From contig JAGYIG010000014.1 in NCBI GenBank assembly GCA_018402455.1, positions 1-64,000 of the forward strand: DNA of 64,000 nucleotides, written 5' to 3'. Made by a program: the position numbers and the translations under genes. Under the pieces are notes generated by a model, which ran no database searches, was not told the DNA's origin, and was given only the letters and a program-made list of their open reading frames with translations. This stretch comes from Opitutaceae bacterium. Its GTDB lineage: Bacteria > Verrucomicrobiota > Verrucomicrobiia > Opitutales > Opitutaceae. Below, piece after piece: positions 1-64,000 of this stretch. Every line of letters starts with the position of its first letter. Positions within the stretch are counted from its first letter, which is position 1.

Positions 1-2
1 GC

Positions 3-1169
3 CGCAAAGCCGGGCAGCGAACTCCGCGGGTCTGGGTGGACCTGTTGCGCATGGAGCCAAAGGGGGCCAACGGCGGTATCAAGCCGCTCCTCTACGGCCT
101 GTTGCGCGAAATGGAGCAGGTCACCCCGGAGCCGCTGCAATTCGTGCTGCTCGCCCAAAAGAACCTGCGCGAGGAACTCCAATTCCTGTCCCCAGCCTCC
201 ATCGTGGCGACCCGCGACCCAGCCGGTTGGCAGGTCGCGACCGGCAGCGCTCCCCCCCTCCTCCAAACCCTGTCGGAGCTCGCCGCCGCTTCCCCTCCCG
301 ACGTGCTCTATTGCCCCTTTGGCACCTCCGAATTCTCCCGACCCGACTTGCCGACCGTGGCGCTGCTGGTCGACGCCCTGCACCGCGACCTACCGGCCGC
401 GTTGCCCATCGAGGAAGTGAATTTTCGCGAGGATAACTTTAAACGGATCATCGGTTCCGCCACGTGGATCCAGACCCTGGCGCAGCACGGTATCGAGCGG
501 TTGCAGCATCACTACGGCCTGCACCCCACGCGCTGTTTTCACACCTACGCGGCCGTCCACCGACAAGTGGAGGAAAGCGCGCCCCTCTCCGCCAAATCGT
601 CCACTCTGCCCTCGCGGCCCTTTTTCTTTTATCCCGCCAACTTCTGGCCGCATAAAAATCATGAGGTGCTCCTCACCGCCTATCACTTGTATCAGCACCA
701 AACAGGCGACGCGGCCTGGGACCTCCTGCTCACGGGTCATCCGGATCGGCGGATGCATTCGCTTAAAAAAATGAGTGACGCGCTGGGCTTGGCCGGACGG
801 GTGCACTTTCCGGGACATTTGCCGGATCCGGACTTTCGCCGCGTATGGCGCCACGCCGGAGCCTTGGTGTTTCCGTCACTGCACGAGGGCTTCGGTATCC
901 CCTTGGTCGAGGCGTTCCAAGCCGGCCTGCCCATGGCGGCAGCCCAAACCTCGGTGCTGCCCGAAGTGGGCGGCGAGGCGTGTGCCTGGTTCGACCCCCG
1001 GGATCCCGCGCAGGTGGCGGCCACGCTGACCACCCTCGCCGCGGATGCCGATGGGCGGGCCGCGCTGCGCGCCAAAGGCCAGGTCCGACTGGCTCACTTC
1101 TCGCTCCGCTACGAAGCCAGACGGCTTCATCATTTTCTCAACGCCGCCGCGCGCGACCTGGTGCCATGA
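3..1169 (+). CDS. GT4 glycosyltransferase (5' end uncertain)
   Basis: Glycosyltransferase family 4 (GT-B fold), probably adding a sugar to a surface polysaccharide on the cytoplasmic side. Counting from the first usable start, GTG at 36, a YPANFWPHKNH nucleotide-binding segment lies near residues 200-212. The family EX7E motif lies near residues 283-292 (HEGFGIPLVE), followed by the usual LPEVGG segment. The reading frame is open to the left edge and the text just before GTG 36 (RVWVDLL) looks like real protein, so the true start may lie outside the window. The stop overlaps the next start as ATGA, which implies translational coupling. The sugar and acceptor cannot be told from sequence. Confidence 0.85.
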   Translation, partial: RKAGQRTPRVWVDLLRMEPKGANGGIKPLLYGLLREMEQVTPEPLQFVLLAQKNLREELQFLSPASIVATRDPAGWQVATGSAPPLLQTLSELAAASPPDVLYCPFGTSEFSRPDLPTVALLVDALHRDLPAALPIEEVNFREDNFKRIIGSATWIQTLAQHGIERLQHHYGLHPTRCFHTYAAVHRQVEESAPLSAKSSTLPSRPFFFYPANFWPHKNHEVLLTAYHLYQHQTGDAAWDLLLTGHPDRRMHSLKKMSDALGLAGRVHFPGHLPDPDFRRVWRHAGALVFPSLHEGFGIPLVEAFQAGLPMAAAQTSVLPEVGGEACAWFDPRDPAQVAATLTTLAADADGRAALRAKGQVRLAHFSLRYEARRLHHFLNAAARDLVP

Positions 1170-2299
1170 AGATCGGACTGGACGTTGCGCAAACCGCCGC
1201 CGAGCGGGCGGGCTGTGCCTGGTATGCCGATGCGTTGGCCCGGGCGATCGTCGAGGTCGGTCGCCCCGAGGGCCACACCTATGTGTTGTATCATCAATTT
1301 GGTGACTGGATCAATGGCGAGCCGGGACACGGCACCTACCTGACCGGTCGCGACATCGCCATGCCGATGCGCACCCTGGCCCCGGTTCCAGCCCGTGCCT
1401 TGTGGCGACAGATTGAGGCGGGCGAAGCCGAGCTCCCCGGCCAACCCGATGTCGTGGTGGCGGCCAGTTTCCATGCCCCCCGGGTGGCGCCGGCCAAGCT
1501 GATCTATGTGGTCCACGACATGGTGTTCTGGACCCACCCGGACTACGCCACCGCGGCGACCCGCCTGGTGTGCCAACGTGAATTGGGCCAGGCCATTGCC
1601 ACGGCGAGTGCGTTCGTCTTCGTCAGCGAAGCCACTCGTCGGGACTTCGAGGCCCTGTTTCCGGGTTGGTTGCAATCGAGTGGCCGCCCTCACGTCATCG
1701 CCGGTGGAGCCAGTCGCTGGGCGACGCTTTCCCACCCGCCCGCCAAACCGGCGGACGCGCCTTGGCTGATGGTGGGATCCGTCGAGCCGCGTAAAAATCA
1801 CGCCGGGGCCCTGGACGCTTACGAACTCTACGTCGACCGCTCGGAGCGGCCGCGGCCCCTGCACCTGCTGGGCGGACGAGGGTGGCATTCCGAGGCCATT
1901 CACCACCGCATCACCGCGATGCGCCGGCGGGGACTGCGGGTCTCCTATCGAGGGTATGTTGATGACCCCACCCTGCGCGCCGCATATCGCACGGCCCGGG
2001 CTTTGCTCCAGCCCAGTTGGCACGAAGGTTTCGGCTTGCCCGTGCTCGAAGCATTCAGCCAGCGCCTGCCCGTCATCGCCAGCGACCGCGGAAGTCTGCC
2101 CGAGGTGGCGGGGGACGCCGCGCTCCTCTGCTCGCCGGGAAATCCCGCACAATGGGCGGAGCAAATGCTCGCCCTCGATAGCGATCCAGGGCTGGTCGAT
2201 CGGCTGGTTGCAGCCGGCGGACGCCGGGCGGAAGCGTTCAGCTGGGAAAAAACCGCCAAAACCGTGCTGGATTTGGCCCGATCCCTCCACCTACCCTGA
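1166..2299 (+). CDS. GT4 glycosyltransferase
   Basis: A 377-residue GT-B glycosyltransferase of family 4, second gene of the polysaccharide operon. ATG at 1166 overlaps the stop of the upstream glycosyltransferase by four bases and gives a normal N-terminus (MKIGLDVAQ), so longer upstream in-frame extensions are not used. A donor-site segment VGSVEPRKNH lies near residues 202-211, and the EX7E motif (HEGFGLPVLE) near residues 286-295 is followed by SLPEVAGDAALL, typical of mannosyl- or rhamnosyltransferase-like GT4 enzymes. The precise sugar is unknown. Confidence 0.88.
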   Translation: MKIGLDVAQTAAERAGCAWYADALARAIVEVGRPEGHTYVLYHQFGDWINGEPGHGTYLTGRDIAMPMRTLAPVPARALWRQIEAGEAELPGQPDVVVAASFHAPRVAPAKLIYVVHDMVFWTHPDYATAATRLVCQRELGQAIATASAFVFVSEATRRDFEALFPGWLQSSGRPHVIAGGASRWATLSHPPAKPADAPWLMVGSVEPRKNHAGALDAYELYVDRSERPRPLHLLGGRGWHSEAIHHRITAMRRRGLRVSYRGYVDDPTLRAAYRTARALLQPSWHEGFGLPVLEAFSQRLPVIASDRGSLPEVAGDAALLCSPGNPAQWAEQMLALDSDPGLVDRLVAAGGRRAEAFSWEKTAKTVLDLARSLHLP

Positions 2300-2314
2300 G
2301 CCTCTTTTTTTTCG

Positions 2315-5300
2315 GTGAATATCCTCTTCGCGAACTACGGCGACTGCACGTCGAACAGCCTCAACCACATCGGGGCGTTCGCGAACCACCTCACGCGGCT
2401 GGGGCACGACTGCGTGGTGGCAATCCCCGACCATCCCGAAACCCGGGAGGTGCTGCCCAATCCGTTGTTCCGGGTCATCCCCTTTGCCCAGGTGCTCGAC
2501 GAGCCCCGTTCGTTTGCGGACCGCCGGGGTGCCGATGTCCTCCACGCGTGGACTCCGCGAGAGAATGTTCGTCGCTTGGCGATGAGCTACCTCGTCACCA
2601 CGCCCGCGGCTCGTCTGGTGGTCCATTTGGAGGACAACGAAGCGCACCTCACCCGGGCGTTTTTGCAACGCGAGGGGATCGCGCCCGAGGCTCTGTCGGA
2701 GGGAGATCTGGCCCAGCGGTTGCCGCCCAATCTTTCGATTCCGCTGCGTGCCCGCCATTTTCTGAGCGTCGCCCACGGGGTCACGCACATCACGGACCGG
2801 CTCCGGGAGCTTACGCCCCCGGCGACCCGAACCCACCTGCTGCTCCCTGGGTTGGAGGAGACCGCGCCCCTGACGCCGGAGGAAGTGGCCACCGAACGGG
2901 CGGCCCTCCAGCAGTCGCCCAACGAGCGGTTGATCGTCTACACCGGCAGCACGACCTTCGCGAATCTGCCCGAGGTGAAGTGCCTGACCACAGCCGTGCG
3001 GATATTGACTGAGGCGGGTTGCCCGACCCGGCTGATTCGCACCGGGCACCAACCGCAGGAGTATCGGGATGCCCTCGCTCAAGTTGGCGGATCTTTGGTG
3101 ACGGATCTCGGATTTGTGCCGAAAACGCGCCTGCCCCTGTTGCTGGCGACCGCCGATGTGCTGGTGCAGCCCGGCGCCGCCAATGACTTCAACGACTATC
3201 GACTGCCTTCCAAGCTTCCGGAATTTTTATGGGCGGGACGACCCACCATTCTGCCCGCCACCAACATCGCCACCCAAATGCGGGAAGGGCGGGAGGGGTT
3301 GCTGCTCGCCAATGCGTCCCCGGCCGAAATCGCTCGGCGATGCCGGGAGGTGTTCGATGATGCGGAACTGGCGACTCGGCTCGGCAAGGGGGCGCACGCC
3401 TTTGCCCGCCTGCATTTTGATCTCACCACCAACACCGAGGGCCTGCTGGGGTTTTATGAGACCTTGAAATCGGCCCCGCCCGTGTTCGGGGCCAGCCCGC
3501 CGTGTTCCGACGAGACCGCCGCCCTTGTGGACCGGCATGATCCCGAACTGGGCTCCCGGGTCCGCGGGCTGGTGGCAGAGATGGAACGCCTGCAAAGCGC
3601 GCTGCGCCGGGCGGAAACGGAGCGGGTCCGACACCGCAGTGGCGAGCGCTACAACGCCGCCAAAATAGAGGAACAACGGCACGTCACCGAACATGTGCGG
3701 GCCGAGCTGCAGCAGGTGAACCGCGACCTGCTACCGCTCCTCAATCGATTGGAGCAGGAGAAAGCGGAGTTGCAAAACCTGGTCGCACACAACGAACGGG
3801 AACACGAACGGCGGCGACAAGCGCTCGAATTGAAGCTGCAGCGTATCACCCAGTCCGGATCCTGGGTCTTCACCGCGCCGTTCCGCGCGCTGCGGCGCGC
3901 ATTATTGGACCGTTTTCTGCGCTCCGACGCGTCCCCCCCCGCGGCGGGCGCTCCGGTTCCCGCTCCGCCTGACGAGGCGATCGCGATCCCGACAGCGGTG
4001 GACCCCAACCTGCCGCACGCGATTGACGAACCCGCCGATTGGGCGGCCGTGCCGAGTCGCGGGCGGATGCGCGGCTGGGTGGTCACCACTGATCAACAGG
4101 AAATCGTCGACCTGCGCATTCTCGTCGGCGAACTGGCTCTGGAGGTCGACCTCGGGGTGCCTCGGCCCGACGTCGCCACCCTGCACCCCGATTATCCCTT
4201 TGCGCGCAATGCCGGCTTCACGGCCGACTACGAACTGCCGGCGGGCTGGGAGGGGGAGACCCGCTTCGAAGTCCTGACGGCGGATGGACAATGGCGGCGC
4301 TTTGCAACCCGGCACACCCTCGTCATGGCCAACTCGGCTGAGAGCCTGCGGTATCACTACCGGGAATGGGTGCAGCGTTATGACACCCTTTCGTTGGCCG
4401 ACACCATCAACCATCGGGCGCGGCTGGAGGCCTTGGCCCCTGAGCAGCGACCGCTGATTTCGGTGCTCATGCCCGTCTTCAATCCACCTGAAATTTGGCT
4501 GCGGCGGGCCATCGAGTCGGTGCGTGATCAATATTATCCCAATTGGGAATTGTGCATCGCGGACGATGCCAGCACCGCGCCGCACGTCGCCCCCCTGTTG
4601 CAGGACTTTGCCGCGCGGGATGGACGGATCAAAGTCGTCAGCCGCACCGTCAACGGTCACATCTCCGCGGCCTCGAACAGTGCGCTGGCGCTGGCCACCG
4701 GCGAGTTCTGCGGGCTGCTCGACCACGATGACGAGCTCGCCCCACATGCTTTGGCGGAGATCGTTTATGCCCTGACGGAAAACCCCGCTGCGGAATTCCT
4801 CTACACCGACGAGGACAAAATCGACGAAGGCGGGTATCGCTCGGATCCGTATTTCAAACCCGACTGGAATCCGGACCTGTTGCGCGGCCAGAACTACACC
4901 TGCCACTTCTCCGTGTTTCGCACGACCCGGCTGCAGGAAATCGGCGGCTTCCGCGAAGGGCGGGAAGGCAGTCAGGACTGGGACCTCACTTTGCGGGCGA
5001 CCCGCGGGCTTGACGACCACCAGGTGCACCACGTCCCCAAAGTGTTGTATCACTGGCGCGCGATCCCCGGCTCCACTGCGTTGGTGATCGACCAAAAGGA
5101 CGACTACCCCTTCCAAGCCGCTGAGCGGGCCCTGCGCGACGACCTCGCCGATCGGGGGGTCTCGGCTGAACTGTTGCCGGTCGCCGGGCGGCATTGGCGC
5201 ATCAAATATGACCTGCCGACTCCCGCGCCGCGGGTGAGCCTGATCATCCCCACCCGCAACGGCTACGAACTCCTGCGCACCTGCATCGATTCCCTGCGCA

Positions 5301-6079
5301 GCCGCACGCGTTACGAGAATTACGAAATCATCGTGGTGGATCATCAGTCCGATGACCCGACCGTGCTCAAGTATTTCACCCAACTGGAGACCGAGGGCGT
5401 CCAGGTGATGCGCTATCGGGGGGAGTTCAATTTCTCCGCCATCAACAATTTCGCAGCCGCCCACGCGACGGGCAGTTATCTGGCCTTTCTGAACAACGAC
5501 CTCGAAACCATCAGCCCGGACGGGTTGGCGGAAATGGTGGCGCAGGCCGCCCGGCCTGAAATCGGAGCCGTGGGAGCCATGCTCTACTACCCCAATGATA
5601 CCGTGCAACACGCCGGGGTCATCCTCGGCATCGGGGGGTTGAACGGAACGCCATCCGTGGCCGGACACGCGTTCAAGGACGCCCCCCGCGGGAGTGAGGG
5701 CCAACGGAACCGACTGCGACTCGTGCAAAACTACTCCGCCGTTACCGCCGCCTGCCTGGTGGTGCGAAAAGCGATTTTTGAACAGGTGGGGGGCTTCGAT
5801 GACAAACACCTCGCCGTGGCCTTCAACGATATCGATTTCTGCCTCCGGGTGAGGCAGGCGGGCTACCGCAACCTCTGGACGCCCTTCGCGGAGTTTTATC
5901 ATCACGAGTCGGCCAGTCGCGGGATCGAAGACTCGCCCGACAAACTCAAGCGTTTCGCCGCGGAGATCGCCATCATGCGCGAACGCTGGGGGGCGCTGCT
6001 CGACCGCGATCCGGCCTACAACCCCAACCTGACCGCGGAATTCGAAGACTTTTCCCTGGCCGTGCCACCCCGGGTTTGA
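2315..6079 (+). CDS. Three-domain glycosyltransferase (GT4 - coiled coil - GT2 - GT2)
   Basis: A 1254-residue multifunctional glycosyltransferase. Residues 1-390 resemble a GT4 domain. Residues about 410-520 are rich in Glu, Arg and Leu and look like a coiled coil. Residues 560-690 form a small linker domain. Two GT2 (GT-A) domains follow: the first begins near 712 (ISVLMPVFN) with acidic DHDDE near 802, and the second begins near 971 (VSLIIPTRN) with NNDLE near 1057 and a C-terminal NDIDFCLR segment typical of rhamnosyltransferase-like GT2. The size and paired GT2 layout recall the RfbC-type O-antigen proteins of Myxococcus. The start is GTG with no clear Shine-Dalgarno. It probably adds two or three consecutive sugars to one repeat unit. 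Confidence 0.85.
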   Translation: MNILFANYGDCTSNSLNHIGAFANHLTRLGHDCVVAIPDHPETREVLPNPLFRVIPFAQVLDEPRSFADRRGADVLHAWTPRENVRRLAMSYLVTTPAARLVVHLEDNEAHLTRAFLQREGIAPEALSEGDLAQRLPPNLSIPLRARHFLSVAHGVTHITDRLRELTPPATRTHLLLPGLEETAPLTPEEVATERAALQQSPNERLIVYTGSTTFANLPEVKCLTTAVRILTEAGCPTRLIRTGHQPQEYRDALAQVGGSLVTDLGFVPKTRLPLLLATADVLVQPGAANDFNDYRLPSKLPEFLWAGRPTILPATNIATQMREGREGLLLANASPAEIARRCREVFDDAELATRLGKGAHAFARLHFDLTTNTEGLLGFYETLKSAPPVFGASPPCSDETAALVDRHDPELGSRVRGLVAEMERLQSALRRAETERVRHRSGERYNAAKIEEQRHVTEHVRAELQQVNRDLLPLLNRLEQEKAELQNLVAHNEREHERRRQALELKLQRITQSGSWVFTAPFRALRRALLDRFLRSDASPPAAGAPVPAPPDEAIAIPTAVDPNLPHAIDEPADWAAVPSRGRMRGWVVTTDQQEIVDLRILVGELALEVDLGVPRPDVATLHPDYPFARNAGFTADYELPAGWEGETRFEVLTADGQWRRFATRHTLVMANSAESLRYHYREWVQRYDTLSLADTINHRARLEALAPEQRPLISVLMPVFNPPEIWLRRAIESVRDQYYPNWELCIADDASTAPHVAPLLQDFAARDGRIKVVSRTVNGHISAASNSALALATGEFCGLLDHDDELAPHALAEIVYALTENPAAEFLYTDEDKIDEGGYRSDPYFKPDWNPDLLRGQNYTCHFSVFRTTRLQEIGGFREGREGSQDWDLTLRATRGLDDHQVHHVPKVLYHWRAIPGSTALVIDQKDDYPFQAAERALRDDLADRGVSAELLPVAGRHWRIKYDLPTPAPRVSLIIPTRNGYELLRTCIDSLRSRTRYENYEIIVVDHQSDDPTVLKYFTQLETEGVQVMRYRGEFNFSAINNFAAAHATGSYLAFLNNDLETISPDGLAEMVAQAARPEIGAVGAMLYYPNDTVQHAGVILGIGGLNGTPSVAGHAFKDAPRGSEGQRNRLRLVQNYSAVTAACLVVRKAIFEQVGGFDDKHLAVAFNDIDFCLRVRQAGYRNLWTPFAEFYHHESASRGIEDSPDKLKRFAAEIAIMRERWGALLDRDPAYNPNLTAEFEDFSLAVPPRV

Positions 6080-6083
6080 AGGG

Positions 6084-7907
6084 ATGATCTGGCTCCGAAA
6101 GTTCTCGATTCATTCCGGGTTGACGGCAGTGGGGCTCATCCTGCTCGTCGTCGGGGCCAAGCTTTGGGTGGTGGATTTGGCCGGCAGCAGCCTGCCCTAT
6201 CGCGACCAAATCGATGCCGAGGGGGAGTCCATTTTGAGACCTTGGGTGGAGGGCCGACTGGAACCTTCCGCCTTTCTGGCCCCCCACAACGAGCACCGGG
6301 TCGTGCTCACCAAATTGTTGAGCTGGCTGGGGGTGATGGCCAACGGACAGTGGGACGTTTACGTGCAATTGTGTCTAAATGCGTTGCTCCACGCCGGGCT
6401 GCTGCTGGTGGTGCTGCGTTGGCTGCGAGGCTACCTGTCGGGCTGGCGCTACTTCGTCCTGGCCCTGTTGGCGGTGGGACTGTGGGTGATGCCGGTGGAT
6501 TGGGAAAATACCTTGGGAGGGTTCCAATCGCAGGTCTATCTCGTGCTGGGCCTGTCGTTTCTGCAAATCTGGGGAGTGTTGCGCGCCGAGCGGGCCGATG
6601 CATGGTGGTGGGGAGGCAACGTGTGCGGCGCGCTCGCCCTGGGCACAATGGCGTCCGGTATGCTCTCCTCCCTCGCCGTCATCGCGGTGCTTTTTATCCG
6701 CACGTTGCGGCAACGGCGTTCGACTCCGTTGGACATCGCCTCGATCGGATTTTCGGGACTTTGGGTGGTCATCGCGCTTTATAGCCGGGTCTCCGTTCCG
6801 GGACATGCAGTGCTGAAAGCCGACTCCTTGGGTGAGTTTGCCAGGGCTCTCGGCCAAATGGCCACCTGGCCAATGACGGGGCATTTGCCGTGGAGCCTCC
6901 TGCTGGCCCTGCCGGCGGTCGTGATGATCGGTCGCATCATCCGTCAAAACAAGCTCTCCAGCCGACAAACCGTCCTCCTAGGCATGGGCCTGTGGATGCT
7001 GCTCACCCTGGTCGCAACCGCTTGGTGGCGCGGCGGGAGTTCGCCGCTGATCTCCCGTTACCTCACGACCTACTATTTTTTGGTTTTGCTACAGGGCCTG
7101 GCATTGACCTGGGAATCCAGGCGGCCCTGGCAGTACGGCCTGGCCGCGGGCTGGGCCACCCTGATTCTGATCGGGCTCTGGGACGCCTCCGCCACCACCA
7201 TCAAGGACCGGTTGCCGGAGATCTCGGCGCGGGCGCACCGGAGTGAGGCTTTGATGCGAAACTACTTTGCCACCGCCGATGCGGGGATTTTGAGCGCGGC
7301 GGACCAAGCTGACCTTCCCTACCCCTCGGCGGCGGTGTTGGCGGAACGTTGGCGGCACCCGAGCATTCAGTCGCTGATGCCCGCGGCGGTGCGGCAACCG
7401 TTGCACCTGCCCCCCGCAGAGCATTCCGATCTCAGCGAGCTCCCCGCCGCACCCTACCCAGTGATCGCGGCATCACCGCCCGGTGGCCAAAATGAACCCT
7501 GGGTGTGGCGGAGCGAACGCCAACCGCCTTCAGCGCTGCCCGTGCTGCGCTTTCGCTTCAGCGGCGGACTGGGCGATCCCGGATCCGCTCTGCATCTCCG
7601 CATCGTGAGCGACACCGCAACCATCGAACTGACCCCGGACGGGCCCGCCCGCCACCGTTGGAAAACCATCAACATCTTCCGACCATCCGGCGAATGGTGG
7701 ATCGAAATAGAGGACAACGACACCATCGACCGGTTGGCGCTCACCGCTCCGGTGGAATTGGGCCTGATGTCTTGGGCGGCGGAAAAACTGATCAAATTCC
7801 ATTTCTGGTGGCTCAGCGCCGGCGCGCTGCTCGTCGGCCTCGGCGGGTTGGCCGGGATGACCACCCGAACTCCCGCTGCAGGGATAAAGCCGGCATCGCC
7901 GGATTGA
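6084..7907 (+). CDS. Polytopic membrane protein, polysaccharide locus
   Basis: A 607-residue integral membrane protein starting four bases after the large glycosyltransferase, so in the same operon. About nine to eleven hydrophobic segments fill residues 10-375. A soluble, probably periplasmic region (about 380-560) follows, then a last membrane span near 573-592. A loop after the first span reads LAPHNEHR, a motif I associate with GT-C-like membrane proteins of polysaccharide loci. It could be a polyprenyl-phosphate-dependent glycosyltransferase or an assembly protein. It does not resemble a classical Wzx flippase and assignment as Wzy would be a guess. Confidence 0.7.
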
Positions 7908-7945
7908 CCTGCCTAGCACCAACTGGTGGGCTAGCCCTGACTATT

Positions 7946-9007
7946 ATGGCCAAAAAACTACTCGTCACCGGATCGTCAGGACTCATTGGCTCCGAAGTTT
8001 GCACCTACTTTTCCCGGGAACTGGGCTACGAAATTCACGGCGTGGACAACAACCAGCGGGCGGTGTTCTTCGGCCCCCAAGGGGACACCCGCTGGAACCA
8101 ACAGCGCCTCAGCGAGGACCTCCCCGCCTTTCAGCACCATGAGGTGGATATCCGGGATCGGGCCGGGGTGCTCGAACTCCTGCAAACGGTGCGACCGGAC
8201 GTGATTGTGCACACCGCCGCCCAGCCCTCGCATGACCGCGCAGCAGCCATTCCGTTTGACGATTTTGACACCAATGCGGTCGGCACCCTCAACCTGCTGG
8301 AAGCCGCTCGCCAATTCTGTCCGGAGGCCCCGTTCGTGCACATGAGCACCAACAAGGTCTACGGTGATGCGCCCAATCGGATTGAGCTCAAGGAACTCGA
8401 AACCCGCTGGGACTACAACGACCCGGCCTTTGTTCACGGCATCGCCGAGACCTTTTCGATCGACCAGTCAAAACACTCCCTCTTCGGCGCATCCAAGGTG
8501 GCGGCGGACGTGATGGTTCAGGAATACGGACGCTATTTCAACATGCCCACCTGCTGCCTACGCGGCGGATGTTTGACCGGTCCGAATCACAGCGGTGTCG
8601 AACTGCACGGCTTCCTTTCCTACCTCGTCAAATGCAACCTCGAGGGGAGGGAATACCGCGTCTTCGGTTATCAAGGAAAACAGGTTCGCGACAACATCCA
8701 CTCGCTCGACGTTGCCCGGTTCATGGCGGCGTTCGTCGGGTCCCCCCGCGCCGGCGAGGTCTACAATTTGGGCGGCGGCAAGGACAACTCCTGCTCCATT
8801 TTGGAAGCTTTCAAATGGGCGGAAAAGTTCTCCGGACGGGAGCAGGTCTTTACCTACGTGGACGAAAATCGGATCGGCGACCACATCTGTTATTATTCCG
8901 ACCTGCGCAAGATGAAGGACCACTACCCGGCGTGGGACATCTCCGTGTCCCTCGAGGAGACCATTCGCCAAATCGTGGCCGCGTGGCAGGCGCGTCGATC
9001 TGCCTGA
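7946..9007 (+). CDS. NAD-dependent nucleotide-sugar epimerase/dehydratase (SDR), atypical catalytic Tyr
   Basis: A 353-residue extended short-chain dehydrogenase resembling CDP-paratose/tyvelose 2-epimerases. The Rossmann glycine motif is at the N-terminus (TGSSGLIG) and MSTNKVYGD marks the Ser/Thr region. The usual catalytic YxxxK reads F180-G-A-S-K184, so the tyrosine is replaced by phenylalanine while the lysine is kept. The substrate half contains [12 protein letters not shown] and VRDNIHS, as in extended SDR epimerases. ATG 7946 is chosen because it begins exactly at the Rossmann strand; the frame stays open far upstream but overlaps the preceding gene. It probably prepares a nucleotide sugar for the locus. 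Confidence 0.82.
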
Positions 9008-9041
9008 AACAATTCCCGCCAGCCGCCGTCTCATCCTATCC

Positions 9042-9608
9042 ATGCTATTAATGCGCTCTTTGTCCGCGACCGCGCTGCTGACGTTACTCACGTCAGGGGC
9101 GATCGCCCAGTCGTCGCCCTTCATGGCGGCGAACCCGCGCGGGGCCAAGGCGGCGGCCACCAGCGCATCCACCGAGCCCGCGAAATTTGAGTTCACCGGG
9201 ATCGTGAACTTGGGAGATGCGCCCTTGATCTGCATCACGGTGGTCGAAACCCAGCGCAGCCACTGGCTCAAGCCCGGACAATCGGCCGACGGAGTGGCCC
9301 TTTTAAGTCACGATGCGGCGACCAATCAGGTGGTGGTGCGCCACTTGGGCCGGGAACTTCCGCTGGGGCTCAAGGAGCGCACGTTCGATCCCAACAAGCT
9401 TTCCGCCTACCAGGCTTCCCTCCCCAGCGGCCCCCTCCCTTCCGCCGGACTTGCCGAACGGGTTCCCCTGACCAATGAGGAGAAGGCCACCGAAGCGAGA
9501 ATGCTGGTGAGCGACCTGCTCGAAATCGGCATGATCCAGCGCAAAGCCTACGATGAGGCGAAGAAGCAGGATCTCGAAGCCAAACGCGAAGCCCCCGCCG
9601 CGGAGTGA
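9042..9608 (+). CDS. Small exported protein, unknown function
   Basis: A 188-residue protein whose N-terminus has the form of a Sec signal peptide: a short positive start, a Leu/Ala core, and a probable cleavage after AIAQ near residue 23. The mature part has a strand-rich segment around residues 45-100 and a charged, helical C-terminus rich in Glu, Lys and Ala. I do not recognise the family. It sits between two sugar-nucleotide SDR genes on the same strand, so a periplasmic role linked to the polysaccharide locus is possible but unproven. ATG 9051 is an alternative start. Confidence 0.6.
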   Translation: MLLMRSLSATALLTLLTSGAIAQSSPFMAANPRGAKAAATSASTEPAKFEFTGIVNLGDAPLICITVVETQRSHWLKPGQSADGVALLSHDAATNQVVVRHLGRELPLGLKERTFDPNKLSAYQASLPSGPLPSAGLAERVPLTNEEKATEARMLVSDLLEIGMIQRKAYDEAKKQDLEAKREAPAAE

Positions 9609-9699
9609 TCCTCCGCCGAGGAACAAAGCCAACATGTCCTCCCCGCGGGGGTGATTTTCGGCTTTCTACTGAGCCAGCGGGCCGTTTGCCTTGGCGGCG

Positions 9700-10773
9700 A
9701 TGAAGATCCTGATAACCGGAGTCTGCGGATTCGTGGGCAGCACCTTGGCCCGCGCCCTCGCCCACACGGGCGCGCACAACCTGTTGGGCTTGGACAACTT
9801 CATCCGCCCGGGCAGCGAAACCAACCGTCAGGACCTCAAAGCACTCGGAGTCAGACTTTTCCACGGGGATATTCGCCACGCCTCCGATTTGGAAGTGTTG
9901 CCCCCGGTTGACTGGGTGATTGATGCCGCGGCCAACCCGAGCGTGCTGGCGGGAGTGGATGGCAAGACCAGCTCACGGCAACTGGTGGAGCACAATCTGT
10001 CCGGCACGATCAACCTGCTGGAATACTGCAAGCAGCACCAAGCGGGGTTTACTCTGCTGAGCACCAGCCGGGTGTATTCCATCCCCGGCCTCGCCGACCT
10101 GCCGGTGGAAGTCCATCGCGGCGCCTACCGTCCCGCCCCCACCGCGAGCCTCCCGCCCGGGATCACCGCTGACGGCGTCGCCGAGACCTACCGCTCAGTG
10201 GCTCCGGTTTCATTGTATGGCGCGACCAAGGTGGCCAGTGAAGCCATGGCCCTCGAGTATGGCGCGACCTTCAACTTCCCCGTGTGGGTGAACCGCTGTG
10301 GCGTGCTGGCGGGAGCAGGCCAGTTCGGCCGTCCCGATCAGGGGATTTTCGCATTTTGGATCAACCGCCATCTGGCCAGGCAACCGCTCCACTACATCGG
10401 CTTCGATGGGCAGGGCCACCAGGTGCGGGACTGCCTGCACCCCCGGGACTTGGTGCCTCTGCTCGAAAAACAATTTGCCCAGCCCAACCGGCCCGATGCC
10501 GCGGACCGCATCATCAACGTCAGCGGCGGGACCAGCTCCGCCATGTCGCTGCGGCAACTAACGGCCTGGTGTGACGAAGCCTTGGGGAAACATCCCGTCG
10601 CCACCGATCCCACTCCCCGACCCTTCGATATCCCTTGGATGGTGTTGGACTCCGCCAGAGCAGAGCGCCTGTGGGATTGGAGGCCGGCGACCCCCACCCT
10701 GCATATTTTGGAGGAAATCGCCGAGCACGCCCGTCAGCACCCGCATTGGCTCGAACAATCTTCTCCCTTCTGA
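9700..10773 (+). CDS. NAD-dependent epimerase/dehydratase (SDR)
   Basis: A 357-residue extended SDR with an N-terminal TGVCGFVG nucleotide-binding motif, an STSRVYS serine/threonine region and an intact YxxxK (Y173-G-A-T-K177). It resembles CDP-tyvelose 2-epimerase-like and UDP-glucose 4-epimerase-like enzymes. ATG 9700 was preferred over the in-frame TTG at 9691 because it begins the Rossmann fold. With the SDR at 7946 it makes a paired set, suggesting successive conversions of one nucleotide sugar. The exact reaction cannot be fixed from sequence. Confidence 0.85.
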   Translation: MKILITGVCGFVGSTLARALAHTGAHNLLGLDNFIRPGSETNRQDLKALGVRLFHGDIRHASDLEVLPPVDWVIDAAANPSVLAGVDGKTSSRQLVEHNLSGTINLLEYCKQHQAGFTLLSTSRVYSIPGLADLPVEVHRGAYRPAPTASLPPGITADGVAETYRSVAPVSLYGATKVASEAMALEYGATFNFPVWVNRCGVLAGAGQFGRPDQGIFAFWINRHLARQPLHYIGFDGQGHQVRDCLHPRDLVPLLEKQFAQPNRPDAADRIINVSGGTSSAMSLRQLTAWCDEALGKHPVATDPTPRPFDIPWMVLDSARAERLWDWRPATPTLHILEEIAEHARQHPHWLEQSSPF

Positions 10774-10784
10774 GGTCGCCCGAC

Positions 10785-11561
10785 TTGAACACGCCCAATC
10801 CCACCCTCAGCCCCCCCTCCCTCTTCTCCGTCATCATTCCGGCGCGCGACGAAGAGGAGTCGCTGCCGGTTACGGTCGCGGCGATCCATGAAGTCTTCCA
10901 ACGCGAAGCCATTCCGCATGAGATCGTCACCGTGGATGATGGCAGCTCCGACCGCACTTGGGAGGTCCTCAACGAGCTGAAAACCACCGTTCCCTCCCTG
11001 GCCCCGGTCCGGAATCCGGGCCCCCACGGCTTCGGCCGGGCCATTGTCTACGGTCTCAACCACAGCCGGGGCGACGCCGTGGTCATCATGATGGCCGATA
11101 GCTCCGATGATCCCGAGGACGCAGTCAAATACTGGCGCCTGCTGAACGAGGGCTACGAGTGCGCCTTCGGCAGTCGGTTTATCAAAGGCGGCCAGGTTTT
11201 CGACTACCCCAAAGTAAAACTCCTCGTTAATCGACTGGCCAATTTTTTCATCAAAACCCTGTTCAACATTCCGCTCAACGACACCACCAACGCCTTCAAA
11301 GCCTACCGTCGGAATGTGATCGACGGCTGCCGCCCTTTCCTCTCCCCCCATTTTAACCTGACGGTTGAGATCCCGCTGAAGGCCATGGTGCGCGGATTCT
11401 CCTGGCAGGTCACGCCCATCACCTGGCGCAATCGCCAGTTTGGCGAGGCTAAGCTCAAGATCAAAGAAATGGGCAGCCGCTATTTCTTCATCTGCATGTA
11501 TGTCTGGCTCGAGAAATACTTCAGTCGCGGGGACTACCGGCGTCCTGATGACCGGGTTTGA
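10785..11561 (+). CDS. GT2 glycosyltransferase, DPM1-like
   Basis: A 258-residue family-2 glycosyltransferase of the dolichol-phosphate-mannose-synthase type. After a proline-rich leader it shows SVIIPARDEEES, the VDDGSSDRT donor motif and MMADSSDD in place of the usual DxD region, then FGSRF. No long C-terminal membrane domain is present. The start is taken as TTG 10785 because GAGG lies nine bases upstream and the preceding gene ends at 10773; in-frame ATG codons further upstream lie inside that gene. It probably loads a sugar onto a polyprenyl-phosphate carrier. Confidence 0.82.
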   Translation: MNTPNPTLSPPSLFSVIIPARDEEESLPVTVAAIHEVFQREAIPHEIVTVDDGSSDRTWEVLNELKTTVPSLAPVRNPGPHGFGRAIVYGLNHSRGDAVVIMMADSSDDPEDAVKYWRLLNEGYECAFGSRFIKGGQVFDYPKVKLLVNRLANFFIKTLFNIPLNDTTNAFKAYRRNVIDGCRPFLSPHFNLTVEIPLKAMVRGFSWQVTPITWRNRQFGEAKLKIKEMGSRYFFICMYVWLEKYFSRGDYRRPDDRV

Positions 11562-11609
11562 TCTCGCCATTGCATCTCCCGTGGTAAATCCAACCCTCTT
11601 TAACACTTC

Positions 11610-12491
11610 ATGATCTATCTACTCGGAGGTTCCGGCTACGTGGGACAAGCCTACCAGGCCTTGCTCACCCAAAAAGGTGTCCCCTTTCGCAATTTGCGCA
11701 GGGCGGAACTGGATTACACGGATGTCACCACGCTGACGGCCGCCCTGAAAAAGGACCGGCCGGAATTCCTGATCAACGCGGCGGGCTACACCGGCAAACC
11801 CAATGTGGACGCCTGTGAAAAGGATCGGGCGGAGTGCCTGTTCGGCAATGCCGTGTTACCCGGCCGGGTGGCGGCGGCCTGCGCGGCGGCGGGCGTCCCC
11901 TGGGGCCATGTGTCCAGCGGCTGCATTTACACCGGCTCGCGATCCGATGGGTCGGGGTTTGCGGAGGAGGATCCCCCCAACTTCTCGTTCCGCACCGACA
12001 ACTGCTCGTTTTACAGTGGCACCAAGGCCTTGGGCGAAGAGGTGCTCCGGGACCTCGACCAGATATTCATCTGGCGGTTGCGCATTCCTTTCGACCACCG
12101 CGACGGCGCCCGCAACTACCTGAGTAAACTGCTCCGCTATGACCGACTGCTCGAGGCCGAGAATTCGATTTCGCAACTGCACGAATTTGTCGCCGCCACC
12201 TTCGCCTGCTGGGAAAAACGCATCCCGTTCGGCACTTACAATGTCACCAATCCGGGGCATATCACCACCCGCGAAGTGGTCGAGCTCATCAAAGCAGCCG
12301 GGGTGTCGGACAAGACGTTTAGTTTCTTCACCGACGAAGCCGAATTCATGCGTCTCGCCGCCCAAACCCCTCGCTCCAACTGCGTGATGAATTCCCGCAA
12401 ACTGGCGGCCGCCGGCATTGTCATGACCGAGGTCCGGGAGGCCATCCGCCGTGATCTCGCCAATTGGCAACCCGAACAAAACCCCTCATGA
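11610..12491 (+). CDS. RmlD-like NAD(P)-dependent sugar reductase/epimerase
   Basis: A 293-residue SDR of the RmlD-like group. It has an N-terminal GGSGYVG motif, INAAGYTG, a VSSGCIY serine region and YxxxK (Y135-S-G-T-K139). RmlD reduces dTDP-4-keto-rhamnose, and the adjacent rmlB and rmlA would fit that pathway, but this protein diverges from classical RmlD and could be a different 4-reductase or epimerase. Its stop overlaps the rmlB start (ATGA), so the two are translationally coupled. Confidence 0.78.
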
Positions 12492-13540
12492 AGATTATCG
12501 TCACCGGCGGCTGCGGATTCATCGGCAGCAACCTCGTCCGTCACCTGCTGGAAACGCCGGGACACGAGGTGCTCAATCTCGACAAACTCACCTATGCCGG
12601 CAACCCCCACTCCTTGGCGGATCTGGCGGACGATCCCCGCTACACGTTCGCCCAGACCGACATTTGTGACGGCCCCCGCGTCGGCGAATGGTTCGAGCGT
12701 TTCGACCCGGACTGGGTGATGCACCTGGCGGCGGAATCGCATGTCGACCGCTCCATCGATGGCCCCGGCGAGTTTGTGCAAACCAATGTGGTGGGCACCT
12801 TCACCCTCCTGCAAGCCGCTCGCGCTCACTACGAAAGCCGGTCCGCCGCCCAACGCGAAACCTTCCGTTTCCTGCACGTCTCCACCGACGAGGTGTATGG
12901 TTCGCTCGGCGCCACCGAGCTCTTCACGGAGACCACCGCCTATGATCCCCATTCCCCCTACTCGGCGAGCAAGGCGGCCTCCGATCACCTGGCCCGGGCG
13001 TGGGCGGATACCTACGGCCTGCCGGTCTTGGTGACCAACTGCTCCAACAACTACGGTCCCTTTCAGTTTCCGGAAAAACTGATCCCCGTGGTCATCCTGA
13101 AAGCCCTGCGCGGGGAACCGATTCCGGTTTATGGCCGCGGCGAAAACATCCGCGACTGGCTCTATGTCGGGGATCACGCCGAGGCGCTGCATCACGTCAT
13201 TGCCCGCGGGAGATTGGGCGAGACCTACAACATCGGCGGCAACAATGAGCGCCGCAACATCGACCTCGTCCGGCTGCTGTGCCAACTTTTGGACGAGCTT
13301 CGTCCCCGGGCGGACGGACAGCCCTACGAATCTCAGATCACCTTCGTGACCGATCGCCCCGGTCATGATCTGCGCTACGCCATCGACGCGTCCAAAATCA
13401 AAACCGAGCTGGGCTGGACCCCCCGCCAGGACCACACCTCCGGGTTCCGCAAAACCGTGCAGTGGTATCTGGACCACGAAGATTGGATTCAACGCATTCT
13501 CACCGGCGACTATCAACTCGAACGCCTCGGCCACGCCTGA
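12488..13540 (+). CDS. rfbB: dTDP-glucose 4,6-dehydratase
   Basis: Converts dTDP-glucose to dTDP-4-keto-6-deoxyglucose. The 350-residue protein has the [11 protein letters not shown] motif, DKLTYAGN, the RmlB-diagnostic catalytic STDE (132-135), and Y158/K162 in [14 protein letters not shown] and [12 protein letters not shown] are also typical RmlB segments. ATG 12488 overlaps the upstream stop by four bases. Fourteen bases separate it from rmlA downstream, so the two form a unit. Also called rmlB. Confidence 0.96.
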
Positions 13541-13553
13541 GCCCCCCTCACCC

Positions 13554-14441
13554 ATGCAACGAAAAGGCATCATTCTGGCCGGCGGCAGCGGCACCCGACT
13601 CTTCCCCCTCACCCTGGCGGTATCCAAACAGTTGATGCCGGTTTACGACAAACCGATGATCTACTACCCGCTGTCGGTGCTGATGCTGTCGGGCATTCGG
13701 GAGGTTTTGATCATTTCCACTCCCCAGGACCTGCCCCTGTTCGAGAAATTGCTGGGCGACGGGTCCGCGTTTGGCCTCGAGCTGAGTTACGCCGAGCAAC
13801 CCAGCCCGGATGGTTTGGCTCAGGCGTTTGTCATCGCCGCGGACGTCGGGTTTCTCGATGGCACGAAACCGTCCGCGCTGATTCTCGGGGACAACCTGTT
13901 CTACGGCCACGACTTTGTCGACCGACTGGCCTCCGCCACGGCGCAGGAGCAGGGGGCCACCATCTTTGGTTACCACGTCGCCAATCCCGCGGCCTATGGC
14001 GTGGTCGAATTCGCCGCCGACGGCACCGTGCTTTCGCTCGAGGAAAAACCTGCTCAACCCAAATCGAATTACGCCATCCCCGGGCTCTACTACTACGACC
14101 GGACCGTGGTCGAATTTGCGCGCGCCCTGCAACCCTCCGCGCGGGGCGAGCTTGAAATCACGGATCTGAACCGCTGCTACCTCGAGCGCGGGGACCTCAA
14201 GGTGGAACTCCTCGGCCGGGGCACCGCCTGGCTCGACACCGGCACCCACGATTCCCTGCTCGAGGCGGGAGAATTCGTTGGGATCATCTCCAATCGCCAA
14301 GGCCAGAAAATCGCCTGCCTGGAGGAGATCGCTTACAGCCGCGGCTGGATTGATGACGCGCAACTCGATGCCCAAATCGAAAAGCTGGGCAAATCGTCCT
14401 ACGGAGCCTACCTGCGCGCGTGGACCCGCCAGCGCGACTGA
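13554..14441 (+). CDS. rfbA: Glucose-1-phosphate thymidylyltransferase
   Basis: Makes dTDP-glucose from glucose-1-phosphate and dTTP, the substrate of the preceding dehydratase. The 295-residue protein is of normal RmlA length. It begins with the pyrophosphorylase signature [11 protein letters not shown] and continues with [18 protein letters not shown] and the metal-site GDNLFYGHD. The ATG at 13554 opens directly into this signature. No rmlC (3,5-epimerase) follows; a glycosyltransferase starts 16 bases after the stop. Also called rmlA. Confidence 0.96.
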
Positions 14442-14456
14442 ACGCCCTCGCCGATT

Positions 14457-17039
14457 GTGGTCAAGGTCTCGTTTATCCTCCCCCTGTATAATGGCTTGGC
14501 CCTCACCCAGGCCTGCCTGCGAAGCCTGCAGGCCACGTTGCCGGCGGACCTCACTCACGAAATCATTTTGGTCGATGATGGCAGCACGGACGGGACGCGC
14601 GAATGGTTGACCACCCTGTCCGCCCCCTGTCGCGTCCTGATCAATGCCACCAATCAACGCTACGCGGGATCGAACAACCGCGGGGCGCGGGCCGCCAGCG
14701 GCGAATACCTGGCCCTGCTCAACAATGACCTGGAATTGCTGTCCGGCTGGCTTGAACCGATGCTCGAAGCCTTGGCCGAGGACCGCTCGATCGCGCTGAT
14801 TGGCAACGTCCAACGGCGGGTGGATGACGATGCCATCGACCACGCGGGCATCCGCTTCCGCGCCGATGCCAAGCTCGAACATATCCGGGAGATGCCTTCC
14901 GCGGGCTCGGTGCGCCGCCGCCCGGTCCGCTATGTCCCGGCGGTGACGGCAGCCTGCTGTCTGGTGCGGCGACAGGAGTTTCTCGATACCGGCGGCGGAT
15001 TTCGTCAGGAATTCGAGAATGGCGGCGAAGACGTGGACCTTTGCCTTGCTTTGGCCGATCGCGGGCACCGCATCGCCATTGCCCTGAACAGCGTGGTGCG
15101 GCACCACGTCAGTGCTTCCCGCGGAAAGGCCCGGCCTCACGATGAAGCCAACAGTCGGCGATTGTTTGGGCGCTGGCGCGGAGAAATCATCAACCTGTGC
15201 GCCAAGGATTGGGCCAGGACCAAGTTAACCCAATGGCGGCGGTCCTCCGCGGAGGTGCCGCCCCGCATCCTGCTAACCGCCCTCGGCTACCACTGGGGGC
15301 TGATCAAACACCCCCCGCGAGCCGCTTGGGTGGAGGTCGGCAGTGCCATTTTTTATGAAGAGCTGCATTGGCGGAAAGCGCTGGGGATTCCCCGCCCGCC
15401 CCCGGGGGATGACCCGAGTTCCTACCGCCTGGAAGGACTGCGCAAAGACGAGATCGAGCTCCTCAGTTATTCCTTCCGCAACACCTTCACCGTCACCTTC
15501 GCCCCCGGCACGATCGAAAAAAACGTCTTCATCAACGGATTCATCATGCCGCCCACCAAAGATCGGCCGGAGACGGCAGGCGAGTTGGGGCTGCGGCTGA
15601 CCCTCAACGGCGTGCAATCCGAAGCCTTCTTTCCGCTTCGCGACCGTAACTTCAACTGCGGAATCGACCGCCCCAAAGTGGTGACGGATGAGCCGGTCGA
15701 ATTGAAGGTGGAGTTGCTCGGCACCGGCAAGGAGAACACCTACGCGTGGTTGGGGCGCATTACCCAAGGCTGGCCGTTGCCGCGAAAGTGGCGCCTGCGG
15801 TGGGAGGCCCACCGGCCCCAGTTCAAAAACCGCCGCCTGCGGGTCGAACAGATTCTTTGCGACGAACGCCCGATCTACGATTTTCGCAAACCCCAGCCCC
15901 TGCGCATCACCCGACGGGAGAAGAAAGACTACCCGGTCGGGCTCAATGTGGTGGGCTGGTTTCGGGCGGAACTCGGCATAGGGGAAAGCGCCCGCTGCAT
16001 GGCCCGGGCGGTGGCGGCGACGGACCTGCCCCATGCGCTCGTCGACATGAAACTCCCGTGCCTCAACCGCATGGGGGACTCCACCTACAGTGCCCAGCTG
16101 CAGAGCACCAATCCCTACCGGGTGAACGTCTTTCACATCGACCCGCCCGTCTCGGGCGACATCGACCATCACCACGGCGACACCTTTCGCCGCGATCGAC
16201 ACAACGTCGCCTACTGGGCCTGGGAGCTGCCCGAATTCCCCGACCAGTGGGTCGATGCCTGCCAATACTACGACGAGATTTGGTGTCCTTCCGCATTTGT
16301 GCGCGATGCGATCGCCGCCAAAGTGCCCCTGCCCGTGCAGGTGATGCCCCACGCCATCGATTTCAGGCTGCCCGGGGGCGATCAGCGTCCCCGCTTCGAC
16401 CTGCCCCCGGACCGATGCACGTTCCTCTTTCTCTACGACCTGAACTCTTACCAAGAACGGAAGAACCCCCACGCCGTGATTCGTGCCTACCGGGAGGCCT
16501 TCCCCGACGAATCCGGGGTGCAGCTGGTGATCAAAACCCAAAATCCCGATCGCAATCCCGAGGCATTTGCCGAGCTCCAACGCGCCCTGGCCGGGCTGAA
16601 GCACACCACCCTCATCGCCCGGACCTTGAGTCGAGAGGACGTGCACAACCTGGAATCGGCCTGTGATGCCTTCGTTTCACTGCATCGGTCGGAAGGCTTC
16701 GGCCTGGCGGTCGCCGAAGCCATGTTTCTGGGCAAACCGGTCATCAGCACCGACTGGTCCGCCACCGCGGAGTTCGTCAACGCGCAAAACGGCTACCCCG
16801 TGCCCTACGACCTGATCGAGTTGACCGAGAGTCACGGCCCCTACGAGCGGGGGCAGATTTGGGCCGAGCCGCGGGTGGAGGCCGCCGCCCAATGGATGCA
16901 GGAAATTGCCACCCACCCGGACCGGGCGCGCCAGCGGGGCGAGCAGGCTGCCCGGGACATGCGGGAGCACTATTCTCCGGCCGCCATCGGCCGCCGCTAT
17001 GCCAAACGCATCGAAGCGATGACGCTCTGGCCCGATTAA
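14457..17039 (+). CDS. Bifunctional GT2-GT4 glycosyltransferase
   Basis: An 860-residue fusion. Residues 1-230 are a GT2 domain (FILPLYNG, VDDGSTDGT, NNDLE, then GEDVDLCL). Residues about 240-480 form a region I cannot assign; it contains a possible beta-rich module. Residues about 490-860 are a GT4 domain beginning GLNVVGWFRAELGIGESAR, with an EX7E-type motif near 744-752 (EGFGLAVAE). The GTG start at 14457 is the only one that keeps the whole first strand. It probably adds two sugars in sequence. The end overlaps the convergent membrane-protein gene by four bases. Confidence 0.86.
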   Translation: MVKVSFILPLYNGLALTQACLRSLQATLPADLTHEIILVDDGSTDGTREWLTTLSAPCRVLINATNQRYAGSNNRGARAASGEYLALLNNDLELLSGWLEPMLEALAEDRSIALIGNVQRRVDDDAIDHAGIRFRADAKLEHIREMPSAGSVRRRPVRYVPAVTAACCLVRRQEFLDTGGGFRQEFENGGEDVDLCLALADRGHRIAIALNSVVRHHVSASRGKARPHDEANSRRLFGRWRGEIINLCAKDWARTKLTQWRRSSAEVPPRILLTALGYHWGLIKHPPRAAWVEVGSAIFYEELHWRKALGIPRPPPGDDPSSYRLEGLRKDEIELLSYSFRNTFTVTFAPGTIEKNVFINGFIMPPTKDRPETAGELGLRLTLNGVQSEAFFPLRDRNFNCGIDRPKVVTDEPVELKVELLGTGKENTYAWLGRITQGWPLPRKWRLRWEAHRPQFKNRRLRVEQILCDERPIYDFRKPQPLRITRREKKDYPVGLNVVGWFRAELGIGESARCMARAVAATDLPHALVDMKLPCLNRMGDSTYSAQLQSTNPYRVNVFHIDPPVSGDIDHHHGDTFRRDRHNVAYWAWELPEFPDQWVDACQYYDEIWCPSAFVRDAIAAKVPLPVQVMPHAIDFRLPGGDQRPRFDLPPDRCTFLFLYDLNSYQERKNPHAVIRAYREAFPDESGVQLVIKTQNPDRNPEAFAELQRALAGLKHTTLIARTLSREDVHNLESACDAFVSLHRSEGFGLAVAEAMFLGKPVISTDWSATAEFVNAQNGYPVPYDLIELTESHGPYERGQIWAEPRVEAAAQWMQEIATHPDRARQRGEQAARDMREHYSPAAIGRRYAKRIEAMTLWPD

Positions 17040-18688
17040 TCTCCCGCCGCCGCATCCGGCATCACCCGGCCTTCGATCACAAATTTCAGCAAACACACCG
17101 CCAAGCGACGTTCGTCGCCAGAACTGGCCACAGTGTTCCGCTCATCCGACTCGACCCGCAACCGATTCTCGCCGGGCGCGAGCACGATCCCCGAGACCCG
17201 CCACTCGCGGACGCGGGCGTCCACCGGCTGCTGCCAAAGCACTGCGCCGTCCTGGGTGAGCCGGGCCGTCCTCGGCGTGTGCGCCGTCCACTCCCCGCGA
17301 ATTTGGATTTCGAGCGGATGAGGATAAGGGTTGGTCAGCACGATATCCGCATCGCTCTCGGACCACCGCCACTGCCGCTTACGGTTTGTTTCGGCCCGAT
17401 ACCACGGGCGGGGAAACTCCACCTTGAGCTCGGCGTTTCTCACGTTCGCAGGCAACGCTTCCGCGTTGGTCAGGCGCACCGAGTAGGTTTCTCCCGGGAG
17501 GGGCTCCAGCGAGAAGGGCGCGACAAACAGGGTCAGGTTGCCGAGCAACAAGATCGGCCACCACCGGCGCCCCAGCGGCACCAACAGATTAAAGGCCAGC
17601 AACAGGGGCAGCAGCACCCGGCTCGAGGCCCCGGGATACCCCTCCCACACCGCCGGCCCCAGACTGAACGCCAGCACCGTGAACGGAACCATCATCCGCC
17701 AGGCCGCCTGCCGCCATTGCCACCAGGCGAGTAAAAACAGCGCCTGCACCGTGATGCTGAGGTGCGTGGCGATGCCCGCCGACAGAAATTTCCACCGGGT
17801 CTCGCCGCTGACCACCCCCTGATACAACTCCAGCCAGCGCTCGCCATAGGCCACGAACGGCACGGCAAAATTCCGCGCGCCGGCCAAGGAACCGCTTTCG
17901 GCAAAGCGCCATTTCAAAAAGAAAAACCAAGCCAGCAACGGGAGGGCCGCCACCAGCCCCTGCAGCACCGCTCGTCCCCACTGGGGCCAGGCCTGCCATC
18001 GCGCCGGAGCCAACCCCGCCGCCCCCAAAACGTTGGTTTCCTTGGCCAAACCACTGAGCGCCAGAACCGCCGTGGCCCGCCACGACTTGCCCTGCTCGAT
18101 CCAGCGCAGGGCCAGCGCCAGCAACAGCAAGCTCGGGCCATCCACCAACGAGGAAAAGGCGCTGAACCAGACCCCCACCGACAACATGATACCCAACCAA
18201 CGCACCGCCCGGTCCAGGGTGGTGGGCGGGAACCAGCGCAGCAAAAGCCACCCCAACAGAAACCAGCAGATCACATTCTGCAGGGCATAAATATTGAGCA
18301 CCCAATTGGGTTGACCCAGACCCAACACATAGGCGGTCCAGGGGAGCAAAATACGACGGGCCCGGTAAGGCAGATTATCCATCGATTCGGTCAGCGTTTC
18401 ATCCCGCAACGCCGGATCGATGGCCAATTGCGCGTAATACTGGGCGTCGTAGCCGGAGGACCGAAAGTGGCGATAGACCGTGACATCCCGCTCCTCGATC
18501 CAGTCGAAGGCCCGCGCGGGTTCATCGCCCTGACCAATCAGATAAGTAAACCCGTATTCAGGGATGTAATACTCGGAAAGCTTGGCCAGGAAGCCTCCCC
18601 CCGCGAGCAAGTAGACCAGCACCAATCCCGGCCGAACCCCGGAAGGTGGGCGGGGCGACGACAGCCATGACCATAACCGTTGCAACAT
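17036..18688 (-). CDS. GT-C-like polytopic membrane protein
   Basis: A 550-residue membrane protein read against the rest of the locus. After a short positive N-terminus comes one membrane span, then a periplasmic loop with GYDAQYYAQLA and RARRILLPW. These fit the DxQxY plus R-I-L-x-P pattern of GT-C-fold proteins involved in cell-surface glycopolymer formation. About nine spans follow to residue 400. The C-terminal 150 residues (about 400-550) are hydrophilic and beta-rich. A polyprenyl-phosphate sugar transferase role is inferred, not shown. Convergent with the GT2-GT4 gene. Confidence 0.72.
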   Translation of the reverse strand: MLQRLWSWLSSPRPPSGVRPGLVLVYLLAGGGFLAKLSEYYIPEYGFTYLIGQGDEPARAFDWIEERDVTVYRHFRSSGYDAQYYAQLAIDPALRDETLTESMDNLPYRARRILLPWTAYVLGLGQPNWVLNIYALQNVICWFLLGWLLLRWFPPTTLDRAVRWLGIMLSVGVWFSAFSSLVDGPSLLLLALALRWIEQGKSWRATAVLALSGLAKETNVLGAAGLAPARWQAWPQWGRAVLQGLVAALPLLAWFFFLKWRFAESGSLAGARNFAVPFVAYGERWLELYQGVVSGETRWKFLSAGIATHLSITVQALFLLAWWQWRQAAWRMMVPFTVLAFSLGPAVWEGYPGASSRVLLPLLLAFNLLVPLGRRWWPILLLGNLTLFVAPFSLEPLPGETYSVRLTNAEALPANVRNAELKVEFPRPWYRAETNRKRQWRWSESDADIVLTNPYPHPLEIQIRGEWTAHTPRTARLTQDGAVLWQQPVDARVREWRVSGIVLAPGENRLRVESDERNTVASSGDERRLAVCLLKFVIEGRVMPDAAAGD

Positions 18689-18807
18689 AGAAAGGCTCTA
18701 CGCAGCACCACCCACGCGAGGGCGTCAACCGCTCTTGGCCGCGACCGCTGCGGCGCACCTCAGGCATTGCAGACCGGGTCCTCTTCCACCTCAATCCCCC
18801 CCTGATC

Positions 18808-19506
18808 ATGCTCAAACTCTCCATCGTCATCCCCTGCTACAATGAACGCGACACCGTCGCATCGTTGGTTGATGCCGTGCAGGCCGCTCCGATTGATATC
18901 GAGCAGGAGATCATCATCGTGAATGACTGCTCGACCGATGGGACCCATGATGTCCTTGACCGCGAGATCGCCCCGCGGGTCGCCAAGGTGCTGCACCATC
19001 AGGTCAATCAAGGCAAGGGAGCGGCCCTGCGCACGGGCATTCGCGAGGCCACCGGCGATTTTGTCATCATTCAGGATGCCGACCGGGAATACGATCCGCA
19101 GGACTACCCCAAGCTGCTCACCCCGCTACTCAGCGGAAAGGCCGACGTTGTTTTTGGCTCCCGCTTCATGGGGGGAGAACCGCACCGGGTGCTTTACTAC
19201 TGGCACTCCCTGGGGAATCAATTCCTCACCCTACTCTCCAACATGTTCACCAACCTGAACCTCACGGACATGGAATGCTGCTATAAGGTTTTCCGACGGG
19301 AAATTATCCAAAGCATCAAAATTGAGGAGGACCGGTTTGGGGTGGAGCCGGAGCTCACCGCCAAGATTTCCCGTAAGAACTGCCGCATCTATGAGGTCGG
19401 GGTAAGCTACGCCGGCCGCACCTATGCCGAGGGCAAGAAGATCGGTTGGCGGGACGGGGTGCGGGCCATTTATGCCATTCTGAAATACAACGTTTGGCAT
19501 CGCTGA
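18808..19506 (+). CDS. GT2 glycosyltransferase, dolichyl-phosphate-sugar-synthase-like
   Basis: A 232-residue GT-A enzyme. It shows [12 protein letters not shown] at the N-terminus, VNDCSTDGT, the DADREYDP acidic site, FGSRFMGG and [12 protein letters not shown], the last being characteristic of the DPM1/DPG-synthase branch. It lacks a C-terminal membrane anchor. The likely reaction is sugar transfer from a nucleotide donor to polyprenyl phosphate. It starts 119 bp from the divergent membrane-protein gene and ends four bases before the next GT4 gene. Confidence 0.87.
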
Positions 19507-19510
19507 GCGC

Positions 19511-20722
19511 ATGCTCCTCTTCGACCTCTCCCATACCAGCCATAGTCAGGCCCGCACAGGCGTCCAGCGGGTGTCACTCGAGCTGCGCCGGGCGCTTAAG
19601 GCCCTGCCCCGGTACCTGACCGAGGTCACTCATGACCCCTACGCCGGCGACTGGCGACCCTTGCAAAAGTGGGAGCTGGACGCGCTGGAGGCGGCGCCCC
19701 GGACGACCAAACGGCGGGGGTCCTATTGGCCCCTCGCGGCCCAGCTTCGAGGTCGGATGGTTCGGTGGCGCCGCGGCGATCCTGCCAGCTTCTTGGCGTC
19801 GACGAAGCCGACGGGCTTCTTCACGCCCGAGATTTTCACCCAACGCACGGCCCATGCCCTCCCGCGTCTTTTTAAGCGGATCACCGGCCCCAAAATTGCG
19901 CTGTTTCACGACGCGATTTCGCTGCGCCTACCCGCTATGGCCCCCGCCAATGCAGTCGCCCGATTCCCCACCTACCTGGCCGAGCTGCATGATTTCGATG
20001 GCGTTGTGGCCCTGTCGGCCGACTCCCGCCAATCCCTGTTGGACTACTGGGAATGGGCAGGCTGGGACAACCCTCCCGAGGTGCGGGTGATCCCCGCGGG
20101 GGTGGACCACCTCACGGAACCGACAGTCCCGGTTGCGTCCCGGGGGCAACCCAACGCGGGAGTCCCCCCCCTGACGGTGCTTTGCGTCGGGTCAATCGAG
20201 GGCAGAAAAAATCACCTCACTCTGCTCGAAGCCTGCGAAATCCTCTGGCGTCAGGGCGAGACGTTCACGCTCCACCTCATCGGAACCCTGCAGCGCCTCA
20301 CGGGAGCCCCCGCCCTGACGCGTATCCAGGAACTGCAGCAAGGCGGCCGCCCCATCACCTACGACGGCTGGGTCAGTGACCCCGACCTTCAGCGCGCCTA
20401 TGCCGATTGTGCATTTACAGTTTATCCCTCTCTGATGGAGGGATTTGGGTTTCCCGTCTGGGAAAGTCTTCTCCACGCCAAACCCTGTGTCTGCTCCCCC
20501 CAAGGCGCCACCGGCGAAACCGCGGCGGGGGGCGGTTGCCTGACCCCCGATGTCCGATCGGCCCGGTCGCTGGCCGAAACAATGCAGCAGCTGTTGAAAA
20601 ACACCGACCTGCGGGAGCGTCTCACCCTCGAGGCCCGGAACCGTTTGGCTCCGCGGTGGTCGGATTGCGCTCAAGGCCTGGTCGATTGGAGTGACGAACT
20701 GAGCCGAGCTAAATCCAATTGA
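19511..20722 (+). CDS. GT4 glycosyltransferase
   Basis: A 403-residue GT4 enzyme, four bases after the DPM1-like gene. The N-terminus (LLFDLSHTSHSQARTGVQRVS) resembles mannosyltransferase-type GT4 proteins. A VGSIEGRKNH segment near residue 230 and the EX7E motif (EGFGFPVWE) near 311-319 mark the donor site. GATGETAAGGG follows. It closes the plus-strand polysaccharide block. The gene at 21990 encodes a protein of similar layout, so the two may be paralogues. Confidence 0.86.
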   Translation: MLLFDLSHTSHSQARTGVQRVSLELRRALKALPRYLTEVTHDPYAGDWRPLQKWELDALEAAPRTTKRRGSYWPLAAQLRGRMVRWRRGDPASFLASTKPTGFFTPEIFTQRTAHALPRLFKRITGPKIALFHDAISLRLPAMAPANAVARFPTYLAELHDFDGVVALSADSRQSLLDYWEWAGWDNPPEVRVIPAGVDHLTEPTVPVASRGQPNAGVPPLTVLCVGSIEGRKNHLTLLEACEILWRQGETFTLHLIGTLQRLTGAPALTRIQELQQGGRPITYDGWVSDPDLQRAYADCAFTVYPSLMEGFGFPVWESLLHAKPCVCSPQGATGETAAGGGCLTPDVRSARSLAETMQQLLKNTDLRERLTLEARNRLAPRWSDCAQGLVDWSDELSRAKSN

Positions 20723-20778
20723 CCCAACTTTCCCCTTTCCGCCGCCCCGCTTGGGTGGCTAGCTTTCCCGCTCAGCAC

Positions 20779-21975
20779 ATGGCACTTACTTTTTTCAAGC
20801 GTAGCCCCAAAGCGATCCTGCAGCGTTCTCGAGATGACTACGCGACCAAGATGCGCCTCAAGTATGCGCCCTACTATCACGCGATGGAGTCCCAGCAGGG
20901 AACTTCCATCAGATTGGATGGACGGGACATGGTCATGCTTTCGAGCAATGACTATCTGGGACTGTCGTTCCATCCTCAAGTCATCGAAGCCGGCCAAAAA
21001 GCCATGCTCAAATGGGGTACCAGCCCGACCGGCGCGCGCCCTTCCAATGGGTCGCGACTTTATCACACCGACCTGGAGCAAAAGTTGGCGACGTTTCTGG
21101 GCCGCGAAGCCTGTCATATCCACGCCGCCGGTTACCTCTCCTGCCTCACCAGTGTCGCCGCCTTTGCCCAGAAAGGGGACATCATCCTGGCCGATAAGAA
21201 CATCCATTCCTGTCTTTGGGACGGCGTGCGGTTGTCGATGGCCACCGTCGAACGCTTCTCCCACAACAACCCGACCGATTTGCGGGACATCATGGAAACG
21301 GTGGACGCTCGGCGCGCCAAGATGTTGGTGATCGAGGGCGTCTATTCCATGGAGGGGCACATCGCGCAGATGCCCGAACTGATCGGCATCGGGGAGGAAT
21401 TTGGCTGTTTCAGCGTGGTGGACGACGCGCATGGATTCGGCGTATTGGGTCGGCAGGGTCGGGGCACCGTCGATCACTTTGGTTTGAACGACCAGGTCGA
21501 CATCATCTGCGGCAGCATGTCCAAATCACTGGCCAGCACGGGCGGCTTCATCGCCGCATCCCATGACATCATCGAATACCTGCGGACCAACTCCAAACAG
21601 ACGATCTTCAGTGCGGCCGTGCCGCCCTCGCAAGCGGCGGTGGCCTCGGCGGCATTGGACATCATGCAAAATGAGCCCGAACACCACGAACGGCTCTGGC
21701 GCAACACCAAGCGCTACACCAATATTCTGCGATCGTTGGGGCTCGATATTTGGGGCAGTGAAACTCCGGCGGTCCCCATCGTGCTGGGCTCCCGCGAAGC
21801 GGTTTATCGTTTTTGGCAAGCCCTGTTGGAGAAGGGGATCTTCACCGTCATGTCGATCGCGCCGGCCGTGCCCCCGGGCAAAGACCTGATCCGCACCGCC
21901 GTCTCGGCGCTGCACACTGACGACCAAATTGACCGGATCGGCGAGGCCATGGCCTACGCCCTCAAAAAGCTTTAG
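20779..21975 (+). CDS. Serine-palmitoyltransferase-like alpha-oxoamine synthase
   Basis: A 398-residue PLP enzyme of the family that joins an amino acid to an acyl thioester (SPT, BioF, KBL, ALAS). Visible motifs are SSNDYLGL, the DDAHGFG PLP site (H218) and the Schiff-base lysine K249 in SMSKSLASTGGF. The SKSLAS-GGF form fits bacterial serine palmitoyltransferases better than BioF or KBL, where the motif is usually GTLGKA. SPT makes 3-ketosphinganine. Cysteate-using relatives (sulfonolipid) remain possible. ATG 20779 is chosen; an in-frame TTG at 20719 would overlap the preceding stop. It converges on the glycolipid-like operon, 14 bp stop to stop. Confidence 0.85.
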   Translation: MALTFFKRSPKAILQRSRDDYATKMRLKYAPYYHAMESQQGTSIRLDGRDMVMLSSNDYLGLSFHPQVIEAGQKAMLKWGTSPTGARPSNGSRLYHTDLEQKLATFLGREACHIHAAGYLSCLTSVAAFAQKGDIILADKNIHSCLWDGVRLSMATVERFSHNNPTDLRDIMETVDARRAKMLVIEGVYSMEGHIAQMPELIGIGEEFGCFSVVDDAHGFGVLGRQGRGTVDHFGLNDQVDIICGSMSKSLASTGGFIAASHDIIEYLRTNSKQTIFSAAVPPSQAAVASAALDIMQNEPEHHERLWRNTKRYTNILRSLGLDIWGSETPAVPIVLGSREAVYRFWQALLEKGIFTVMSIAPAVPPGKDLIRTAVSALHTDDQIDRIGEAMAYALKKL

Positions 21976-21989
21976 GTCGGGGCAGCAGG

Positions 21990-23012
21990 TCAGGCGCTTT
22001 CTAGGGTCGCCCTCACGACGGCCGCGGACTCCCGCCAAGTGGGCAGGGTTCGCGTGGCGGCCGACGCGGCCAGTTGCCGCCAGACGGCATCCTCCTGCAG
22101 GATTTGACGCAGCCCCTCTCGCCACGCCACCGGATCGTTGACCGGCAGGATCAAGCACCCCCCGTCGGCGGTGTTTTCCCGCAGGACCGGCAAATCGGAA
22201 CACACACAGGGCAAGCCCCGCCACAGCGACTCGAGCACCGGGAGGCCACACCCTTCGGCAATGGTGGGGAAAACCACGGCCCGCGTGTTCTCCAGCAACC
22301 GCGAAAACCGTTCATCTGAGGCAGCCTCATGAAATTTCAATTGGGGGCGCCGACGGGAGAGCTGTTGAATCTGCGTTGCGATGGGCCGCCCATAGTGGGG
22401 GTTGATGCGGCCGACGATGTGGAGCTCAAACGGGAGCCCCTCCGCCCAAAGCGACTCGGCGACCTCCAGCAGAAACGACTGGTTTTTGCGCGGCTCCACG
22501 ATCCCGACGCAGAGCAGCGCGGGACCGGGCACTGCGTCGCGCCGAGGCCAACGGTCGGAGCCATCGAAATCGGCCCCCAACGTCAGGACGGACACGCGGG
22601 TTGAGGTCGCATTCCCCTGCCAGCGCCAAAACCCCAACAGGTCCTTTTTGACCGCTGCCGAAATCGCAAACACGTGTTCGAACTGCGAGAGGGCCTGCAG
22701 GTATTGCGGGTGGCGCGCCACCGCGTGAGGCCAGGTGATCCGCGGATGCTGCAGGGGAATCGCATCCGCGAACAAGGCGGCCAATCGGCAGGGGGGCTGG
22801 TGCAGGAACTCGGCAAACCCGGGTCGTTTCTCCACGTCAAAAACTTCCGTCGTAAAATACCAGTCCTCGGGCCCCGCCTCGCGTGGATCCCACTGCCCCC
22901 AAACCACCGGCTTGATGGCCCCCCGCAATTCCTCCGCGAAGCGACGATTCACGCGCATCAAACCCGAAGCATGACGGGCTTTGCCGGATTTGGTGACGTC
23001 GAAGTAAATCAT
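21990..23012 (-). CDS. GT4 glycosyltransferase (lipid-linked cluster)
   Basis: A 340-residue GT4 enzyme and the last gene of the minus-strand cluster. The N-terminus (MIYFDVTKSGKARHASGLMRV) has the same layout as the GT4 protein at 19511. VGIVEPRKNQ and EX7E (EGCGLPVLE) mark the donor site. Its start overlaps the stop of the preceding GT4 gene by four bases. In this context it may extend a glycolipid head group, but it could equally belong to the neighbouring polysaccharide locus. Confidence 0.84.
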   Translation of the reverse strand: MIYFDVTKSGKARHASGLMRVNRRFAEELRGAIKPVVWGQWDPREAGPEDWYFTTEVFDVEKRPGFAEFLHQPPCRLAALFADAIPLQHPRITWPHAVARHPQYLQALSQFEHVFAISAAVKKDLLGFWRWQGNATSTRVSVLTLGADFDGSDRWPRRDAVPGPALLCVGIVEPRKNQSFLLEVAESLWAEGLPFELHIVGRINPHYGRPIATQIQQLSRRRPQLKFHEAASDERFSRLLENTRAVVFPTIAEGCGLPVLESLWRGLPCVCSDLPVLRENTADGGCLILPVNDPVAWREGLRQILQEDAVWRQLAASAATRTLPTWRESAAVVRATLESA

Positions 23013-24256
23013 GGTATCAAGGCCTTTTCAAAAAGGGCCGCCAACCGCTGCGCGTTTCGGGTGCCGTCGTAGTTGTCCTCCGCCCAGGCCCGGGCGGAGA
23101 GCCGCACCCGATCCCACGCCGGGTCGGGATGGCGCAAACCAGCCAACCGCTCGGCCCACCGCACGGGTTGATCCACCGGCAAGACCCAACCGGTCTGCCC
23201 GTCGGTTACCGCCTCGGTGGTGGCGGCATGAGGAGACGTGAGCACCAACACTCCGGCGATCATCGCCTCGGGAATTACGTTGGGTAAGCCATCCCGGTCG
23301 CCGGTCGCTGCCACCACACCCGTGTGCAGCAACGCATCGGCGCGGCCCAGATCCTCCCAGACCGCCTGCTGGGAGAGGTGACCCGGTAGTTTGACGTGGC
23401 GCGCGAGCTTGAGCGCGGAAATCTGCTCCTCCAATCGACCCCGTTCGGGCCCCTCCCCCACGATGCGGGCCTCAAACTCAACCCCTTGATCCGCCAGAGC
23501 GCGGTAGATGCGCAGCTGATGATCAAGTCCCTTTTTGGCGACCAAACGGGCGATGCAGAGCAGCCGGAGGTGCGTCCGCTCGGGACGCAATGGCCGACAG
23601 GGAGGAAAGTTCTCCAGCCCGCGACGGATGACATGAATTTTCGCTGGATCGAGTCCGCGTTCCACCAAGGTGGCTCGACCCATGGCGGTGGAGGTGTGGA
23701 TGAAGCGGGCCTCGGTCAGCTTTTCCCGCAACCACCAGTCGCCGCCGTGTTCATAGATGTCGTAAGCATGAGCCGCCGTGCTGTAGCGATGACCGTTCAG
23801 GCGATGCAGAATCCACGCCGCCGTGGCGGGCGCGCCCGACCAGGCCGCGTGCACCAGATCCGGGGGATGCCGCCTGAAATGCGGGTAGAACACCCCGGCA
23901 AACCCGGCCCCCAAGGCGTCGAGCTGGTGAGCCAGGAGGGAGCGCGGCGGGTGCAGCTGCTCTGCAGAAACGCTCTTGAGCAGGGAGAGCGCCACCCAGG
24001 GAATGATCCAAAGCAACTCCAGCAGTCGCCACAGGGAGAACTTGATGACGGGCTGGCCCGCAAAGGTTCCGCCGCCGCCAAAAAGCGAATACAGCCGCAG
24101 GTCCAATCCCCGGCCGATCATCGCCCTCACCTCCCGCTGCAGAAACGTTTCGGTGGGCTGCGGAAAGGTGGTGAAAAGATAGGCAACGCGGATCGGAGCA
24201 GGACGCACGGCCGCCAATCTGGGATTCAAGCCATCCGGGGCCAAGCGCTTACTCAT
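23009..24256 (-). CDS. GT4 glycosyltransferase, colanic-acid WcaL-like
   Basis: A 415-residue GT4 enzyme. It begins, after a 20-residue leader, with VAYLFTTFPQPTETFLQREV, typical of the WcaL/exopolysaccharide branch. A hydrophobic stretch near residues 72-95 may associate with the membrane. VAKKGLDHQL and GLPNVIPEAM mark the donor domain. It follows the MGDG-synthase-like gene by 29 bp and overlaps the next GT4 gene. A role in extending a lipid-linked sugar is inferred from position only. Confidence 0.85.
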   Translation of the reverse strand: MSKRLAPDGLNPRLAAVRPAPIRVAYLFTTFPQPTETFLQREVRAMIGRGLDLRLYSLFGGGGTFAGQPVIKFSLWRLLELLWIIPWVALSLLKSVSAEQLHPPRSLLAHQLDALGAGFAGVFYPHFRRHPPDLVHAAWSGAPATAAWILHRLNGHRYSTAAHAYDIYEHGGDWWLREKLTEARFIHTSTAMGRATLVERGLDPAKIHVIRRGLENFPPCRPLRPERTHLRLLCIARLVAKKGLDHQLRIYRALADQGVEFEARIVGEGPERGRLEEQISALKLARHVKLPGHLSQQAVWEDLGRADALLHTGVVAATGDRDGLPNVIPEAMIAGVLVLTSPHAATTEAVTDGQTGWVLPVDQPVRWAERLAGLRHPDPAWDRVRLSARAWAEDNYDGTRNAQRLAALFEKALIP

Positions 24257-24285
24257 CCGTCGCCGTTATCAATAAAACCACGGGA

Positions 24286-25500
24286 TCAATCCGCCAGGTT
24301 GACCGGCGGAAAGGGTTGGCGGGTCAGAGGGACGTCCGCCACCTCCTGGGCCAAGCGGATCAGGTCCTCGACCAACTCCGTCTGATCATCGGGATATTGC
24401 AGGGCCACAAAATCCTCCCGGTAACGCTCATACGCAGCGGCATCCGCCATCCATGCATCGATCAGGGTGGAGAAATCCTGCGCGCTTTCCACCTTCTGCG
24501 ATCGGGCGCCATTGCGGAAAAATTTCCACGTCAGCTGCTCCTGCGGCATGATGCCTCCGAAGCCATTGAAGATAATGGGACACCCGTAGTGGAGCGCCTT
24601 GGCGCAGGTGGTTGTGCCGCCGCGAGTAACGATGACATCACTGGCCTGCACCAGCAGGTGCATCTCGTCCGTGTAGCCATCGACAAACAGCGGCAACTTC
24701 GGGTGATTGGCCCGCCAATGCATCAAGGCGTTGTAGGTCTCGATGTTGCGCCCACAGATCGCGATGACCTGCAGCCGCTCCGCGTGCCGGGCCAGCGTGG
24801 GCAACAGGGCAAGATGGTTGTTCGCCCCGTTGCCGCCGGTGGCGAGAAAGACGGTAAAACGATCCGGCTTCAAACGGAGGTCGCTGCGCCGGTAGCGGGA
24901 TCGCATTTTTTCGTCCAAGTACTCCAGCATCGCCTGCGGTCGCATCAGGTGTCCGCGCACCCGGGTTTTCTTGGCCGGCATGCCGCACTTGATGGCGTAA
25001 TCCCGGGCGGTAGGCGTGCGCGAGATGAACATATCCGCCGAGGGTTCGAGCCAATTTCGGCTGTAGCCCCACCCTCCCGAGAACTCTCCGCAATAGGTGG
25101 CGCACCTGACGGCATCTGCTCCCAGCATCTCGCGGGCGAACTGAAAATAGCCTCGGTTGAGACAGTCGTGCACGCTCAAGACCAGATGGGGGCGGTAATC
25201 CTCCAGGACGGTCCGGTAGTAGCCCCGACCGATGGTGACACTGGAGCGATTGATGAAACTGAGCAGCTCCACCATCGCGTAGAACAGGTTGTGCAAAAAG
25301 GGCAGGCGCAGCTGAATCCAGTTATAGAGGCGCACCCCCGAGCGATTCACCACCGACGACTTTTCCAGCATCTGCTCGATCCGCACGTCTACGCTGTGTT
25401 GGTAAAGCACAAAACACCATTGGGCAAAGGCCTGCGCCCGCGCGTCATGTCCCCCGCCGGTGCTGGAGGTTAAGACCAGGATTCGAAGTTTTTTATCCAC
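24286..25500 (-). CDS. MGDG-synthase/UgtP-like glycolipid glycosyltransferase (GT28)
   Basis: A 404-residue GT-B enzyme of the monogalactosyldiacylglycerol-synthase type. It carries the N-terminal glycine-rich TGGGHDARA motif for acceptor and membrane interaction. The C-terminal half has ATGGNGANNH, an acceptor/donor loop GYTDEMHLLVQASDVIVTRG and the GGTTTCAKAL segment typical of GT28. Relatives glycosylate diacylglycerol; beside an SPT-like gene, a ceramide-like acceptor is plausible. The start overlaps the SDR stop by eight bases, so it is translated in the same operon. Confidence 0.83.
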   Translation of the reverse strand: MDKKLRILVLTSSTGGGHDARAQAFAQWCFVLYQHSVDVRIEQMLEKSSVVNRSGVRLYNWIQLRLPFLHNLFYAMVELLSFINRSSVTIGRGYYRTVLEDYRPHLVLSVHDCLNRGYFQFAREMLGADAVRCATYCGEFSGGWGYSRNWLEPSADMFISRTPTARDYAIKCGMPAKKTRVRGHLMRPQAMLEYLDEKMRSRYRRSDLRLKPDRFTVFLATGGNGANNHLALLPTLARHAERLQVIAICGRNIETYNALMHWRANHPKLPLFVDGYTDEMHLLVQASDVIVTRGGTTTCAKALHYGCPIIFNGFGGIMPQEQLTWKFFRNGARSQKVESAQDFSTLIDAWMADAAAYERYREDFVALQYPDDQTELVEDLIRLAQEVADVPLTRQPFPPVNLAD

Positions 25501-26347
25501 GTGTGGTGAGGCCGAAGTAACGCCAGCGGATGATCCGGGCCAGCCTTTCTGGTATCAATCGAACCAATACGGGAGCAATACGAGCCTGAAAAACCCCGCC
25601 GCTGCGCACCACCCCGGAACGTCGGCGCTGGATCGCCCGCCACATCGCGAGCGCCGCGCTGGCCGCGGAGGGAGCCGCGTCAAGATGGGCTTCGAGGGTG
25701 TGCCAGGCAGCGGACACCCGAGGATCCGGGGTGCGCGCCATGGCGACCGCGGCTCGCGCGGCCATGACCTGATTGAAGCCGGTCTTGATATCGCCCGGCC
25801 GAAAATCAATGACCACGATGCCCGTCCCCGCGCACTCCATCATCAGGCTTTCGCTCAGGGCACTCAGGGCGGCCTTGGCCATGTTGTAACCCGCCATAAA
25901 CGGCAGGGGGAACTCCACCGCCAAGGAGGACACGTTCAACAAGATGCCCGTTTCCAGGCCGCGCAGGGCGGCCATCTGCACCCCGATCAAGGCACTCGTG
26001 GTGGTGACCATGGCTGCAAGTTGCTGATCCAATTCCGCCGCCGACAAGGTGGTGAACGGGGCGAAGACGCCGTATCCCGCATTGTTGATGATGACGTCGA
26101 AACCGCCCGCCTCATGCCAACAGTCTGTAAATTTTTTCAGCGTTCCCTCCCGGTCGGTCAGGTCCAGCACCACCCCATGAAACCCGGGTTGGAGCTGGCA
26201 GGCGGCCCAACCGGTCTCGGCCCGCGCTGTCCCCCAGACCGCCCAACCCCGGGTGAGCAGCAACTGAGCGATGGCTCCGCCAATTCCCCCCGAGACTCCC
26301 GTGACGAAGGCCCGCCTCGACGGCGGGTGCTGGGCTGCCGCGGTCAT
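25493..26347 (-). CDS. Short-chain dehydrogenase/reductase (lipid cluster)
   Basis: A 284-residue classical SDR. It has the NAD(P) motif VTGVSGGIG near residues 15-23, an NNAGYG strand, catalytic S140/S141 and YxxxK (Y154-N-M-A-K158). In an SPT/KAS/ACP context it could reduce 3-ketosphinganine or a 3-ketoacyl-ACP. The start overlaps the upstream KAS stop (ATGA), indicating coupling. The C-terminal 80 residues are arginine-rich with a hydrophobic segment near 255-280 that may bind the membrane. Confidence 0.82.
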   Translation of the reverse strand: MTAAAQHPPSRRAFVTGVSGGIGGAIAQLLLTRGWAVWGTARAETGWAACQLQPGFHGVVLDLTDREGTLKKFTDCWHEAGGFDVIINNAGYGVFAPFTTLSAAELDQQLAAMVTTTSALIGVQMAALRGLETGILLNVSSLAVEFPLPFMAGYNMAKAALSALSESLMMECAGTGIVVIDFRPGDIKTGFNQVMAARAAVAMARTPDPRVSAAWHTLEAHLDAAPSAASAALAMWRAIQRRRSGVVRSGGVFQARIAPVLVRLIPERLARIIRWRYFGLTTRG

Positions 26348-27615
26348 CCCACCGAGGGAACCGCCCTCATCACCAGCGCCACATTGGCGCCCCCGAATCC
26401 ACTGCTGTTATTGAGCACGATTTGGGGCCGCTCGGTCACCGTTTCCCGAATGATGTTCAGATCCGCGACGGCGGGATCCAGATCCGTGAGGTGAGCGGAG
26501 CCCGGCATGAAGCCCTGCCGCAATGCCACGGCGCAGAACCCGGTCTCCATCGCCCCCGCCAGGGACAAGCCATGACCGGTCAGGGCCTTGGTGGAGCTGA
26601 TCGCCGGCCGAGCGCCGGAAGCGCCGAAAACAGATCGGATCGCCTTGCCTTCCGATATGTCACCGATCGGCGTGGAGGTGGCGTGGGCGTTGATGTAGTC
26701 AACCGCCTCCGGCTCCACCCCGGCACTGCCCAGCGCCCGTCGCAGGGCGTTGGCGAGCCCCAGTCCGTCGGGATGAGAAATCGCCACGTTGTGGCCATCG
26801 GAAGCTTGGCCCCACCCCGCGAGTTCGCAGTAGGGGACCACCCCGCGTCGGGCGACCTCCTCCTCACTTTCGAGCACCAGGACGGTGGCCCCCCCTGTGC
26901 CCACGAATCCGTCGCGCCCCCGGTCAAACGGCCGGGATGCGGTATCGGGATCCGGGTTGAGGGAAAGCGCCCGCATGCCCGCGAAAGGCAGGATCGTTTC
27001 AACGTTTCCGTCTTCGGCCCCCACCACAAACATGCGTTGCTGACGGCCCAGAAAAATCTCATCGAAGGCATACCCCAGCGCGTGCGAAGAGGACGCACAC
27101 GCGGAGGCAAATCCAGTGGAGGCCCCTTTGATCCCGAAGTGCGCCACCAGGTTGAACTGCACGGTGCCCGCAATCGAGGCCACAATCCCCAAGGGGGAAC
27201 ACCGCATCACCCCTTTTTCGTGCATGCGGCGCACGTAGTAGGTCAAGAGATTCGGGGAACCGGCGGACGCACCAAACAATCCAGTGTCGTCATTGGAAAT
27301 CTCGGCCGGAGAGAGTCCCGCGTCCTCAATCGCCTGCAGCATCGCACAGTAGCTGTACAGGCCGTGCGGGCCCATGCTGCGCAGGTATTCCCGTTTGACC
27401 CGATAGCGCTCCGGATACGTCCAATCCTCCGGGTCCAACGATTCCGTGTCGAATCCCCGCACCGGGGCCGCCACGGTGACCGGGATATTGGCCGCGGCAA
27501 AAGGTGGGTAGGCGATGACGCCGTGGCGCAGCGCTTTCAAACTTTCGGCGACCGTTGAAAGGTCGTTGCCGATGCTGGTGATGAATCCAAGTCCGGTTAC
27601 GTATACTTTGGCCAT
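26344..27615 (-). CDS. Beta-ketoacyl-ACP synthase (FabF-like)
   Basis: A 423-residue ketosynthase that condenses acyl-ACP with malonyl-ACP. The full catalytic triad is present: C173 in SACASSS, H311 in NAHATSTPIGD and H348 in TKALTGHGLSLAGA, with K343. Length and motifs fit the KAS II family. The start is placed at ATG 27615 (MAKVYVTGLG); the 14 extra in-frame residues upstream are not typical. It follows the ACP-FabZ fusion by about 170 bp and is coupled to the SDR downstream. It may be dedicated to a special acyl chain rather than general fatty acid synthesis. Confidence 0.9.
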   Translation of the reverse strand: MAKVYVTGLGFITSIGNDLSTVAESLKALRHGVIAYPPFAAANIPVTVAAPVRGFDTESLDPEDWTYPERYRVKREYLRSMGPHGLYSYCAMLQAIEDAGLSPAEISNDDTGLFGASAGSPNLLTYYVRRMHEKGVMRCSPLGIVASIAGTVQFNLVAHFGIKGASTGFASACASSSHALGYAFDEIFLGRQQRMFVVGAEDGNVETILPFAGMRALSLNPDPDTASRPFDRGRDGFVGTGGATVLVLESEEEVARRGVVPYCELAGWGQASDGHNVAISHPDGLGLANALRRALGSAGVEPEAVDYINAHATSTPIGDISEGKAIRSVFGASGARPAISSTKALTGHGLSLAGAMETGFCAVALRQGFMPGSAHLTDLDPAVADLNIIRETVTERPQIVLNNSSGFGGANVALVMRAVPSVG

Positions 27616-27784
27616 TGCAAGTAGAAGTCCGCCGAGCCCCAAGGATACCGGCGGCACCAGTGTTCTGGGGGATACGGTTTTGAGTCGGTGAACAAGAGGA
27701 TGTCCCCCCCCACCAGTCGCGTCAACGCACCGATTGGCCCCAAGCTAAAAATCCCGCGAGGGAACTGGGGCGTCGTCGAAAAAA

Positions 27785-28741
27785 TCAGGCGCTCGCCGCC
27801 TTGGGCTGCGGAGCCGCGGATCGATTAGCGGTGATAGAATCCACTTGATCGTCGATGATCTTGGCGTCCACGTAAGCGAACGTGAGGGTAATTTCCTCGG
27901 CCATCGCCGCCTTGTCTTGGCCCACCCGAATCGAGCCTTCGAAGGTGGCCAACGGCATCTTCGTGCGTTTGGGTTTGATCGAAAGCGAAAGCAGATCACC
28001 GGGTCGGCAGATGCGGTGGCAGCGCACCCCTTCGCACGAGGTGAAGAAAATCTTGGTGTGATCCACGATTTTGCCTTCGTCGGGCGAGGACCCCTCCAAT
28101 AAGTAAAGCACTGCTAATTGCCCGAGGGCTTCGAGCATCAAGGAAGCTGGCATCACCGGGTTGTCCTTGAAGTGGCCTCGGAGAAAAAACTCCTGTCCGG
28201 TGATTTTATACTTACCCTGTGCCCCTCCCCCACTGAGCGTCGCCTCGTTGAGGAACAGAAAAGGGGCTTGGATGGGCATGACCGAAACAATCTGCTCGAT
28301 CGGGAGAAATTTGGTCGGGCGAGGCGGCGGCAAACCGCGCACCTTGCAATCAATGAAGACCTTGATGTCGCCCACCGTGCGTAGGTTGCGCAAGTCCTCA
28401 TTATTGATCTGCATCTGCAACACATCCTCGACCAGGATGACAATTTCCATCATGGTGAGAGAATCGATTCCCAGATCCTCCACTAGGCGGAGCTCGTCAT
28501 CGGCCTCCTTAAGTTTGGCCCGCAGATCCGGCTCCACAAAGCGTTCGATCACGCCGATGATTACAGCAGGCAAATGACTTGCCTCGTTGGTCTTACGGTA
28601 GGCAATGGCCGCCTCGATCGTGGCGGGGGAGCAACGTTTTAGTGACTCTCGCAGGGTGGACTCGTCTTCGACTGTCATCGGTTTTAATCCCGCATCGGTA
28701 GGTCTGCGGTCGTTTTGAGCCTTTTGGTCGGCTTGTGGCAT
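27785..28741 (-). CDS. Acyl carrier protein - FabZ-like dehydratase fusion
   Basis: A 318-residue two-domain protein. The N-terminal part holds an acyl carrier protein, with the phosphopantetheine serine S94 in LGIDSLTMMEI, preceded by an unassigned helical segment (about 25-75). Residues about 145-300 form a hot-dog fold of the FabZ/FabA-like type, with catalytic H190 (GHF) and E204 (LMLEALGQ) kept. It is probably the carrier and dehydratase of a dedicated acyl pathway. AGGAG lies just upstream of the ATG at 28741, which supports this start over the in-frame ATG at 28678. First gene of the minus-strand operon. Confidence 0.85.
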   Translation of the reverse strand: MPQADQKAQNDRRPTDAGLKPMTVEDESTLRESLKRCSPATIEAAIAYRKTNEASHLPAVIIGVIERFVEPDLRAKLKEADDELRLVEDLGIDSLTMMEIVILVEDVLQMQINNEDLRNLRTVGDIKVFIDCKVRGLPPPRPTKFLPIEQIVSVMPIQAPFLFLNEATLSGGGAQGKYKITGQEFFLRGHFKDNPVMPASLMLEALGQLAVLYLLEGSSPDEGKIVDHTKIFFTSCEGVRCHRICRPGDLLSLSIKPKRTKMPLATFEGSIRVGQDKAAMAEEITLTFAYVDAKIIDDQVDSITANRSAAPQPKAASA

Positions 28742-28967
28742 GGTCTCCTACTAAGATTCGGCCCTGAGGAAAGTAAACGCTATTCTAGCGACCGATCAGG
28801 TGTGCCATACCGACTCTTTTCGGGTGGATTTATTCACATCCGAAGCATTAACCGAGGACGTTGCGACGAGGAATCTTGTCACCCGTTTGTTACCTTAGGA
28901 GCGGAATTGCTTCGCTCCCCGACTCGGGATTGATCCATGGTTTGCCCCCCCTTTGTTGGCTGTCCCT

Positions 28968-30116
28968 GTGAAGAATCCTCCCCGCTCATCCCCGTCGGTC
29001 TACCTCATCAGCCACGAGTTTTTCCCCAAACGTGGCGGCATCGCGACATTTGCGGAGGAAATGGCGGGCGCGGCGCAGGAAATCGGCTGGGAGGTCGAGG
29101 TCTGGGCCCAAAACAGGGGGGATGCGGCCGAGCCCGCATGGCCGTTTCGGATCTGGCGGCTCCCGCTTAAGGGCACCCATGATTTTTCCTGTCAGCTGAG
29201 GCTGGCTTTTCACTTGATCTCGCGACGCCGGGAATTGCGTCGGGCCACCGTTTACCTGCCCGAGCCCGGCCCGATGCTGACGTTGATGTTGTTGCAGCGC
29301 TTTCATGCCTTTCGCCCCCGCAACCTGATTCTGACCTTTCATGGCTCGGAAATCCTCAAGTTTTACCATAATCCCTTCATTCGCCCGCTCGCCCGCCGAC
29401 TGATCGCCAATGCGACCAAGATCAGCACCCTCACGACCTACACCCGGGATCTGCTGCTGGGGCACTTTCCCGAGGCGGAATCCAAGCTGATCAAAACGCC
29501 CGGCGCCCTCCGATCCAACTACGTGGTGGTTGACCACCCAGTGCCCGCAGAACGCGATCGAGTAGTGGTGTTGACCGTAGGCCGAATCCACCCCCGAAAG
29601 GGTCAGCGGGTCACCTTGCAGGCGCTCCAAAACCTGCCTGATGCCCTTCGCGCCAAGATCGAATATTGGATTGTTGGCGCTTCCTCCCGGCCGAACTACG
29701 AGGCGGAATTGAGAGCGGTGGCCGCGGCCACGGATTTCCCGGTGAAGTTTTTGGGGGACCTGTCCGACGACGCGTTGAGCCGGATTTATGATCAGGCCGA
29801 TATTTTTGCGATGACCAGTGTGGACCACGGTCACAGCGTGGAGGGATTCGGGCTCGTTTACCTTGAGGCCTCCGCCCACGGATTGCCCATCGTAGGGCAC
29901 GCGGTCGGAGGCGTGCCCGAAGCGGTCATCGAAGCGCAAACGGGCTTCCTCGTACCTCCTCACGATCAGGCGGGATTGGCCGCGGCCTTGACCAAGCTGA
30001 TCAACTCGGAATCCCTGCGCCGGACCTTGGGCGATACGGGGCGGCACTGGGCCCGGCGACACACGTGGCGGGATTCGGCCCGGACGCTTTTCGGCGAGCC
30101 GGATCCCTCGAATTGA
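28968..30116 (+). CDS. GT4 glycosyltransferase
   Basis: A 382-residue GT4 enzyme divergent from the lipid operon. It begins YLISHEFFPKRGGIATFAEEM, a typical GT4 acceptor-side segment, with VGRIHPRKGQR near residue 202 and EGFGLVYLE near 295. It resembles PimB/PimC-like and other membrane-lipid mannosyltransferases, which would fit the neighbouring lipid genes. The start is uncertain: GTG 28968 is used here, with TTG 28953 as alternative; neither has a strong Shine-Dalgarno. Confidence 0.84.
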   Translation: MKNPPRSSPSVYLISHEFFPKRGGIATFAEEMAGAAQEIGWEVEVWAQNRGDAAEPAWPFRIWRLPLKGTHDFSCQLRLAFHLISRRRELRRATVYLPEPGPMLTLMLLQRFHAFRPRNLILTFHGSEILKFYHNPFIRPLARRLIANATKISTLTTYTRDLLLGHFPEAESKLIKTPGALRSNYVVVDHPVPAERDRVVVLTVGRIHPRKGQRVTLQALQNLPDALRAKIEYWIVGASSRPNYEAELRAVAAATDFPVKFLGDLSDDALSRIYDQADIFAMTSVDHGHSVEGFGLVYLEASAHGLPIVGHAVGGVPEAVIEAQTGFLVPPHDQAGLAAALTKLINSESLRRTLGDTGRHWARRHTWRDSARTLFGEPDPSN

Positions 30117-30149
30117 CGGCCGCACCCAATCCCTGCATTCCCTGTCGGG

Positions 30150-30554
30150 GTGTTAACTTCTCGATCCCGCATTCGCGTTCGCTACTCGGAGACCGACATG
30201 ATGGGCGTGGTCTACCATGGCAGTTACCTTCCCTGGTTGGAGGTCGCCCGGACCGATCTGTTCCGCCGATTTGGGCTGTCCTATCGGCAACTTGAATTGG
30301 AGGGGTTTCGGTTGCCGGTGCTGGCCGTCTCTTGCCAATACCTCCGGCCGGCTGTCTATGATGATGAGATTGATATCGAAGTTTCCTGCCGGGAAAAACC
30401 CCGGCTCCGCATTCGATTGAGCTACGAGTTGTGGCGCGGCGAGGAATTGCTGGCCAGGGCGGGGACCGAGCATGCCTTTGTCGATCAGGAGGGTCGGCCG
30501 ATACGTCCCCCGGTCGCGTTTACGCAACTGATCGAGCGAAGCTTCGCCGACTAA
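30150..30554 (+). CDS. YbgC/4HBT-type acyl thioesterase
   Basis: A 134-residue hot-dog thioesterase. The N-terminus RVRYSETDMMGVVYHGSYLPW contains the YbgC-type catalytic aspartate in ETD and the VYHGSYLPW helix start. The length is normal for the family, which hydrolyses acyl-CoA or acyl-ACP. It starts with GTG, 33 bp after the GT4 gene, and ends overlapping the queG stop by four bases. Next to KAS and ACP genes it may release or edit acyl chains, but YbgC genes also occur alone. Confidence 0.85.
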   Translation: MLTSRSRIRVRYSETDMMGVVYHGSYLPWLEVARTDLFRRFGLSYRQLELEGFRLPVLAVSCQYLRPAVYDDEIDIEVSCREKPRLRIRLSYELWRGEELLARAGTEHAFVDQEGRPIRPPVAFTQLIERSFAD

Positions 30555-31672
30555 ACCGTCGCCTCGTATTCCGCCCGCACCTGCGGGTCCTGCTCGGCCT
30601 GTTTCGACCCGGCAAGCTGCGCCTCGCCCCCCAGCACCCGCACCGCCCACACCGCATGAGCCCGCACCAGCGGCTCCCGGTGGGAAGCGAGCAGCAGCAG
30701 CTCGGGCAACAGTTGGTGTTCGCCCCGGTTCGCCGCCACCACGCAGGCGTTGCGCAGCAGGCCGCGCAATTTGAGGCGTTTGATCGCCGTGCCCTTGAAC
30801 ACGGCGGCAAAGGTGACCGGGGTCAGTCGCAGCAGATCGCGCAGGCTGAGTTCCTCAATATGTTCGCTTCTTTCCACCAGCACCGATTTGGCCTCCTGCG
30901 CGAAGCGATTCCACGGACAGACCTCCGCGCAGATGTCACAACCGTAGATCCGGTCGCCAATCAGTTTCCGCCAGCGGACGGGGATGATGCCTTTGTGTTC
31001 GATGGTCAGGTAGGAAATGCATTTGCGGGCATCCAGGATCCCGGGGGCCGGCAAGGCCCCGGTGGGGCAAGCATCAAGGCAGGCCGTGCACGTGCCGCAC
31101 AACGTGCCGATGGGTTTGGTTGCGTGGTGTCGACTCACCGCGGGGTCGGGCGGCAGTTCGCATTTGACCAGAATGGCGGCCAGGAAGAGCCAGTTACCAA
31201 AATCCCGGGAAATGAGCATCGCATTTTTACCCGTAAAACCCACTCCCGCCCGCGCCGCCCAACTGCGCTCCAGAACGGGTCCGGTATCGACGTAGTAGCG
31301 GTGGTCCGCCGGCCCCCCGCCGGTCCATTGCTCGATCACGGCGCCCGCCGCCTTGAGCGCCGGTTCCAGGGTCTCGTGGTAGTCACGATGCAGGGCGTAG
31401 CGCGCCCAAACGGGACCGCTCGCCGTCGCCTCGGTCCGCCCGTAGTTGACGCCCAACAAAATCATACTGCGGGCGCCCGGCAGCACCAATTGCGGATCCC
31501 GTCGTTTGGGCTCCGACTGTTCCAGCCACGCCATCTCCGCTTGGTGACCGGCTTGGAGCCAGGCGCTGAAGGCGTCGCCGCCGGGCACCTCCCCCGCCAA
31601 CGTCGTGAATCGCACCACATCAAATCCCAGCGCGATGAGATCGCGACGAAGCTCTGCCGGGTCGGCACTCAT
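30551..31672 (-). CDS. queG: Epoxyqueuosine reductase
   Basis: Catalyses the last step of queuosine synthesis, reducing epoxyqueuosine in tRNA with cobalamin and two [4Fe-4S] clusters. The 373-residue protein has the active-site VDTGPVLER (D129). Its ferredoxin-like cysteine motifs are C192-x2-C-x2-C198-x3-C202 and GCDICAEVCPWN near 247-258. A C-terminal helical region resembles HEAT repeats, as in the family. The start is set at ATG 31672, which overlaps the aroK stop (ATGA). The two genes form an operon. Confidence 0.95.
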   Translation of the reverse strand: MSADPAELRRDLIALGFDVVRFTTLAGEVPGGDAFSAWLQAGHQAEMAWLEQSEPKRRDPQLVLPGARSMILLGVNYGRTEATASGPVWARYALHRDYHETLEPALKAAGAVIEQWTGGGPADHRYYVDTGPVLERSWAARAGVGFTGKNAMLISRDFGNWLFLAAILVKCELPPDPAVSRHHATKPIGTLCGTCTACLDACPTGALPAPGILDARKCISYLTIEHKGIIPVRWRKLIGDRIYGCDICAEVCPWNRFAQEAKSVLVERSEHIEELSLRDLLRLTPVTFAAVFKGTAIKRLKLRGLLRNACVVAANRGEHQLLPELLLLASHREPLVRAHAVWAVRVLGGEAQLAGSKQAEQDPQVRAEYEATV

Positions 31673-32238
31673 CGGGAACGCCGCGGCGGCGAGGCCCCGC
31701 CCCACTCCGCCGCCTCGCGCCGGTACACCCGGAGCACATGGGAGATGATCTCACTGGTCGGACGATGGTCGGTCAAAATCACCGCGCCCGCCCGTCGGTA
31801 GATTGGCTCGCGAAGGGCGTAAAGTTCGCGCAATCGAGTCATCGGATCATCGACGTGCAACAGGGGCCGATTGCGGTTGGTCGACGTTCTTTCCAACACG
31901 GTTTCGATCGAGGCGTGCAGGCATACCACGACGCCCTTGGTTCGCAGGCGATCCAACATACCCGGCTGGACGACCAATCCACCGCCACAGGCCACCACGG
32001 CTTGGGAGTCGGGATGACCTGAGGCAATGAACTCCGCTTCACGCTGACGAAAATAGGCCTCTCCCTTCTCCGCAAAGATCTCCGCGATCGTGGAGTTCTC
32101 CGCCCGTTCAATCTCATGGTCGCTGTCGAACAGTTGATAGTGCAACCGGTTGGCCGCGGCACGACCGATGGTGGTCTTGCCGGTGCCCATGAACCCCACG
32201 AGGTAGAGGTTGAGTGCTGGTTGCGTTGGATTCGCCAT
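31669..32238 (-). CDS. aroK: Shikimate kinase
   Basis: Phosphorylates shikimate in the aromatic amino acid pathway. The 189-residue protein has a P-loop (GFMGTGKTTIG), the shikimate-binding FDSDHEIE, CGGG and RNRPLL lid segment. ATG 32238 is taken as start because it lies directly before the first strand; an in-frame upstream ATG at 32271 adds 11 unusual residues. It is upstream of and coupled to queG, and divergent from the threonine aldolase gene. Confidence 0.93.
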   Translation of the reverse strand: MANPTQPALNLYLVGFMGTGKTTIGRAAANRLHYQLFDSDHEIERAENSTIAEIFAEKGEAYFRQREAEFIASGHPDSQAVVACGGGLVVQPGMLDRLRTKGVVVCLHASIETVLERTSTNRNRPLLHVDDPMTRLRELYALREPIYRRAGAVILTDHRPTSEIISHVLRVYRREAAEWGGASPPRRSR

Positions 32239-32309
32239 GTCGTCCGCTAAACCAACGAAGCCTGTTCGCAATTGCCAAACCTGAAAACCTTGCCGTGGTT
32301 CCTCTGCTT

Positions 32310-33374
32310 ATGGACAGCGCGCTCAAGTTCCACCATTTCGCCAGTGACAACACCTCGGGGATCTGCCCGGAGGCCTGGGCCAAGTTGGACGAGGCCAACC
32401 AAGGCCCGTTGCCTTCCTACGGCACCGATGGATGGACCCAGCGAGCGTGTGATCTCATCCGCCAGATCTTCGAAAAGCCCGACGCCGAGGTTTTTTTTGT
32501 TTTTAACGGCACGGCCGCGAACTCGCTGGCCCTGGCCTCCCTCTGCCAGAGTTACCACAGTGTGATTTGTCATGAGGTGGCGCACGTGGAGACCGACGAG
32601 TGTGGCGCTCCCGAGTTTTTTTCCAACGGCACCAAACTCCTCACGGCGCGCGGCGCGCACGGGAAACTCGATCCCGCCGCCGTGGCCGAGGTGATCCAGA
32701 AGCGCCACGATATCCACTACCCCAAACCCCGCGTGCTCTCCCTCACCCAATCCACCGAGTTCGGCACCGTTTATGAGACCGCCGAGATTCAAGAACTTTG
32801 TTCCGTGGCCCGGGCCCATGACCTGGCGGTGCACATGGATGGGGCGCGATTCGCCAACGCGGCCGCGAGACTGGCCGACACTGAACACGTGTCCCCGGCT
32901 GATTTCACCTGGCGAGCCGGGGTGGATGTGCTGTGTTTTGGCGGCACCAAAAACGGCATGAACACCTCCGAGGCGGTCGTATTTTTCCGCCCCGAATTGG
33001 CTCAGGAGTTCGACTACCGCTGCAAGCAGGCGGGGCAGCTGGCCGCCAAGATGCGGTACCTGAGCAGTCAATGGGTCGGGATGTTGGAGGCCGGCGCCTG
33101 GCTGCGTCACGCCCGCCACGCCAACGCCATGACCCGTCGCCTCACCGACCTCATTCGGGACATCCCGCAAGTGGAGATTTATCAGGAACCCGTCGTGAAT
33201 GCATTGTTCGTCGACCTGCCGGCCGGCCTGGCCGCGGCCATGGCCGCACGGGGTTGGGCGTTTTACAATTTTCTCGGCCCCCAACGCTATCGGTTGATGT
33301 GCCATTGGGCCACGCAGGAATCAGACCTTGACGCGTTCGCCCGGGATTTGGCGACCGCCGCCAACCGGCCGTGA
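32310..33374 (+). CDS. Low-specificity L-threonine aldolase family
   Basis: A 354-residue PLP enzyme of the beta-eliminating lyase/threonine aldolase family, cleaving L-threonine or allo-threonine to glycine and acetaldehyde. The N-terminal SDNTSG, HVETDECG, HMDGARFANA and the PLP lysine in GGTKNGM are characteristic. ATG 32310 is chosen (MDSALKFHHFASDN); the frame is open about 95 bases further upstream but that part overlaps aroK. It stands alone between aroK and a LOG-family gene. Confidence 0.9.
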   Translation: MDSALKFHHFASDNTSGICPEAWAKLDEANQGPLPSYGTDGWTQRACDLIRQIFEKPDAEVFFVFNGTAANSLALASLCQSYHSVICHEVAHVETDECGAPEFFSNGTKLLTARGAHGKLDPAAVAEVIQKRHDIHYPKPRVLSLTQSTEFGTVYETAEIQELCSVARAHDLAVHMDGARFANAAARLADTEHVSPADFTWRAGVDVLCFGGTKNGMNTSEAVVFFRPELAQEFDYRCKQAGQLAAKMRYLSSQWVGMLEAGAWLRHARHANAMTRRLTDLIRDIPQVEIYQEPVVNALFVDLPAGLAAAMAARGWAFYNFLGPQRYRLMCHWATQESDLDAFARDLATAANRP

Positions 33375-33481
33375 GCCTTCCCCGTCTGCGCCGCTCGACC
33401 GATTACCCCCGGCGCCCCCCCGAATTGTCGGGGAACCGACGGGATCGGGGGCCGGGCTCAGGCCGCCTTACCCCGCGAAAG

Positions 33482-33500
33482 CTCCACCGCCTCGGTGGAG
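33482..33500. repeat. GC-rich hairpin in intergenic gap
   Basis: Eight-base perfect stem (CTCCACCG / CGGTGGAG) with a three-base loop, in the 234 bp gap between the threonine aldolase and LOG-family genes. No T-tract follows on either strand, so it is not a standard intrinsic terminator. The rest of the gap is GC-rich and shows nothing else I can name. Confidence 0.4.
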
Positions 33501-33608
33501 GTGGCCACTTGGCCGGCCGATCAACTGACGCGCCACCGCCGACGGCCGGTCCGCGCCATTAACCGCGCCGGCTCTTGAATTCCGCTGCGGCGCCTGTTTG
33601 ATTCGCGC

Positions 33609-35531
33609 ATGCAACCGGATGAATTTTGGACGAGTCAGGATGGACAAGTCCTGGCGGTGCGTCCCCAAGGCGACGACCAACCGCTCTCTCTTACCTTGGC
33701 CTTCTGGCCCCGCCACGCGGCCGAATGGTCCTTCTGGCAGCAGCACTATGAATCGTTCCGGTTCACCGAACGCTCCACCCTTGCGCGCATCGGCATCGAG
33801 ATGCTCACCCCCGCCCCCCCGGTCATGGACGGGAACCGACTAGTGCTGGAAGCCACCGCCTTCGTCTACGATCAATCTGTCCCCCATGCCGACTATTGGC
33901 GAAAACTGTTTCGGCTGGGCACCCCGGTCGGGCGACTCTACTTCGCGCCCGCCTCCGCGAAACTCAATACCGACGAAATCTGGCAGGCCATTCGCTCCAA
34001 CACCCTGAAACTACCCAACACCATCTCGATTGACCGCGAAGGGCGGGTTTTTCTCACCCCCCATCATGTCCGCTACACACTGAAAGCAGATCTGGATCGG
34101 GAGACGTTCGCCCGGTTGGTAGCGGGCCAAGCGGGCCGCCATCTCCTCGACAAGGTGCAAGTCCGCCAGGTGGCCTCTCCGCTCCAGGTCCCGCCCCACA
34201 CCGGGGTGCTGACGAGCTGCTCCATGTATCTAAAAGAGCACTACGTGGTGCTCAATCAAGGTGAGGGTAATTTCGGCATCCACACCAGTGCGGTCGTTCT
34301 CGACCCGGTGAAGACCTTCGGGACCAACATCATGTTGGAAATCTACAACCAGGGCGACGCCCCTGTGGTGAATCCGATGGTGTCGGTGGAGGTTTTTCGG
34401 GCCCCCGACCGGGATGACTCTTGGCTGCAGGCCCGGCGGGACCGGCGGCAGAAACTCACTGCGGTGGCCGAGGGCGCCTTTGCGGCCCTCGACGAGCAGC
34501 CGGTCGATGAGTCTCAGACCAAGCGAAAGCCCCGCCTCCGGGTCACCGTGAGGGGGCAACACGCCGCCATGCCCAACCCGGCCATGTTTCTGCGTCTCGG
34601 CAAGAGCATGAAACGCTTGAACGAGACCCTCCGCGCGCTGGCGCCGACCCAAGGGCATGCGACGTTGTTGCAGGCACTCGATGCGGCTCCGGAAGGCAGC
34701 GACACCCTGGTGGTGGACTTCTTCCCCAATCTGCTGGAGCAAGTGGAATTGCTGGGAGCCCTGCCCGATCTCAAAATCCAGCGAATCGTGTTTCGCCAGG
34801 CGTCGCGGACCCATGGGTTTTTCCTCTCCCACAATGCCCACTCCCGGCTCGATACGTTGGAGGCATTGGGCATCGAGGTCTACTGGTTCACCCCGCAACT
34901 CGGCGACCTGTATCTGCACACCTACAAAAAGGATCATGGATTTTTTCTCCGCGAGGAGGCCCGGCGGCGCTTTCAGGAGTCCACCATCCTGGCGTTTTAC
35001 GGCAGCGCGGTCGGGCTCGATAGCCAACAGGAGCTCCGCATCAGTGCCCTCATTGAAACCTTGACCGACTACATGTCGCCCAACGTCGGAATGATCACCG
35101 GCGGCGGCGGCGGCGTGATGGGGTTGGCCTGCGAGCAGGCTCGTGCCAAGGGGGGGTTGACTGGCGCCTGCTTTCTGGAGTTGGAAGCCCAACCCCCGGA
35201 ACTGGGCGTCGATTTTTTCAATACGTTTCAGGAATCGTCCCGCCACTTCCGCCAAAAGTGGTTCGAGGTGGCGGACTTTTGCGTTTTTAACGTCGGCGGC
35301 GTCGGGACCTTGGAGGAAATCGGCATTGAACTGTGCAACCTGAAACTCGGCATTCGCCCGCGGGTCCCCTTTGTCTTCTTCGACGCCGCCTATTTCCGGG
35401 ACCTGCGAAAACAACTCCGCACCATGATTTCGGCCGGACGCGCCCCGGCTTGGATGGCGGACTACCTGCTCTTCACCGATGACCCCGAGGAGGTGGTATC
35501 CTTTTACCGCGAAAAGCTTCAGGTGCTGTAG
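33609..35531 (+). CDS. LOG-family protein with long N-terminal extension
   Basis: A 640-residue protein. The C-terminal 180 residues (about 462-640) are a LOG/lysine-decarboxylase-like Rossmann domain with FYGSAVG, GGGGGVMG near 497 and a GGVGTLEE form of the PGGxGTxxE motif near 563. LOG proteins hydrolyse nucleoside 5'-monophosphates of the cytokinin type or have related nucleotide activities. The first 460 residues match no family I recognise; residues 225-265 are strand-rich, and 345-455 look like an alpha/beta domain. The gene is monocistronic and ends 184 bp before a convergent gene. Confidence 0.78.
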   Translation: MQPDEFWTSQDGQVLAVRPQGDDQPLSLTLAFWPRHAAEWSFWQQHYESFRFTERSTLARIGIEMLTPAPPVMDGNRLVLEATAFVYDQSVPHADYWRKLFRLGTPVGRLYFAPASAKLNTDEIWQAIRSNTLKLPNTISIDREGRVFLTPHHVRYTLKADLDRETFARLVAGQAGRHLLDKVQVRQVASPLQVPPHTGVLTSCSMYLKEHYVVLNQGEGNFGIHTSAVVLDPVKTFGTNIMLEIYNQGDAPVVNPMVSVEVFRAPDRDDSWLQARRDRRQKLTAVAEGAFAALDEQPVDESQTKRKPRLRVTVRGQHAAMPNPAMFLRLGKSMKRLNETLRALAPTQGHATLLQALDAAPEGSDTLVVDFFPNLLEQVELLGALPDLKIQRIVFRQASRTHGFFLSHNAHSRLDTLEALGIEVYWFTPQLGDLYLHTYKKDHGFFLREEARRRFQESTILAFYGSAVGLDSQQELRISALIETLTDYMSPNVGMITGGGGGVMGLACEQARAKGGLTGACFLELEAQPPELGVDFFNTFQESSRHFRQKWFEVADFCVFNVGGVGTLEEIGIELCNLKLGIRPRVPFVFFDAAYFRDLRKQLRTMISAGRAPAWMADYLLFTDDPEEVVSFYREKLQVL

Positions 35532-35694
35532 ACTGAGTGGGGGACGCGCGCCGGGGTGTGTTGGATTAGCCGCCCCAGCGGAGAACTCGGACGATATCCC
35601 GTCAGCCTGCCGCGGCCGATCGAGGCGAGACGCGCCCTATCTTGATTCCGTGGTTTGGCGTGGGGGGGCCTCGATGCCGCCGGACAGCGGGAGC

Positions 35695-35745
35695 GGCACC
35701 CTGCGCTAAAATGCGCTAACTCCGAATCCGGGGATACAGGGTGCC
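35695..35745. repeat. Inverted repeat spanning the end of the 35716 gene
   Basis: GGCACCCTG (35695-35703) and CAGGGTGCC (35737-35745) are perfect complements around a 33-base spacer that contains the stop of the minus-strand gene ending at 35716. It could form a hairpin at the convergent gene ends. There is no T-tract, so a terminator role is only possible. Confidence 0.35.
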
Positions 35746-36486
35746 CACGTGCACCAGATTACCCGAGGCGTCTCGTTCGAGGATCGCGCCATTTTCCGCC
35801 ACCAAGACTTCTTGTGATCCATAGCTACCATACCGGTAGGACATCACCCGCATGGGCTCAGGTTCCATCCCCGCGGACGTAATGAGGTGCACCCGCAGCT
35901 GATCGTCTTGAACGATGAACACCACCTGGCTGGGGTCGGCGAGGTCACCGTAGCGGCCACCAAATTCCTGATCCAACCCCGCCACGCGAACCGGATGATC
36001 AATGAACTGAATACCTTCCGGGGCGGGCCGGGGACCAAAATTGATCCATCCCATGATCGCCGTTCCGATCAACAATGCCGCGATGAGGGCAATTTTTTTT
36101 CCTTCCCCCGCCAGCGCGCCCCAACCTCCGCCTCCGGCGGTGGCCTTCCCTTGGCGGGCGCCCCCCTGACTGCCTTCGACGGACATCAACCACGTCACGA
36201 TTTCTTCCGGCGATTTCTCCATCGCGGAAGCCCCCTCGCCCTTCCCCTCCACGACCATCAGGCGGCCACCGGTGTTGGTGACCACCAGGCGGAGTTTCCC
36301 CCGCGCCAGCGTGATTTTGGCGTTCGTATCGGCCAATTGCAGGGAAGAGAGAGCGGCAAAGGCCCGCAACCGCTCGAGCACGAGCTCCACATCCATCTTG
36401 GACATGGGCACCTTGCGCCCCTTTTCGGGTTTGGCGCAGTCAGCCGAGAGGCCCTCAGCGGAAAGAAGAACGGGGATGGCAGTCAT
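35716..36486 (-). CDS. Hypothetical single-span membrane protein next to pseudopilin
   Basis: A 256-residue protein of unknown function. The N-terminal 110 residues look soluble and mixed alpha/beta. A Gly-rich linker precedes one membrane span near residues 130-148, and the remaining 100 residues are hydrophilic and beta-rich. The cytoplasm-to-periplasm layout resembles accessory proteins of type II secretion or type IV pili. It starts five bases after the pseudopilin stop and is probably cotranscribed. ATG 36405 (MSKMDVELV), with a better Shine-Dalgarno-like sequence, is an alternative start. Confidence 0.6.
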   Translation of the reverse strand: MTAIPVLLSAEGLSADCAKPEKGRKVPMSKMDVELVLERLRAFAALSSLQLADTNAKITLARGKLRLVVTNTGGRLMVVEGKGEGASAMEKSPEEIVTWLMSVEGSQGGARQGKATAGGGGWGALAGEGKKIALIAALLIGTAIMGWINFGPRPAPEGIQFIDHPVRVAGLDQEFGGRYGDLADPSQVVFIVQDDQLRVHLITSAGMEPEPMRVMSYRYGSYGSQEVLVAENGAILERDASGNLVHVGTLYPRIRS

Positions 36487-36491
36487 GGTTC

Positions 36492-36980
36492 TCAGATCTC
36501 CACGATGTAAAATACTACGGAGCCTGCGCCCCCTACGATGATGTTACCGGTCCCGATGTTCCCATCGTCGATCCACTCGTCAATGAGTTGCATTTCTTCC
36601 AGCGAGAGGGTCGCGCCCGTGATCTGCAGGGCCCCAATCTCGTATCGGCCGCGTTGGGCGTCCGCACTCGGGATATTCAGCCAGCGGTAATTCCCCCCCA
36701 AGGAGGTCGTCTTGGTCCAATCATTGAGGTCGATATATTCCTCCATCCCGGGAGGAATGATCCCCGGACCCGACGAAGGCGGAAAGGAACCCGCTTCCTG
36801 CGCATACCGCTGAAATGCCTCGGAGAATAAACGGGCGTCCGAGGTAAAGGTAGCGGAAAGGGCTCGGAGTTTGATCCGTTTAAAAACGGGGACCGACAAC
36901 ATGGCCAGAAACCCGATCAGGGTCACGACGATCATGATTTCAACGAGGGTGAATCCCTTCTTTTTTCGGCGGGTCGGCAT
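36492..36980 (-). CDS. Type II secretion/type IV pilus pseudopilin
   Basis: A 162-residue protein with a clear prepilin signal: a short positive leader (MPTRRKKKG), processing between G9 and F10, FTLVE with E14 at position +5, then a hydrophobic helix to about residue 30. The rest would form the periplasmic headgroup, with a tail rich in Gly and hydrophobic residues. It would be cleaved and N-methylated by a prepilin peptidase. No other secretion genes are visible here, so its partners are elsewhere. Confidence 0.88.
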   Translation of the reverse strand: MPTRRKKKGFTLVEIMIVVTLIGFLAMLSVPVFKRIKLRALSATFTSDARLFSEAFQRYAQEAGSFPPSSGPGIIPPGMEEYIDLNDWTKTTSLGGNYRWLNIPSADAQRGRYEIGALQITGATLSLEEMQLIDEWIDDGNIGTGNIIVGGAGSVVFYIVEI

Positions 36981-37089
36981 TTTCGGTCATCATTCTCCGA
37001 ACCTCTTTCACCCGAATCAACCCCATAGTCCTACGTAGTATTCGCATTTCGACGTTGCGTGGACTTGAAGATGCGAGAGTTTTCGGATC

Positions 37090-38400
37090 ATGGCTGAACC
37101 GGACGTCCTGCCCCCCCTTCCCTCATCCGTATTGGTCGTCGGCTCCGGCGGTCGCGAACACGCTCTGGTCAAGGCCATCGCCCAATCTCCACGCGCCCCG
37201 CGCTTGCTGGCCGCCCCGGGAAACCCGGGTATGGCCATGGAAGGTGCGCTCTGCCGGGCGGTGGCAGCCGACGACATCACCGGACTGGTCGAGCTGGCCC
37301 GCGAGGAACAGATCGAATTCGTGGTCGTCGGGCCGGAAGTCCCGTTGGCGCTCGGGTTGGTGGATCAATTGGCCCAAGCCGGGATCCCGGCGTTCGGACC
37401 CAAAGCGGACGGCGGTGAGCTCGAGGCATCCAAAATTCGCACAAAGCGGCTGCTGCAGAAATACGGTATCCCCACCGCCCCGGCCGCGGAGTTTGACGAA
37501 GTTGCGCCGGCGTTGGCCTACCTGCGAGAGCGGGGCGCCCCCATCGTCATCAAGGCCGACGGGCTGGCGGCCGGCAAAGGGGTGATCGTGGCCGGAGACC
37601 TGGGCGAGGCCGAAACCGCGGTGCGGGACATGTTGGAAGGCAATAAATTCGGCGCCTCCGGTTCCCGCGTGTTGATCGAGGACTGCCTGACCGGCGACGA
37701 AACCTCCCTGCTCGTCATCGTCTCGGGACGCGACTATCTGATCCTGCCCACGTCCCAGGACCACAAGCGCATCGGCGAGGGCGACACCGGCCCCAACACC
37801 GGGGGCATGGGCACCTACTCGCCGGCGGACATCGTCACCCCTGAGCTTTGGCACCAAATCGAACAGGAGATCGTGCGGCCTTCGGTCGAAGGCATCGCCG
37901 ATGAAGGCATCGACTTTCGCGGCACCCTCTTCATCGGCATCATGCTGACCGCGGAAGGCCCGTCTGTGCTGGAATACAATACCCGCTTGGGGGATCCGGA
38001 AACGCAAGTGGTGCTCCCCCGGCTGGGCTGCGACGTCCTCGAACTGCTCTGGCGCGCCACCCACGGGTGCTTGCGCGGATTTGACCTGCAAGTCTCGACG
38101 CGATCCGCCCTCTGCGTGGTCATCGCGTCAGCGGGATACCCCGGAGCCTACGCCCAAGGCGATGTCATCGGCCTGCCTGAACCGCTCCCGGCCAACGTTG
38201 CCGTGATCCACGCGGGCACCCGCTGCGATGATCAGGGACGCCTCGTGACCGCGGGCGGTCGCGTGCTCGGGGTGACCGCCCTAGCCGACAGCCTGCAGGA
38301 AGCGGCCGATGCCGCCTATGCCACCTGCGAGCGGATCGAATGCGTCGCCAAAACCTACCGCCGCGACATCGGCGCCCGCCAATTGCGGCCGGCCCGCTGA
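37090..38400 (+). CDS. purD: Phosphoribosylamine-glycine ligase
   Basis: Second step of purine synthesis (phosphoribosylamine + glycine + ATP to GAR). The 436-residue protein shows VLVVGSGGREHAL, GPEVPLALG, the ATP-grasp segment IKADGLAAGKGV, SQDHKRIGEGDTGPNTGGMG and NTRLGDPETQ, all diagnostic for PurD. The N-terminal 12 residues are an extension before the first strand. It is preceded by a divergent pseudopilin gene and followed by a phosphatase gene on the same strand. Confidence 0.97.
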   Translation: MAEPDVLPPLPSSVLVVGSGGREHALVKAIAQSPRAPRLLAAPGNPGMAMEGALCRAVAADDITGLVELAREEQIEFVVVGPEVPLALGLVDQLAQAGIPAFGPKADGGELEASKIRTKRLLQKYGIPTAPAAEFDEVAPALAYLRERGAPIVIKADGLAAGKGVIVAGDLGEAETAVRDMLEGNKFGASGSRVLIEDCLTGDETSLLVIVSGRDYLILPTSQDHKRIGEGDTGPNTGGMGTYSPADIVTPELWHQIEQEIVRPSVEGIADEGIDFRGTLFIGIMLTAEGPSVLEYNTRLGDPETQVVLPRLGCDVLELLWRATHGCLRGFDLQVSTRSALCVVIASAGYPGAYAQGDVIGLPEPLPANVAVIHAGTRCDDQGRLVTAGGRVLGVTALADSLQEAADAAYATCERIECVAKTYRRDIGARQLRPAR

Positions 38401-38452
38401 CCGCACGAGACGGTGGTTTGCTATTTTTGACAATCTCCCCTAACCCTGCGTG

Positions 38453-38932
38453 ATGGATCAATCCGACCTCATCGTCGTCGTCTGCACCGGTAACATCTGC
38501 CGTTCACCGATGGCGGAGGGGTTGCTGGCTCACGCGCTCGCCGCGGAGGAGCCCCCGCTTAAAAATCTCCAAGTGGTTTCGGCCGGAGTGGCCGCCGGAC
38601 ACGGCCATCCCGCCTCCGCCAATTCGGTGACCGCCATGAAAAAGGTGGGGTTGGATATTTCCGGCCACTCCAGTCAAGCGCTGACGCCGGAACTGGTCGA
38701 ACGGGCGCGGGCGGTCTTTGTGATGACGGAAACCCACCGCGCGGTCATCCAAGCGAGCTTGGAGCCCATGCCCCGCAACATCTTCCTCTGGCGCGAGTTT
38801 ATGCCCCGGGAGGCCGACAAGGAGATCGCCGATCCCTACGGCGGTCCCCTGCCTCTTTACGAAGGCTGTCGGGACGAAATCGTGGAGGCGATCCCCTCCC
38901 TTCTCGCGTTCCTGCGCAAAGAAATCAGCTGA
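38453..38932 (+). CDS. Low-molecular-weight protein tyrosine phosphatase
   Basis: A 159-residue cysteine phosphatase. The P-loop CTGNICRS lies near the N-terminus and the general-acid aspartate is in ADPYGG near residue 125. Such enzymes dephosphorylate BY-kinases of exopolysaccharide loci in many bacteria; a BY-kinase lies at 60949, so this is a possible partner, although it sits with purD and glyA. Some relatives are arsenate reductases. ATG 38453 is preferred over the adjacent GTG at 38450. Confidence 0.9.
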   Translation: MDQSDLIVVVCTGNICRSPMAEGLLAHALAAEEPPLKNLQVVSAGVAAGHGHPASANSVTAMKKVGLDISGHSSQALTPELVERARAVFVMTETHRAVIQASLEPMPRNIFLWREFMPREADKEIADPYGGPLPLYEGCRDEIVEAIPSLLAFLRKEIS

Positions 38933-38992
38933 AGCCGCATTTTCGGTTTGGGATTTTGTGCTAACCTTTCTGCTATTCATCCTTTCCCTACC

Positions 38993-40252
38993 ATGTTGAC
39001 CGCTACGCCGCTCGCCTCCCTTGATCCCGAAATCGCCGCCATCATCGCGGCCGAAGGCTCCCGCCAATCCAACCATATTGAGTTGATCGCATCGGAGAAC
39101 TTCACCTACCCGGCCGTGATGGAGGCCCAGGGCAGTGTGTTGACCAATAAATACGCCGAGGGCTATCCGGCGAAACGGTGGTATGGCGGCTGCCAAGAGG
39201 TGGACAAGATCGAGGTCATCGCCATCGAAAGGGCCAAACAGCTTTTCGGAGCGGAGCACGCCAACGTGCAGCCGCACTCCGGCTCACAGGCCAATTTTGC
39301 GGTTTACACCGCCGTCCTCCAGCCCGGCGACAAGGTGCTCGGCATGAACCTCGCCCACGGTGGACACCTCACCCACGGCAATCCGGCGAATTTCTCCGGC
39401 AAGCTCTACAACTTCGTGCAATACGGCGTGAACGAGGAAACCGGTTACATCGACTACGATGAACTGGCGGCGATCGCAGAGCGGGAGAAACCCAAGATGA
39501 TCACAGTCGGGGCCTCCGCCTACTCCCGCATCATTGATTTTGCCCGCATGGGCAAAATCGCCCGCTCCGTCGGGGCTTACCTTTTCGCGGACATTGCTCA
39601 CATTGCAGGGCTGGTGGCCGGCGGCGTGCACCCCTCTCCCGTGCCCCACGCCGATTTTGTGACGACCACCACCCACAAAACCCTGCGCGGGCCGCGCGGG
39701 GGGTTGATTCTCTGCAAGGCGGAGCACGCTAAAGCCATCAACTCCGCCATGTTCCCCGGCGGGCAAGGCGGCCCGCTCATGCACGTGATCGCGGCCAAAG
39801 CCGTTTGTTTTGCCGAAGCAATCAAACCCTCCTTCAAGGAGTACGCCGCCAAGGTGGTCGAAAACTCGCAGGCCTTGGCTCAGTCCTTCCTCCGACGGGG
39901 ATACAAAGTCGTATCCGGGGGCAGCGAAAATCACCTCTTTCTAATTGATCTGCGCGCCAACTTGCCGGACCTGACCGCCAAGAAGGCCCAGGAGACTCTC
40001 GATCTCGCCCACATCACCTGCAATAAAAACACCGTTCCCTTCGAAAGCCGTTCCCCTTTCCAAGCCTCCGGTATTCGCCTCGGCACGCCTGCCATCACCA
40101 GCCGCGGCTTCACCGCGTCGGAGATGGACGAAATCGCCGATTGCATCGACGCGGTCCTCCATGCGATCGATACCGACGCCCTCGAATCCGTGTTGGCGGA
40201 GGTGCGCACCCGGGTGGCCAAGCTCACCAAACAGCACCCGCTGCCCTATTGA
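38993..40252 (+). CDS. glyA: Serine hydroxymethyltransferase
   Basis: Interconverts serine and glycine with tetrahydrofolate, supplying one-carbon units. The 419-residue protein has [60 protein letters not shown] and the PLP lysine in [16 protein letters not shown] 38993 is the start; the 15 in-frame residues before it are not typical. Its position after purD fits glycine and folate use in purine synthesis. Confidence 0.98.
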
Positions 40253-40303
40253 ACCTTTGTCGCGTCCCGGTGGCCGCGCCGCCTGAGATCGTGCCCCGGA
40301 ATC

Positions 40304-40927
40304 ATGAGTGACCGACTCGACTCTTTGCATCGCCGCCCTTGGCCGATGAAGTGGATTGTGTTGGGGATAGTGGCCTGCATCGTTCCCTACACTTGGCTGA
40401 CCCTGGCCTACCGCAAAGACGGGCCCGCCCATCAGCCCTATCAGGACAACAAGGATCGGGCCCAAGTCCTGCGACTGTTGGACAGCGGCTTCTACCGGAT
40501 CGAACTCAGTCTCGCGATTCTGGGCGCCTCCGCCCCGCCTCTTCCCGCCGCTGCCGAGACGGAGAAACTGCCGGGCGGTCTGCCTCCCCTGTTGCGCGAC
40601 GTTCTGATCGATCCCCCACCGATCCCCGCCCAAATCCCCTTCGTCGTGGCGCCGTCCTCCCTCCTCGCCGGGGCGCCCTACGCCTTCAGCTTTGCCTGCG
40701 CGCAGCCCGACAACGACGAACATGCCGTCACCGCCACCCTCTACCGTCGGGGATCCGAATTGGTCGTGCTCGTCGGCTACGACGCCACTCCGGGGTCATT
40801 GCAGACGCGAAAACTTGAGGCCTTTGCCCACGTGGAAATGCCTTCGCACACCCTCGAACCTGGCCTTTATCAAATGACCCTGTTGGGCGCCCGGGAGTCC
40901 CGACGCTGGAAAATCGAGGTCCTCTGA
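40304..40927 (+). CDS. Hypothetical single-span envelope protein
   Basis: A 207-residue protein with one N-terminal membrane span near residues 16-36 after a positive start, so probably a signal anchor with a periplasmic body. The body has a Pro-rich segment near 75-120 and a strand-rich C-terminal half that may be a small beta-sandwich. No family recognised. It lies between glyA and argA on the same strand, with no functional hint. Confidence 0.6.
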   Translation: MSDRLDSLHRRPWPMKWIVLGIVACIVPYTWLTLAYRKDGPAHQPYQDNKDRAQVLRLLDSGFYRIELSLAILGASAPPLPAAAETEKLPGGLPPLLRDVLIDPPPIPAQIPFVVAPSSLLAGAPYAFSFACAQPDNDEHAVTATLYRRGSELVVLVGYDATPGSLQTRKLEAFAHVEMPSHTLEPGLYQMTLLGARESRRWKIEVL

Positions 40928-40998
40928 CCGTTGGGGATAAAACCCGGCAATTGACCATTCCCACCCGTTACCCAACAACGCCCCTCCTTAGCACCACC

Positions 40999-42330
40999 AT
41001 GACTACGAGTTCCGACCGCAACTCGGCGAGCGCCCTGATCGTTCGCGAGCCGCAACTAAAACCCACCGACCTACGGGGCATCCTGAAGTATATTCCGCGG
41101 TTTCGGAACCAGATCTTCGTCATCGCCGTCGATGGGGCGATCATCGCCGACGATAACTTCACCAACCTCCTCGTCGACATCGCCGTCCTGCGCAGCCTGA
41201 TGATCAAGGTGGTGCTCGTTCACGGGATCTCAACCCAGCTCGAGGAACTGTCCGCCGCGCGCGGCTTGACCATTTCCAATGCCGACGGCACCGGCATCAC
41301 CAACGCCGCCACCCTCGATCTGGCGGTGCGGGCCTCGTCCCGGGTGTCCCATTTGATTCTGGAAGGCCTCACTCAAACCGATCTGAAGTGCGCCATCACC
41401 AATGCCGTGCGCTCCCTGCCGGTTGGGGTGATCAAGGGCGAGGATCGCCAATTCACCGGAAAAGTGGATCGAGTCGATCGCGAGACCCTCCAGCACCTGT
41501 TCGCCGCCGACATTGTGCCCATCATCCAGCCGATTGGCTTCGGTCCTGACGGCGGCACCCTACGCATCAACTCCGACCTGCTCGCCATCGAAGTGGCCAA
41601 ATCCCTCAACGCCACGAAGGTCATTTACCTCAGCCCGCGCAGCGGCTTGTTGATCGACGGGGTCTTGCAACGGGACATTTCCGTCGAACGACTGGCCGAC
41701 CTCCTCAAATCGCGCCCCGAGGCCATCGCCCCGGCGGAGCTCTCCAAGGCGCAACACGCCATCCGGGCAATTCAACACGGCGTGCCCCGCGTCCACCTGG
41801 TCGATGGCCGGATCTACGATGGTCTGTTGAATGAGATCTTCTCCAGCGAGGGCGTCGGATCGCTGATTTATGGCAACGACTACCAACAAATCCGACCCGC
41901 CTTGCGTTCGGATGCCCGCTTCATCCACAGCCTGATGCGGAGTGCGGTGGAGCGCGAGGAACTCCTGCACCGGGACCTCGAAGGGATCGAACAAAACATT
42001 AATGACTTTTTCGTTTTTGAAATCGATGAGAACATCGTCGCCTGTATCACCCTGCAGTTCCATGGCGACCTCGCCGAAGTGGGCTCCCTCTGCGTCATGC
42101 CCTTCCACCACAAGCGGGGCATCGGCCGGAAAATGGTGGAATATGCGGCGCTGCGGGCCAAGGAGGCGGGCACGGAAAAAATCTTCGCCCTGTCCACCCA
42201 AAGCACCTCCTTCTTCACCTCCGCCTGTGGCTTCAGCCTGGAGGACGAAGCGATCCTGCCGGAACCCCGGCGCACCTTCGCCCAGGCCAATGGGCGCAAT
42301 GCCAAGGTGCTGGTCAAAGCCCTCACCTGA
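40999..42330 (+). CDS. argA: N-acetylglutamate synthase
   Basis: First step of arginine synthesis, transferring acetyl from acetyl-CoA to glutamate. The 443-residue protein has an amino-acid-kinase-like domain (about 1-295; LVHGISTQL, then GxxLRINSDLLA) and a C-terminal GNAT domain (about 300-443; AEVGSLCVMPFHHKRGIGRKMVE, the acetyl-CoA loop). This is the classical ArgA layout and length. ATG 40999 is preferred over TTG 40951. The AAK domain usually provides arginine feedback inhibition. It is followed by dtd after nine bases. Confidence 0.93.
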   Translation: MTTSSDRNSASALIVREPQLKPTDLRGILKYIPRFRNQIFVIAVDGAIIADDNFTNLLVDIAVLRSLMIKVVLVHGISTQLEELSAARGLTISNADGTGITNAATLDLAVRASSRVSHLILEGLTQTDLKCAITNAVRSLPVGVIKGEDRQFTGKVDRVDRETLQHLFAADIVPIIQPIGFGPDGGTLRINSDLLAIEVAKSLNATKVIYLSPRSGLLIDGVLQRDISVERLADLLKSRPEAIAPAELSKAQHAIRAIQHGVPRVHLVDGRIYDGLLNEIFSSEGVGSLIYGNDYQQIRPALRSDARFIHSLMRSAVEREELLHRDLEGIEQNINDFFVFEIDENIVACITLQFHGDLAEVGSLCVMPFHHKRGIGRKMVEYAALRAKEAGTEKIFALSTQSTSFFTSACGFSLEDEAILPEPRRTFAQANGRNAKVLVKALT

Positions 42331-42339
42331 GCCACGCCG

Positions 42340-42801
42340 ATGCGGGCCGTCATTCAACGGGTTTCCGCCGCCACCGTCAGGGTGGAGGATCGCATCGTCG
42401 GTGAGATCGGCGGTGGTCTGGTGGTGCTGCTCGGTATCGCCTTCACGGATACGGCGGCCGCGGGGACCTGGCTGGCCACCAAAATTGCCGGGCTGCGCAT
42501 TTTCCCGGATGACCACGGAGTGATGAACCTTTCAGTGCAGGATAGCGGTGGCCAGGTGCTGATCGTGAGCCAGTTCACCCTCCACGCCGACACCCGCAAA
42601 GGCACCCGGCCTTCCTTTCATGCCGCCGCCCCAACCGCGATGGCGGAGCCGCTCTACCATCAATTCGTGGCCGCCCTGCAACAGCAACTGGGCCCCGCCG
42701 CCGTGGCGACCGGGGAGTTTGGCGCCATGATGCAGGTGACCCTGACGAATGACGGCCCGGTCACCTTGATCGTGGATTCACCCGATCCCCCCTCGACTTG
42801 A
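42340..42801 (+). CDS. dtd: D-aminoacyl-tRNA deacylase
   Basis: Removes D-amino acids from mischarged tRNA. The 153-residue protein begins [15 protein letters not shown], contains [16 protein letters not shown] and near its C-terminus NDGPVT, the cross-subunit Gly-Pro motif. Length and order of motifs are those of Dtd. Nine bases separate it from argA, so it is probably in the same transcript. Confidence 0.96.
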
Positions 42802-42876
42802 GTCCCCCGGGACCGGAGAGTCTCCCGCGCATCCCTCGAGGCCGTCGCAGGCATCAATCGTCTCCCGAGCGTTACC

Positions 42877-43800
42877 ATGCGCTGTTTTACGCATCCAGAT
42901 TACGTTTTCCCTCTGCCCCCGGAACACCCGTTTCCGATGGACAAGTTTTGGCGCACCGTCGAGTTGTTGCGGGAGGAGCCCGACCTCCGCATCGAGTGGG
43001 CGCAACCCGCTCCCCGGCAGGACCTGCTCCGGGTGCATTCCCGGGCCTACCTGGACCGGATTTTCGAGGGAAACCTCGAGCGTATCGAAGCCATCAAACT
43101 CGGCCTGCCGGCCGGACCGGAACTGCTGGCCCGCTCCGCCTTGGAGGTGGGCGGCACGCTGCAGGCCACCGTGGCGGCCCGACGCGAGGGCCTCGCCGGC
43201 AACCTCGCGGGCGGCACGCATCACGCCTTCGCGGACCGGGGCCTCGGCTATTGTGTGCTGAACGACGTGGCGGTCGCGATCAGGCGGCATCAGGTGGAGC
43301 AGCCGGGCAGTCGAATCTTCGTGGTGGATACGGATGCCCACCAGGGCAACGGCACCCACCACCTTTTTGCCCATGATGAAACCGTTTTCACGTACTCGAT
43401 TCACGGCGGCAAAAACTATCCCGCGGCAAAGGTGCCCGGGAGTTTGGATGTTCCGCTACCCCGGTTTGTGTCCGGCCATGACTATTTGGAGCAGTTGGAA
43501 TCAACCCTGCCCGACGCCTTCCATGATTTTGCCCCCGATCTCTGTTTCTGGATCGCGGGAGCGGACCTGCATCGCGACGACCGCTTCGGCCAAATGCGAC
43601 TCGACGACCGGCATTTCGCCGCCCGCGACGAACTCGTGCTCAAACTGGTGACCGCGCGCCAGACGCCGACCGTCGTGCTTTTTGGCGGGGGCTACAACCG
43701 GGACCGAACCCACACCGCCCGACTGCACGCCGCGACGGTGATCCGTTGCGCTCAGTATTGGAAAAAACACTACGCAGGAGCTACGGCCCCGGCACCGTAA
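42877..43800 (+). CDS. Class IV (HDAC11-like) deacetylase-family protein
   Basis: A 307-residue arginase-fold zinc hydrolase of the histone deacetylase family. Motifs are GGTHHAF (catalytic histidine pair), GLGYCVLNDVAVAI, the metal ligands in DTDAHQGNGTH, GADLHRDDRFG and the C-terminal LFGGGYN. The DxDAHQGNG form matches class IV, HDAC11-like enzymes rather than AcuC (DVHHGDG). HDAC11 removes long-chain acyl groups from lysine, but the bacterial substrate is unknown (small acyl amines or protein lysines). Its end overlaps the convergent SDR by 20 bases. Confidence 0.86.
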   Translation: MRCFTHPDYVFPLPPEHPFPMDKFWRTVELLREEPDLRIEWAQPAPRQDLLRVHSRAYLDRIFEGNLERIEAIKLGLPAGPELLARSALEVGGTLQATVAARREGLAGNLAGGTHHAFADRGLGYCVLNDVAVAIRRHQVEQPGSRIFVVDTDAHQGNGTHHLFAHDETVFTYSIHGGKNYPAAKVPGSLDVPLPRFVSGHDYLEQLESTLPDAFHDFAPDLCFWIAGADLHRDDRFGQMRLDDRHFAARDELVLKLVTARQTPTVVLFGGGYNRDRTHTARLHAATVIRCAQYWKKHYAGATAPAP

Positions 43801-44461
43801 CCGGCTGCCCGTTGTCCTTGCGGCCCAACTGCAAAATGAAAGGGGCCGCGATGGTCACCCACTCCGCGGGCGACGGAAACTGTCGGGCCTCGTCGCCCCA
43901 GGCCTGCTGGAGCATGGCGGTGGCGATGATGCCGGGATTCAGCGGCACGCAGGCCAGCGGATCCGGCAGCTCCGCGGCCAGCGCTTGCGACAGGCCCTCG
44001 ACGGCAAACTTGGAGGCGCAATACGGGGCGACCTGCGGGGAGGTGGTCCGCCCCCAGCCCGAGGAGAGGTTGACGATCACGCCGGTGCCCCGCTTGACCA
44101 TCGCCGGTCCAAACGCCCGGATCACGTTGAAGACACCCTTCACGTTCACGTCGATGAGCTGGTGAAATTCCTTGGTGGGCACTTCCCACAGATTTCGCGG
44201 CTGGTTCATGATGGCGGCGTTGTTGATGATGAGGTCGGGAATGCCATGCGACGCGTCCACCGTCTCAAACCAAACGTCAACCTTGTTGGCCTGGGCGACG
44301 TCAACGATGTCAAAACGATGGCTTTCATCACAGCCAAACCGCAGGTCGAGAATGCTCTCCGGGTCCCGACCACAGCCGATCACCTGATGGCCCCCGGCCA
44401 TGTAGGTCTCAGCCAGCACCCGACCCAACCCCTTGGAGACTCCCGTAATCAAAATTTTCAT
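43781..44461 (-). CDS. Short-chain dehydrogenase/reductase
   Basis: A 226-residue classical SDR. The nucleotide motif TGVSKGLG is at the N-terminus. NNAAIMNQ, SSGWGR (serine) and YCASK (Tyr-x3-Lys) mark the catalytic site. NPGIIATAM follows, as in carbonyl reductases. The substrate cannot be assigned. It is convergent with the deacetylase gene, overlapping by 20 bases, and stands alone upstream. Confidence 0.83.
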   Translation of the reverse strand: MKILITGVSKGLGRVLAETYMAGGHQVIGCGRDPESILDLRFGCDESHRFDIVDVAQANKVDVWFETVDASHGIPDLIINNAAIMNQPRNLWEVPTKEFHQLIDVNVKGVFNVIRAFGPAMVKRGTGVIVNLSSGWGRTTSPQVAPYCASKFAVEGLSQALAAELPDPLACVPLNPGIIATAMLQQAWGDEARQFPSPAEWVTIAAPFILQLGRKDNGQPVTVPGP

Positions 44462-44576
44462 GCAGCTTCCTAATCACGGTTGCCTTAAAACTCCGAGCGT
44501 AAAGCGACCGGAGCGCACTAGGGTCGAGCCTCGGCGAAAGATGCCCCCCGGCCCTGCTCTGCCGTTCCCTCGCAGA

Positions 44577-44975
44577 TTAGCGACTTTGCAGGCTGAACTT
44601 GTTGAGCCCGGTCTTGCGGCAGGCATCCATCAGAAAGGCCACGGTCTTGAGCGGGGTGGCTTCGTCCGCCGCGATGAGCACCGGGATGTCCCGATCAATC
44701 TCCTTCACCCGCAGGAGCAGGCCTTCGATTTCCTCCTCGGTCACCACCTGGCCATTGAAGGAGATCACCCCGGTATTATCCACCCCGATGGTGACGGTGC
44801 CCTTGAATTCATTTTTACCCGCGGTTTCTACTTTCGGCAGCGTGATGTTGAGGGTCGAGGCCGACCGGAATTGCATCGTGACGAAGGCAAAAAAGATCAA
44901 CATCACCAGCACATCGATGAGGGGCAGCAGGTTCATCTCCGGGCGTTTCCGCCGCCGCTGGTAAAGCCCGCTCAT
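44577..44975 (-). CDS. exbD: ExbD/TolR-family biopolymer transport protein
   Basis: A 132-residue inner-membrane protein with a basic N-terminus (YQRRRKRPEMNLLPLIDVLVM), one membrane span near residues 17-37 holding the proton-path aspartate (D21), and a periplasmic domain. With ExbB it would form a proton-driven motor for TonB or a Tol system. No TonB or TolA gene is visible nearby. The start at 44975 overlaps the stop of exbB by four bases. Confidence 0.88.
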   Translation of the reverse strand: MSGLYQRRRKRPEMNLLPLIDVLVMLIFFAFVTMQFRSASTLNITLPKVETAGKNEFKGTVTIGVDNTGVISFNGQVVTEEEIEGLLLRVKEIDRDIPVLIAADEATPLKTVAFLMDACRKTGLNKFSLQSR

Positions 44976-45565
44976 GCGCCCGATTCGTTTTCGGACGTTT
45001 CGGTGCGACCAAGGACGCGCTCCAGAATCACGTCCAGCTGAGCCGCATAATTTTCCACCCGGCGTTGCAGATAACCGCCGCCCACCAAGGCCGGAATCGC
45101 GATGGTCAACCCCAGCAGGGTGGCCGACAGGGCGAGTGCCACCCCACTGGTGAACGCCACCGGATCCGGCAACCCCGTCTCCCCCGAGATGGAGGAAAAA
45201 ACGCGTAGGAGGGACCAAACGGTTCCGGTGAGCCCAATCAGCGGGGCAGCGGCATAGATGATATCCAGGTAGGGAATGCCGCGCTCCATGCGATTAACCT
45301 CCAGGCGGGCAAACGCTTTCACCGCATCCTCGTCGCCGGGGTGCCGTTCCGAGAACTCGATGATGCGCGCCAGCACCGACTCCTGCCCCCCGGTGATCGG
45401 TCGGCCATCGACCACTGCTTCCACCAGATCCGGCGGCATGATGGCGTCGCGGCGCAGCGCGTAGGATCGTTCGCACAGAATAAAGACCATCACCAAGGAG
45501 CAGAGCCCGAGGGGATAAATCAAAATATCCGCACCGGAAATGATGTCGATTACAGCGAGATACAT
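44972..45565 (-). CDS. exbB: ExbB/TolQ/MotA-family proton channel protein
   Basis: A 197-residue inner-membrane protein. A hydrophobic segment near residues 13-31 is followed by a cytoplasmic loop. Two more spans lie near 103-125 and 140-165; the family motif AAPLIGLTGTVWSLL precedes the second and TLLGLTIAIPAL the third. It forms the stator or channel with the coupled ExbD. The whole pair is close to the usual size of a stripped-down Exb system. Regulation is not visible. Confidence 0.87.
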   Translation of the reverse strand: MYLAVIDIISGADILIYPLGLCSLVMVFILCERSYALRRDAIMPPDLVEAVVDGRPITGGQESVLARIIEFSERHPGDEDAVKAFARLEVNRMERGIPYLDIIYAAAPLIGLTGTVWSLLRVFSSISGETGLPDPVAFTSGVALALSATLLGLTIAIPALVGGGYLQRRVENYAAQLDVILERVLGRTETSENESGA

Positions 45566-45686
45566 GAGGGACAGGACCTTGAGACGCTGAAAGCGCGAAA
45601 AGGTTCATGAAGGTTTTCCATGCCCTTGCCAGCGTCAAGCGATCCAACTGATCACCGATCAAATAGGCGGGCGGCGACGGGACGCC

Positions 45687-45715
45687 AAAAAAAACCGGCA
45701 CCACAGGGGTGCCGG
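45687..45715 (-). terminator. Intrinsic terminator downstream of ahcY
   Basis: On the minus strand a perfect eight-base stem (CCGGCACC / GGTGCCGG, loop of five) is followed by eight T residues, and the ahcY stop lies 28 bases upstream at 45743. This is a textbook Rho-independent terminator and ends the metK-ahcY transcript before exbB. Confidence 0.9.
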
Positions 45716-45742
45716 CGAAAAGGGGATCGGAGCGACCGGAAG

Positions 45743-47161
45743 TTAGTAGCGGTAGTGGTCCGGCTTGTAGGGACCATCGACCGATACCCCGATATAATCG
45801 GCCTGATCCTTCGAGAGCTTGGTCAGCTTCGCGCCAATCCGTTCGAGGTGCAGGCGAGCCACTTCCTCGTCGAGGTGCTTGGGCAGCCGCATGACCGTCG
45901 GCGTGTAGGTGTCCCGGTTTTCCCAGAGGTCCAATTGAGCCAGCACCTGGTTGGTGAAGGAAGCCGACATGACGAAGGAAGGGTGTCCGGTCGCACAACC
46001 CAAGTTGACCAATCGACCCTCCGCCAGCAGGTAGATGCTCTTGCCGTCGGCGTAGGTATACATGTCGTATTGGGGCTTGATCGTGGTGCGCTTGATGCCC
46101 GGTTCCCGCTGCATCTTGACCACTTGGATCTCGTTATCGAAGTGACCGATGTTGCAGACGATGGCTTGATCCTTCATGCCGCGCAGGTGATCGGCGGTAA
46201 TGATGTCCTTGTTGCCGGTGGTCGTCACGTAGAGGTCGGCGACCCCGAGGGTGCTTTCAATGGTGTTAACCTCGAAACCTTCCATGGCGGCTTGCAGGGC
46301 GTTGATCGGGTCGATTTCGGTCACAATGACGCGGGCACCGAAACTCTTCAGCGAATGCGCACAGCCCTTACCCACGTCACCGTAGCCGCAGACGCAGGCA
46401 ACTTTGCCCGCGATCATCACGTCGGTGGCCCGTTTGAGACCGTCGGCGAGGGACTCCCGGCAGCCGTAGAGGTTGTCGAATTTCGACTTGGTCACGGAAT
46501 CGTTGACGTTGATGGACGGCACCAACAGCTGGCCCTTTTCCGCCAGTTCGTAGAGGCGATGGACTCCCGTGGTGGTTTCTTCGGAGACACCCTTCCAGTC
46601 GGCGGCGAGGCGATGGAAGATGGTGGGGTCTTCGGCATGCACCCGTTTGAGCAGGTTTTTGATGACCTGCTCTTCTTCCGAACCCGATTCCGAGTTCACC
46701 CAATCGCTCCCGTTCTCGAGCTCATAACCCTTGTGGATGAGTAGCGTGACGTCGCCGCCGTCATCGACCACCATTTGAGGGCCGAGGCCTTCCGGACTCA
46801 CCAGGGCACTCCACGTGCAGTCCCAATACTCCTCCAAGGACTCGCCCTTCCACGCGAAGACCGGCACTCCGCCGTCGGCGATGGCGGCGGCCGCATGGTC
46901 CTGCGTCGAAAAGATATTACAGGAGCACCACCGCACGGTGGCCCCCAGATCAACGAGGGTTTCGATCAGCACGGCGGTCTGAATCGTCATGTGCAGAGAT
47001 CCCATGATCCGCACACCCTGCAAGGGCTTGTTGGGAAACTTTTCCCGCACCGCCATGAGTCCTGGCATTTCGTGCTCGGCAACGGCGATTTCTTTGTGAC
47101 CCCAGTCGGCAAGACTGATGTCGGCGATCTTGTAGTCGGTGATTTCTGCTGTGGTAGTCAT
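45743..47161 (-). CDS. ahcY: S-adenosylhomocysteine hydrolase
   Basis: Splits S-adenosylhomocysteine into homocysteine and adenosine, closing the methyl cycle. The 472-residue protein is of the longer bacterial form. Motifs are [42 protein letters not shown], the NAD-binding [10 protein letters not shown], and the C-terminal PDHYRY. The gene begins 21 bp after metK and is followed by the terminator at 45687-45715, so the two methyl-cycle genes form a short operon. Confidence 0.98.
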
Positions 47162-47182
47162 TCTAAAATTTACTGGTTTTCT

Positions 47183-48382
47183 TTAGCTGAGGCGTTTGAC
47201 CGCGGCCATCAGGGCTTTGGTTTTGGTGGTCTGCTCCCAGGGCAATCCGGCTTTGCCGAAATGCCCGTAGTTGGTGGTGGAGCGGTAAATGGGCTGGAGC
47301 AGCTTGAGCTGACGCACGATGCCGGCCGGTTTAAAGTTGAACACTTCCGTCACGGCGTCTGAGATCACACTGTCCGGCACGATTCCCGTGTCGAAGGTGT
47401 CCACAAACACACTGACGGGCTCCGGATGGCCGATGGCGTAGGCGAGTTGAAGCTCACAGAACGGGGCCAAACCAGCCGCCACCACATTCTTGGCGACCCA
47501 ACGCGCCATGTAGGCAGCCGAACGGTCCACCTTGGAAGGGTCTTTGCCGGAGAATGCTCCGCCACCGTGACGTCCCCAGCCACCGTAGGTGTCGACGATG
47601 ATTTTGCGGCCAGTGAGTCCGGAGTCCCCTTGCGGGCCGCCGATGACAAACCGACCGGTGGGGTTGATCAAAAATTCCGTTTGCTTCGACTGCAGGTGGC
47701 GCGGGATGACCTTCTTGACCACGTGCTTGATCAGGTAGGACTCGATCTTGGCCCGGGAGACATCGGCGGTGTGCTGAGTCGAGATGACCACGTTCACCAC
47801 CTCCTTGGGTTTGCCGTCGACGTAGCGCACGGATACTTGGGTCTTCGCATCCGGGCGCAGCCAGTTGGCCTTGCCGGATTTCCGCACCCGTGCGAGTTCG
47901 CGGCCCAACAAGTGAGCCAACATCACCGGCGTCGGCATGAGCTCATCCGTCTCCGTGCAGGCGTAGCCAAACATGATGCCTTGGTCTCCCGCACCTTGCT
48001 CGGCGTGGGTCTTGCCCTCCGCCTCCCGGGCGTCGACCCCTTGGCCGATGTCGGCGGACTGACTGGTCAGCAGATTTTGAATGAACACCCGATCCGCGTG
48101 AAACACGTCATCGTCGTTCACATAACCAATCTCCCGAATGGCTCCCCGCACGATGTTATCGAGGTTGAGCACGGACTCGATGGGCTTGCCCTTGAGCTTC
48201 GGGATGGAGATCTCCCCCGCGAGCACCACGACGTTGGACTTTACCAACGTCTCACACGCCACCCGACTGTTTTTGTCCACTGACAGACAAGCATCCAAGA
48301 TGCTGTCCGAGATGAAATCAGATACCTTGTCCGGGTGCCCTTCGCCCACGGATTCCGACGAGAATACGAATGAATTAGCCAT
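47183..48382 (-). CDS. metK: S-adenosylmethionine synthetase
   Basis: Makes SAM from methionine and ATP. The 399-residue protein starts [19 protein letters not shown], which shows the methionine/ATP-binding [16 protein letters not shown] and [19 protein letters not shown] are the family signatures. ATG 48382, with GGAAG eight bases upstream, is the start; the 14 residues of the longer frame are in the leader. It is followed by ahcY. An AT-rich, 183-bp divergent leader precedes it. Confidence 0.98.
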
Positions 48383-48565
48383 AATTGAGCTTCCACATAC
48401 AGACCGCGACCTCACAAATCGCAAGGGTTATATCATCATATTTTGATTTATTGATATGTTTTTTCAGCCGTTAAAGTCGTAAAAATTTTTACTCGCGCGG
48501 GGAGAAGCAAATCGGCTTTGGTAATTGATTCAGCAGGCGGCAGCACCCCAGCAGACTGATTCATC
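48383..48565 (-). promoter_or_regulatory. AT-rich metK leader and divergent promoter region
   Basis: This 183-bp gap separates metK (-) from the HPt gene (+). The part near metK is much richer in A and T than the surrounding sequence. A minus-strand TATGAT (48435-48440) could serve as a -10 element, and an ATATCA / TGATAT inverted repeat lies around it. No SAM-I core or other SAM riboswitch consensus that I know could be matched. Regulation of metK from here is likely; the mechanism is open. Confidence 0.45.
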
Positions 48566-48916
48566 ATGTCCGACTCCACCATTCTCGACCCTTTGACCAT
48601 TGAAAACCTGCGTGCGCTGGGGGACGAGATGGATGATGACACGTTTCTCAAGGAGGTCATCGACATCTATCTCAATGACACGCCCAACCGTCTGGCCGAG
48701 ATCGATGCATGCCTCTTGTCCGGGGACATCACCACACTGAACCGTGCCGCACACAGCATCAAAGGCGCCTCCGCCAATCTGGGCGCCAAGAAGGTCATCG
48801 AGGTCGCCCGCCGCATCGAGGAAAAATCCAAAACCTCGATCGACGATTTGGCCTCCGACATTGCCGAGCTGAAGGCGAACTTCGACGAGGTGAAGGCTGC
48901 GCTTTCCGCGCTCTGA
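48566..48916 (+). CDS. HPt-domain phosphotransfer protein
   Basis: A 116-residue all-helical protein with the HPt signature AAHSIKGASANLGA; the phosphorylated histidine is H63. It would relay phosphate between a hybrid sensor kinase and a response regulator. It is a free-standing HPt, with no kinase or regulator gene visible in the window. A seven-base hairpin stem (48927-48950) lies downstream. Confidence 0.88.
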   Translation: MSDSTILDPLTIENLRALGDEMDDDTFLKEVIDIYLNDTPNRLAEIDACLLSGDITTLNRAAHSIKGASANLGAKKVIEVARRIEEKSKTSIDDLASDIAELKANFDEVKAALSAL

Positions 48917-48926
48917 ATCAACCTGA

Positions 48927-48950
48927 CAGCCGGGGCGATTTCACCGGCTG
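48927..48950 (+). terminator. Possible terminator hairpin after HPt gene
   Basis: CAGCCGG / CCGGCTG, seven paired bases with a ten-base loop, 10 bp after the HPt stop. There is no T-tract, so termination would have to be Rho-dependent or weak. Confidence 0.35.
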
Positions 48951-48992
48951 CACGGACTGAAAACAGGATTCCGGCGCGGCGGAGCGGATTGG

Positions 48993-49682
48993 CTAGTAGT
49001 CCCCCAGGCGGGCGCCCTGAAAAGCTTTCCAGCAATGGTTGCCGATGAAGAGAACCAGGATCCCGAGCCACAGGCTGCCCCAGGTAAACGCCAGCCCGGC
49101 CAACCCCAGCGTGCCGACTAACCCGAAGCCGGCGGCGTAGAGCAGGCTTTGGCGGGGACCAAATTTGAACCAAAGCAACGAGCGCAGAATCTGGCCGCCA
49201 TCCAAGGGGTAGATGGGCAGAACATTGAAGACCAATAGGACCACGTTGATCAGGCTGACCGAATAGAACCAATTCCAGAAGTCGGTGGATTCGGCCGCCA
49301 CGCCCGACTTGGCCAGCACCCAGGAAACGAGCAGCAATACCGGCACCAATACCACGTTGACCAACGGACCGGCCGCGATGCTCCACAGTTGGGCCCCCGG
49401 CCGGGCGGGAGCATTCACGTAGGCCACTCCCCCCAAGGGCCAAAGCACGATCTGGTCGGACTGCCCGCCGACCTGGCGGCAGGCGAGGGAGTGTCCAAAC
49501 TCATGCATCAACACGATGCCAAAGAGCGCGATATACTCCGCCAAATTCCACAGCGGGGACGAGTAGAGTTGTTGCCGCTCGGACAGGGCCCAGATCGCCA
49601 CGATCGCCCAGCTCCAGTGGAGCCATACGTTGATCCCGAGAAATCTGAAAAGGCGGACCGATCCTTGTTGGGTAGGCAGCAT
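48993..49682 (-). CDS. Site-2-protease-like M50 membrane metalloprotease
   Basis: A 229-residue multi-span protein. The zinc motif HEFGH lies in a hydrophobic helix near residues 60-64 and the third ligand region reads LPIYPLDGGQ near 154-163, so the catalytic residues are complete. Relatives cleave membrane-bound anti-sigma factors or other substrates within the membrane. The protein is short, with no PDZ or CBS domain. It is in line with the MFS gene upstream (59 bp), which may be cotranscribed. Confidence 0.87.
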   Translation of the reverse strand: MLPTQQGSVRLFRFLGINVWLHWSWAIVAIWALSERQQLYSSPLWNLAEYIALFGIVLMHEFGHSLACRQVGGQSDQIVLWPLGGVAYVNAPARPGAQLWSIAAGPLVNVVLVPVLLLVSWVLAKSGVAAESTDFWNWFYSVSLINVVLLVFNVLPIYPLDGGQILRSLLWFKFGPRQSLLYAAGFGLVGTLGLAGLAFTWGSLWLGILVLFIGNHCWKAFQGARLGDY

Positions 49683-49741
49683 GGCTGGGAACCTCTACCG
49701 TGGCCCCATCCCCGCCAAGCCTCATTTCGATCAAAGTCGTT

Positions 49742-50998
49742 TCATGGTAGCTCGGGTTCCAACTCCCCCGCCCGCTCCGCTCCTCCTGCGCCCCGCTCCA
49801 GACGGCGGTCATCGACCCGCCCCGCCATCAGCGCGCCCGCCGCGAGGCCAAACGCACCGGTGATCCACCACCAGTGCACCCCGATCTGCCCATAAATCCA
49901 GACACCGGCACTTCCCACCAGGGCGGAAAGCCCCCACATGATACTGAAAAACCCAAAATAGCGGCCCCGAAATTCCGCCGGAGCCAAGTGTGCCCCATAG
50001 GCCGCGCTCACCGGCAAAGCGACCATCTCACCGAGGGTGAACAGGGCCATTGCCGCCAAAAACCCTGCCATCGTTTCCGCCCCGGCAAAGGCCGCACAAC
50101 CGAGGCCGATCACGGCAAAACCCAGTCCGGCCACCAGCCGCGGCGGAAACCGTTTGATCGCGTGAACCAGCGGCAGCTCCACCAGCACGATGATGAGTCC
50201 GTTGCATCCCATTAGGAGACCATAGTCCACCAGGGAAAGCCCTCGCGTGGTGGCATCCAGTGCCAGCACATTAAAAATCTGCACGAACGCGACCGCCATC
50301 AGCAGCTTCGCCCCCAACAGTTGTAAAAACGGTCGGTTCTGCCCCGCGTCACGCGCGGCCTCCCGCCAGCTGTTCCACACAACTTTCGGCGACGACACCC
50401 TGCCCTTCACCGTCTTCAAGCCGGTCGGCAGCAGGGTCCCCGCCAGCCCCGCAAAAATCAGGGTCGTGGCGGCATCCCCCCAGAAAATCAACGCCGGTGA
50501 CAAGGTGAATAAAATCCCCGCCACCGCCGGCCCCGCGGCAAAGCCCGCGTTCAGGGCCAGGCGAAAAACCGCGAAGGCCACCACGCGATTCGCCGCGGGC
50601 ACCAGATCCGTGAGCAACGCGTTGGCCGCCGGGCCAAACATGTAGGTGAGCCCGCCGTGCACCACCGCCCAGACCAGCAATGACCCCAGACCGGGGCTGT
50701 AAAACATGGCCAGCACCGAGACCGCTGAGCCCACCAGGGAAATGACAATCGTGTTCCGACGGCCGATGGCATCGGCCAAATACCCTCCGGCAAACGGCGC
50801 GATCGTGCCGCCCAGCGATATCGCGCCGAGCACCCAGGCAATTTCCGCCAAGGCCAGCCCGCGGTCCTGCAGATACAGCGCCATGAACGGGAAGACAAAC
50901 GAGCCAAAGCGATTGATGAACTGCCCCCCCGTCAGCACCCACACGGCCAGGGGCAGCGTGCGCATTTCGGCGAGGAGGGTGCGAAAAAAAGTCAGCAT
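49742..50998 (-). CDS. MFS transporter
   Basis: A 418-residue polytopic protein with about twelve membrane spans and a central charged loop near residues 193-215. The MFS motif between spans 2 and 3 reads GGYLADAIGRRNT. It resembles MdtH-like drug/H+ antiporters, but the substrate is unknown. It lies downstream of the damaged uracil-DNA glycosylase gene, on the same strand. Confidence 0.85.
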   Translation of the reverse strand: MLTFFRTLLAEMRTLPLAVWVLTGGQFINRFGSFVFPFMALYLQDRGLALAEIAWVLGAISLGGTIAPFAGGYLADAIGRRNTIVISLVGSAVSVLAMFYSPGLGSLLVWAVVHGGLTYMFGPAANALLTDLVPAANRVVAFAVFRLALNAGFAAGPAVAGILFTLSPALIFWGDAATTLIFAGLAGTLLPTGLKTVKGRVSSPKVVWNSWREAARDAGQNRPFLQLLGAKLLMAVAFVQIFNVLALDATTRGLSLVDYGLLMGCNGLIIVLVELPLVHAIKRFPPRLVAGLGFAVIGLGCAAFAGAETMAGFLAAMALFTLGEMVALPVSAAYGAHLAPAEFRGRYFGFFSIMWGLSALVGSAGVWIYGQIGVHWWWITGAFGLAAGALMAGRVDDRRLERGAGGAERAGELEPELP

Positions 50999-51092
50999 GA
51001 CGGCACCGCCCGTCGGCGGTCACCGGGCGGCGTCGTGATAACGGCAGCCCGGCCCGCGAAGGCAACCCCGCCGCAGCGAAAGTCCTGCCACC

Positions 51093-52003
51093 TTACTTCG
51101 ACTTAAAAAGTCCCGTTGCTGATCGGTGATCGGTTCCACCCGCGCCATCACCTGCAGCAGATCCTCCCAGATCGCCCGCTTCGACCAGTTCGGATTGGTT
51201 CCGCAGAATGCAACTCGGGTGGTAGGTCACCATCACCGGCGTGCCGCAAACTCATGCCATTTCCCCGCACCTCGCCCAGGCTTTGAACCGATCATGCCCC
51301 AACAGTCCCTTGGCCGCCGTCGTCCCCAGCGCCACAATCACCCGCGGTTGCACCACTCCAGCTGGGCCTGCAAATAGGGCAGACAATACGCCATCTCAGC
51401 GCCGGGCGGACGATTCCCGACCTGCTCCCGCCCGCCGCGGTCGGAATTGCGGACGCCAATTCATGATGTTGCCGATGTAAACCTGTTCGCGCGTCAGCCC
51501 CATCGCGCCGATCATTTGGTCAGCAATTGCCTGCGGACCGACGAAGGGCTCCTGTTGCTCCTCCTCCGCGCCCGGTGCTTCGCCGCAAAAGAAAATCGGG
51601 GCATCCAAATCCCCCACCCCATCACGACCTGCTTGCCCGACGCAGCTCTTGGCAGACCGGGTCCTGTTTCACTTGCGCCAACAACGCATCCCACCGGTCC
51701 GCTTGTCCCCCGCCGGCAGGACCACCGAGGGAGCCGGGGGCAACGCGCGAGTCGCGGGCGCTTCTGGCGCGGCGGAGGCAGTCGGCTGCGCTTCTCCCCA
51801 AACGAGGGACCGGCCACGGGCGTACCCGGAGGCGGGCGGGGGGGCGCAGCCGCCGCAGCCGCGGGCGCAGGGTTCGGCTCCGAACGGGCCCCCACCAATT
51901 CGCGCAACCGACTGAGCGATGCTTCAGAAATGGCCACATGCTTCACGCCGACCGACTTCAGTCGGATCAATTCCTCGTTAAGCACCAGTAGGGTCGCCCG
52001 CAT
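51093..52003 (-). pseudogene. Family-4 uracil-DNA glycosylase, broken by many frameshifts
   Basis: The pieces of a uracil-DNA glycosylase family 4 protein are visible in order, but in changing frames. ATG 52003 opens a helical N-terminus and a Pro/Ala-rich linker. Then come RWDALLAQVKQDPVCQEL, GKQVVMGWG, DLDAPIFFCGEAPGAEEEQ, GQLLTK, MIGAMGLTREQVYIGNIMN, MAYCLPYLQAQLE, VIVALGTTAAKGLLG, VMVTYHP and a C-terminal DLLQVMARVEPITDQQRDF. At least eight frame changes are needed, most at G or C runs that look one base short. Sequence identity to the family is otherwise good, so the copy is either a very young pseudogene or hit by assembly errors. The TAA at 51093-51095 is the inferred end. Confidence 0.82.
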
Positions 52004-52015
52004 GCCGTCAACCCA

Positions 52016-52612
52016 TCAGCGCAACGTCGGAGCGACGAGCTTTTCCACGTATTTTCCGAGTTGGTCGAATTCCAGATTCACGCCGTCGCCCACCTGCTTA
52101 TCGCGTAAGTTGGTGGCGCTGACCGTATGGGGAATCAGCCAGACGGCAAAGACATCACCGCTGACCTCCGCAACGGTGAGGGAGATGCCGTCGATCGCGA
52201 TGCTGCCTTTGTGCACCAGATAACGTCCCGTGCCGGCGGGCGCTGCGACTTCCAGGTAGGTGTCTTTGCCGCGTACTTCCAACACCGTGATGCGGCCGAG
52301 CCCGTCAATGTGGCCCGTGACGAAATGACCACCCATCTTGCCATTGAACCGGACCGCCCGCTCCAAATTCACCCGCGCACCCGGCTGGATCTCCTGGAAA
52401 GTGGTCAACCGGCGACTCTCGCCGAGCACATCAAAACCCACTTTCTGGTCGTCGTGGACGACCGCCGTCAGACAGCAGCCGTTGACGGCAATGCTGTCGC
52501 CGAGATCGAGCTCTTGCAGCACGCGTTCCGCCGCAATCTCCAATCGCCAGCTTTCGGCTCCTTCCGTGAAGGAGAGCACCCGACCGGTCTCTTCAATAAT
52601 ACCCGTAAACAT
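52016..52612 (-). CDS. ribE: Riboflavin synthase alpha chain
   Basis: Forms riboflavin from two lumazine molecules. The 198-residue protein starts MFTGIIEETG and holds two tandem lumazine-binding barrels (about 1-95 and 96-190), with the repeated motifs GDSIAVNGCCLT and GSIAIDGISLTV and GHFVTGHIDG between them. ATG 52612 is the family start; the 71 in-frame residues upstream are not real. It lies just upstream of the damaged UDG gene. Confidence 0.96.
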   Translation of the reverse strand: MFTGIIEETGRVLSFTEGAESWRLEIAAERVLQELDLGDSIAVNGCCLTAVVHDDQKVGFDVLGESRRLTTFQEIQPGARVNLERAVRFNGKMGGHFVTGHIDGLGRITVLEVRGKDTYLEVAAPAGTGRYLVHKGSIAIDGISLTVAEVSGDVFAVWLIPHTVSATNLRDKQVGDGVNLEFDQLGKYVEKLVAPTLR

Positions 52613-52671
52613 GCTTCCATGCACACCCGTAGGGGCCGCCGGTGCAATCCCGGACCGACCTCCCCCCGCAA

Positions 52672-54078
52672 TTAAGAATCGATCTTGGCGCGCATGACGG
52701 CGGTCTCTCCACCCCGGCTGACCAACAGCACCAATTCGGGTCGGCCGCTGCGCTCGGCCTCTTCCAGCAATTCCAAGGCCTGCGCGTAGGATTCCACCGG
52801 GGTGCCATTGATTTCCTTCACCCAATCATCGCCTTGCACGCCTGCCGTATCGACCGGGCTGCTGGGCTTCACGAAGTGCACAATCACCCCCGACAACACA
52901 CTTGGATCTTCCCGCCGGGCCACCACGTCGGAAAACACCGTTTCCCGCACGGTCACCCCCAGATCCTCGAAGTAGCGCCGTTCCGACTCCTGTGGTGTTT
53001 TTGGAGCATCGCCGAGCTCCACCGGCAGTTCCAGTTCAAGCTGCTCGCGCAGGATGGTGAAACTGATGACGTCCCCCGGTTGCCGTTTCAGAATCTCCCG
53101 CATCAGGTGGGCCGCCACCACTTGATCCGGTTTGAGCCGGGGCAGCGGCCGACCATCGATCGCGATGATGATGTCACGCGGCAGCAACCCTCCCGTCTCG
53201 GCCGGACTGCCCGGCAAAACCTCCGAAACCACCAAGCCCGCGGCGGAACCCAATCCCAGAAATTCCGCCACCTCCGGGGTGACGGGGTCGATGCCATCGA
53301 TGCCAAACCACGGCAAGGGGCGACCAAACGGATTGGTCGGAATCCGGCCCACCGCCGACAATACCTCCGACGCCAACCGAAATCCGGCGGCCTCATCGGG
53401 GTTGAGCAGCACGGACATTTCCCCCCGGCGGCGCTGGGAATAAATCATCATGCGTTGACCAAAACCAGACGCCCCGATCCCCACGAATTCACCCGCGGCG
53501 TTGAACACCGGGCAGCCCCGCCCCGCCACCCCCTGCAGGGCGATTCCGGTCAACTGGGGCAGGCGTTGGATCATGCTGATGCGCGACTGCAAAAAATAGG
53601 GTTCAAAATCTTCGTCCTTTTGCCGGAGCCCGATGCCCCAAACCGGTTCGGCCATCCGGGGCAGGCGGGCCGGATCGGCGGCGGCGAAATCCGTGATGGG
53701 GCGCAGCCGGTGCCGCCCTTCCGGCGCCACGCGGATGAAATGCCACGTGGTGTAGCCATCCTGCCCGATGTATTCGGCCCGTGAATACTGCGTGGACGGT
53801 TCGCCCGGGCGGTAGACCTTGAAGTCGACGAGTTGGTCCGGCGTCGCGCGATCACTGATCGCCCCCGATTCGAGGATCACCGTGCCCGCCTGGTCAATCA
53901 CCAACCCAAAGGCAAAATTCACCGTGCGATCCATCTCGTGTTCAATCGCGAACTCAACCGCCACCACCGACGCCAACCGCTCCTCGAGCATGGCCGGATA
54001 GTCGGGCAGGTCAGCTCGACCGAGGGAAATCAGGAGGGCCGCGGTAGCCGCGAGCAGGGGGCGAAATTGAGGTATCAT
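52672..54078 (-). CDS. Catalytically degenerate HtrA-like PDZ protein
   Basis: A 468-residue exported protein with a signal peptide (cleavage near residue 22). Residues about 30-230 have the layout of a trypsin-like HtrA domain, but the histidine loop TNxHVV is absent and the serine motif GNSGGP is replaced by G-R-G-C-P near 186-190, so proteolysis is unlikely. Two PDZ domains follow (about 265-355 and 370-465). ATG 54078 overlaps the stop of the active HtrA gene upstream (ATGA). It probably acts as a chaperone, adaptor or partner of that protease. Confidence 0.85.
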   Translation of the reverse strand: MIPQFRPLLAATAALLISLGRADLPDYPAMLEERLASVVAVEFAIEHEMDRTVNFAFGLVIDQAGTVILESGAISDRATPDQLVDFKVYRPGEPSTQYSRAEYIGQDGYTTWHFIRVAPEGRHRLRPITDFAAADPARLPRMAEPVWGIGLRQKDEDFEPYFLQSRISMIQRLPQLTGIALQGVAGRGCPVFNAAGEFVGIGASGFGQRMMIYSQRRRGEMSVLLNPDEAAGFRLASEVLSAVGRIPTNPFGRPLPWFGIDGIDPVTPEVAEFLGLGSAAGLVVSEVLPGSPAETGGLLPRDIIIAIDGRPLPRLKPDQVVAAHLMREILKRQPGDVISFTILREQLELELPVELGDAPKTPQESERRYFEDLGVTVRETVFSDVVARREDPSVLSGVIVHFVKPSSPVDTAGVQGDDWVKEINGTPVESYAQALELLEEAERSGRPELVLLVSRGGETAVMRAKIDS

Positions 54079-55403
54079 GGCTTGAGGACGTAGAGGGAGA
54101 CCCGGAATTTGCGCCGGGCTTCCACCAAAACTTGTTGCGGAGCCTCTTGGTAGTTCTCCGCGGCTTGCACCACATCGATGATCGTGCGGATGGGACGATC
54201 GTTGATTTTGGTGATCACATCCCCCGTGCTGAGCCCCGCCACCGCCGCCGGGAACCCGCGCTGCACTCCGATGACCAAGACCCCGTCCTCATTGGGCAAC
54301 TGATTCTCGCGGGCGTAGGGCCGGGACACCTCCCGGATGCTCAGGCCCCAGACTTCCACCACCGATTCATCCCCCACCCGGCTGACCAACTCTTCGGTGA
54401 CCAATCGATAATCCTGCGTCGTATCCGATCGCTTGATCGAAAAAATCAGTTCGCTGCCGAGGGGTCGCGAGGCAATCAGGTGCTTGATCGGCGGCAGTTG
54501 CTCCGGGAAACGTCCGTCCACGGGAACCCCGTCAATCGCCAACAGGATGTCTCCGCCCCGCAACCCCGCCTCCGCGGCCGGGGAACCGGGATCCACGCTG
54601 TTGATCAACATCCCGCGATTGAGCTCGAGTTCATAAAATTCTTCCAGATCCCGCAGCGCCCCGGGCACGATGCCCACGTAACTACGGGTGATTTTGCCGT
54701 GGCGAGCCAGCCCCTCCATCACTTGCTTCGCCGTCGCGGAGGGAATGGCAAAGCCCAGATTGTCCGCCCCGGAATACCCCCGGGAGTTGATCCCCACGAT
54801 CCGGCCATTGGCCGTCACCAGCGGTCCGCCACTGTTCCCCGGATTGATGGCCGCATCCGTCTGCAGCCAGGTGTTGAACTGGCCGGTCTCGTATCCCTTC
54901 ACCCCGCGGGAATCGGCAAAGAAGCGGCGCGGATTCGAAATGATCCCCCGCGTGACCGTTCGCGTGAGCCCATGCGGCGTCCCCACCGCATACACCGTCT
55001 CTCCCGGCTCCAATCGCGTGGAAACGCCAAACCGGGCCACCGCAAACTGGTGGTCCTTGCGCGCGATTTCGTCCGGATCGAGCCGCAGTAGCGCCAGATC
55101 CGTCCAATGGTCCCACCCCACCAACTCGGCGCTCACCCGTTCCAGATTGGCCAAGGTCACATTGATTTCGACCGCGCGAGGCCCCACGACGTGCGCATTG
55201 GTCAGGATCAACCCGTCGGCCGAAACGATCACCCCCGAGCCCACGCCACTCTGGAACCGCTTCGCGCCGGCTTCGTAGGCATACTCGCGGACGTCGATGC
55301 GCACCACCGCATCGAGCAACTGCCGAAACCCGCGGGACGTCTCGCCAGCCAGGGTCCCCGCTCCAATCAGCAGCGCCAATCCGCCCAGCCCGAGGCGCGT
55401 CAT
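54075..55403 (-). CDS. HtrA/DegP-type periplasmic serine protease
   Basis: A 442-residue protease of the envelope stress class. A signal peptide (MTRLGLGGLALLIGAGTLAG) precedes the trypsin-like domain with an intact triad: H71 in TNAHVV, D102 in DLALLRL and S191 in NPGNSGGPL. Two PDZ domains follow (about 235-330 and 345-435). ATG 55403 gives the signal peptide; the same frame stays open far upstream, but that part is antisense to leuS. It is coupled by ATGA overlap to an inactive paralogue downstream. Confidence 0.92.
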   Translation of the reverse strand: MTRLGLGGLALLIGAGTLAGETSRGFRQLLDAVVRIDVREYAYEAGAKRFQSGVGSGVIVSADGLILTNAHVVGPRAVEINVTLANLERVSAELVGWDHWTDLALLRLDPDEIARKDHQFAVARFGVSTRLEPGETVYAVGTPHGLTRTVTRGIISNPRRFFADSRGVKGYETGQFNTWLQTDAAINPGNSGGPLVTANGRIVGINSRGYSGADNLGFAIPSATAKQVMEGLARHGKITRSYVGIVPGALRDLEEFYELELNRGMLINSVDPGSPAAEAGLRGGDILLAIDGVPVDGRFPEQLPPIKHLIASRPLGSELIFSIKRSDTTQDYRLVTEELVSRVGDESVVEVWGLSIREVSRPYARENQLPNEDGVLVIGVQRGFPAAVAGLSTGDVITKINDRPIRTIIDVVQAAENYQEAPQQVLVEARRKFRVSLYVLKP

Positions 55404-55445
55404 TGACCGGGGTAATGAAAGTGTCACAGTGGCCGATTCGTTCCA

Positions 55446-58037
55446 ATGGCAACCCATAGTAAAGACTACGACTTTTCTTCGATTGAACCCCGGTGGCAAT
55501 CCCGCTGGGCAGAAAATCAAGCGTTTACGGCAGAGCCCCCGTCTCCAAAACCTAAATACTACGCGCTGGATATGTTTCCCTACCCGTCCGGCGCGGGTCT
55601 GCACATCGGGCACCCCGAGGGCTACACCGCCACCGATATCCTCTGTCGCTACAAACGCGCCCGCGGCTTCAACGTGCTGCATCCCATCGGCTGGGATGCC
55701 TTCGGCTTGCCCGCCGAACAGCACGCGGTGAAGACCGGCACCCATCCCGCGGCCAACACCGCGGCGAATGTGGGCAATTTTCGCCGCCAGATCAAAGCGC
55801 TCGGCTTCTCCTACGACTGGGATCGAGAGATCAACACGACCGACCCGGACTACTTCCGCTGGACCCAGTGGATCTTCCTCCAGCTGTTCCAGCGCGGCCT
55901 CGCCTACGTTGACGAGCGGCCCGTGTGGTGGTGCCCCGAGCTCAAGGCCGTGCTGGCCAATGAGGAGGTCGTCGACGGCCGCTCCGAGGTGGGCGGCCAC
56001 CCGGTCGAACGCCGGGCACTGCGGCAATGGGTGCTGCGCATCACCGCCTACGCCGAACGTTTGCTGCAGGACCTCGACGGCTTGAACTGGCCGGAATCCA
56101 CCAAGCGCATGCAGGCCGCCTGGATCGGCCGCAGCGAGGGGGCGGAGATCGAGTTCATGCTTGAGGACCCACGCTTGGGCAGCCTGAAGGTGTTCACCAC
56201 CCGCCCCGATACCTTGTTCGGTGCGACCTACATGGTGATCGCCCCGGAACACCCGCTGGTCGAAAAACTCACCACCCCGGCGAATCTCGCTGCCGTCGCC
56301 GCCTACCGACGACAGGCCGCGGCCAAGAGCGACCTGGAGCGCACCGATCTGGCCAAGGACAAATCCGGGGTGTTCTCGGGGTCCTTCGCGATTAATCCCG
56401 TCAACGGACAAAAACTCCCCATCTGGATCGCCGACTACGTCCTCATGGGCTACGGCACCGGAGCCATCATGGCCGTGCCGGCCCACGATGAACGGGACTA
56501 CGAATTCGCCCGGAAATTCGATATCCCGATTGTGCAAGTGATCGAGCCGGCGGACCACTCCAACAACGGCCACGGCCAGCCGCCCTTGCCCTACACCGGC
56601 GAGGGAAACCTCATCCATTCCGACGGCTACAGCGGCCTGCCCTGGCCAGAGGCCAAACAACGCATCACCGCCGATCTGGCAGCCAAAAAGCAGGCGAAGC
56701 CCACCATCAACTTCAAGCTGCGGGACTGGCTGTTTTCCCGTCAGCGCTACTGGGGTGAACCCATCCCCATTGTGTGGGTCAGCCAGGCCGACTACGACCG
56801 GGCGGTCGCCGCCGGCATCAGCGGACTTCCGCCTGAACCGGTTGCCTACGAAGCCGATGGGACCACCCACTACGCCCTGCCTCTGCCCGACAGCGCCCTG
56901 CCGCTGGAACTCCCTGAGGTGGAGAGTTATCAGCCCAGCGACAGCGGGGAAAGTCCGCTGGCCAACGCCACCGAGTGGGTGGATGTCTGGTTCAACCCCA
57001 CCACCGGTGAAACCCGACCCGGGGCCTCCCCCTGCCCCGCAACCGGACTCTGGCTCTCCGGTCGCCGGGAAACGAACACCATGCCGCAATGGGCGGGTTC
57101 GTGCTGGTATTACCTGCGCTACATGGACCCCCGGAACCGGACCGCGGTGGCGGGGCGCGAAGCCCTCGACTACTGGGGCACCCCCGACATCTACATCGGC
57201 GGGGCCGAGCATGCCGTGCTGCACCTGCTGTATGCTCGATTCTGGCACAAGGTCCTCTTTGACAGTGGCCTCCTGCCCAGAGATGAGCCCTTCCAACGCC
57301 TGTTCCACCAAGGCATAATCCTCGGCGAGGATGGCGAAAAGATGTCCAAAAGCCGGGGCAATGTGGTCAGCCCCGACACCATCATCGCTTCCCACGGTGC
57401 CGATACCCTGCGGCTGTACTTGATGTTTCTGGGCCCGCTGGAGGCCATGAAACCCTGGAATCCCCGGGGAATCGAAGGCGTGCACCGCTTTCTGCTAAAA
57501 GTGTGGCGAGGCTTGATCGGGGATGACGGCGCGATTCACGAGCGGGTCGTGACGTGCGGCGGCCACGAACCCGCCGAGCTCACGCGCCTGCTGCATGAAA
57601 CGATCAAAAAAGTCACGGATGACATTGAGGGACTGAGATTTAACACGGCGATTTCGCAGATGATGATATTCGCCAACGCCTTGGTCAAAACCTCGGCCAT
57701 TGATCGCGCGTCCGCCCAAAAACTCGTCCAACTGCTGGCCCCGTTTGCTCCGCATATCGCCGAGGAACTGTGGCACCGGTTGGGCGGCGAGGGGCTCGTG
57801 CAAGCCGCGGGCTGGCCCACGTTTGATCCCGGACTGTTGGAGACGGAATCCCAGAAGATCGTGATTCAGGTGAACGGAAAACGCCGGGCCGAGATCGAAA
57901 TCAACAAAACCGCCACCGAAGCCGACGTCGTCGCCGCCGCCCAAAAACAGGCCGCCGTGGTCAGCCAAATTGAGGGCAAAACCGTGCGACGCGTGATCTA
58001 TGTGCCCGGCCGGATACTAAATATTGTTATTGCGTAG
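55446..58037 (+). CDS. leuS: Leucyl-tRNA synthetase
   Basis: Charges tRNA-Leu. The 863-residue class I synthetase has the HIGH motif (HIGHPEGYTATD) near residue 57, an editing CP1 domain (about 220-420; TTRPDTLFGATYMVIAPEHP), QWAGSCWYYLRY, and KMSKS (EKMSKSRGNVV) near 630. Length and order are normal for bacterial LeuS. The start ATG 55446 lies 42 bp from the divergent htrA gene. Confidence 0.98.
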   Translation: MATHSKDYDFSSIEPRWQSRWAENQAFTAEPPSPKPKYYALDMFPYPSGAGLHIGHPEGYTATDILCRYKRARGFNVLHPIGWDAFGLPAEQHAVKTGTHPAANTAANVGNFRRQIKALGFSYDWDREINTTDPDYFRWTQWIFLQLFQRGLAYVDERPVWWCPELKAVLANEEVVDGRSEVGGHPVERRALRQWVLRITAYAERLLQDLDGLNWPESTKRMQAAWIGRSEGAEIEFMLEDPRLGSLKVFTTRPDTLFGATYMVIAPEHPLVEKLTTPANLAAVAAYRRQAAAKSDLERTDLAKDKSGVFSGSFAINPVNGQKLPIWIADYVLMGYGTGAIMAVPAHDERDYEFARKFDIPIVQVIEPADHSNNGHGQPPLPYTGEGNLIHSDGYSGLPWPEAKQRITADLAAKKQAKPTINFKLRDWLFSRQRYWGEPIPIVWVSQADYDRAVAAGISGLPPEPVAYEADGTTHYALPLPDSALPLELPEVESYQPSDSGESPLANATEWVDVWFNPTTGETRPGASPCPATGLWLSGRRETNTMPQWAGSCWYYLRYMDPRNRTAVAGREALDYWGTPDIYIGGAEHAVLHLLYARFWHKVLFDSGLLPRDEPFQRLFHQGIILGEDGEKMSKSRGNVVSPDTIIASHGADTLRLYLMFLGPLEAMKPWNPRGIEGVHRFLLKVWRGLIGDDGAIHERVVTCGGHEPAELTRLLHETIKKVTDDIEGLRFNTAISQMMIFANALVKTSAIDRASAQKLVQLLAPFAPHIAEELWHRLGGEGLVQAAGWPTFDPGLLETESQKIVIQVNGKRRAEIEINKTATEADVVAAAQKQAAVVSQIEGKTVRRVIYVPGRILNIVIA

Positions 58038-58162
58038 GCAGGGTTTGTCTTCATCTAGGGTGTATTCCTTAGTCCGTTTAGTAGTAAAGAACCGCTGGAA
58101 CAAGGAGATTATCCCTATCTGTCGGTGTTTGCGAATTCAAAGAAACTGGAGACACTTTAACC

Positions 58163-59119
58163 ATGAAAACCACCGCATGCCCGACCCGACTGTATCGGGT
58201 CATCGCCGTCGGGTTCCTCCTCGGATCGAGCTTGGCGCTCGCCGCCAACCGCAACCCCACCAGTAAACTCTATATCGCCGACTTGGAGGGCCAATCGGAG
58301 ATCGACACCGGCGAGCGCATCGAGGAGATCCGGGCCAAGTCCGTCCACAACGCCCAAGGCACGGTGATCGAAACGCTGTCCGATTCGAATAACTCCATGG
58401 TGTTTTCCAACGGCACGGGCGTGTTTCTGGATCCCGACACCCGGATGGAAGTTCGACGCTTTTCTCAAGCGCCCTTCACGCCCAACCGGACCGACTTGGA
58501 GGTGGAGCCTTCGATTTCGCAGACCTACGGCTACATCCCCCGCGGCCGGGTCGGCATCTGCGCCCCCAAAATGGTCGCCGGAAGTTCCATGGTCTACGCC
58601 ACCCCTCACGCCTCGGCTTCCATCCGAGGCAAAAAGGTCGTGGTGGAAGCGGGCGACTTTGAAACCACCATCTCCAGCGTGGAGGGCGAGGTCACCATCA
58701 CCGGTGAGGGCACCGGCGCCAATGGCCAGACCATCAAGGACGGCCAGCAGGCCGTTATCCGGCGGCTGCCCGGCCAGCCTCCCTCCATCGAGATCGGTCC
58801 CATTCCCGACGATCAAGTTTCGGTGATCGAGGACAAGGTGACGATGGCCTGCAACGCCCGTCGCACCGTTTATTTTGATTCGGTAAAGAAGAAATCGGAA
58901 TCCGGCATGCCGACTGATGACACCGCCCCCGACAGCCTGGAACAGGGCGACTCGGAATCCTCCGAAGACGAGCTGGGCGGCGGCTTCGGCGAGGTCTTCC
59001 TCGAAGATCCGGCAGGTGAAGGGGATTCGGACTTTGAAATCATCGCCGTCGTGGTCACGCCCACGGATCCCGTGCCCGAAGTGATTGCGAGTCCGTCGAG
59101 CGCGCGAACCGGCAACTGA
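58163..59119 (+). CDS. FecR-domain exported protein, export module
   Basis: A 318-residue protein with a signal peptide (cleavage near residue 28). A FecR-like domain follows (about 35-200), recognisable by GTGVFLDPDTRMEV, GRVGICAP and TPHASASIRGKKVVVEA, the strand pattern of FecR domains. The C-terminal 80 residues are acidic and low in complexity, probably disordered. FecR domains of this kind occur beside polysaccharide and surface-protein genes. It begins the export module, and GGAG lies 13 bases upstream of the ATG. Confidence 0.8.
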   Translation: MKTTACPTRLYRVIAVGFLLGSSLALAANRNPTSKLYIADLEGQSEIDTGERIEEIRAKSVHNAQGTVIETLSDSNNSMVFSNGTGVFLDPDTRMEVRRFSQAPFTPNRTDLEVEPSISQTYGYIPRGRVGICAPKMVAGSSMVYATPHASASIRGKKVVVEAGDFETTISSVEGEVTITGEGTGANGQTIKDGQQAVIRRLPGQPPSIEIGPIPDDQVSVIEDKVTMACNARRTVYFDSVKKKSESGMPTDDTAPDSLEQGDSESSEDELGGGFGEVFLEDPAGEGDSDFEIIAVVVTPTDPVPEVIASPSSARTGN

Positions 59120-59132
59120 TTCCCGCTCCTCG

Positions 59133-60275
59133 ATGATCGCCCTTCCCTTCAAACCACTCCGCTGGCTGTTCGCCGGAGCCCTCACGGCGAGCGCCGTGGT
59201 GCCCGCATTCGGCTTGGTGCGGTGGAATGAGGGCAAGGATCAGGTCCACGTGAGAGCCCGTGTCGCGTGGATGACCGATTCCAATATCTACTACAACGCG
59301 TCGAACGAGAGTGATACCATCATGCAAGGTTCCTTGGGGGCCGAGTATCGACGCCAGGCCGGCATCATTGGGGTCAATGCCGATCTCGGCATTTCGATTT
59401 CCGACTTTGCGGAAAACGTGGACGAGAGCTTCACCAATCCCACCATGCGGGTCGAGTTCACCAAGGATACGGGTCGCACGACGGGAACCCTGGGCTTCAC
59501 GGGCTTCCGGGACAGCCGCGCCGACCCCGCCGCCAACCTGCGGACCGACTCGTGGAACTACGGGACGGAACTCCGCATCAAATACCCGGTCAACGAACGC
59601 CACAGCTTTTCCGGCGGGATGGATTGGCGACGCTTGGATTACACCAACAACGAATTTCTCGTGGACCTCGACACGACCAGTTTATCCGCCGATTGGTTCT
59701 ACGTTTTCACGCCTGAACGAGACCTCTTCGGCGGTTATCGGCTGCGGCTGAGCGAAACGCTGCGTAATGTCGTTGCTTATGCCGACCATTCCATCTCCGG
59801 CGGCATCGCCGGGCGCCTGATTCGTGGCCTCAACGGCACCGCCCGGGTCGGTTTTCAAAACCGTTACGACCTCACCGATGGAGGCAATGACACTTCCGGT
59901 TACAACGCCAGCATCAGCGCCACTTGGAACTTCACCCGCGCCCTCGCGTTGACGGGACGCATCTCCAAGGACCTCAACATCACGTCCACCAACATCTCCA
60001 CCGACGTCCTCAGCGGCAACCTCGACCTGCAGTATGCCCGCACCGCCAAACTCGTTTTCACCGGGGGCGTCGGCGCCGGCATCACCAAGTTTCTCGGGGA
60101 AGCCGGGGGCAACCGGGAAGACACCTACTTCACCGCTTACGGACGGGTCCAATACACTTTCTCCGAAAAGCTGTCCATCGGGGCGACTTATTCCTTCTTC
60201 GAAAACTGGTCGTCCCTACCGTTTTCTGATTTCTATCGCGATTCGATTACTTTTGACGCTGCCACCAGATTCTGA
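59133..60275 (+). CDS. Outer-membrane beta-barrel protein, export module
   Basis: A 380-residue protein. A signal peptide (to about residue 27) precedes alternating polar and aromatic strands over the whole length, and the protein ends in an aromatic residue (F), the usual outer-membrane insertion signal. It resembles the beta-barrel proteins encoded in exopolysaccharide operons (putative porin-2 like). ATG 59133 is 13 bp after the FecR-like gene. A role in passage or binding of polysaccharide at the outer membrane is inferred. Confidence 0.78.
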   Translation: MIALPFKPLRWLFAGALTASAVVPAFGLVRWNEGKDQVHVRARVAWMTDSNIYYNASNESDTIMQGSLGAEYRRQAGIIGVNADLGISISDFAENVDESFTNPTMRVEFTKDTGRTTGTLGFTGFRDSRADPAANLRTDSWNYGTELRIKYPVNERHSFSGGMDWRRLDYTNNEFLVDLDTTSLSADWFYVFTPERDLFGGYRLRLSETLRNVVAYADHSISGGIAGRLIRGLNGTARVGFQNRYDLTDGGNDTSGYNASISATWNFTRALALTGRISKDLNITSTNISTDVLSGNLDLQYARTAKLVFTGGVGAGITKFLGEAGGNREDTYFTAYGRVQYTFSEKLSIGATYSFFENWSSLPFSDFYRDSITFDAATRF

Positions 60276-60288
60276 GGCTACTTTTATC

Positions 60289-60939
60289 ATGCAACCGCTA
60301 CAAAAACCATTCATGAACAGACGCTTAATCGGTCTCTTCCTGGTGCTTTTGCTGGGTTCACCCGCCTTGGCCCAACCCGCCCCCGCCGCGTTCACGCCCG
60401 GACCCGGGAGTCGGGCCATCACCTACATCATCGCGCTAACGGACAGACTGCGCGTGGATATATTTCAGGAGAACGATCTCGGGGTGATCTCCCGCGTGGA
60501 CTCTAGGGGACGCATCAACTTGCAATTGGTTGGACCCGTGCAGGTCGTCGGAATGACCATTGAAGAAGCCCAAGATGCCGTCGAAAGGGCCTACCGGGAT
60601 CAACGCTTTTTGCGCGATCCGCAAGTGACCATCATCGTCGAAGAGTATGCCGCCCGCGAGGTCATCGTGCAGGGTGAGGTCGTCCAGCCCGGACGGGTTC
60701 CCCTGCCCATCGAATCGGGTATGTCGGTGCTCGATGCCATCACCAAATCCGGTGGCTTCACCGACTTGGCCAAGGGTGAAGCAGTCACCGTCACCCGCAC
60801 CCTGCCCGACGGCACCAAGTCTGTCAGCACGATCGACGTGAAGAGCGTCTTGCGCGGCAGGAAAACCGCCGCCGAGACCGAATCCTCCATGCTTCTGCTG
60901 CCTGACGACATCGTCTACGTCCCGATCAGATTCCTGTAG
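60289..60939 (+). CDS. Wza-like polysaccharide export protein (SLBB)
   Basis: A 216-residue periplasmic/outer-membrane export protein. After a signal peptide (MNRRLIGLFLVLLLGSPALA, from the second ATG at 60313) comes a polysaccharide-export domain with DRLRVDIFQENDLG, IDSRG-like repeats and the pattern IEEAQDAVERAYRDQ. An SLBB domain follows (VIVQGEVVQPGRVPLP, SVLDAITKSGGFTDLAKGEAVTVTR). It is shorter than E. coli Wza and has no lipobox cysteine that I can see. ATG 60313 is an alternative start. Confidence 0.86.
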   Translation: MQPLQKPFMNRRLIGLFLVLLLGSPALAQPAPAAFTPGPGSRAITYIIALTDRLRVDIFQENDLGVISRVDSRGRINLQLVGPVQVVGMTIEEAQDAVERAYRDQRFLRDPQVTIIVEEYAAREVIVQGEVVQPGRVPLPIESGMSVLDAITKSGGFTDLAKGEAVTVTRTLPDGTKSVSTIDVKSVLRGRKTAAETESSMLLLPDDIVYVPIRFL

Positions 60940-60948
60940 TCTTCTTCC

Positions 60949-63120
60949 ATGGCCTCGCGCGAAACCGACACACCACCAAGTCAACACCAGCACTCGGGTC
61001 CTGCTCAAGAGGATCCGGTGACGGAACGCCGCACGCTGCGTGACTACATCATCATCCTGCGGGAGCGCTTTTGGATCGCATTCCCGCTGGCACTGCTGGT
61101 GTCCATCGGGATGGGTTACCACAAGGCCAGCCAGACCCCCCTGTTTCAGTCGGCGGCCACCCTCCAGTTCGAGCGCCCGCAGATCACCACCGGCACCCAG
61201 TCCGTCGCGGAAGTCGGCGTGCGGGCCGCCATCGACCTGAACACTTACCTGCAGGTGCTTGGTAGCGCCGATATGCGCGGCCGGGTCGTCCGCTCGCTCA
61301 CCCCCGACGAAATCCGGATCCTCCAACGCCCCTACTTGAGCGATCTGGAACCCGGGCAGGAGCCCCCCACCGCCGCCGCCGCGCTAGGCAGCCTGAGTAT
61401 CAATGATGTCCCCGACAGCTACATCGCCCGACTGAGTGTCGTGCACCGGGACGGCGAAGCCGCCGCTTTGATCGCAAACCGATTTCTGGATGAATTCATG
61501 CGCTACATTTTGGAGCGCAGGTTCGAAGGCGCCTCGGGCGCTTCCGACTTCCTCGAGGAACGGGCCAACCAACTCCGCCTCGACGCCGAGGCCGCCGATC
61601 GGGCGCTGCAGGACTATCAACGTCGCTACAATCTGGTGTCGTTGGACAACAGCACCAACTTGGTGCGCAACCGGCTGATCGCAGCGGACCAAGCCCTGAC
61701 CCAGGCTCGCCTCGAACGCATACGCGTCAGCGAGATTCTCAATCAGGTCGACAGTTACCGATCCCAGGGCCGGGACATGATGGAGATCTCCTTCATCTCC
61801 GGTTACGGGACCGTGAGCGACATCGCCGTGCGCCTTTCGGAATTACGCAAAAACCAGTCCATTCTGGCCGAACGCTACCTCGAGCGCCACCCGCGGATGA
61901 TTCTAGCCGCCAACGAAATCGCCATCACGGAACAGCAACTCGAAAGCCAGATCACCAGTGCCATTGCCGACCTCCGGTCGTCCTTCGAAAAAGCCCAATC
62001 CTCCGAAGCAGCCATGCAACGGGAATACGATGTGGCGGAGACCGACCAACGGCGACTCAACGACCTGTCCAGCGAGTATCGGAGTCTGCTCAACCAAGCG
62101 GAAATCGCGCGGAATAATTTTATTCAAATCAAAGACCGTCTCGCCGACGTGGATTTGGAAAAGCGGCTCGAAGATGTGCCGGTGCGGCCTCTCGACCGCG
62201 CCGTCCAGCCCGGCGGCCCCTTCCAACCCAACATGCGGGCGATCATTCAGTCGTCGGTCATGCTGTTCTTTGTCATCTTCATCGGCGTGGCGGTGGGCCT
62301 CAGCTTCATCGACGATCGCATCAAGAGCGCGTGGGACGTGGAGCACTTCATCGGCGTCAATCTGCTCGGCATCATCCCCGACCTCAGTTCCCTGAACGAC
62401 GAGGAAAAATACTCCTTGGTGATCAAGAATCGCCAGACCCCCGGCACCGAGTCGTTCCTCAGTATTTACAGCGCCGCCAAGATCCACTCGAAGCTGGACT
62501 TCCCCAAATCTGTCATGGTCACCAGTACCATTCCCGGAGAAGGTAAAACGCTGGTTTCCTGCAACCTCTCCGGGGGATTCGCCCGCCACGGGCGCAAAAC
62601 CCTGCTCATCGACTGCGACCTCCGCCGGCCCATGCTCCACCGGCACTTCAACCAAGAAAACGAAAAAGGCATCATCACCTGGTTCGAGGCCGGCGGCGAT
62701 TTCCAGGACGAGATGCGGTCCCACCCGGAACTCGGCATTCTCGAAGTCGGCGACAACCTGCACCTGCTTCGATCGGGCGGGCGCTCCCGCACCCCCACCG
62801 AGATTCTCGAGTCCAAGGCGTTCGGCGAGTTGATCGAACACCTGCAACGGGAATATGAACTCATCGTGGTCGACACCCCCCCGCTGGGTGCGGTCACCGA
62901 TTCCCTGCTCATTGCCGAACAAATCGATGAGGTCATCTACGTCTGTCGGTTCAACCGCGCCTACAAAAAGCACATCCGCCAATACGTTCGCGCCCTGCAG
63001 GGTGCGAAAAAAGACCTGCTGGGCATCGTACTAAACGGGCTCTCCCCGCGCCGCATCGAGTATTACTCCAACTACCGATACTATCGGAGCTATAAAAAAT
63101 ATTACGGGGCTGAGGCCTGA
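60949..63120 (+). CDS. Wzc-like BY-kinase, polysaccharide copolymerase
   Basis: A 723-residue inner-membrane tyrosine kinase. A Wzz domain with two membrane spans (about 42-60 and 433-455) and a long coiled-coil periplasmic part precedes the cytoplasmic kinase. Walker A (TIPGEGKT) lies near residue 525, Walker A' (LLIDCDLRRP) near 550 and Walker B (LIVVDTPPLG) near 640. The tail has a tyrosine cluster (YYSNYRYYRSYKKYYG) for autophosphorylation. It controls chain length and export with the Wza-like protein just upstream (9 bp). Confidence 0.93.
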   Translation: MASRETDTPPSQHQHSGPAQEDPVTERRTLRDYIIILRERFWIAFPLALLVSIGMGYHKASQTPLFQSAATLQFERPQITTGTQSVAEVGVRAAIDLNTYLQVLGSADMRGRVVRSLTPDEIRILQRPYLSDLEPGQEPPTAAAALGSLSINDVPDSYIARLSVVHRDGEAAALIANRFLDEFMRYILERRFEGASGASDFLEERANQLRLDAEAADRALQDYQRRYNLVSLDNSTNLVRNRLIAADQALTQARLERIRVSEILNQVDSYRSQGRDMMEISFISGYGTVSDIAVRLSELRKNQSILAERYLERHPRMILAANEIAITEQQLESQITSAIADLRSSFEKAQSSEAAMQREYDVAETDQRRLNDLSSEYRSLLNQAEIARNNFIQIKDRLADVDLEKRLEDVPVRPLDRAVQPGGPFQPNMRAIIQSSVMLFFVIFIGVAVGLSFIDDRIKSAWDVEHFIGVNLLGIIPDLSSLNDEEKYSLVIKNRQTPGTESFLSIYSAAKIHSKLDFPKSVMVTSTIPGEGKTLVSCNLSGGFARHGRKTLLIDCDLRRPMLHRHFNQENEKGIITWFEAGGDFQDEMRSHPELGILEVGDNLHLLRSGGRSRTPTEILESKAFGELIEHLQREYELIVVDTPPLGAVTDSLLIAEQIDEVIYVCRFNRAYKKHIRQYVRALQGAKKDLLGIVLNGLSPRRIEYYSNYRYYRSYKKYYGAEA

Positions 63121-63121
63121 T

Positions 63122-63170
63122 CCGGCACCGGTTCGGCCGAACCCGGAATTCGGATCGTCATCCGGTGCCG
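63122..63170. repeat. Inverted repeat between BY-kinase and lpxI
   Basis: CGGCACCGG (63123-63131) pairs perfectly with CCGGTGCCG (63162-63170), around a 30-base spacer that contains the short palindrome TCGGCCGA. It begins two bases after the BY-kinase stop. No T-tract follows, so it is at most a weak terminator or a structured spacer. Confidence 0.4.
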
Positions 63171-63195
63171 TCTGCACCAGCTTGGTCGGACTGCG

Positions 63196-64000
63196 ATGCT
63201 CTCCCGATTTCTTCCTCCCGACTTTGACCCCGCTCAACCGATCGCGCTGATCGCCGGCCAGGGGATCTATCCACAATTGGTGGCGGCGGCGATACGCGAG
63301 GCCGGCTTGGAAGTGCGGTTGATTGCTTTTGAGGAGGAAACGAACCCCACCCTTTTCGATACCTTCGCCGCCGAACACCGCACTCAAATCAAGGTCGGGC
63401 AACTGGGCAAAATGCTCAAATCCCTAGAGAAATTTGCGTCAAGATACGCCATCATGGCGGGCCAGATCACGCCTCGCCGCCTCTTCAAGGGACTCCACCC
63501 CGACCTCAAGGCCACCCGCATCCTGTTTTCGCTCAAACGGCGCAACGCCGAAACCATCTTCGGCGCCATCGCCGATGAAATGGCGGCCATCGGGGTGCAC
63601 CTGCTGGACGCCAGGTCATTTCTCGACCGCGAACTGGCTCCGGCCGGCGTCATCGGGGTCAGAAAGTTTCCCATCGAAACCGAATACCTCGATCACGGTA
63701 TCGATATCGCCCGGGAATGCGCCCGCTTGGATATCGGCCAGGGGTGCGTGGTCCGGAAGGGCACCGTCCTGGCGGTGGAGGCCTTTGAAGGCACCGACGA
63801 AATGATCCGCCGGGCCGGCGCGTTCAAAACCGACCACACCCTCTTTGTGAAAACGGTCAAAGCCCACCAGGACTACCGGTTTGATGTGCCCTGCTTCGGA
63901 CTAAAAACCTTGGAGACCCTGCGCGAAGCCGCCATCCGAGCAGTCGCGTTGGAAACCGACAAAGTCATCCTGCTGGACCACGCCACGGTGGAAAAACAGG
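63196..64000 (+). CDS. lpxI: LpxI-type UDP-2,3-diacylglucosamine pyrophosphatase (cut by window end)
   Basis: Hydrolyses UDP-2,3-diacylglucosamine to lipid X in lipid A synthesis; LpxI replaces LpxH in some lineages. About 268 residues are visible and the frame is open to the right edge. Near the N-terminus is IALIAGQGIYPQL. GQLGKMLK and IMAGQITPRRLF follow. Later come GVRKFPIETEYLDHGIDIARE, GQGCVVRKGTVLAVEAFEGTDEM, KTVKAHQDYRFDVPCFGLKTLE and ALETDKVILLD. ATG 63196 is the start. Confidence 0.92.
   Translation, partial: MLSRFLPPDFDPAQPIALIAGQGIYPQLVAAAIREAGLEVRLIAFEEETNPTLFDTFAAEHRTQIKVGQLGKMLKSLEKFASRYAIMAGQITPRRLFKGLHPDLKATRILFSLKRRNAETIFGAIADEMAAIGVHLLDARSFLDRELAPAGVIGVRKFPIETEYLDHGIDIARECARLDIGQGCVVRKGTVLAVEAFEGTDEMIRRAGAFKTDHTLFVKTVKAHQDYRFDVPCFGLKTLETLREAAIRAVALETDKVILLDHATVEKQ

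What the first reader, a model, noticed from the sequence alone, without database searches (positions are those of the whole stretch)
20779..28741. Candidate sphingolipid/glycolipid biosynthesis locus with its own ACP, dehydratase, ketosynthase and glycosyltransferases
An SPT-like oxoamine synthase (K249 in SKSLASTGGF) lies next to a minus-strand run of ACP-FabZ, KAS, SDR, MGDG-synthase-like GT28 and two GT4 genes. Several of these are coupled by overlapping stops and starts. This could be a complete route from malonyl-ACP to a glycosylated long-chain amino lipid. The sequence shows the families; the ceramide or sulfonolipid product is inference. No obvious ceramide synthase is in the window.
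Basis: partly seen in the sequence, partly recalled or inferred. Interest (0 to 1): 0.78.

Follow-up and report, generated by a model that had tools for sequence, protein, structure and literature searches.

The report
Sphingoid-type glycolipid gene cluster in Opitutaceae
A family of environmental bacteria carries a conserved set of genes that looks able to build its own fatty chain, join it to an amino acid as in sphingolipids and add sugars, mostly without the usual bacterial ceramide-making enzyme, so it may make a sphingolipid-like glycolipid of still unknown structure.

Summary
In detail: an SPT-like alpha-oxoamine synthase (AOS, 20779-21975 +) lies beside a minus-strand run GT4-GT4-GT28-SDR-KAS-(ACP-FabZ), with the expected catalytic residues. 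The window lies in Opitutaceae (Verrucomicrobiota). The AOS groups with serine palmitoyltransferases, not with BioF/KBL/ALAS (p-AU 0.007), has the SPT-type alanine where the cysteate enzyme SulA has lysine, and its five best fold matches are SPTs. It is in 57 of 61 family genomes; all 57 also have the ACP-FabZ. The known bacterial ceramide synthase (bCerS) was not found in the own genome; 50 of 58 family genomes with this AOS lack a strong match. Of nine strong matches in the family, six sit near a different SPT-type gene; three stand alone, so some genomes may still make ceramides with this AOS. Sulfonolipid is disfavoured. Best reading: a dedicated, dissociated KS/ACP/DH feeds the SPT-like enzyme, a KDSR-like SDR reduces the product, glycosyltransferases finish a sphingoid-base glycolipid, in most genomes without N-acylation of the known type. 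This parallels the PKS-derived Sga sphinganine pathway (2025), with FAS-II-type parts. No lipid has been seen; the product is inference. A new variant of a known kind.

The parts
20779..21975 (+). SPT-like alpha-oxoamine synthase (AOS), ATG start 20779 (TTG 20719 possible); K249, H143, N57, D215, H218, R372 and SPT-type A279
21990..23012 (-). GT4c, family 4 glycosyltransferase
23009..24256 (-). GT4b, family 4 glycosyltransferase
24286..25500 (-). GT28, distantly YpfP/MGDG-synthase-like glycosyltransferase
25493..26347 (-). SDR, classical short-chain reductase with S141-Y154-K158; weakly like 3-ketodihydrosphingosine reductase (KDSR)
26344..27657 (-). KAS, FabB/FabF-like ketosynthase with C187-H325-H362
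27785..28741 (-). ACP-FabZ fusion: carrier serine S94 (DSL), dehydratase H190/E204
28953..30116 (+). GT4d, divergently oriented neighbour of the ACP-FabZ gene; probable member
30150..30554 (+). TE, 4HBT/FadM-like thioesterase; neighbour of GT4d, membership uncertain
19511..20722 (+). GT4x, glycosyltransferase upstream of AOS on the same strand; possible member

Best explanation
A family-wide Opitutaceae locus for a sphingoid-type glycolipid. Proposed steps: (1) KAS adds malonyl units to an acyl chain held on the ACP of the ACP-FabZ protein; reduction by the SDR or a housekeeping FabG, and dehydration by the fused FabZ, shape the chain on its own carrier. (2) The SPT-like AOS condenses the acyl-ACP with an amino acid, most likely serine, giving a 3-keto long-chain base. 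(3) The KDSR-like SDR reduces the ketone. (4) GT28 and the GT4 enzymes add sugars. In most genomes no known-type ceramide synthase takes part, so the lipid there is either a glycosylated sphingoid base without N-acyl chain or is N-acylated by an unrelated enzyme. Shown here: the genes, the expected catalytic residues, the SPT lineage of the AOS, co-occurrence and partial synteny, absence of a bCerS match. Inferred: substrates, order of steps, product.
For: SPT lineage: clade of SPT-type rows plus this family 100/96, own clade 100/100, sister to a Rubrobacter enzyme (98/97) whose gene is followed by a bCerS-type GNAT and an epimerase-type reductase; the AU test rejects placing it with BioF/KBL/ALAS, p 0.0066. 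Diagnostic residues mostly SPT-like (SulA/SPT rule from passages of PMC9304779). First five Foldseek PDB matches are SPTs. Co-occurrence: 57 of 57 AOS-positive family genomes have an ACP-FabZ match; in 144 phylum genomes 18 have both, 2 only an AOS match, 2 only ACP-FabZ. GT28 at E<1e-70 in 10 of 11 ACP-FabZ-positive and 0 of 17 negative genomes tested. Extra to housekeeping: the own genome has two other FabA/FabZ-type and seven other ketosynthase matches. Fusion precedent in the same family: KS-ACP-DH-AOS in one protein (Pfam in G037 and G041; near full-length tblastn match in G044 and G189). Functional precedent: PfSgaABC (PMC12134224).
Against: No lipid data. NCBIfam SPT cut-offs are not met (383.5 of 640 bits); the SDR reaches 95.5 of 400 bits for KDSR. 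AOS has no GT4c neighbour in 14 of 40 AOS loci. ACP-FabZ with GT28 occurs without this AOS in G010 and G168, and ACP-FabZ/KAS without GT28 in G177. Inside the family both genes are near-universal, so 57 of 57 says little; the informative cases are few (G044 and G047 lack both, G010 has only ACP-FabZ). Two residues differ from the SPT rows: Ala before R87 in 22 of 23 rows, and Ser for Thr three residues before the PLP lysine in 23 of 23. In G026, G031 and G043 a bCerS-type gene, 40-42% identical to the one beside the sister Rubrobacter SPT, stands without an SPT in the stretch read and could serve this AOS. The KS-ACP-DH-AOS fusions belong to another AOS clade and have bCerS next to them.
Confidence: 0.48

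Rival explanations
1. A ceramide-type glycolipid after all: the AOS makes 3-ketosphinganine, and a bCerS-type enzyme (in the genomes that have one) or an unrecognised N-acyltransferase elsewhere acylates it.
For: G026, G031 and G043 have a bCerS-type gene without another SPT in the stretch read, closest to the one paired with the sister Rubrobacter SPT. Black Sea Spt-like lineages often lack nearby bCerS/CerR and the authors allow replacement by non-homologous proteins (PMC11334938, section 20). GTs and SDR fit a glycosylceramide.
Against: No bCerS match at E<=1e-10 in the own genome (12 first-look candidates scored below it); 50 of 58 AOS-positive family genomes lack a strong match. Among the recurring neighbours of the AOS that I identified there is no acyltransferase (not every recurring cluster was identified).
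Confidence: 0.25
2. The AOS uses another amino acid (glycine, alanine or other), giving a 1-deoxy-type or aminoketone product, possibly a signal or a different lipid anchor.
For: Ala before R87 and Ser before the PLP lysine differ from SPT rows; NCBIfam scores lie between SPT, BioF and KBL models.
Against: Tree and the other active-site positions are SPT-like; class-level relatives of the same clade keep Ser before R87.
Confidence: 0.12
3. Two neighbouring but separate pathways: KAS/ACP-FabZ make a special acyl chain for another glycolipid, LPS or protein, and the AOS acts on its own.
For: ACP-FabZ and KAS lie apart from the AOS in several genomes and occur without it in G168 and G177, ACP-FabZ also in G010.
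Against: Shared presence and absence across order and class, repeated proximity of the two blocks including the class-level relative G133, where all lie within 17 kb, and KS-ACP-DH-AOS fusions elsewhere in the family.
Confidence: 0.12
4. Sulfonolipid (capnine-type) synthesis from cysteate.
For: SulA shares the fold (rank 20) and also uses acyl-ACP (PMC9304779).
Against: A279 instead of the SulA lysine in 23 of 23 rows; sequence match to the two solved cysteate enzymes weaker than to SPT (210 and 207 against 316 bits).
Confidence: 0.02
5. Ordinary biotin or threonine enzyme (BioF or KBL).
For: Same superfamily; BioF model scores 331 bits.
Against: AU test p 0.0066; residue A279; no biotin or threonine gene among the ten neighbouring proteins scanned.
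Confidence: 0.01

Closest known systems
PfSgaAB(C) sphinganine pathway of Pseudomonas fluorescens MYb115 (PMC12134224; passages, outline, sections 8 and 9 seen)
   Same: Dedicated chain-making ketosynthase machinery plus an SPT-type AOS plus a KDSR-like SDR; products named are sphinganines and phosphoglycerol sphingolipids, which I read from the masses as not N-acylated.
   Different: SgaA is one iterative type I PKS; here KAS, ACP-FabZ and SDR are separate FAS-II-type proteins. The AOS clades differ, with a Caballeronia AOS near a type I PKS as stand-in for SgaB, whose own sequence I did not have. Glycosyltransferases lie in the locus here. Found family-wide.
Caulobacter/Rhodobacteria ceramide system (SPT, AcpR, AasR, bCerS, CerR; PMC9386255 passages seen; reference genes from a Pseudomonas sp. 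BYT-5 plasmid, named by context and recall)
   Same: SPT-type AOS and a specialised ACP.
   Different: No bCerS or CerR at the locus, no acyl-ACP synthetase among the locus proteins scanned; the ACP is fused to a dehydratase and comes with a ketosynthase.
Bacteroidota SPT (Sphingobacterium multivorum, PDB 3a2b/8guh)
   Same: Best sequence and fold match; most active-site residues.
   Different: 39-40% identity in the Foldseek alignment; NCBIfam cut-off not met; Ala and Ser at two positions where it has Ser and Thr. Its gene neighbourhood was not looked at.
SulA cysteate acyl-ACP transferase (PMC9304779, passages seen)
   Same: Fold, acyl-ACP logic.
   Different: Key lysine replaced by alanine.

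Membership tests
Serine palmitoyltransferase | Places with SPTs, apart from BioF/KBL/ALAS | tested here: met
   Tree and AU test: SPT-type rows plus this family 100/96; the branch that also takes in the SgaB-like rows is 90/79, not starred. Several SPT rows are SPT by gene context, not by assay.
Serine palmitoyltransferase | Active-site N, H, K, R and Ala opposite SulA Lys281 | tested here: met
   N57, H143, K249, R372, A279 in 23 of 23 rows; rule from PMC9304779 passages; position found by spacing from the PLP lysine, SulA itself was not aligned
Serine palmitoyltransferase | Other active-site neighbours as in SPT references | tested here: not met
   Ala before R87 (22 of 23) and Ser three residues before K249 (23 of 23), where the SPT rows have Ser and Thr
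Serine palmitoyltransferase | Reaches a curated NCBIfam SPT equivalog cut-off | tested here: not met
   383.5 of 640, 343.6 of 500, 266.2 of 670 bits
Serine palmitoyltransferase | Condenses serine with a long acyl thioester | not testable with these tools
   needs enzyme assay
Bacterial ceramide pathway (Caulobacter type) | bCerS present | tested here: not met
   no match in the own genome with one query at E<=0.001 or a six-row profile at E<=1e-10; the genome is 91% complete
Bacterial ceramide pathway (Caulobacter type) | CerR present | tested here: inconclusive
   best own-genome match E 6.5e-12, 33% over residues 5-192 of 303, on another contig; such similarity runs through the superfamily
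Sulfonolipid pathway (SulA) | Lys at SulA position 281 | tested here: not met
   alanine
Sga PKS sphinganine cluster | Type I PKS SgaA next to the AOS | tested here: not met
   KAS is a 437-aa discrete enzyme
Sga PKS sphinganine cluster | KDSR-type SDR | tested here: inconclusive
   95.5 of 400 bits in the window (not the best model); KDSR is the top model at 160 bits in the class-level relative L163
GT28 diacylglycerol glucosyltransferase (YpfP type) | Reaches family cut-off | tested here: not met
   PRK13609 68.2 of 500 bits; Pfam Glyco_tran_28_C 36.9 over its cut-off of 22

The most novel reading that the evidence does not exclude
The KAS-SDR-FabZ-ACP module has ketosynthase, reductase and dehydratase but no enoyl reductase among the locus proteins. 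It could hand the AOS a trans-2-enoyl chain on its own ACP, so that condensation with serine gives a 3-keto-4-ene base at once: a sphingosine-type double bond built by fatty-acid-synthase logic instead of a desaturase, then glycosylated without a ceramide stage. Nothing in my evidence excludes this; a housekeeping enoyl reductase could also act on the chain.
Probability: 0.16. Interest if true: 0.8.

Novelty: new variant of a known kind. Interest (0 to 1): 0.58.

Why it matters
Bacterial sphingolipid producers are commonly predicted from SPT, bCerS and CerR. A whole family with an SPT-lineage enzyme tied to its own acyl-chain module and sugars, mostly without a strong bCerS match, would be missed or mis-called by that rule. 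If the product is confirmed, it adds a second, dissociated form of dedicated chain synthesis for sphingoid bases next to the PKS form described in 2025, and gives Opitutaceae a membrane lipid class for which I found no report in nine library searches (open-licence PubMed Central papers only, most of them not aimed at this family).

Tried and rejected
BioF/KBL/ALAS identity: rejected by the AU test and residue A279. Sulfonolipid: disfavoured by the same residue. The idea that a 558-aa neighbour in some genomes replaces KAS/ACP-FabZ as an acyl-ACP synthetase: it is RecN. Clustering of neighbours in 59 sequences (window plus 58 loci) gave, among the recurring clusters that I identified, glycosyltransferases, a polyprenyl synthetase, a DUF4013 protein and others; not all recurring clusters were identified. 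An ACP paralogue of G034 lies beside a methyltransferase and near a TonB-type receptor, with no further lipid gene recognised among six neighbours scanned; the G020 copy was not followed. AcpR relationship of the ACP domain: BLAST scores too low to judge. Defence-system models: none for the AOS and GT28, the only two tested. Rfam at gathering threshold: none in the window. Literature for Opitutaceae with sphingolipid, glycolipid or aminolipid: nothing on the topic in the listings.

The direction is not shown: in the class-level relative G133 all parts lie within 17 kb. The draft also said that bCerS in the family sits beside other SPTs; three of nine strong matches do not. For these two reasons I lowered the best explanation from 0.52 to 0.48, the novel case from 0.17 to 0.16 and the interest from 0.60 to 0.58, and raised the ceramide rival from 0.22 to 0.25 and the two-pathway rival from 0.10 to 0.12.

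Rows dropped: the ORF finder failed for the AOS of L047, L052 and L054 and for GT4b of L032. A3 is the window plus 22 of 40 AOS loci; A1 the window plus 17, A2 plus 18, A4 plus 13, A5 plus 13. A mis-framed Pseudoalteromonas row stood, was corrected and left out; a row with two stops (G174) was cut to the part after the last stop from then on. GT4 labels can be interchanged, since these genes are paralogues. In one search some genomes had more first-look candidates than were scored (G006, G013, G043, G046).
Full report
Where it is. The window is part of contig C7 of a 3.67-Mb draft genome, 91% complete. Its nearest named relatives by the ACP-FabZ protein are an Opitutaceae MAG, PL25a_bin.28 (88%), and Candidatus Synoicihabitans palmerolidicus (90% over residues 39-294), so I place it in Opitutaceae, Verrucomicrobiota.

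What is there. Pfam gives Aminotran_1_2 for the AOS, GT4 domains, Glyco_tran_28_C, adh_short, both ketosynthase domains, and PP-binding plus FabA-like domains in one 318-aa protein. Invariant in the alignments: ACP S94 and dehydratase H190/E204 (18 rows), KAS C187, H325, H362 (19 rows), AOS N57, H143, D215, H218, K249, R372 (23 rows), SDR S141, Y154, K158 (14 rows). That these are the catalytic residues of ACP, FabZ, KAS and SDR enzymes is recalled; for the AOS the N/H/K/R set is named in PMC9304779 (passages).

Which AOS. NCBIfam ranks the Bacteroidota-type SPT model first (383.5 bits), but no curated cut-off is met; BioF scores 331. Among PDB sequences Sphingobacterium SPT is best (316 bits), against 254 for 8s1y and 210 and 207 for the two cysteate enzymes. 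In a 35-row tree the family is a 100/100 clade, sister to a Rubrobacter enzyme (98/97), inside a 100/96 clade with SPT-type rows from Sphingobacterium, a sphingomonad, Roseomonas, a Pseudomonas plasmid and others; holding it with BioF/KBL/ALAS is rejected (p-AU 0.0066), and so is keeping the other SPT and SgaB-like rows together without it (p-AU 0.0079). The groups were named after a first tree had been seen, so these p values flatter. Only some SPT rows are characterised; the plasmid rows are SPT by context. The Rubrobacter gene is followed by a GNAT protein that aligns with the bCerS reference (31%) and an epimerase-type reductase. At the position of SulA Lys281 (found by spacing from the PLP lysine; SulA was not aligned) the family has Ala, like all SPT rows; BioF, ALAS and KBL rows have Thr or Asn. 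N90 matches most SPT rows, though Aureispira and Rubrobacter have Thr and one KBL also has Asn. Two differences: Ala before R87 in 22 of 23 rows, and Ser instead of Thr three residues before K249 in 23 of 23. An AlphaFold model (mean pLDDT 86.5) has SPTs as its first five PDB matches.

How the genes travel. The AOS is found at E<=1e-80 in 57 of 61 genomes of the family, own genome included. All 57 have an ACP-FabZ match, in separate pieces in G005 and G053; of the other four, G010 has ACP-FabZ, G044 and G047 do not, and G011 (67% complete) was not tested. Since both genes are nearly universal there, this count by itself is weak. Across 144 phylum genomes (the listed handles of the two searches coincide, so I take the draws as the same), 18 have both, 2 (G109, G174) only an AOS match, 2 (G168, G177) only ACP-FabZ, leaving 122 with neither at the thresholds used, 1e-100 and 1e-20; G168 and G177 do have weaker AOS-family matches (2.3e-77, 1.6e-55). 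G109 and G174 group outside the window's clade and have bCerS matches, in G174 next to the AOS. GT28 at E<1e-70 (a cut I chose after seeing the list) is in 10 of 11 ACP-FabZ-positive genomes tested, missing in G177, and in 0 of 17 negatives, two of which have weak matches. In 40 AOS loci, 26 have GT4c next to the AOS and 14 the unbroken chain to ACP-FabZ; in 80 named ACP-FabZ loci KAS is adjacent in 78, GT4d in 77, SDR next to KAS in 53; of 41 with near-full flanks 40 hold KAS, 40 GT28, 29 SDR and 23 the AOS. In G008, G012, G019 and G048 KAS-ACP-FabZ sits on another stretch with GT4d, TE, QueG and AroK, while the AOS of G008, G012 and G048 has GT4c, GT4b, GT28 and SDR beside it. In the class-level relative G133 all parts lie within 17 kb. 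So the same parts keep company in several arrangements; which is ancestral I cannot say.

Relation to the known ceramide system. A Pseudomonas plasmid gave a reference set (acyltransferase, fatty acyl-AMP ligase, epimerase-type reductase, ACP, SPT-type gene); naming them bCerS, AasR, CerR, AcpR and SPT is my reading from context and recall. With the acyltransferase as single query, 4 of 20 genomes matched and the own genome did not. With a six-row profile, 9 of 62 family genomes have a strong match (E<1e-60: G009, G026, G031, G037, G041, G043, G044, G060, G189) and three more a weak partial one (G028, G035, G042). Of the 58 tested family genomes with this AOS (57 plus G189), 50 lack a strong match. 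In six of the nine it lies near another SPT-type gene: G060 (57% to Sphingobacterium SPT, with a CerR-like gene), G009 (about 6 kb from an SPT with AcpR- and AasR-like genes), and G037, G041, G044, G189 (next to a KS-ACP-DH-AOS fusion). In G026, G031 and G043 it is 40-42% identical to the Rubrobacter GNAT and no SPT, KAS or other queried gene lies in the 6.4, 13 and 20 kb read. Because the Rubrobacter SPT is the sister of the window's AOS, these three may keep an old partner of it. That is evidence against a wholly bCerS-free pathway in every member.

A useful comparison. In G037 and G041 one protein of 1366 or 1349 aa holds ketosynthase, ACP, dehydratase and AOS domains by Pfam, followed by bCerS; G044 and G189 have near full-length tblastn matches to it (60 and 64%). 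The same four functions are separate proteins in the window. The fused AOS of G037 and G041 groups with a Caballeronia AOS near a type I PKS, not with the window's clade. This supports, without proving, that KS, ACP and DH can serve an AOS.

Mechanism. The own genome has two further FabA/FabZ-type matches and seven further ketosynthase matches, so the window's set looks extra to housekeeping fatty-acid synthesis. PfSgaABC of P. fluorescens makes C24-C28 sphinganines with an iterative PKS and an SPT, and a KDSR-like SDR is proposed for the reduction (PMC12134224, passages and sections 8-9). I propose that the window encodes the same logic with dissociated parts and with glycosyltransferases. 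The SDR could act on the 3-ketoacyl-ACP or on the 3-keto base; it lies with GT28 away from KAS in some genomes (G008, G012, G048) and with KAS away from GT28 in G068, so I cannot decide. Lack of an enoyl reductase among the locus proteins suggests, but does not show, an unsaturated or hydroxylated chain.

Novelty and limits. The Black Sea study lists 22 Verrucomicrobiota MAGs with Spt-like proteins and notes lineages without nearby bCerS/CerR (PMC11334938, section 20), so Spt-like genes in this phylum are not new; its supplementary tree was not available to me. I did not find the ACP-FabZ/KAS/GT28 association described in the listings of the nine searches named under why it matters, none of which used those terms together. 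No product is known, many genomes are drafts, and co-occurrence counts share ancestry.

Noticed in passing
L209:4636-8736 + (G037), L210:10441-14490 - (G041), L245 6353-10306 - (G044), L244 5641-9558 + (G189): Opitutaceae proteins with KS-ACP-DH-AOS domain order (Pfam in the first two, tblastn match in the others), next to a bCerS-like acyltransferase; no AT or KR domain found by Pfam.
   Followed up: partly
L211 (G060), L212 (G009): Two Opitutaceae genomes hold an additional canonical-looking SPT set (Bacteroidota-like SPT with bCerS and CerR-like gene; proteobacterial-like SPT with AcpR-, AasR- and bCerS-like genes), which may be horizontal gains.
   Followed up: partly
L246 4098-5204 - (G026), L247 2640-3734 + (G031), L248 9782-10912 + (G043): Stand-alone bCerS-type GNAT genes, 40-42% identical to the one beside the Rubrobacter SPT, without an SPT in the stretch read.
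   Followed up: partly
window 845-6079 and 14457-20722: Glycosyltransferase-rich stretches (GT4, multi-domain GT2/GT4 proteins of 1254 and 860 aa, GT2 of 232 aa), so the locus sits in a region that may serve a surface glycan.
   Followed up: partly
window 17036-18688 - and 6084-7907 +: Large proteins (550 and 607 aa) without a Pfam match; relatives of the first occur in 13 of the 59 sequences clustered, window included.
   Followed up: no
L173 9558-9923 + (G034), L174 9866-10252 + (G020): Paralogue of the ACP part of ACP-FabZ, 54-55% identical, away from the locus.
   Followed up: partly
window 42877-43800 +: Protein with a histone-deacetylase domain among housekeeping genes.
   Followed up: no
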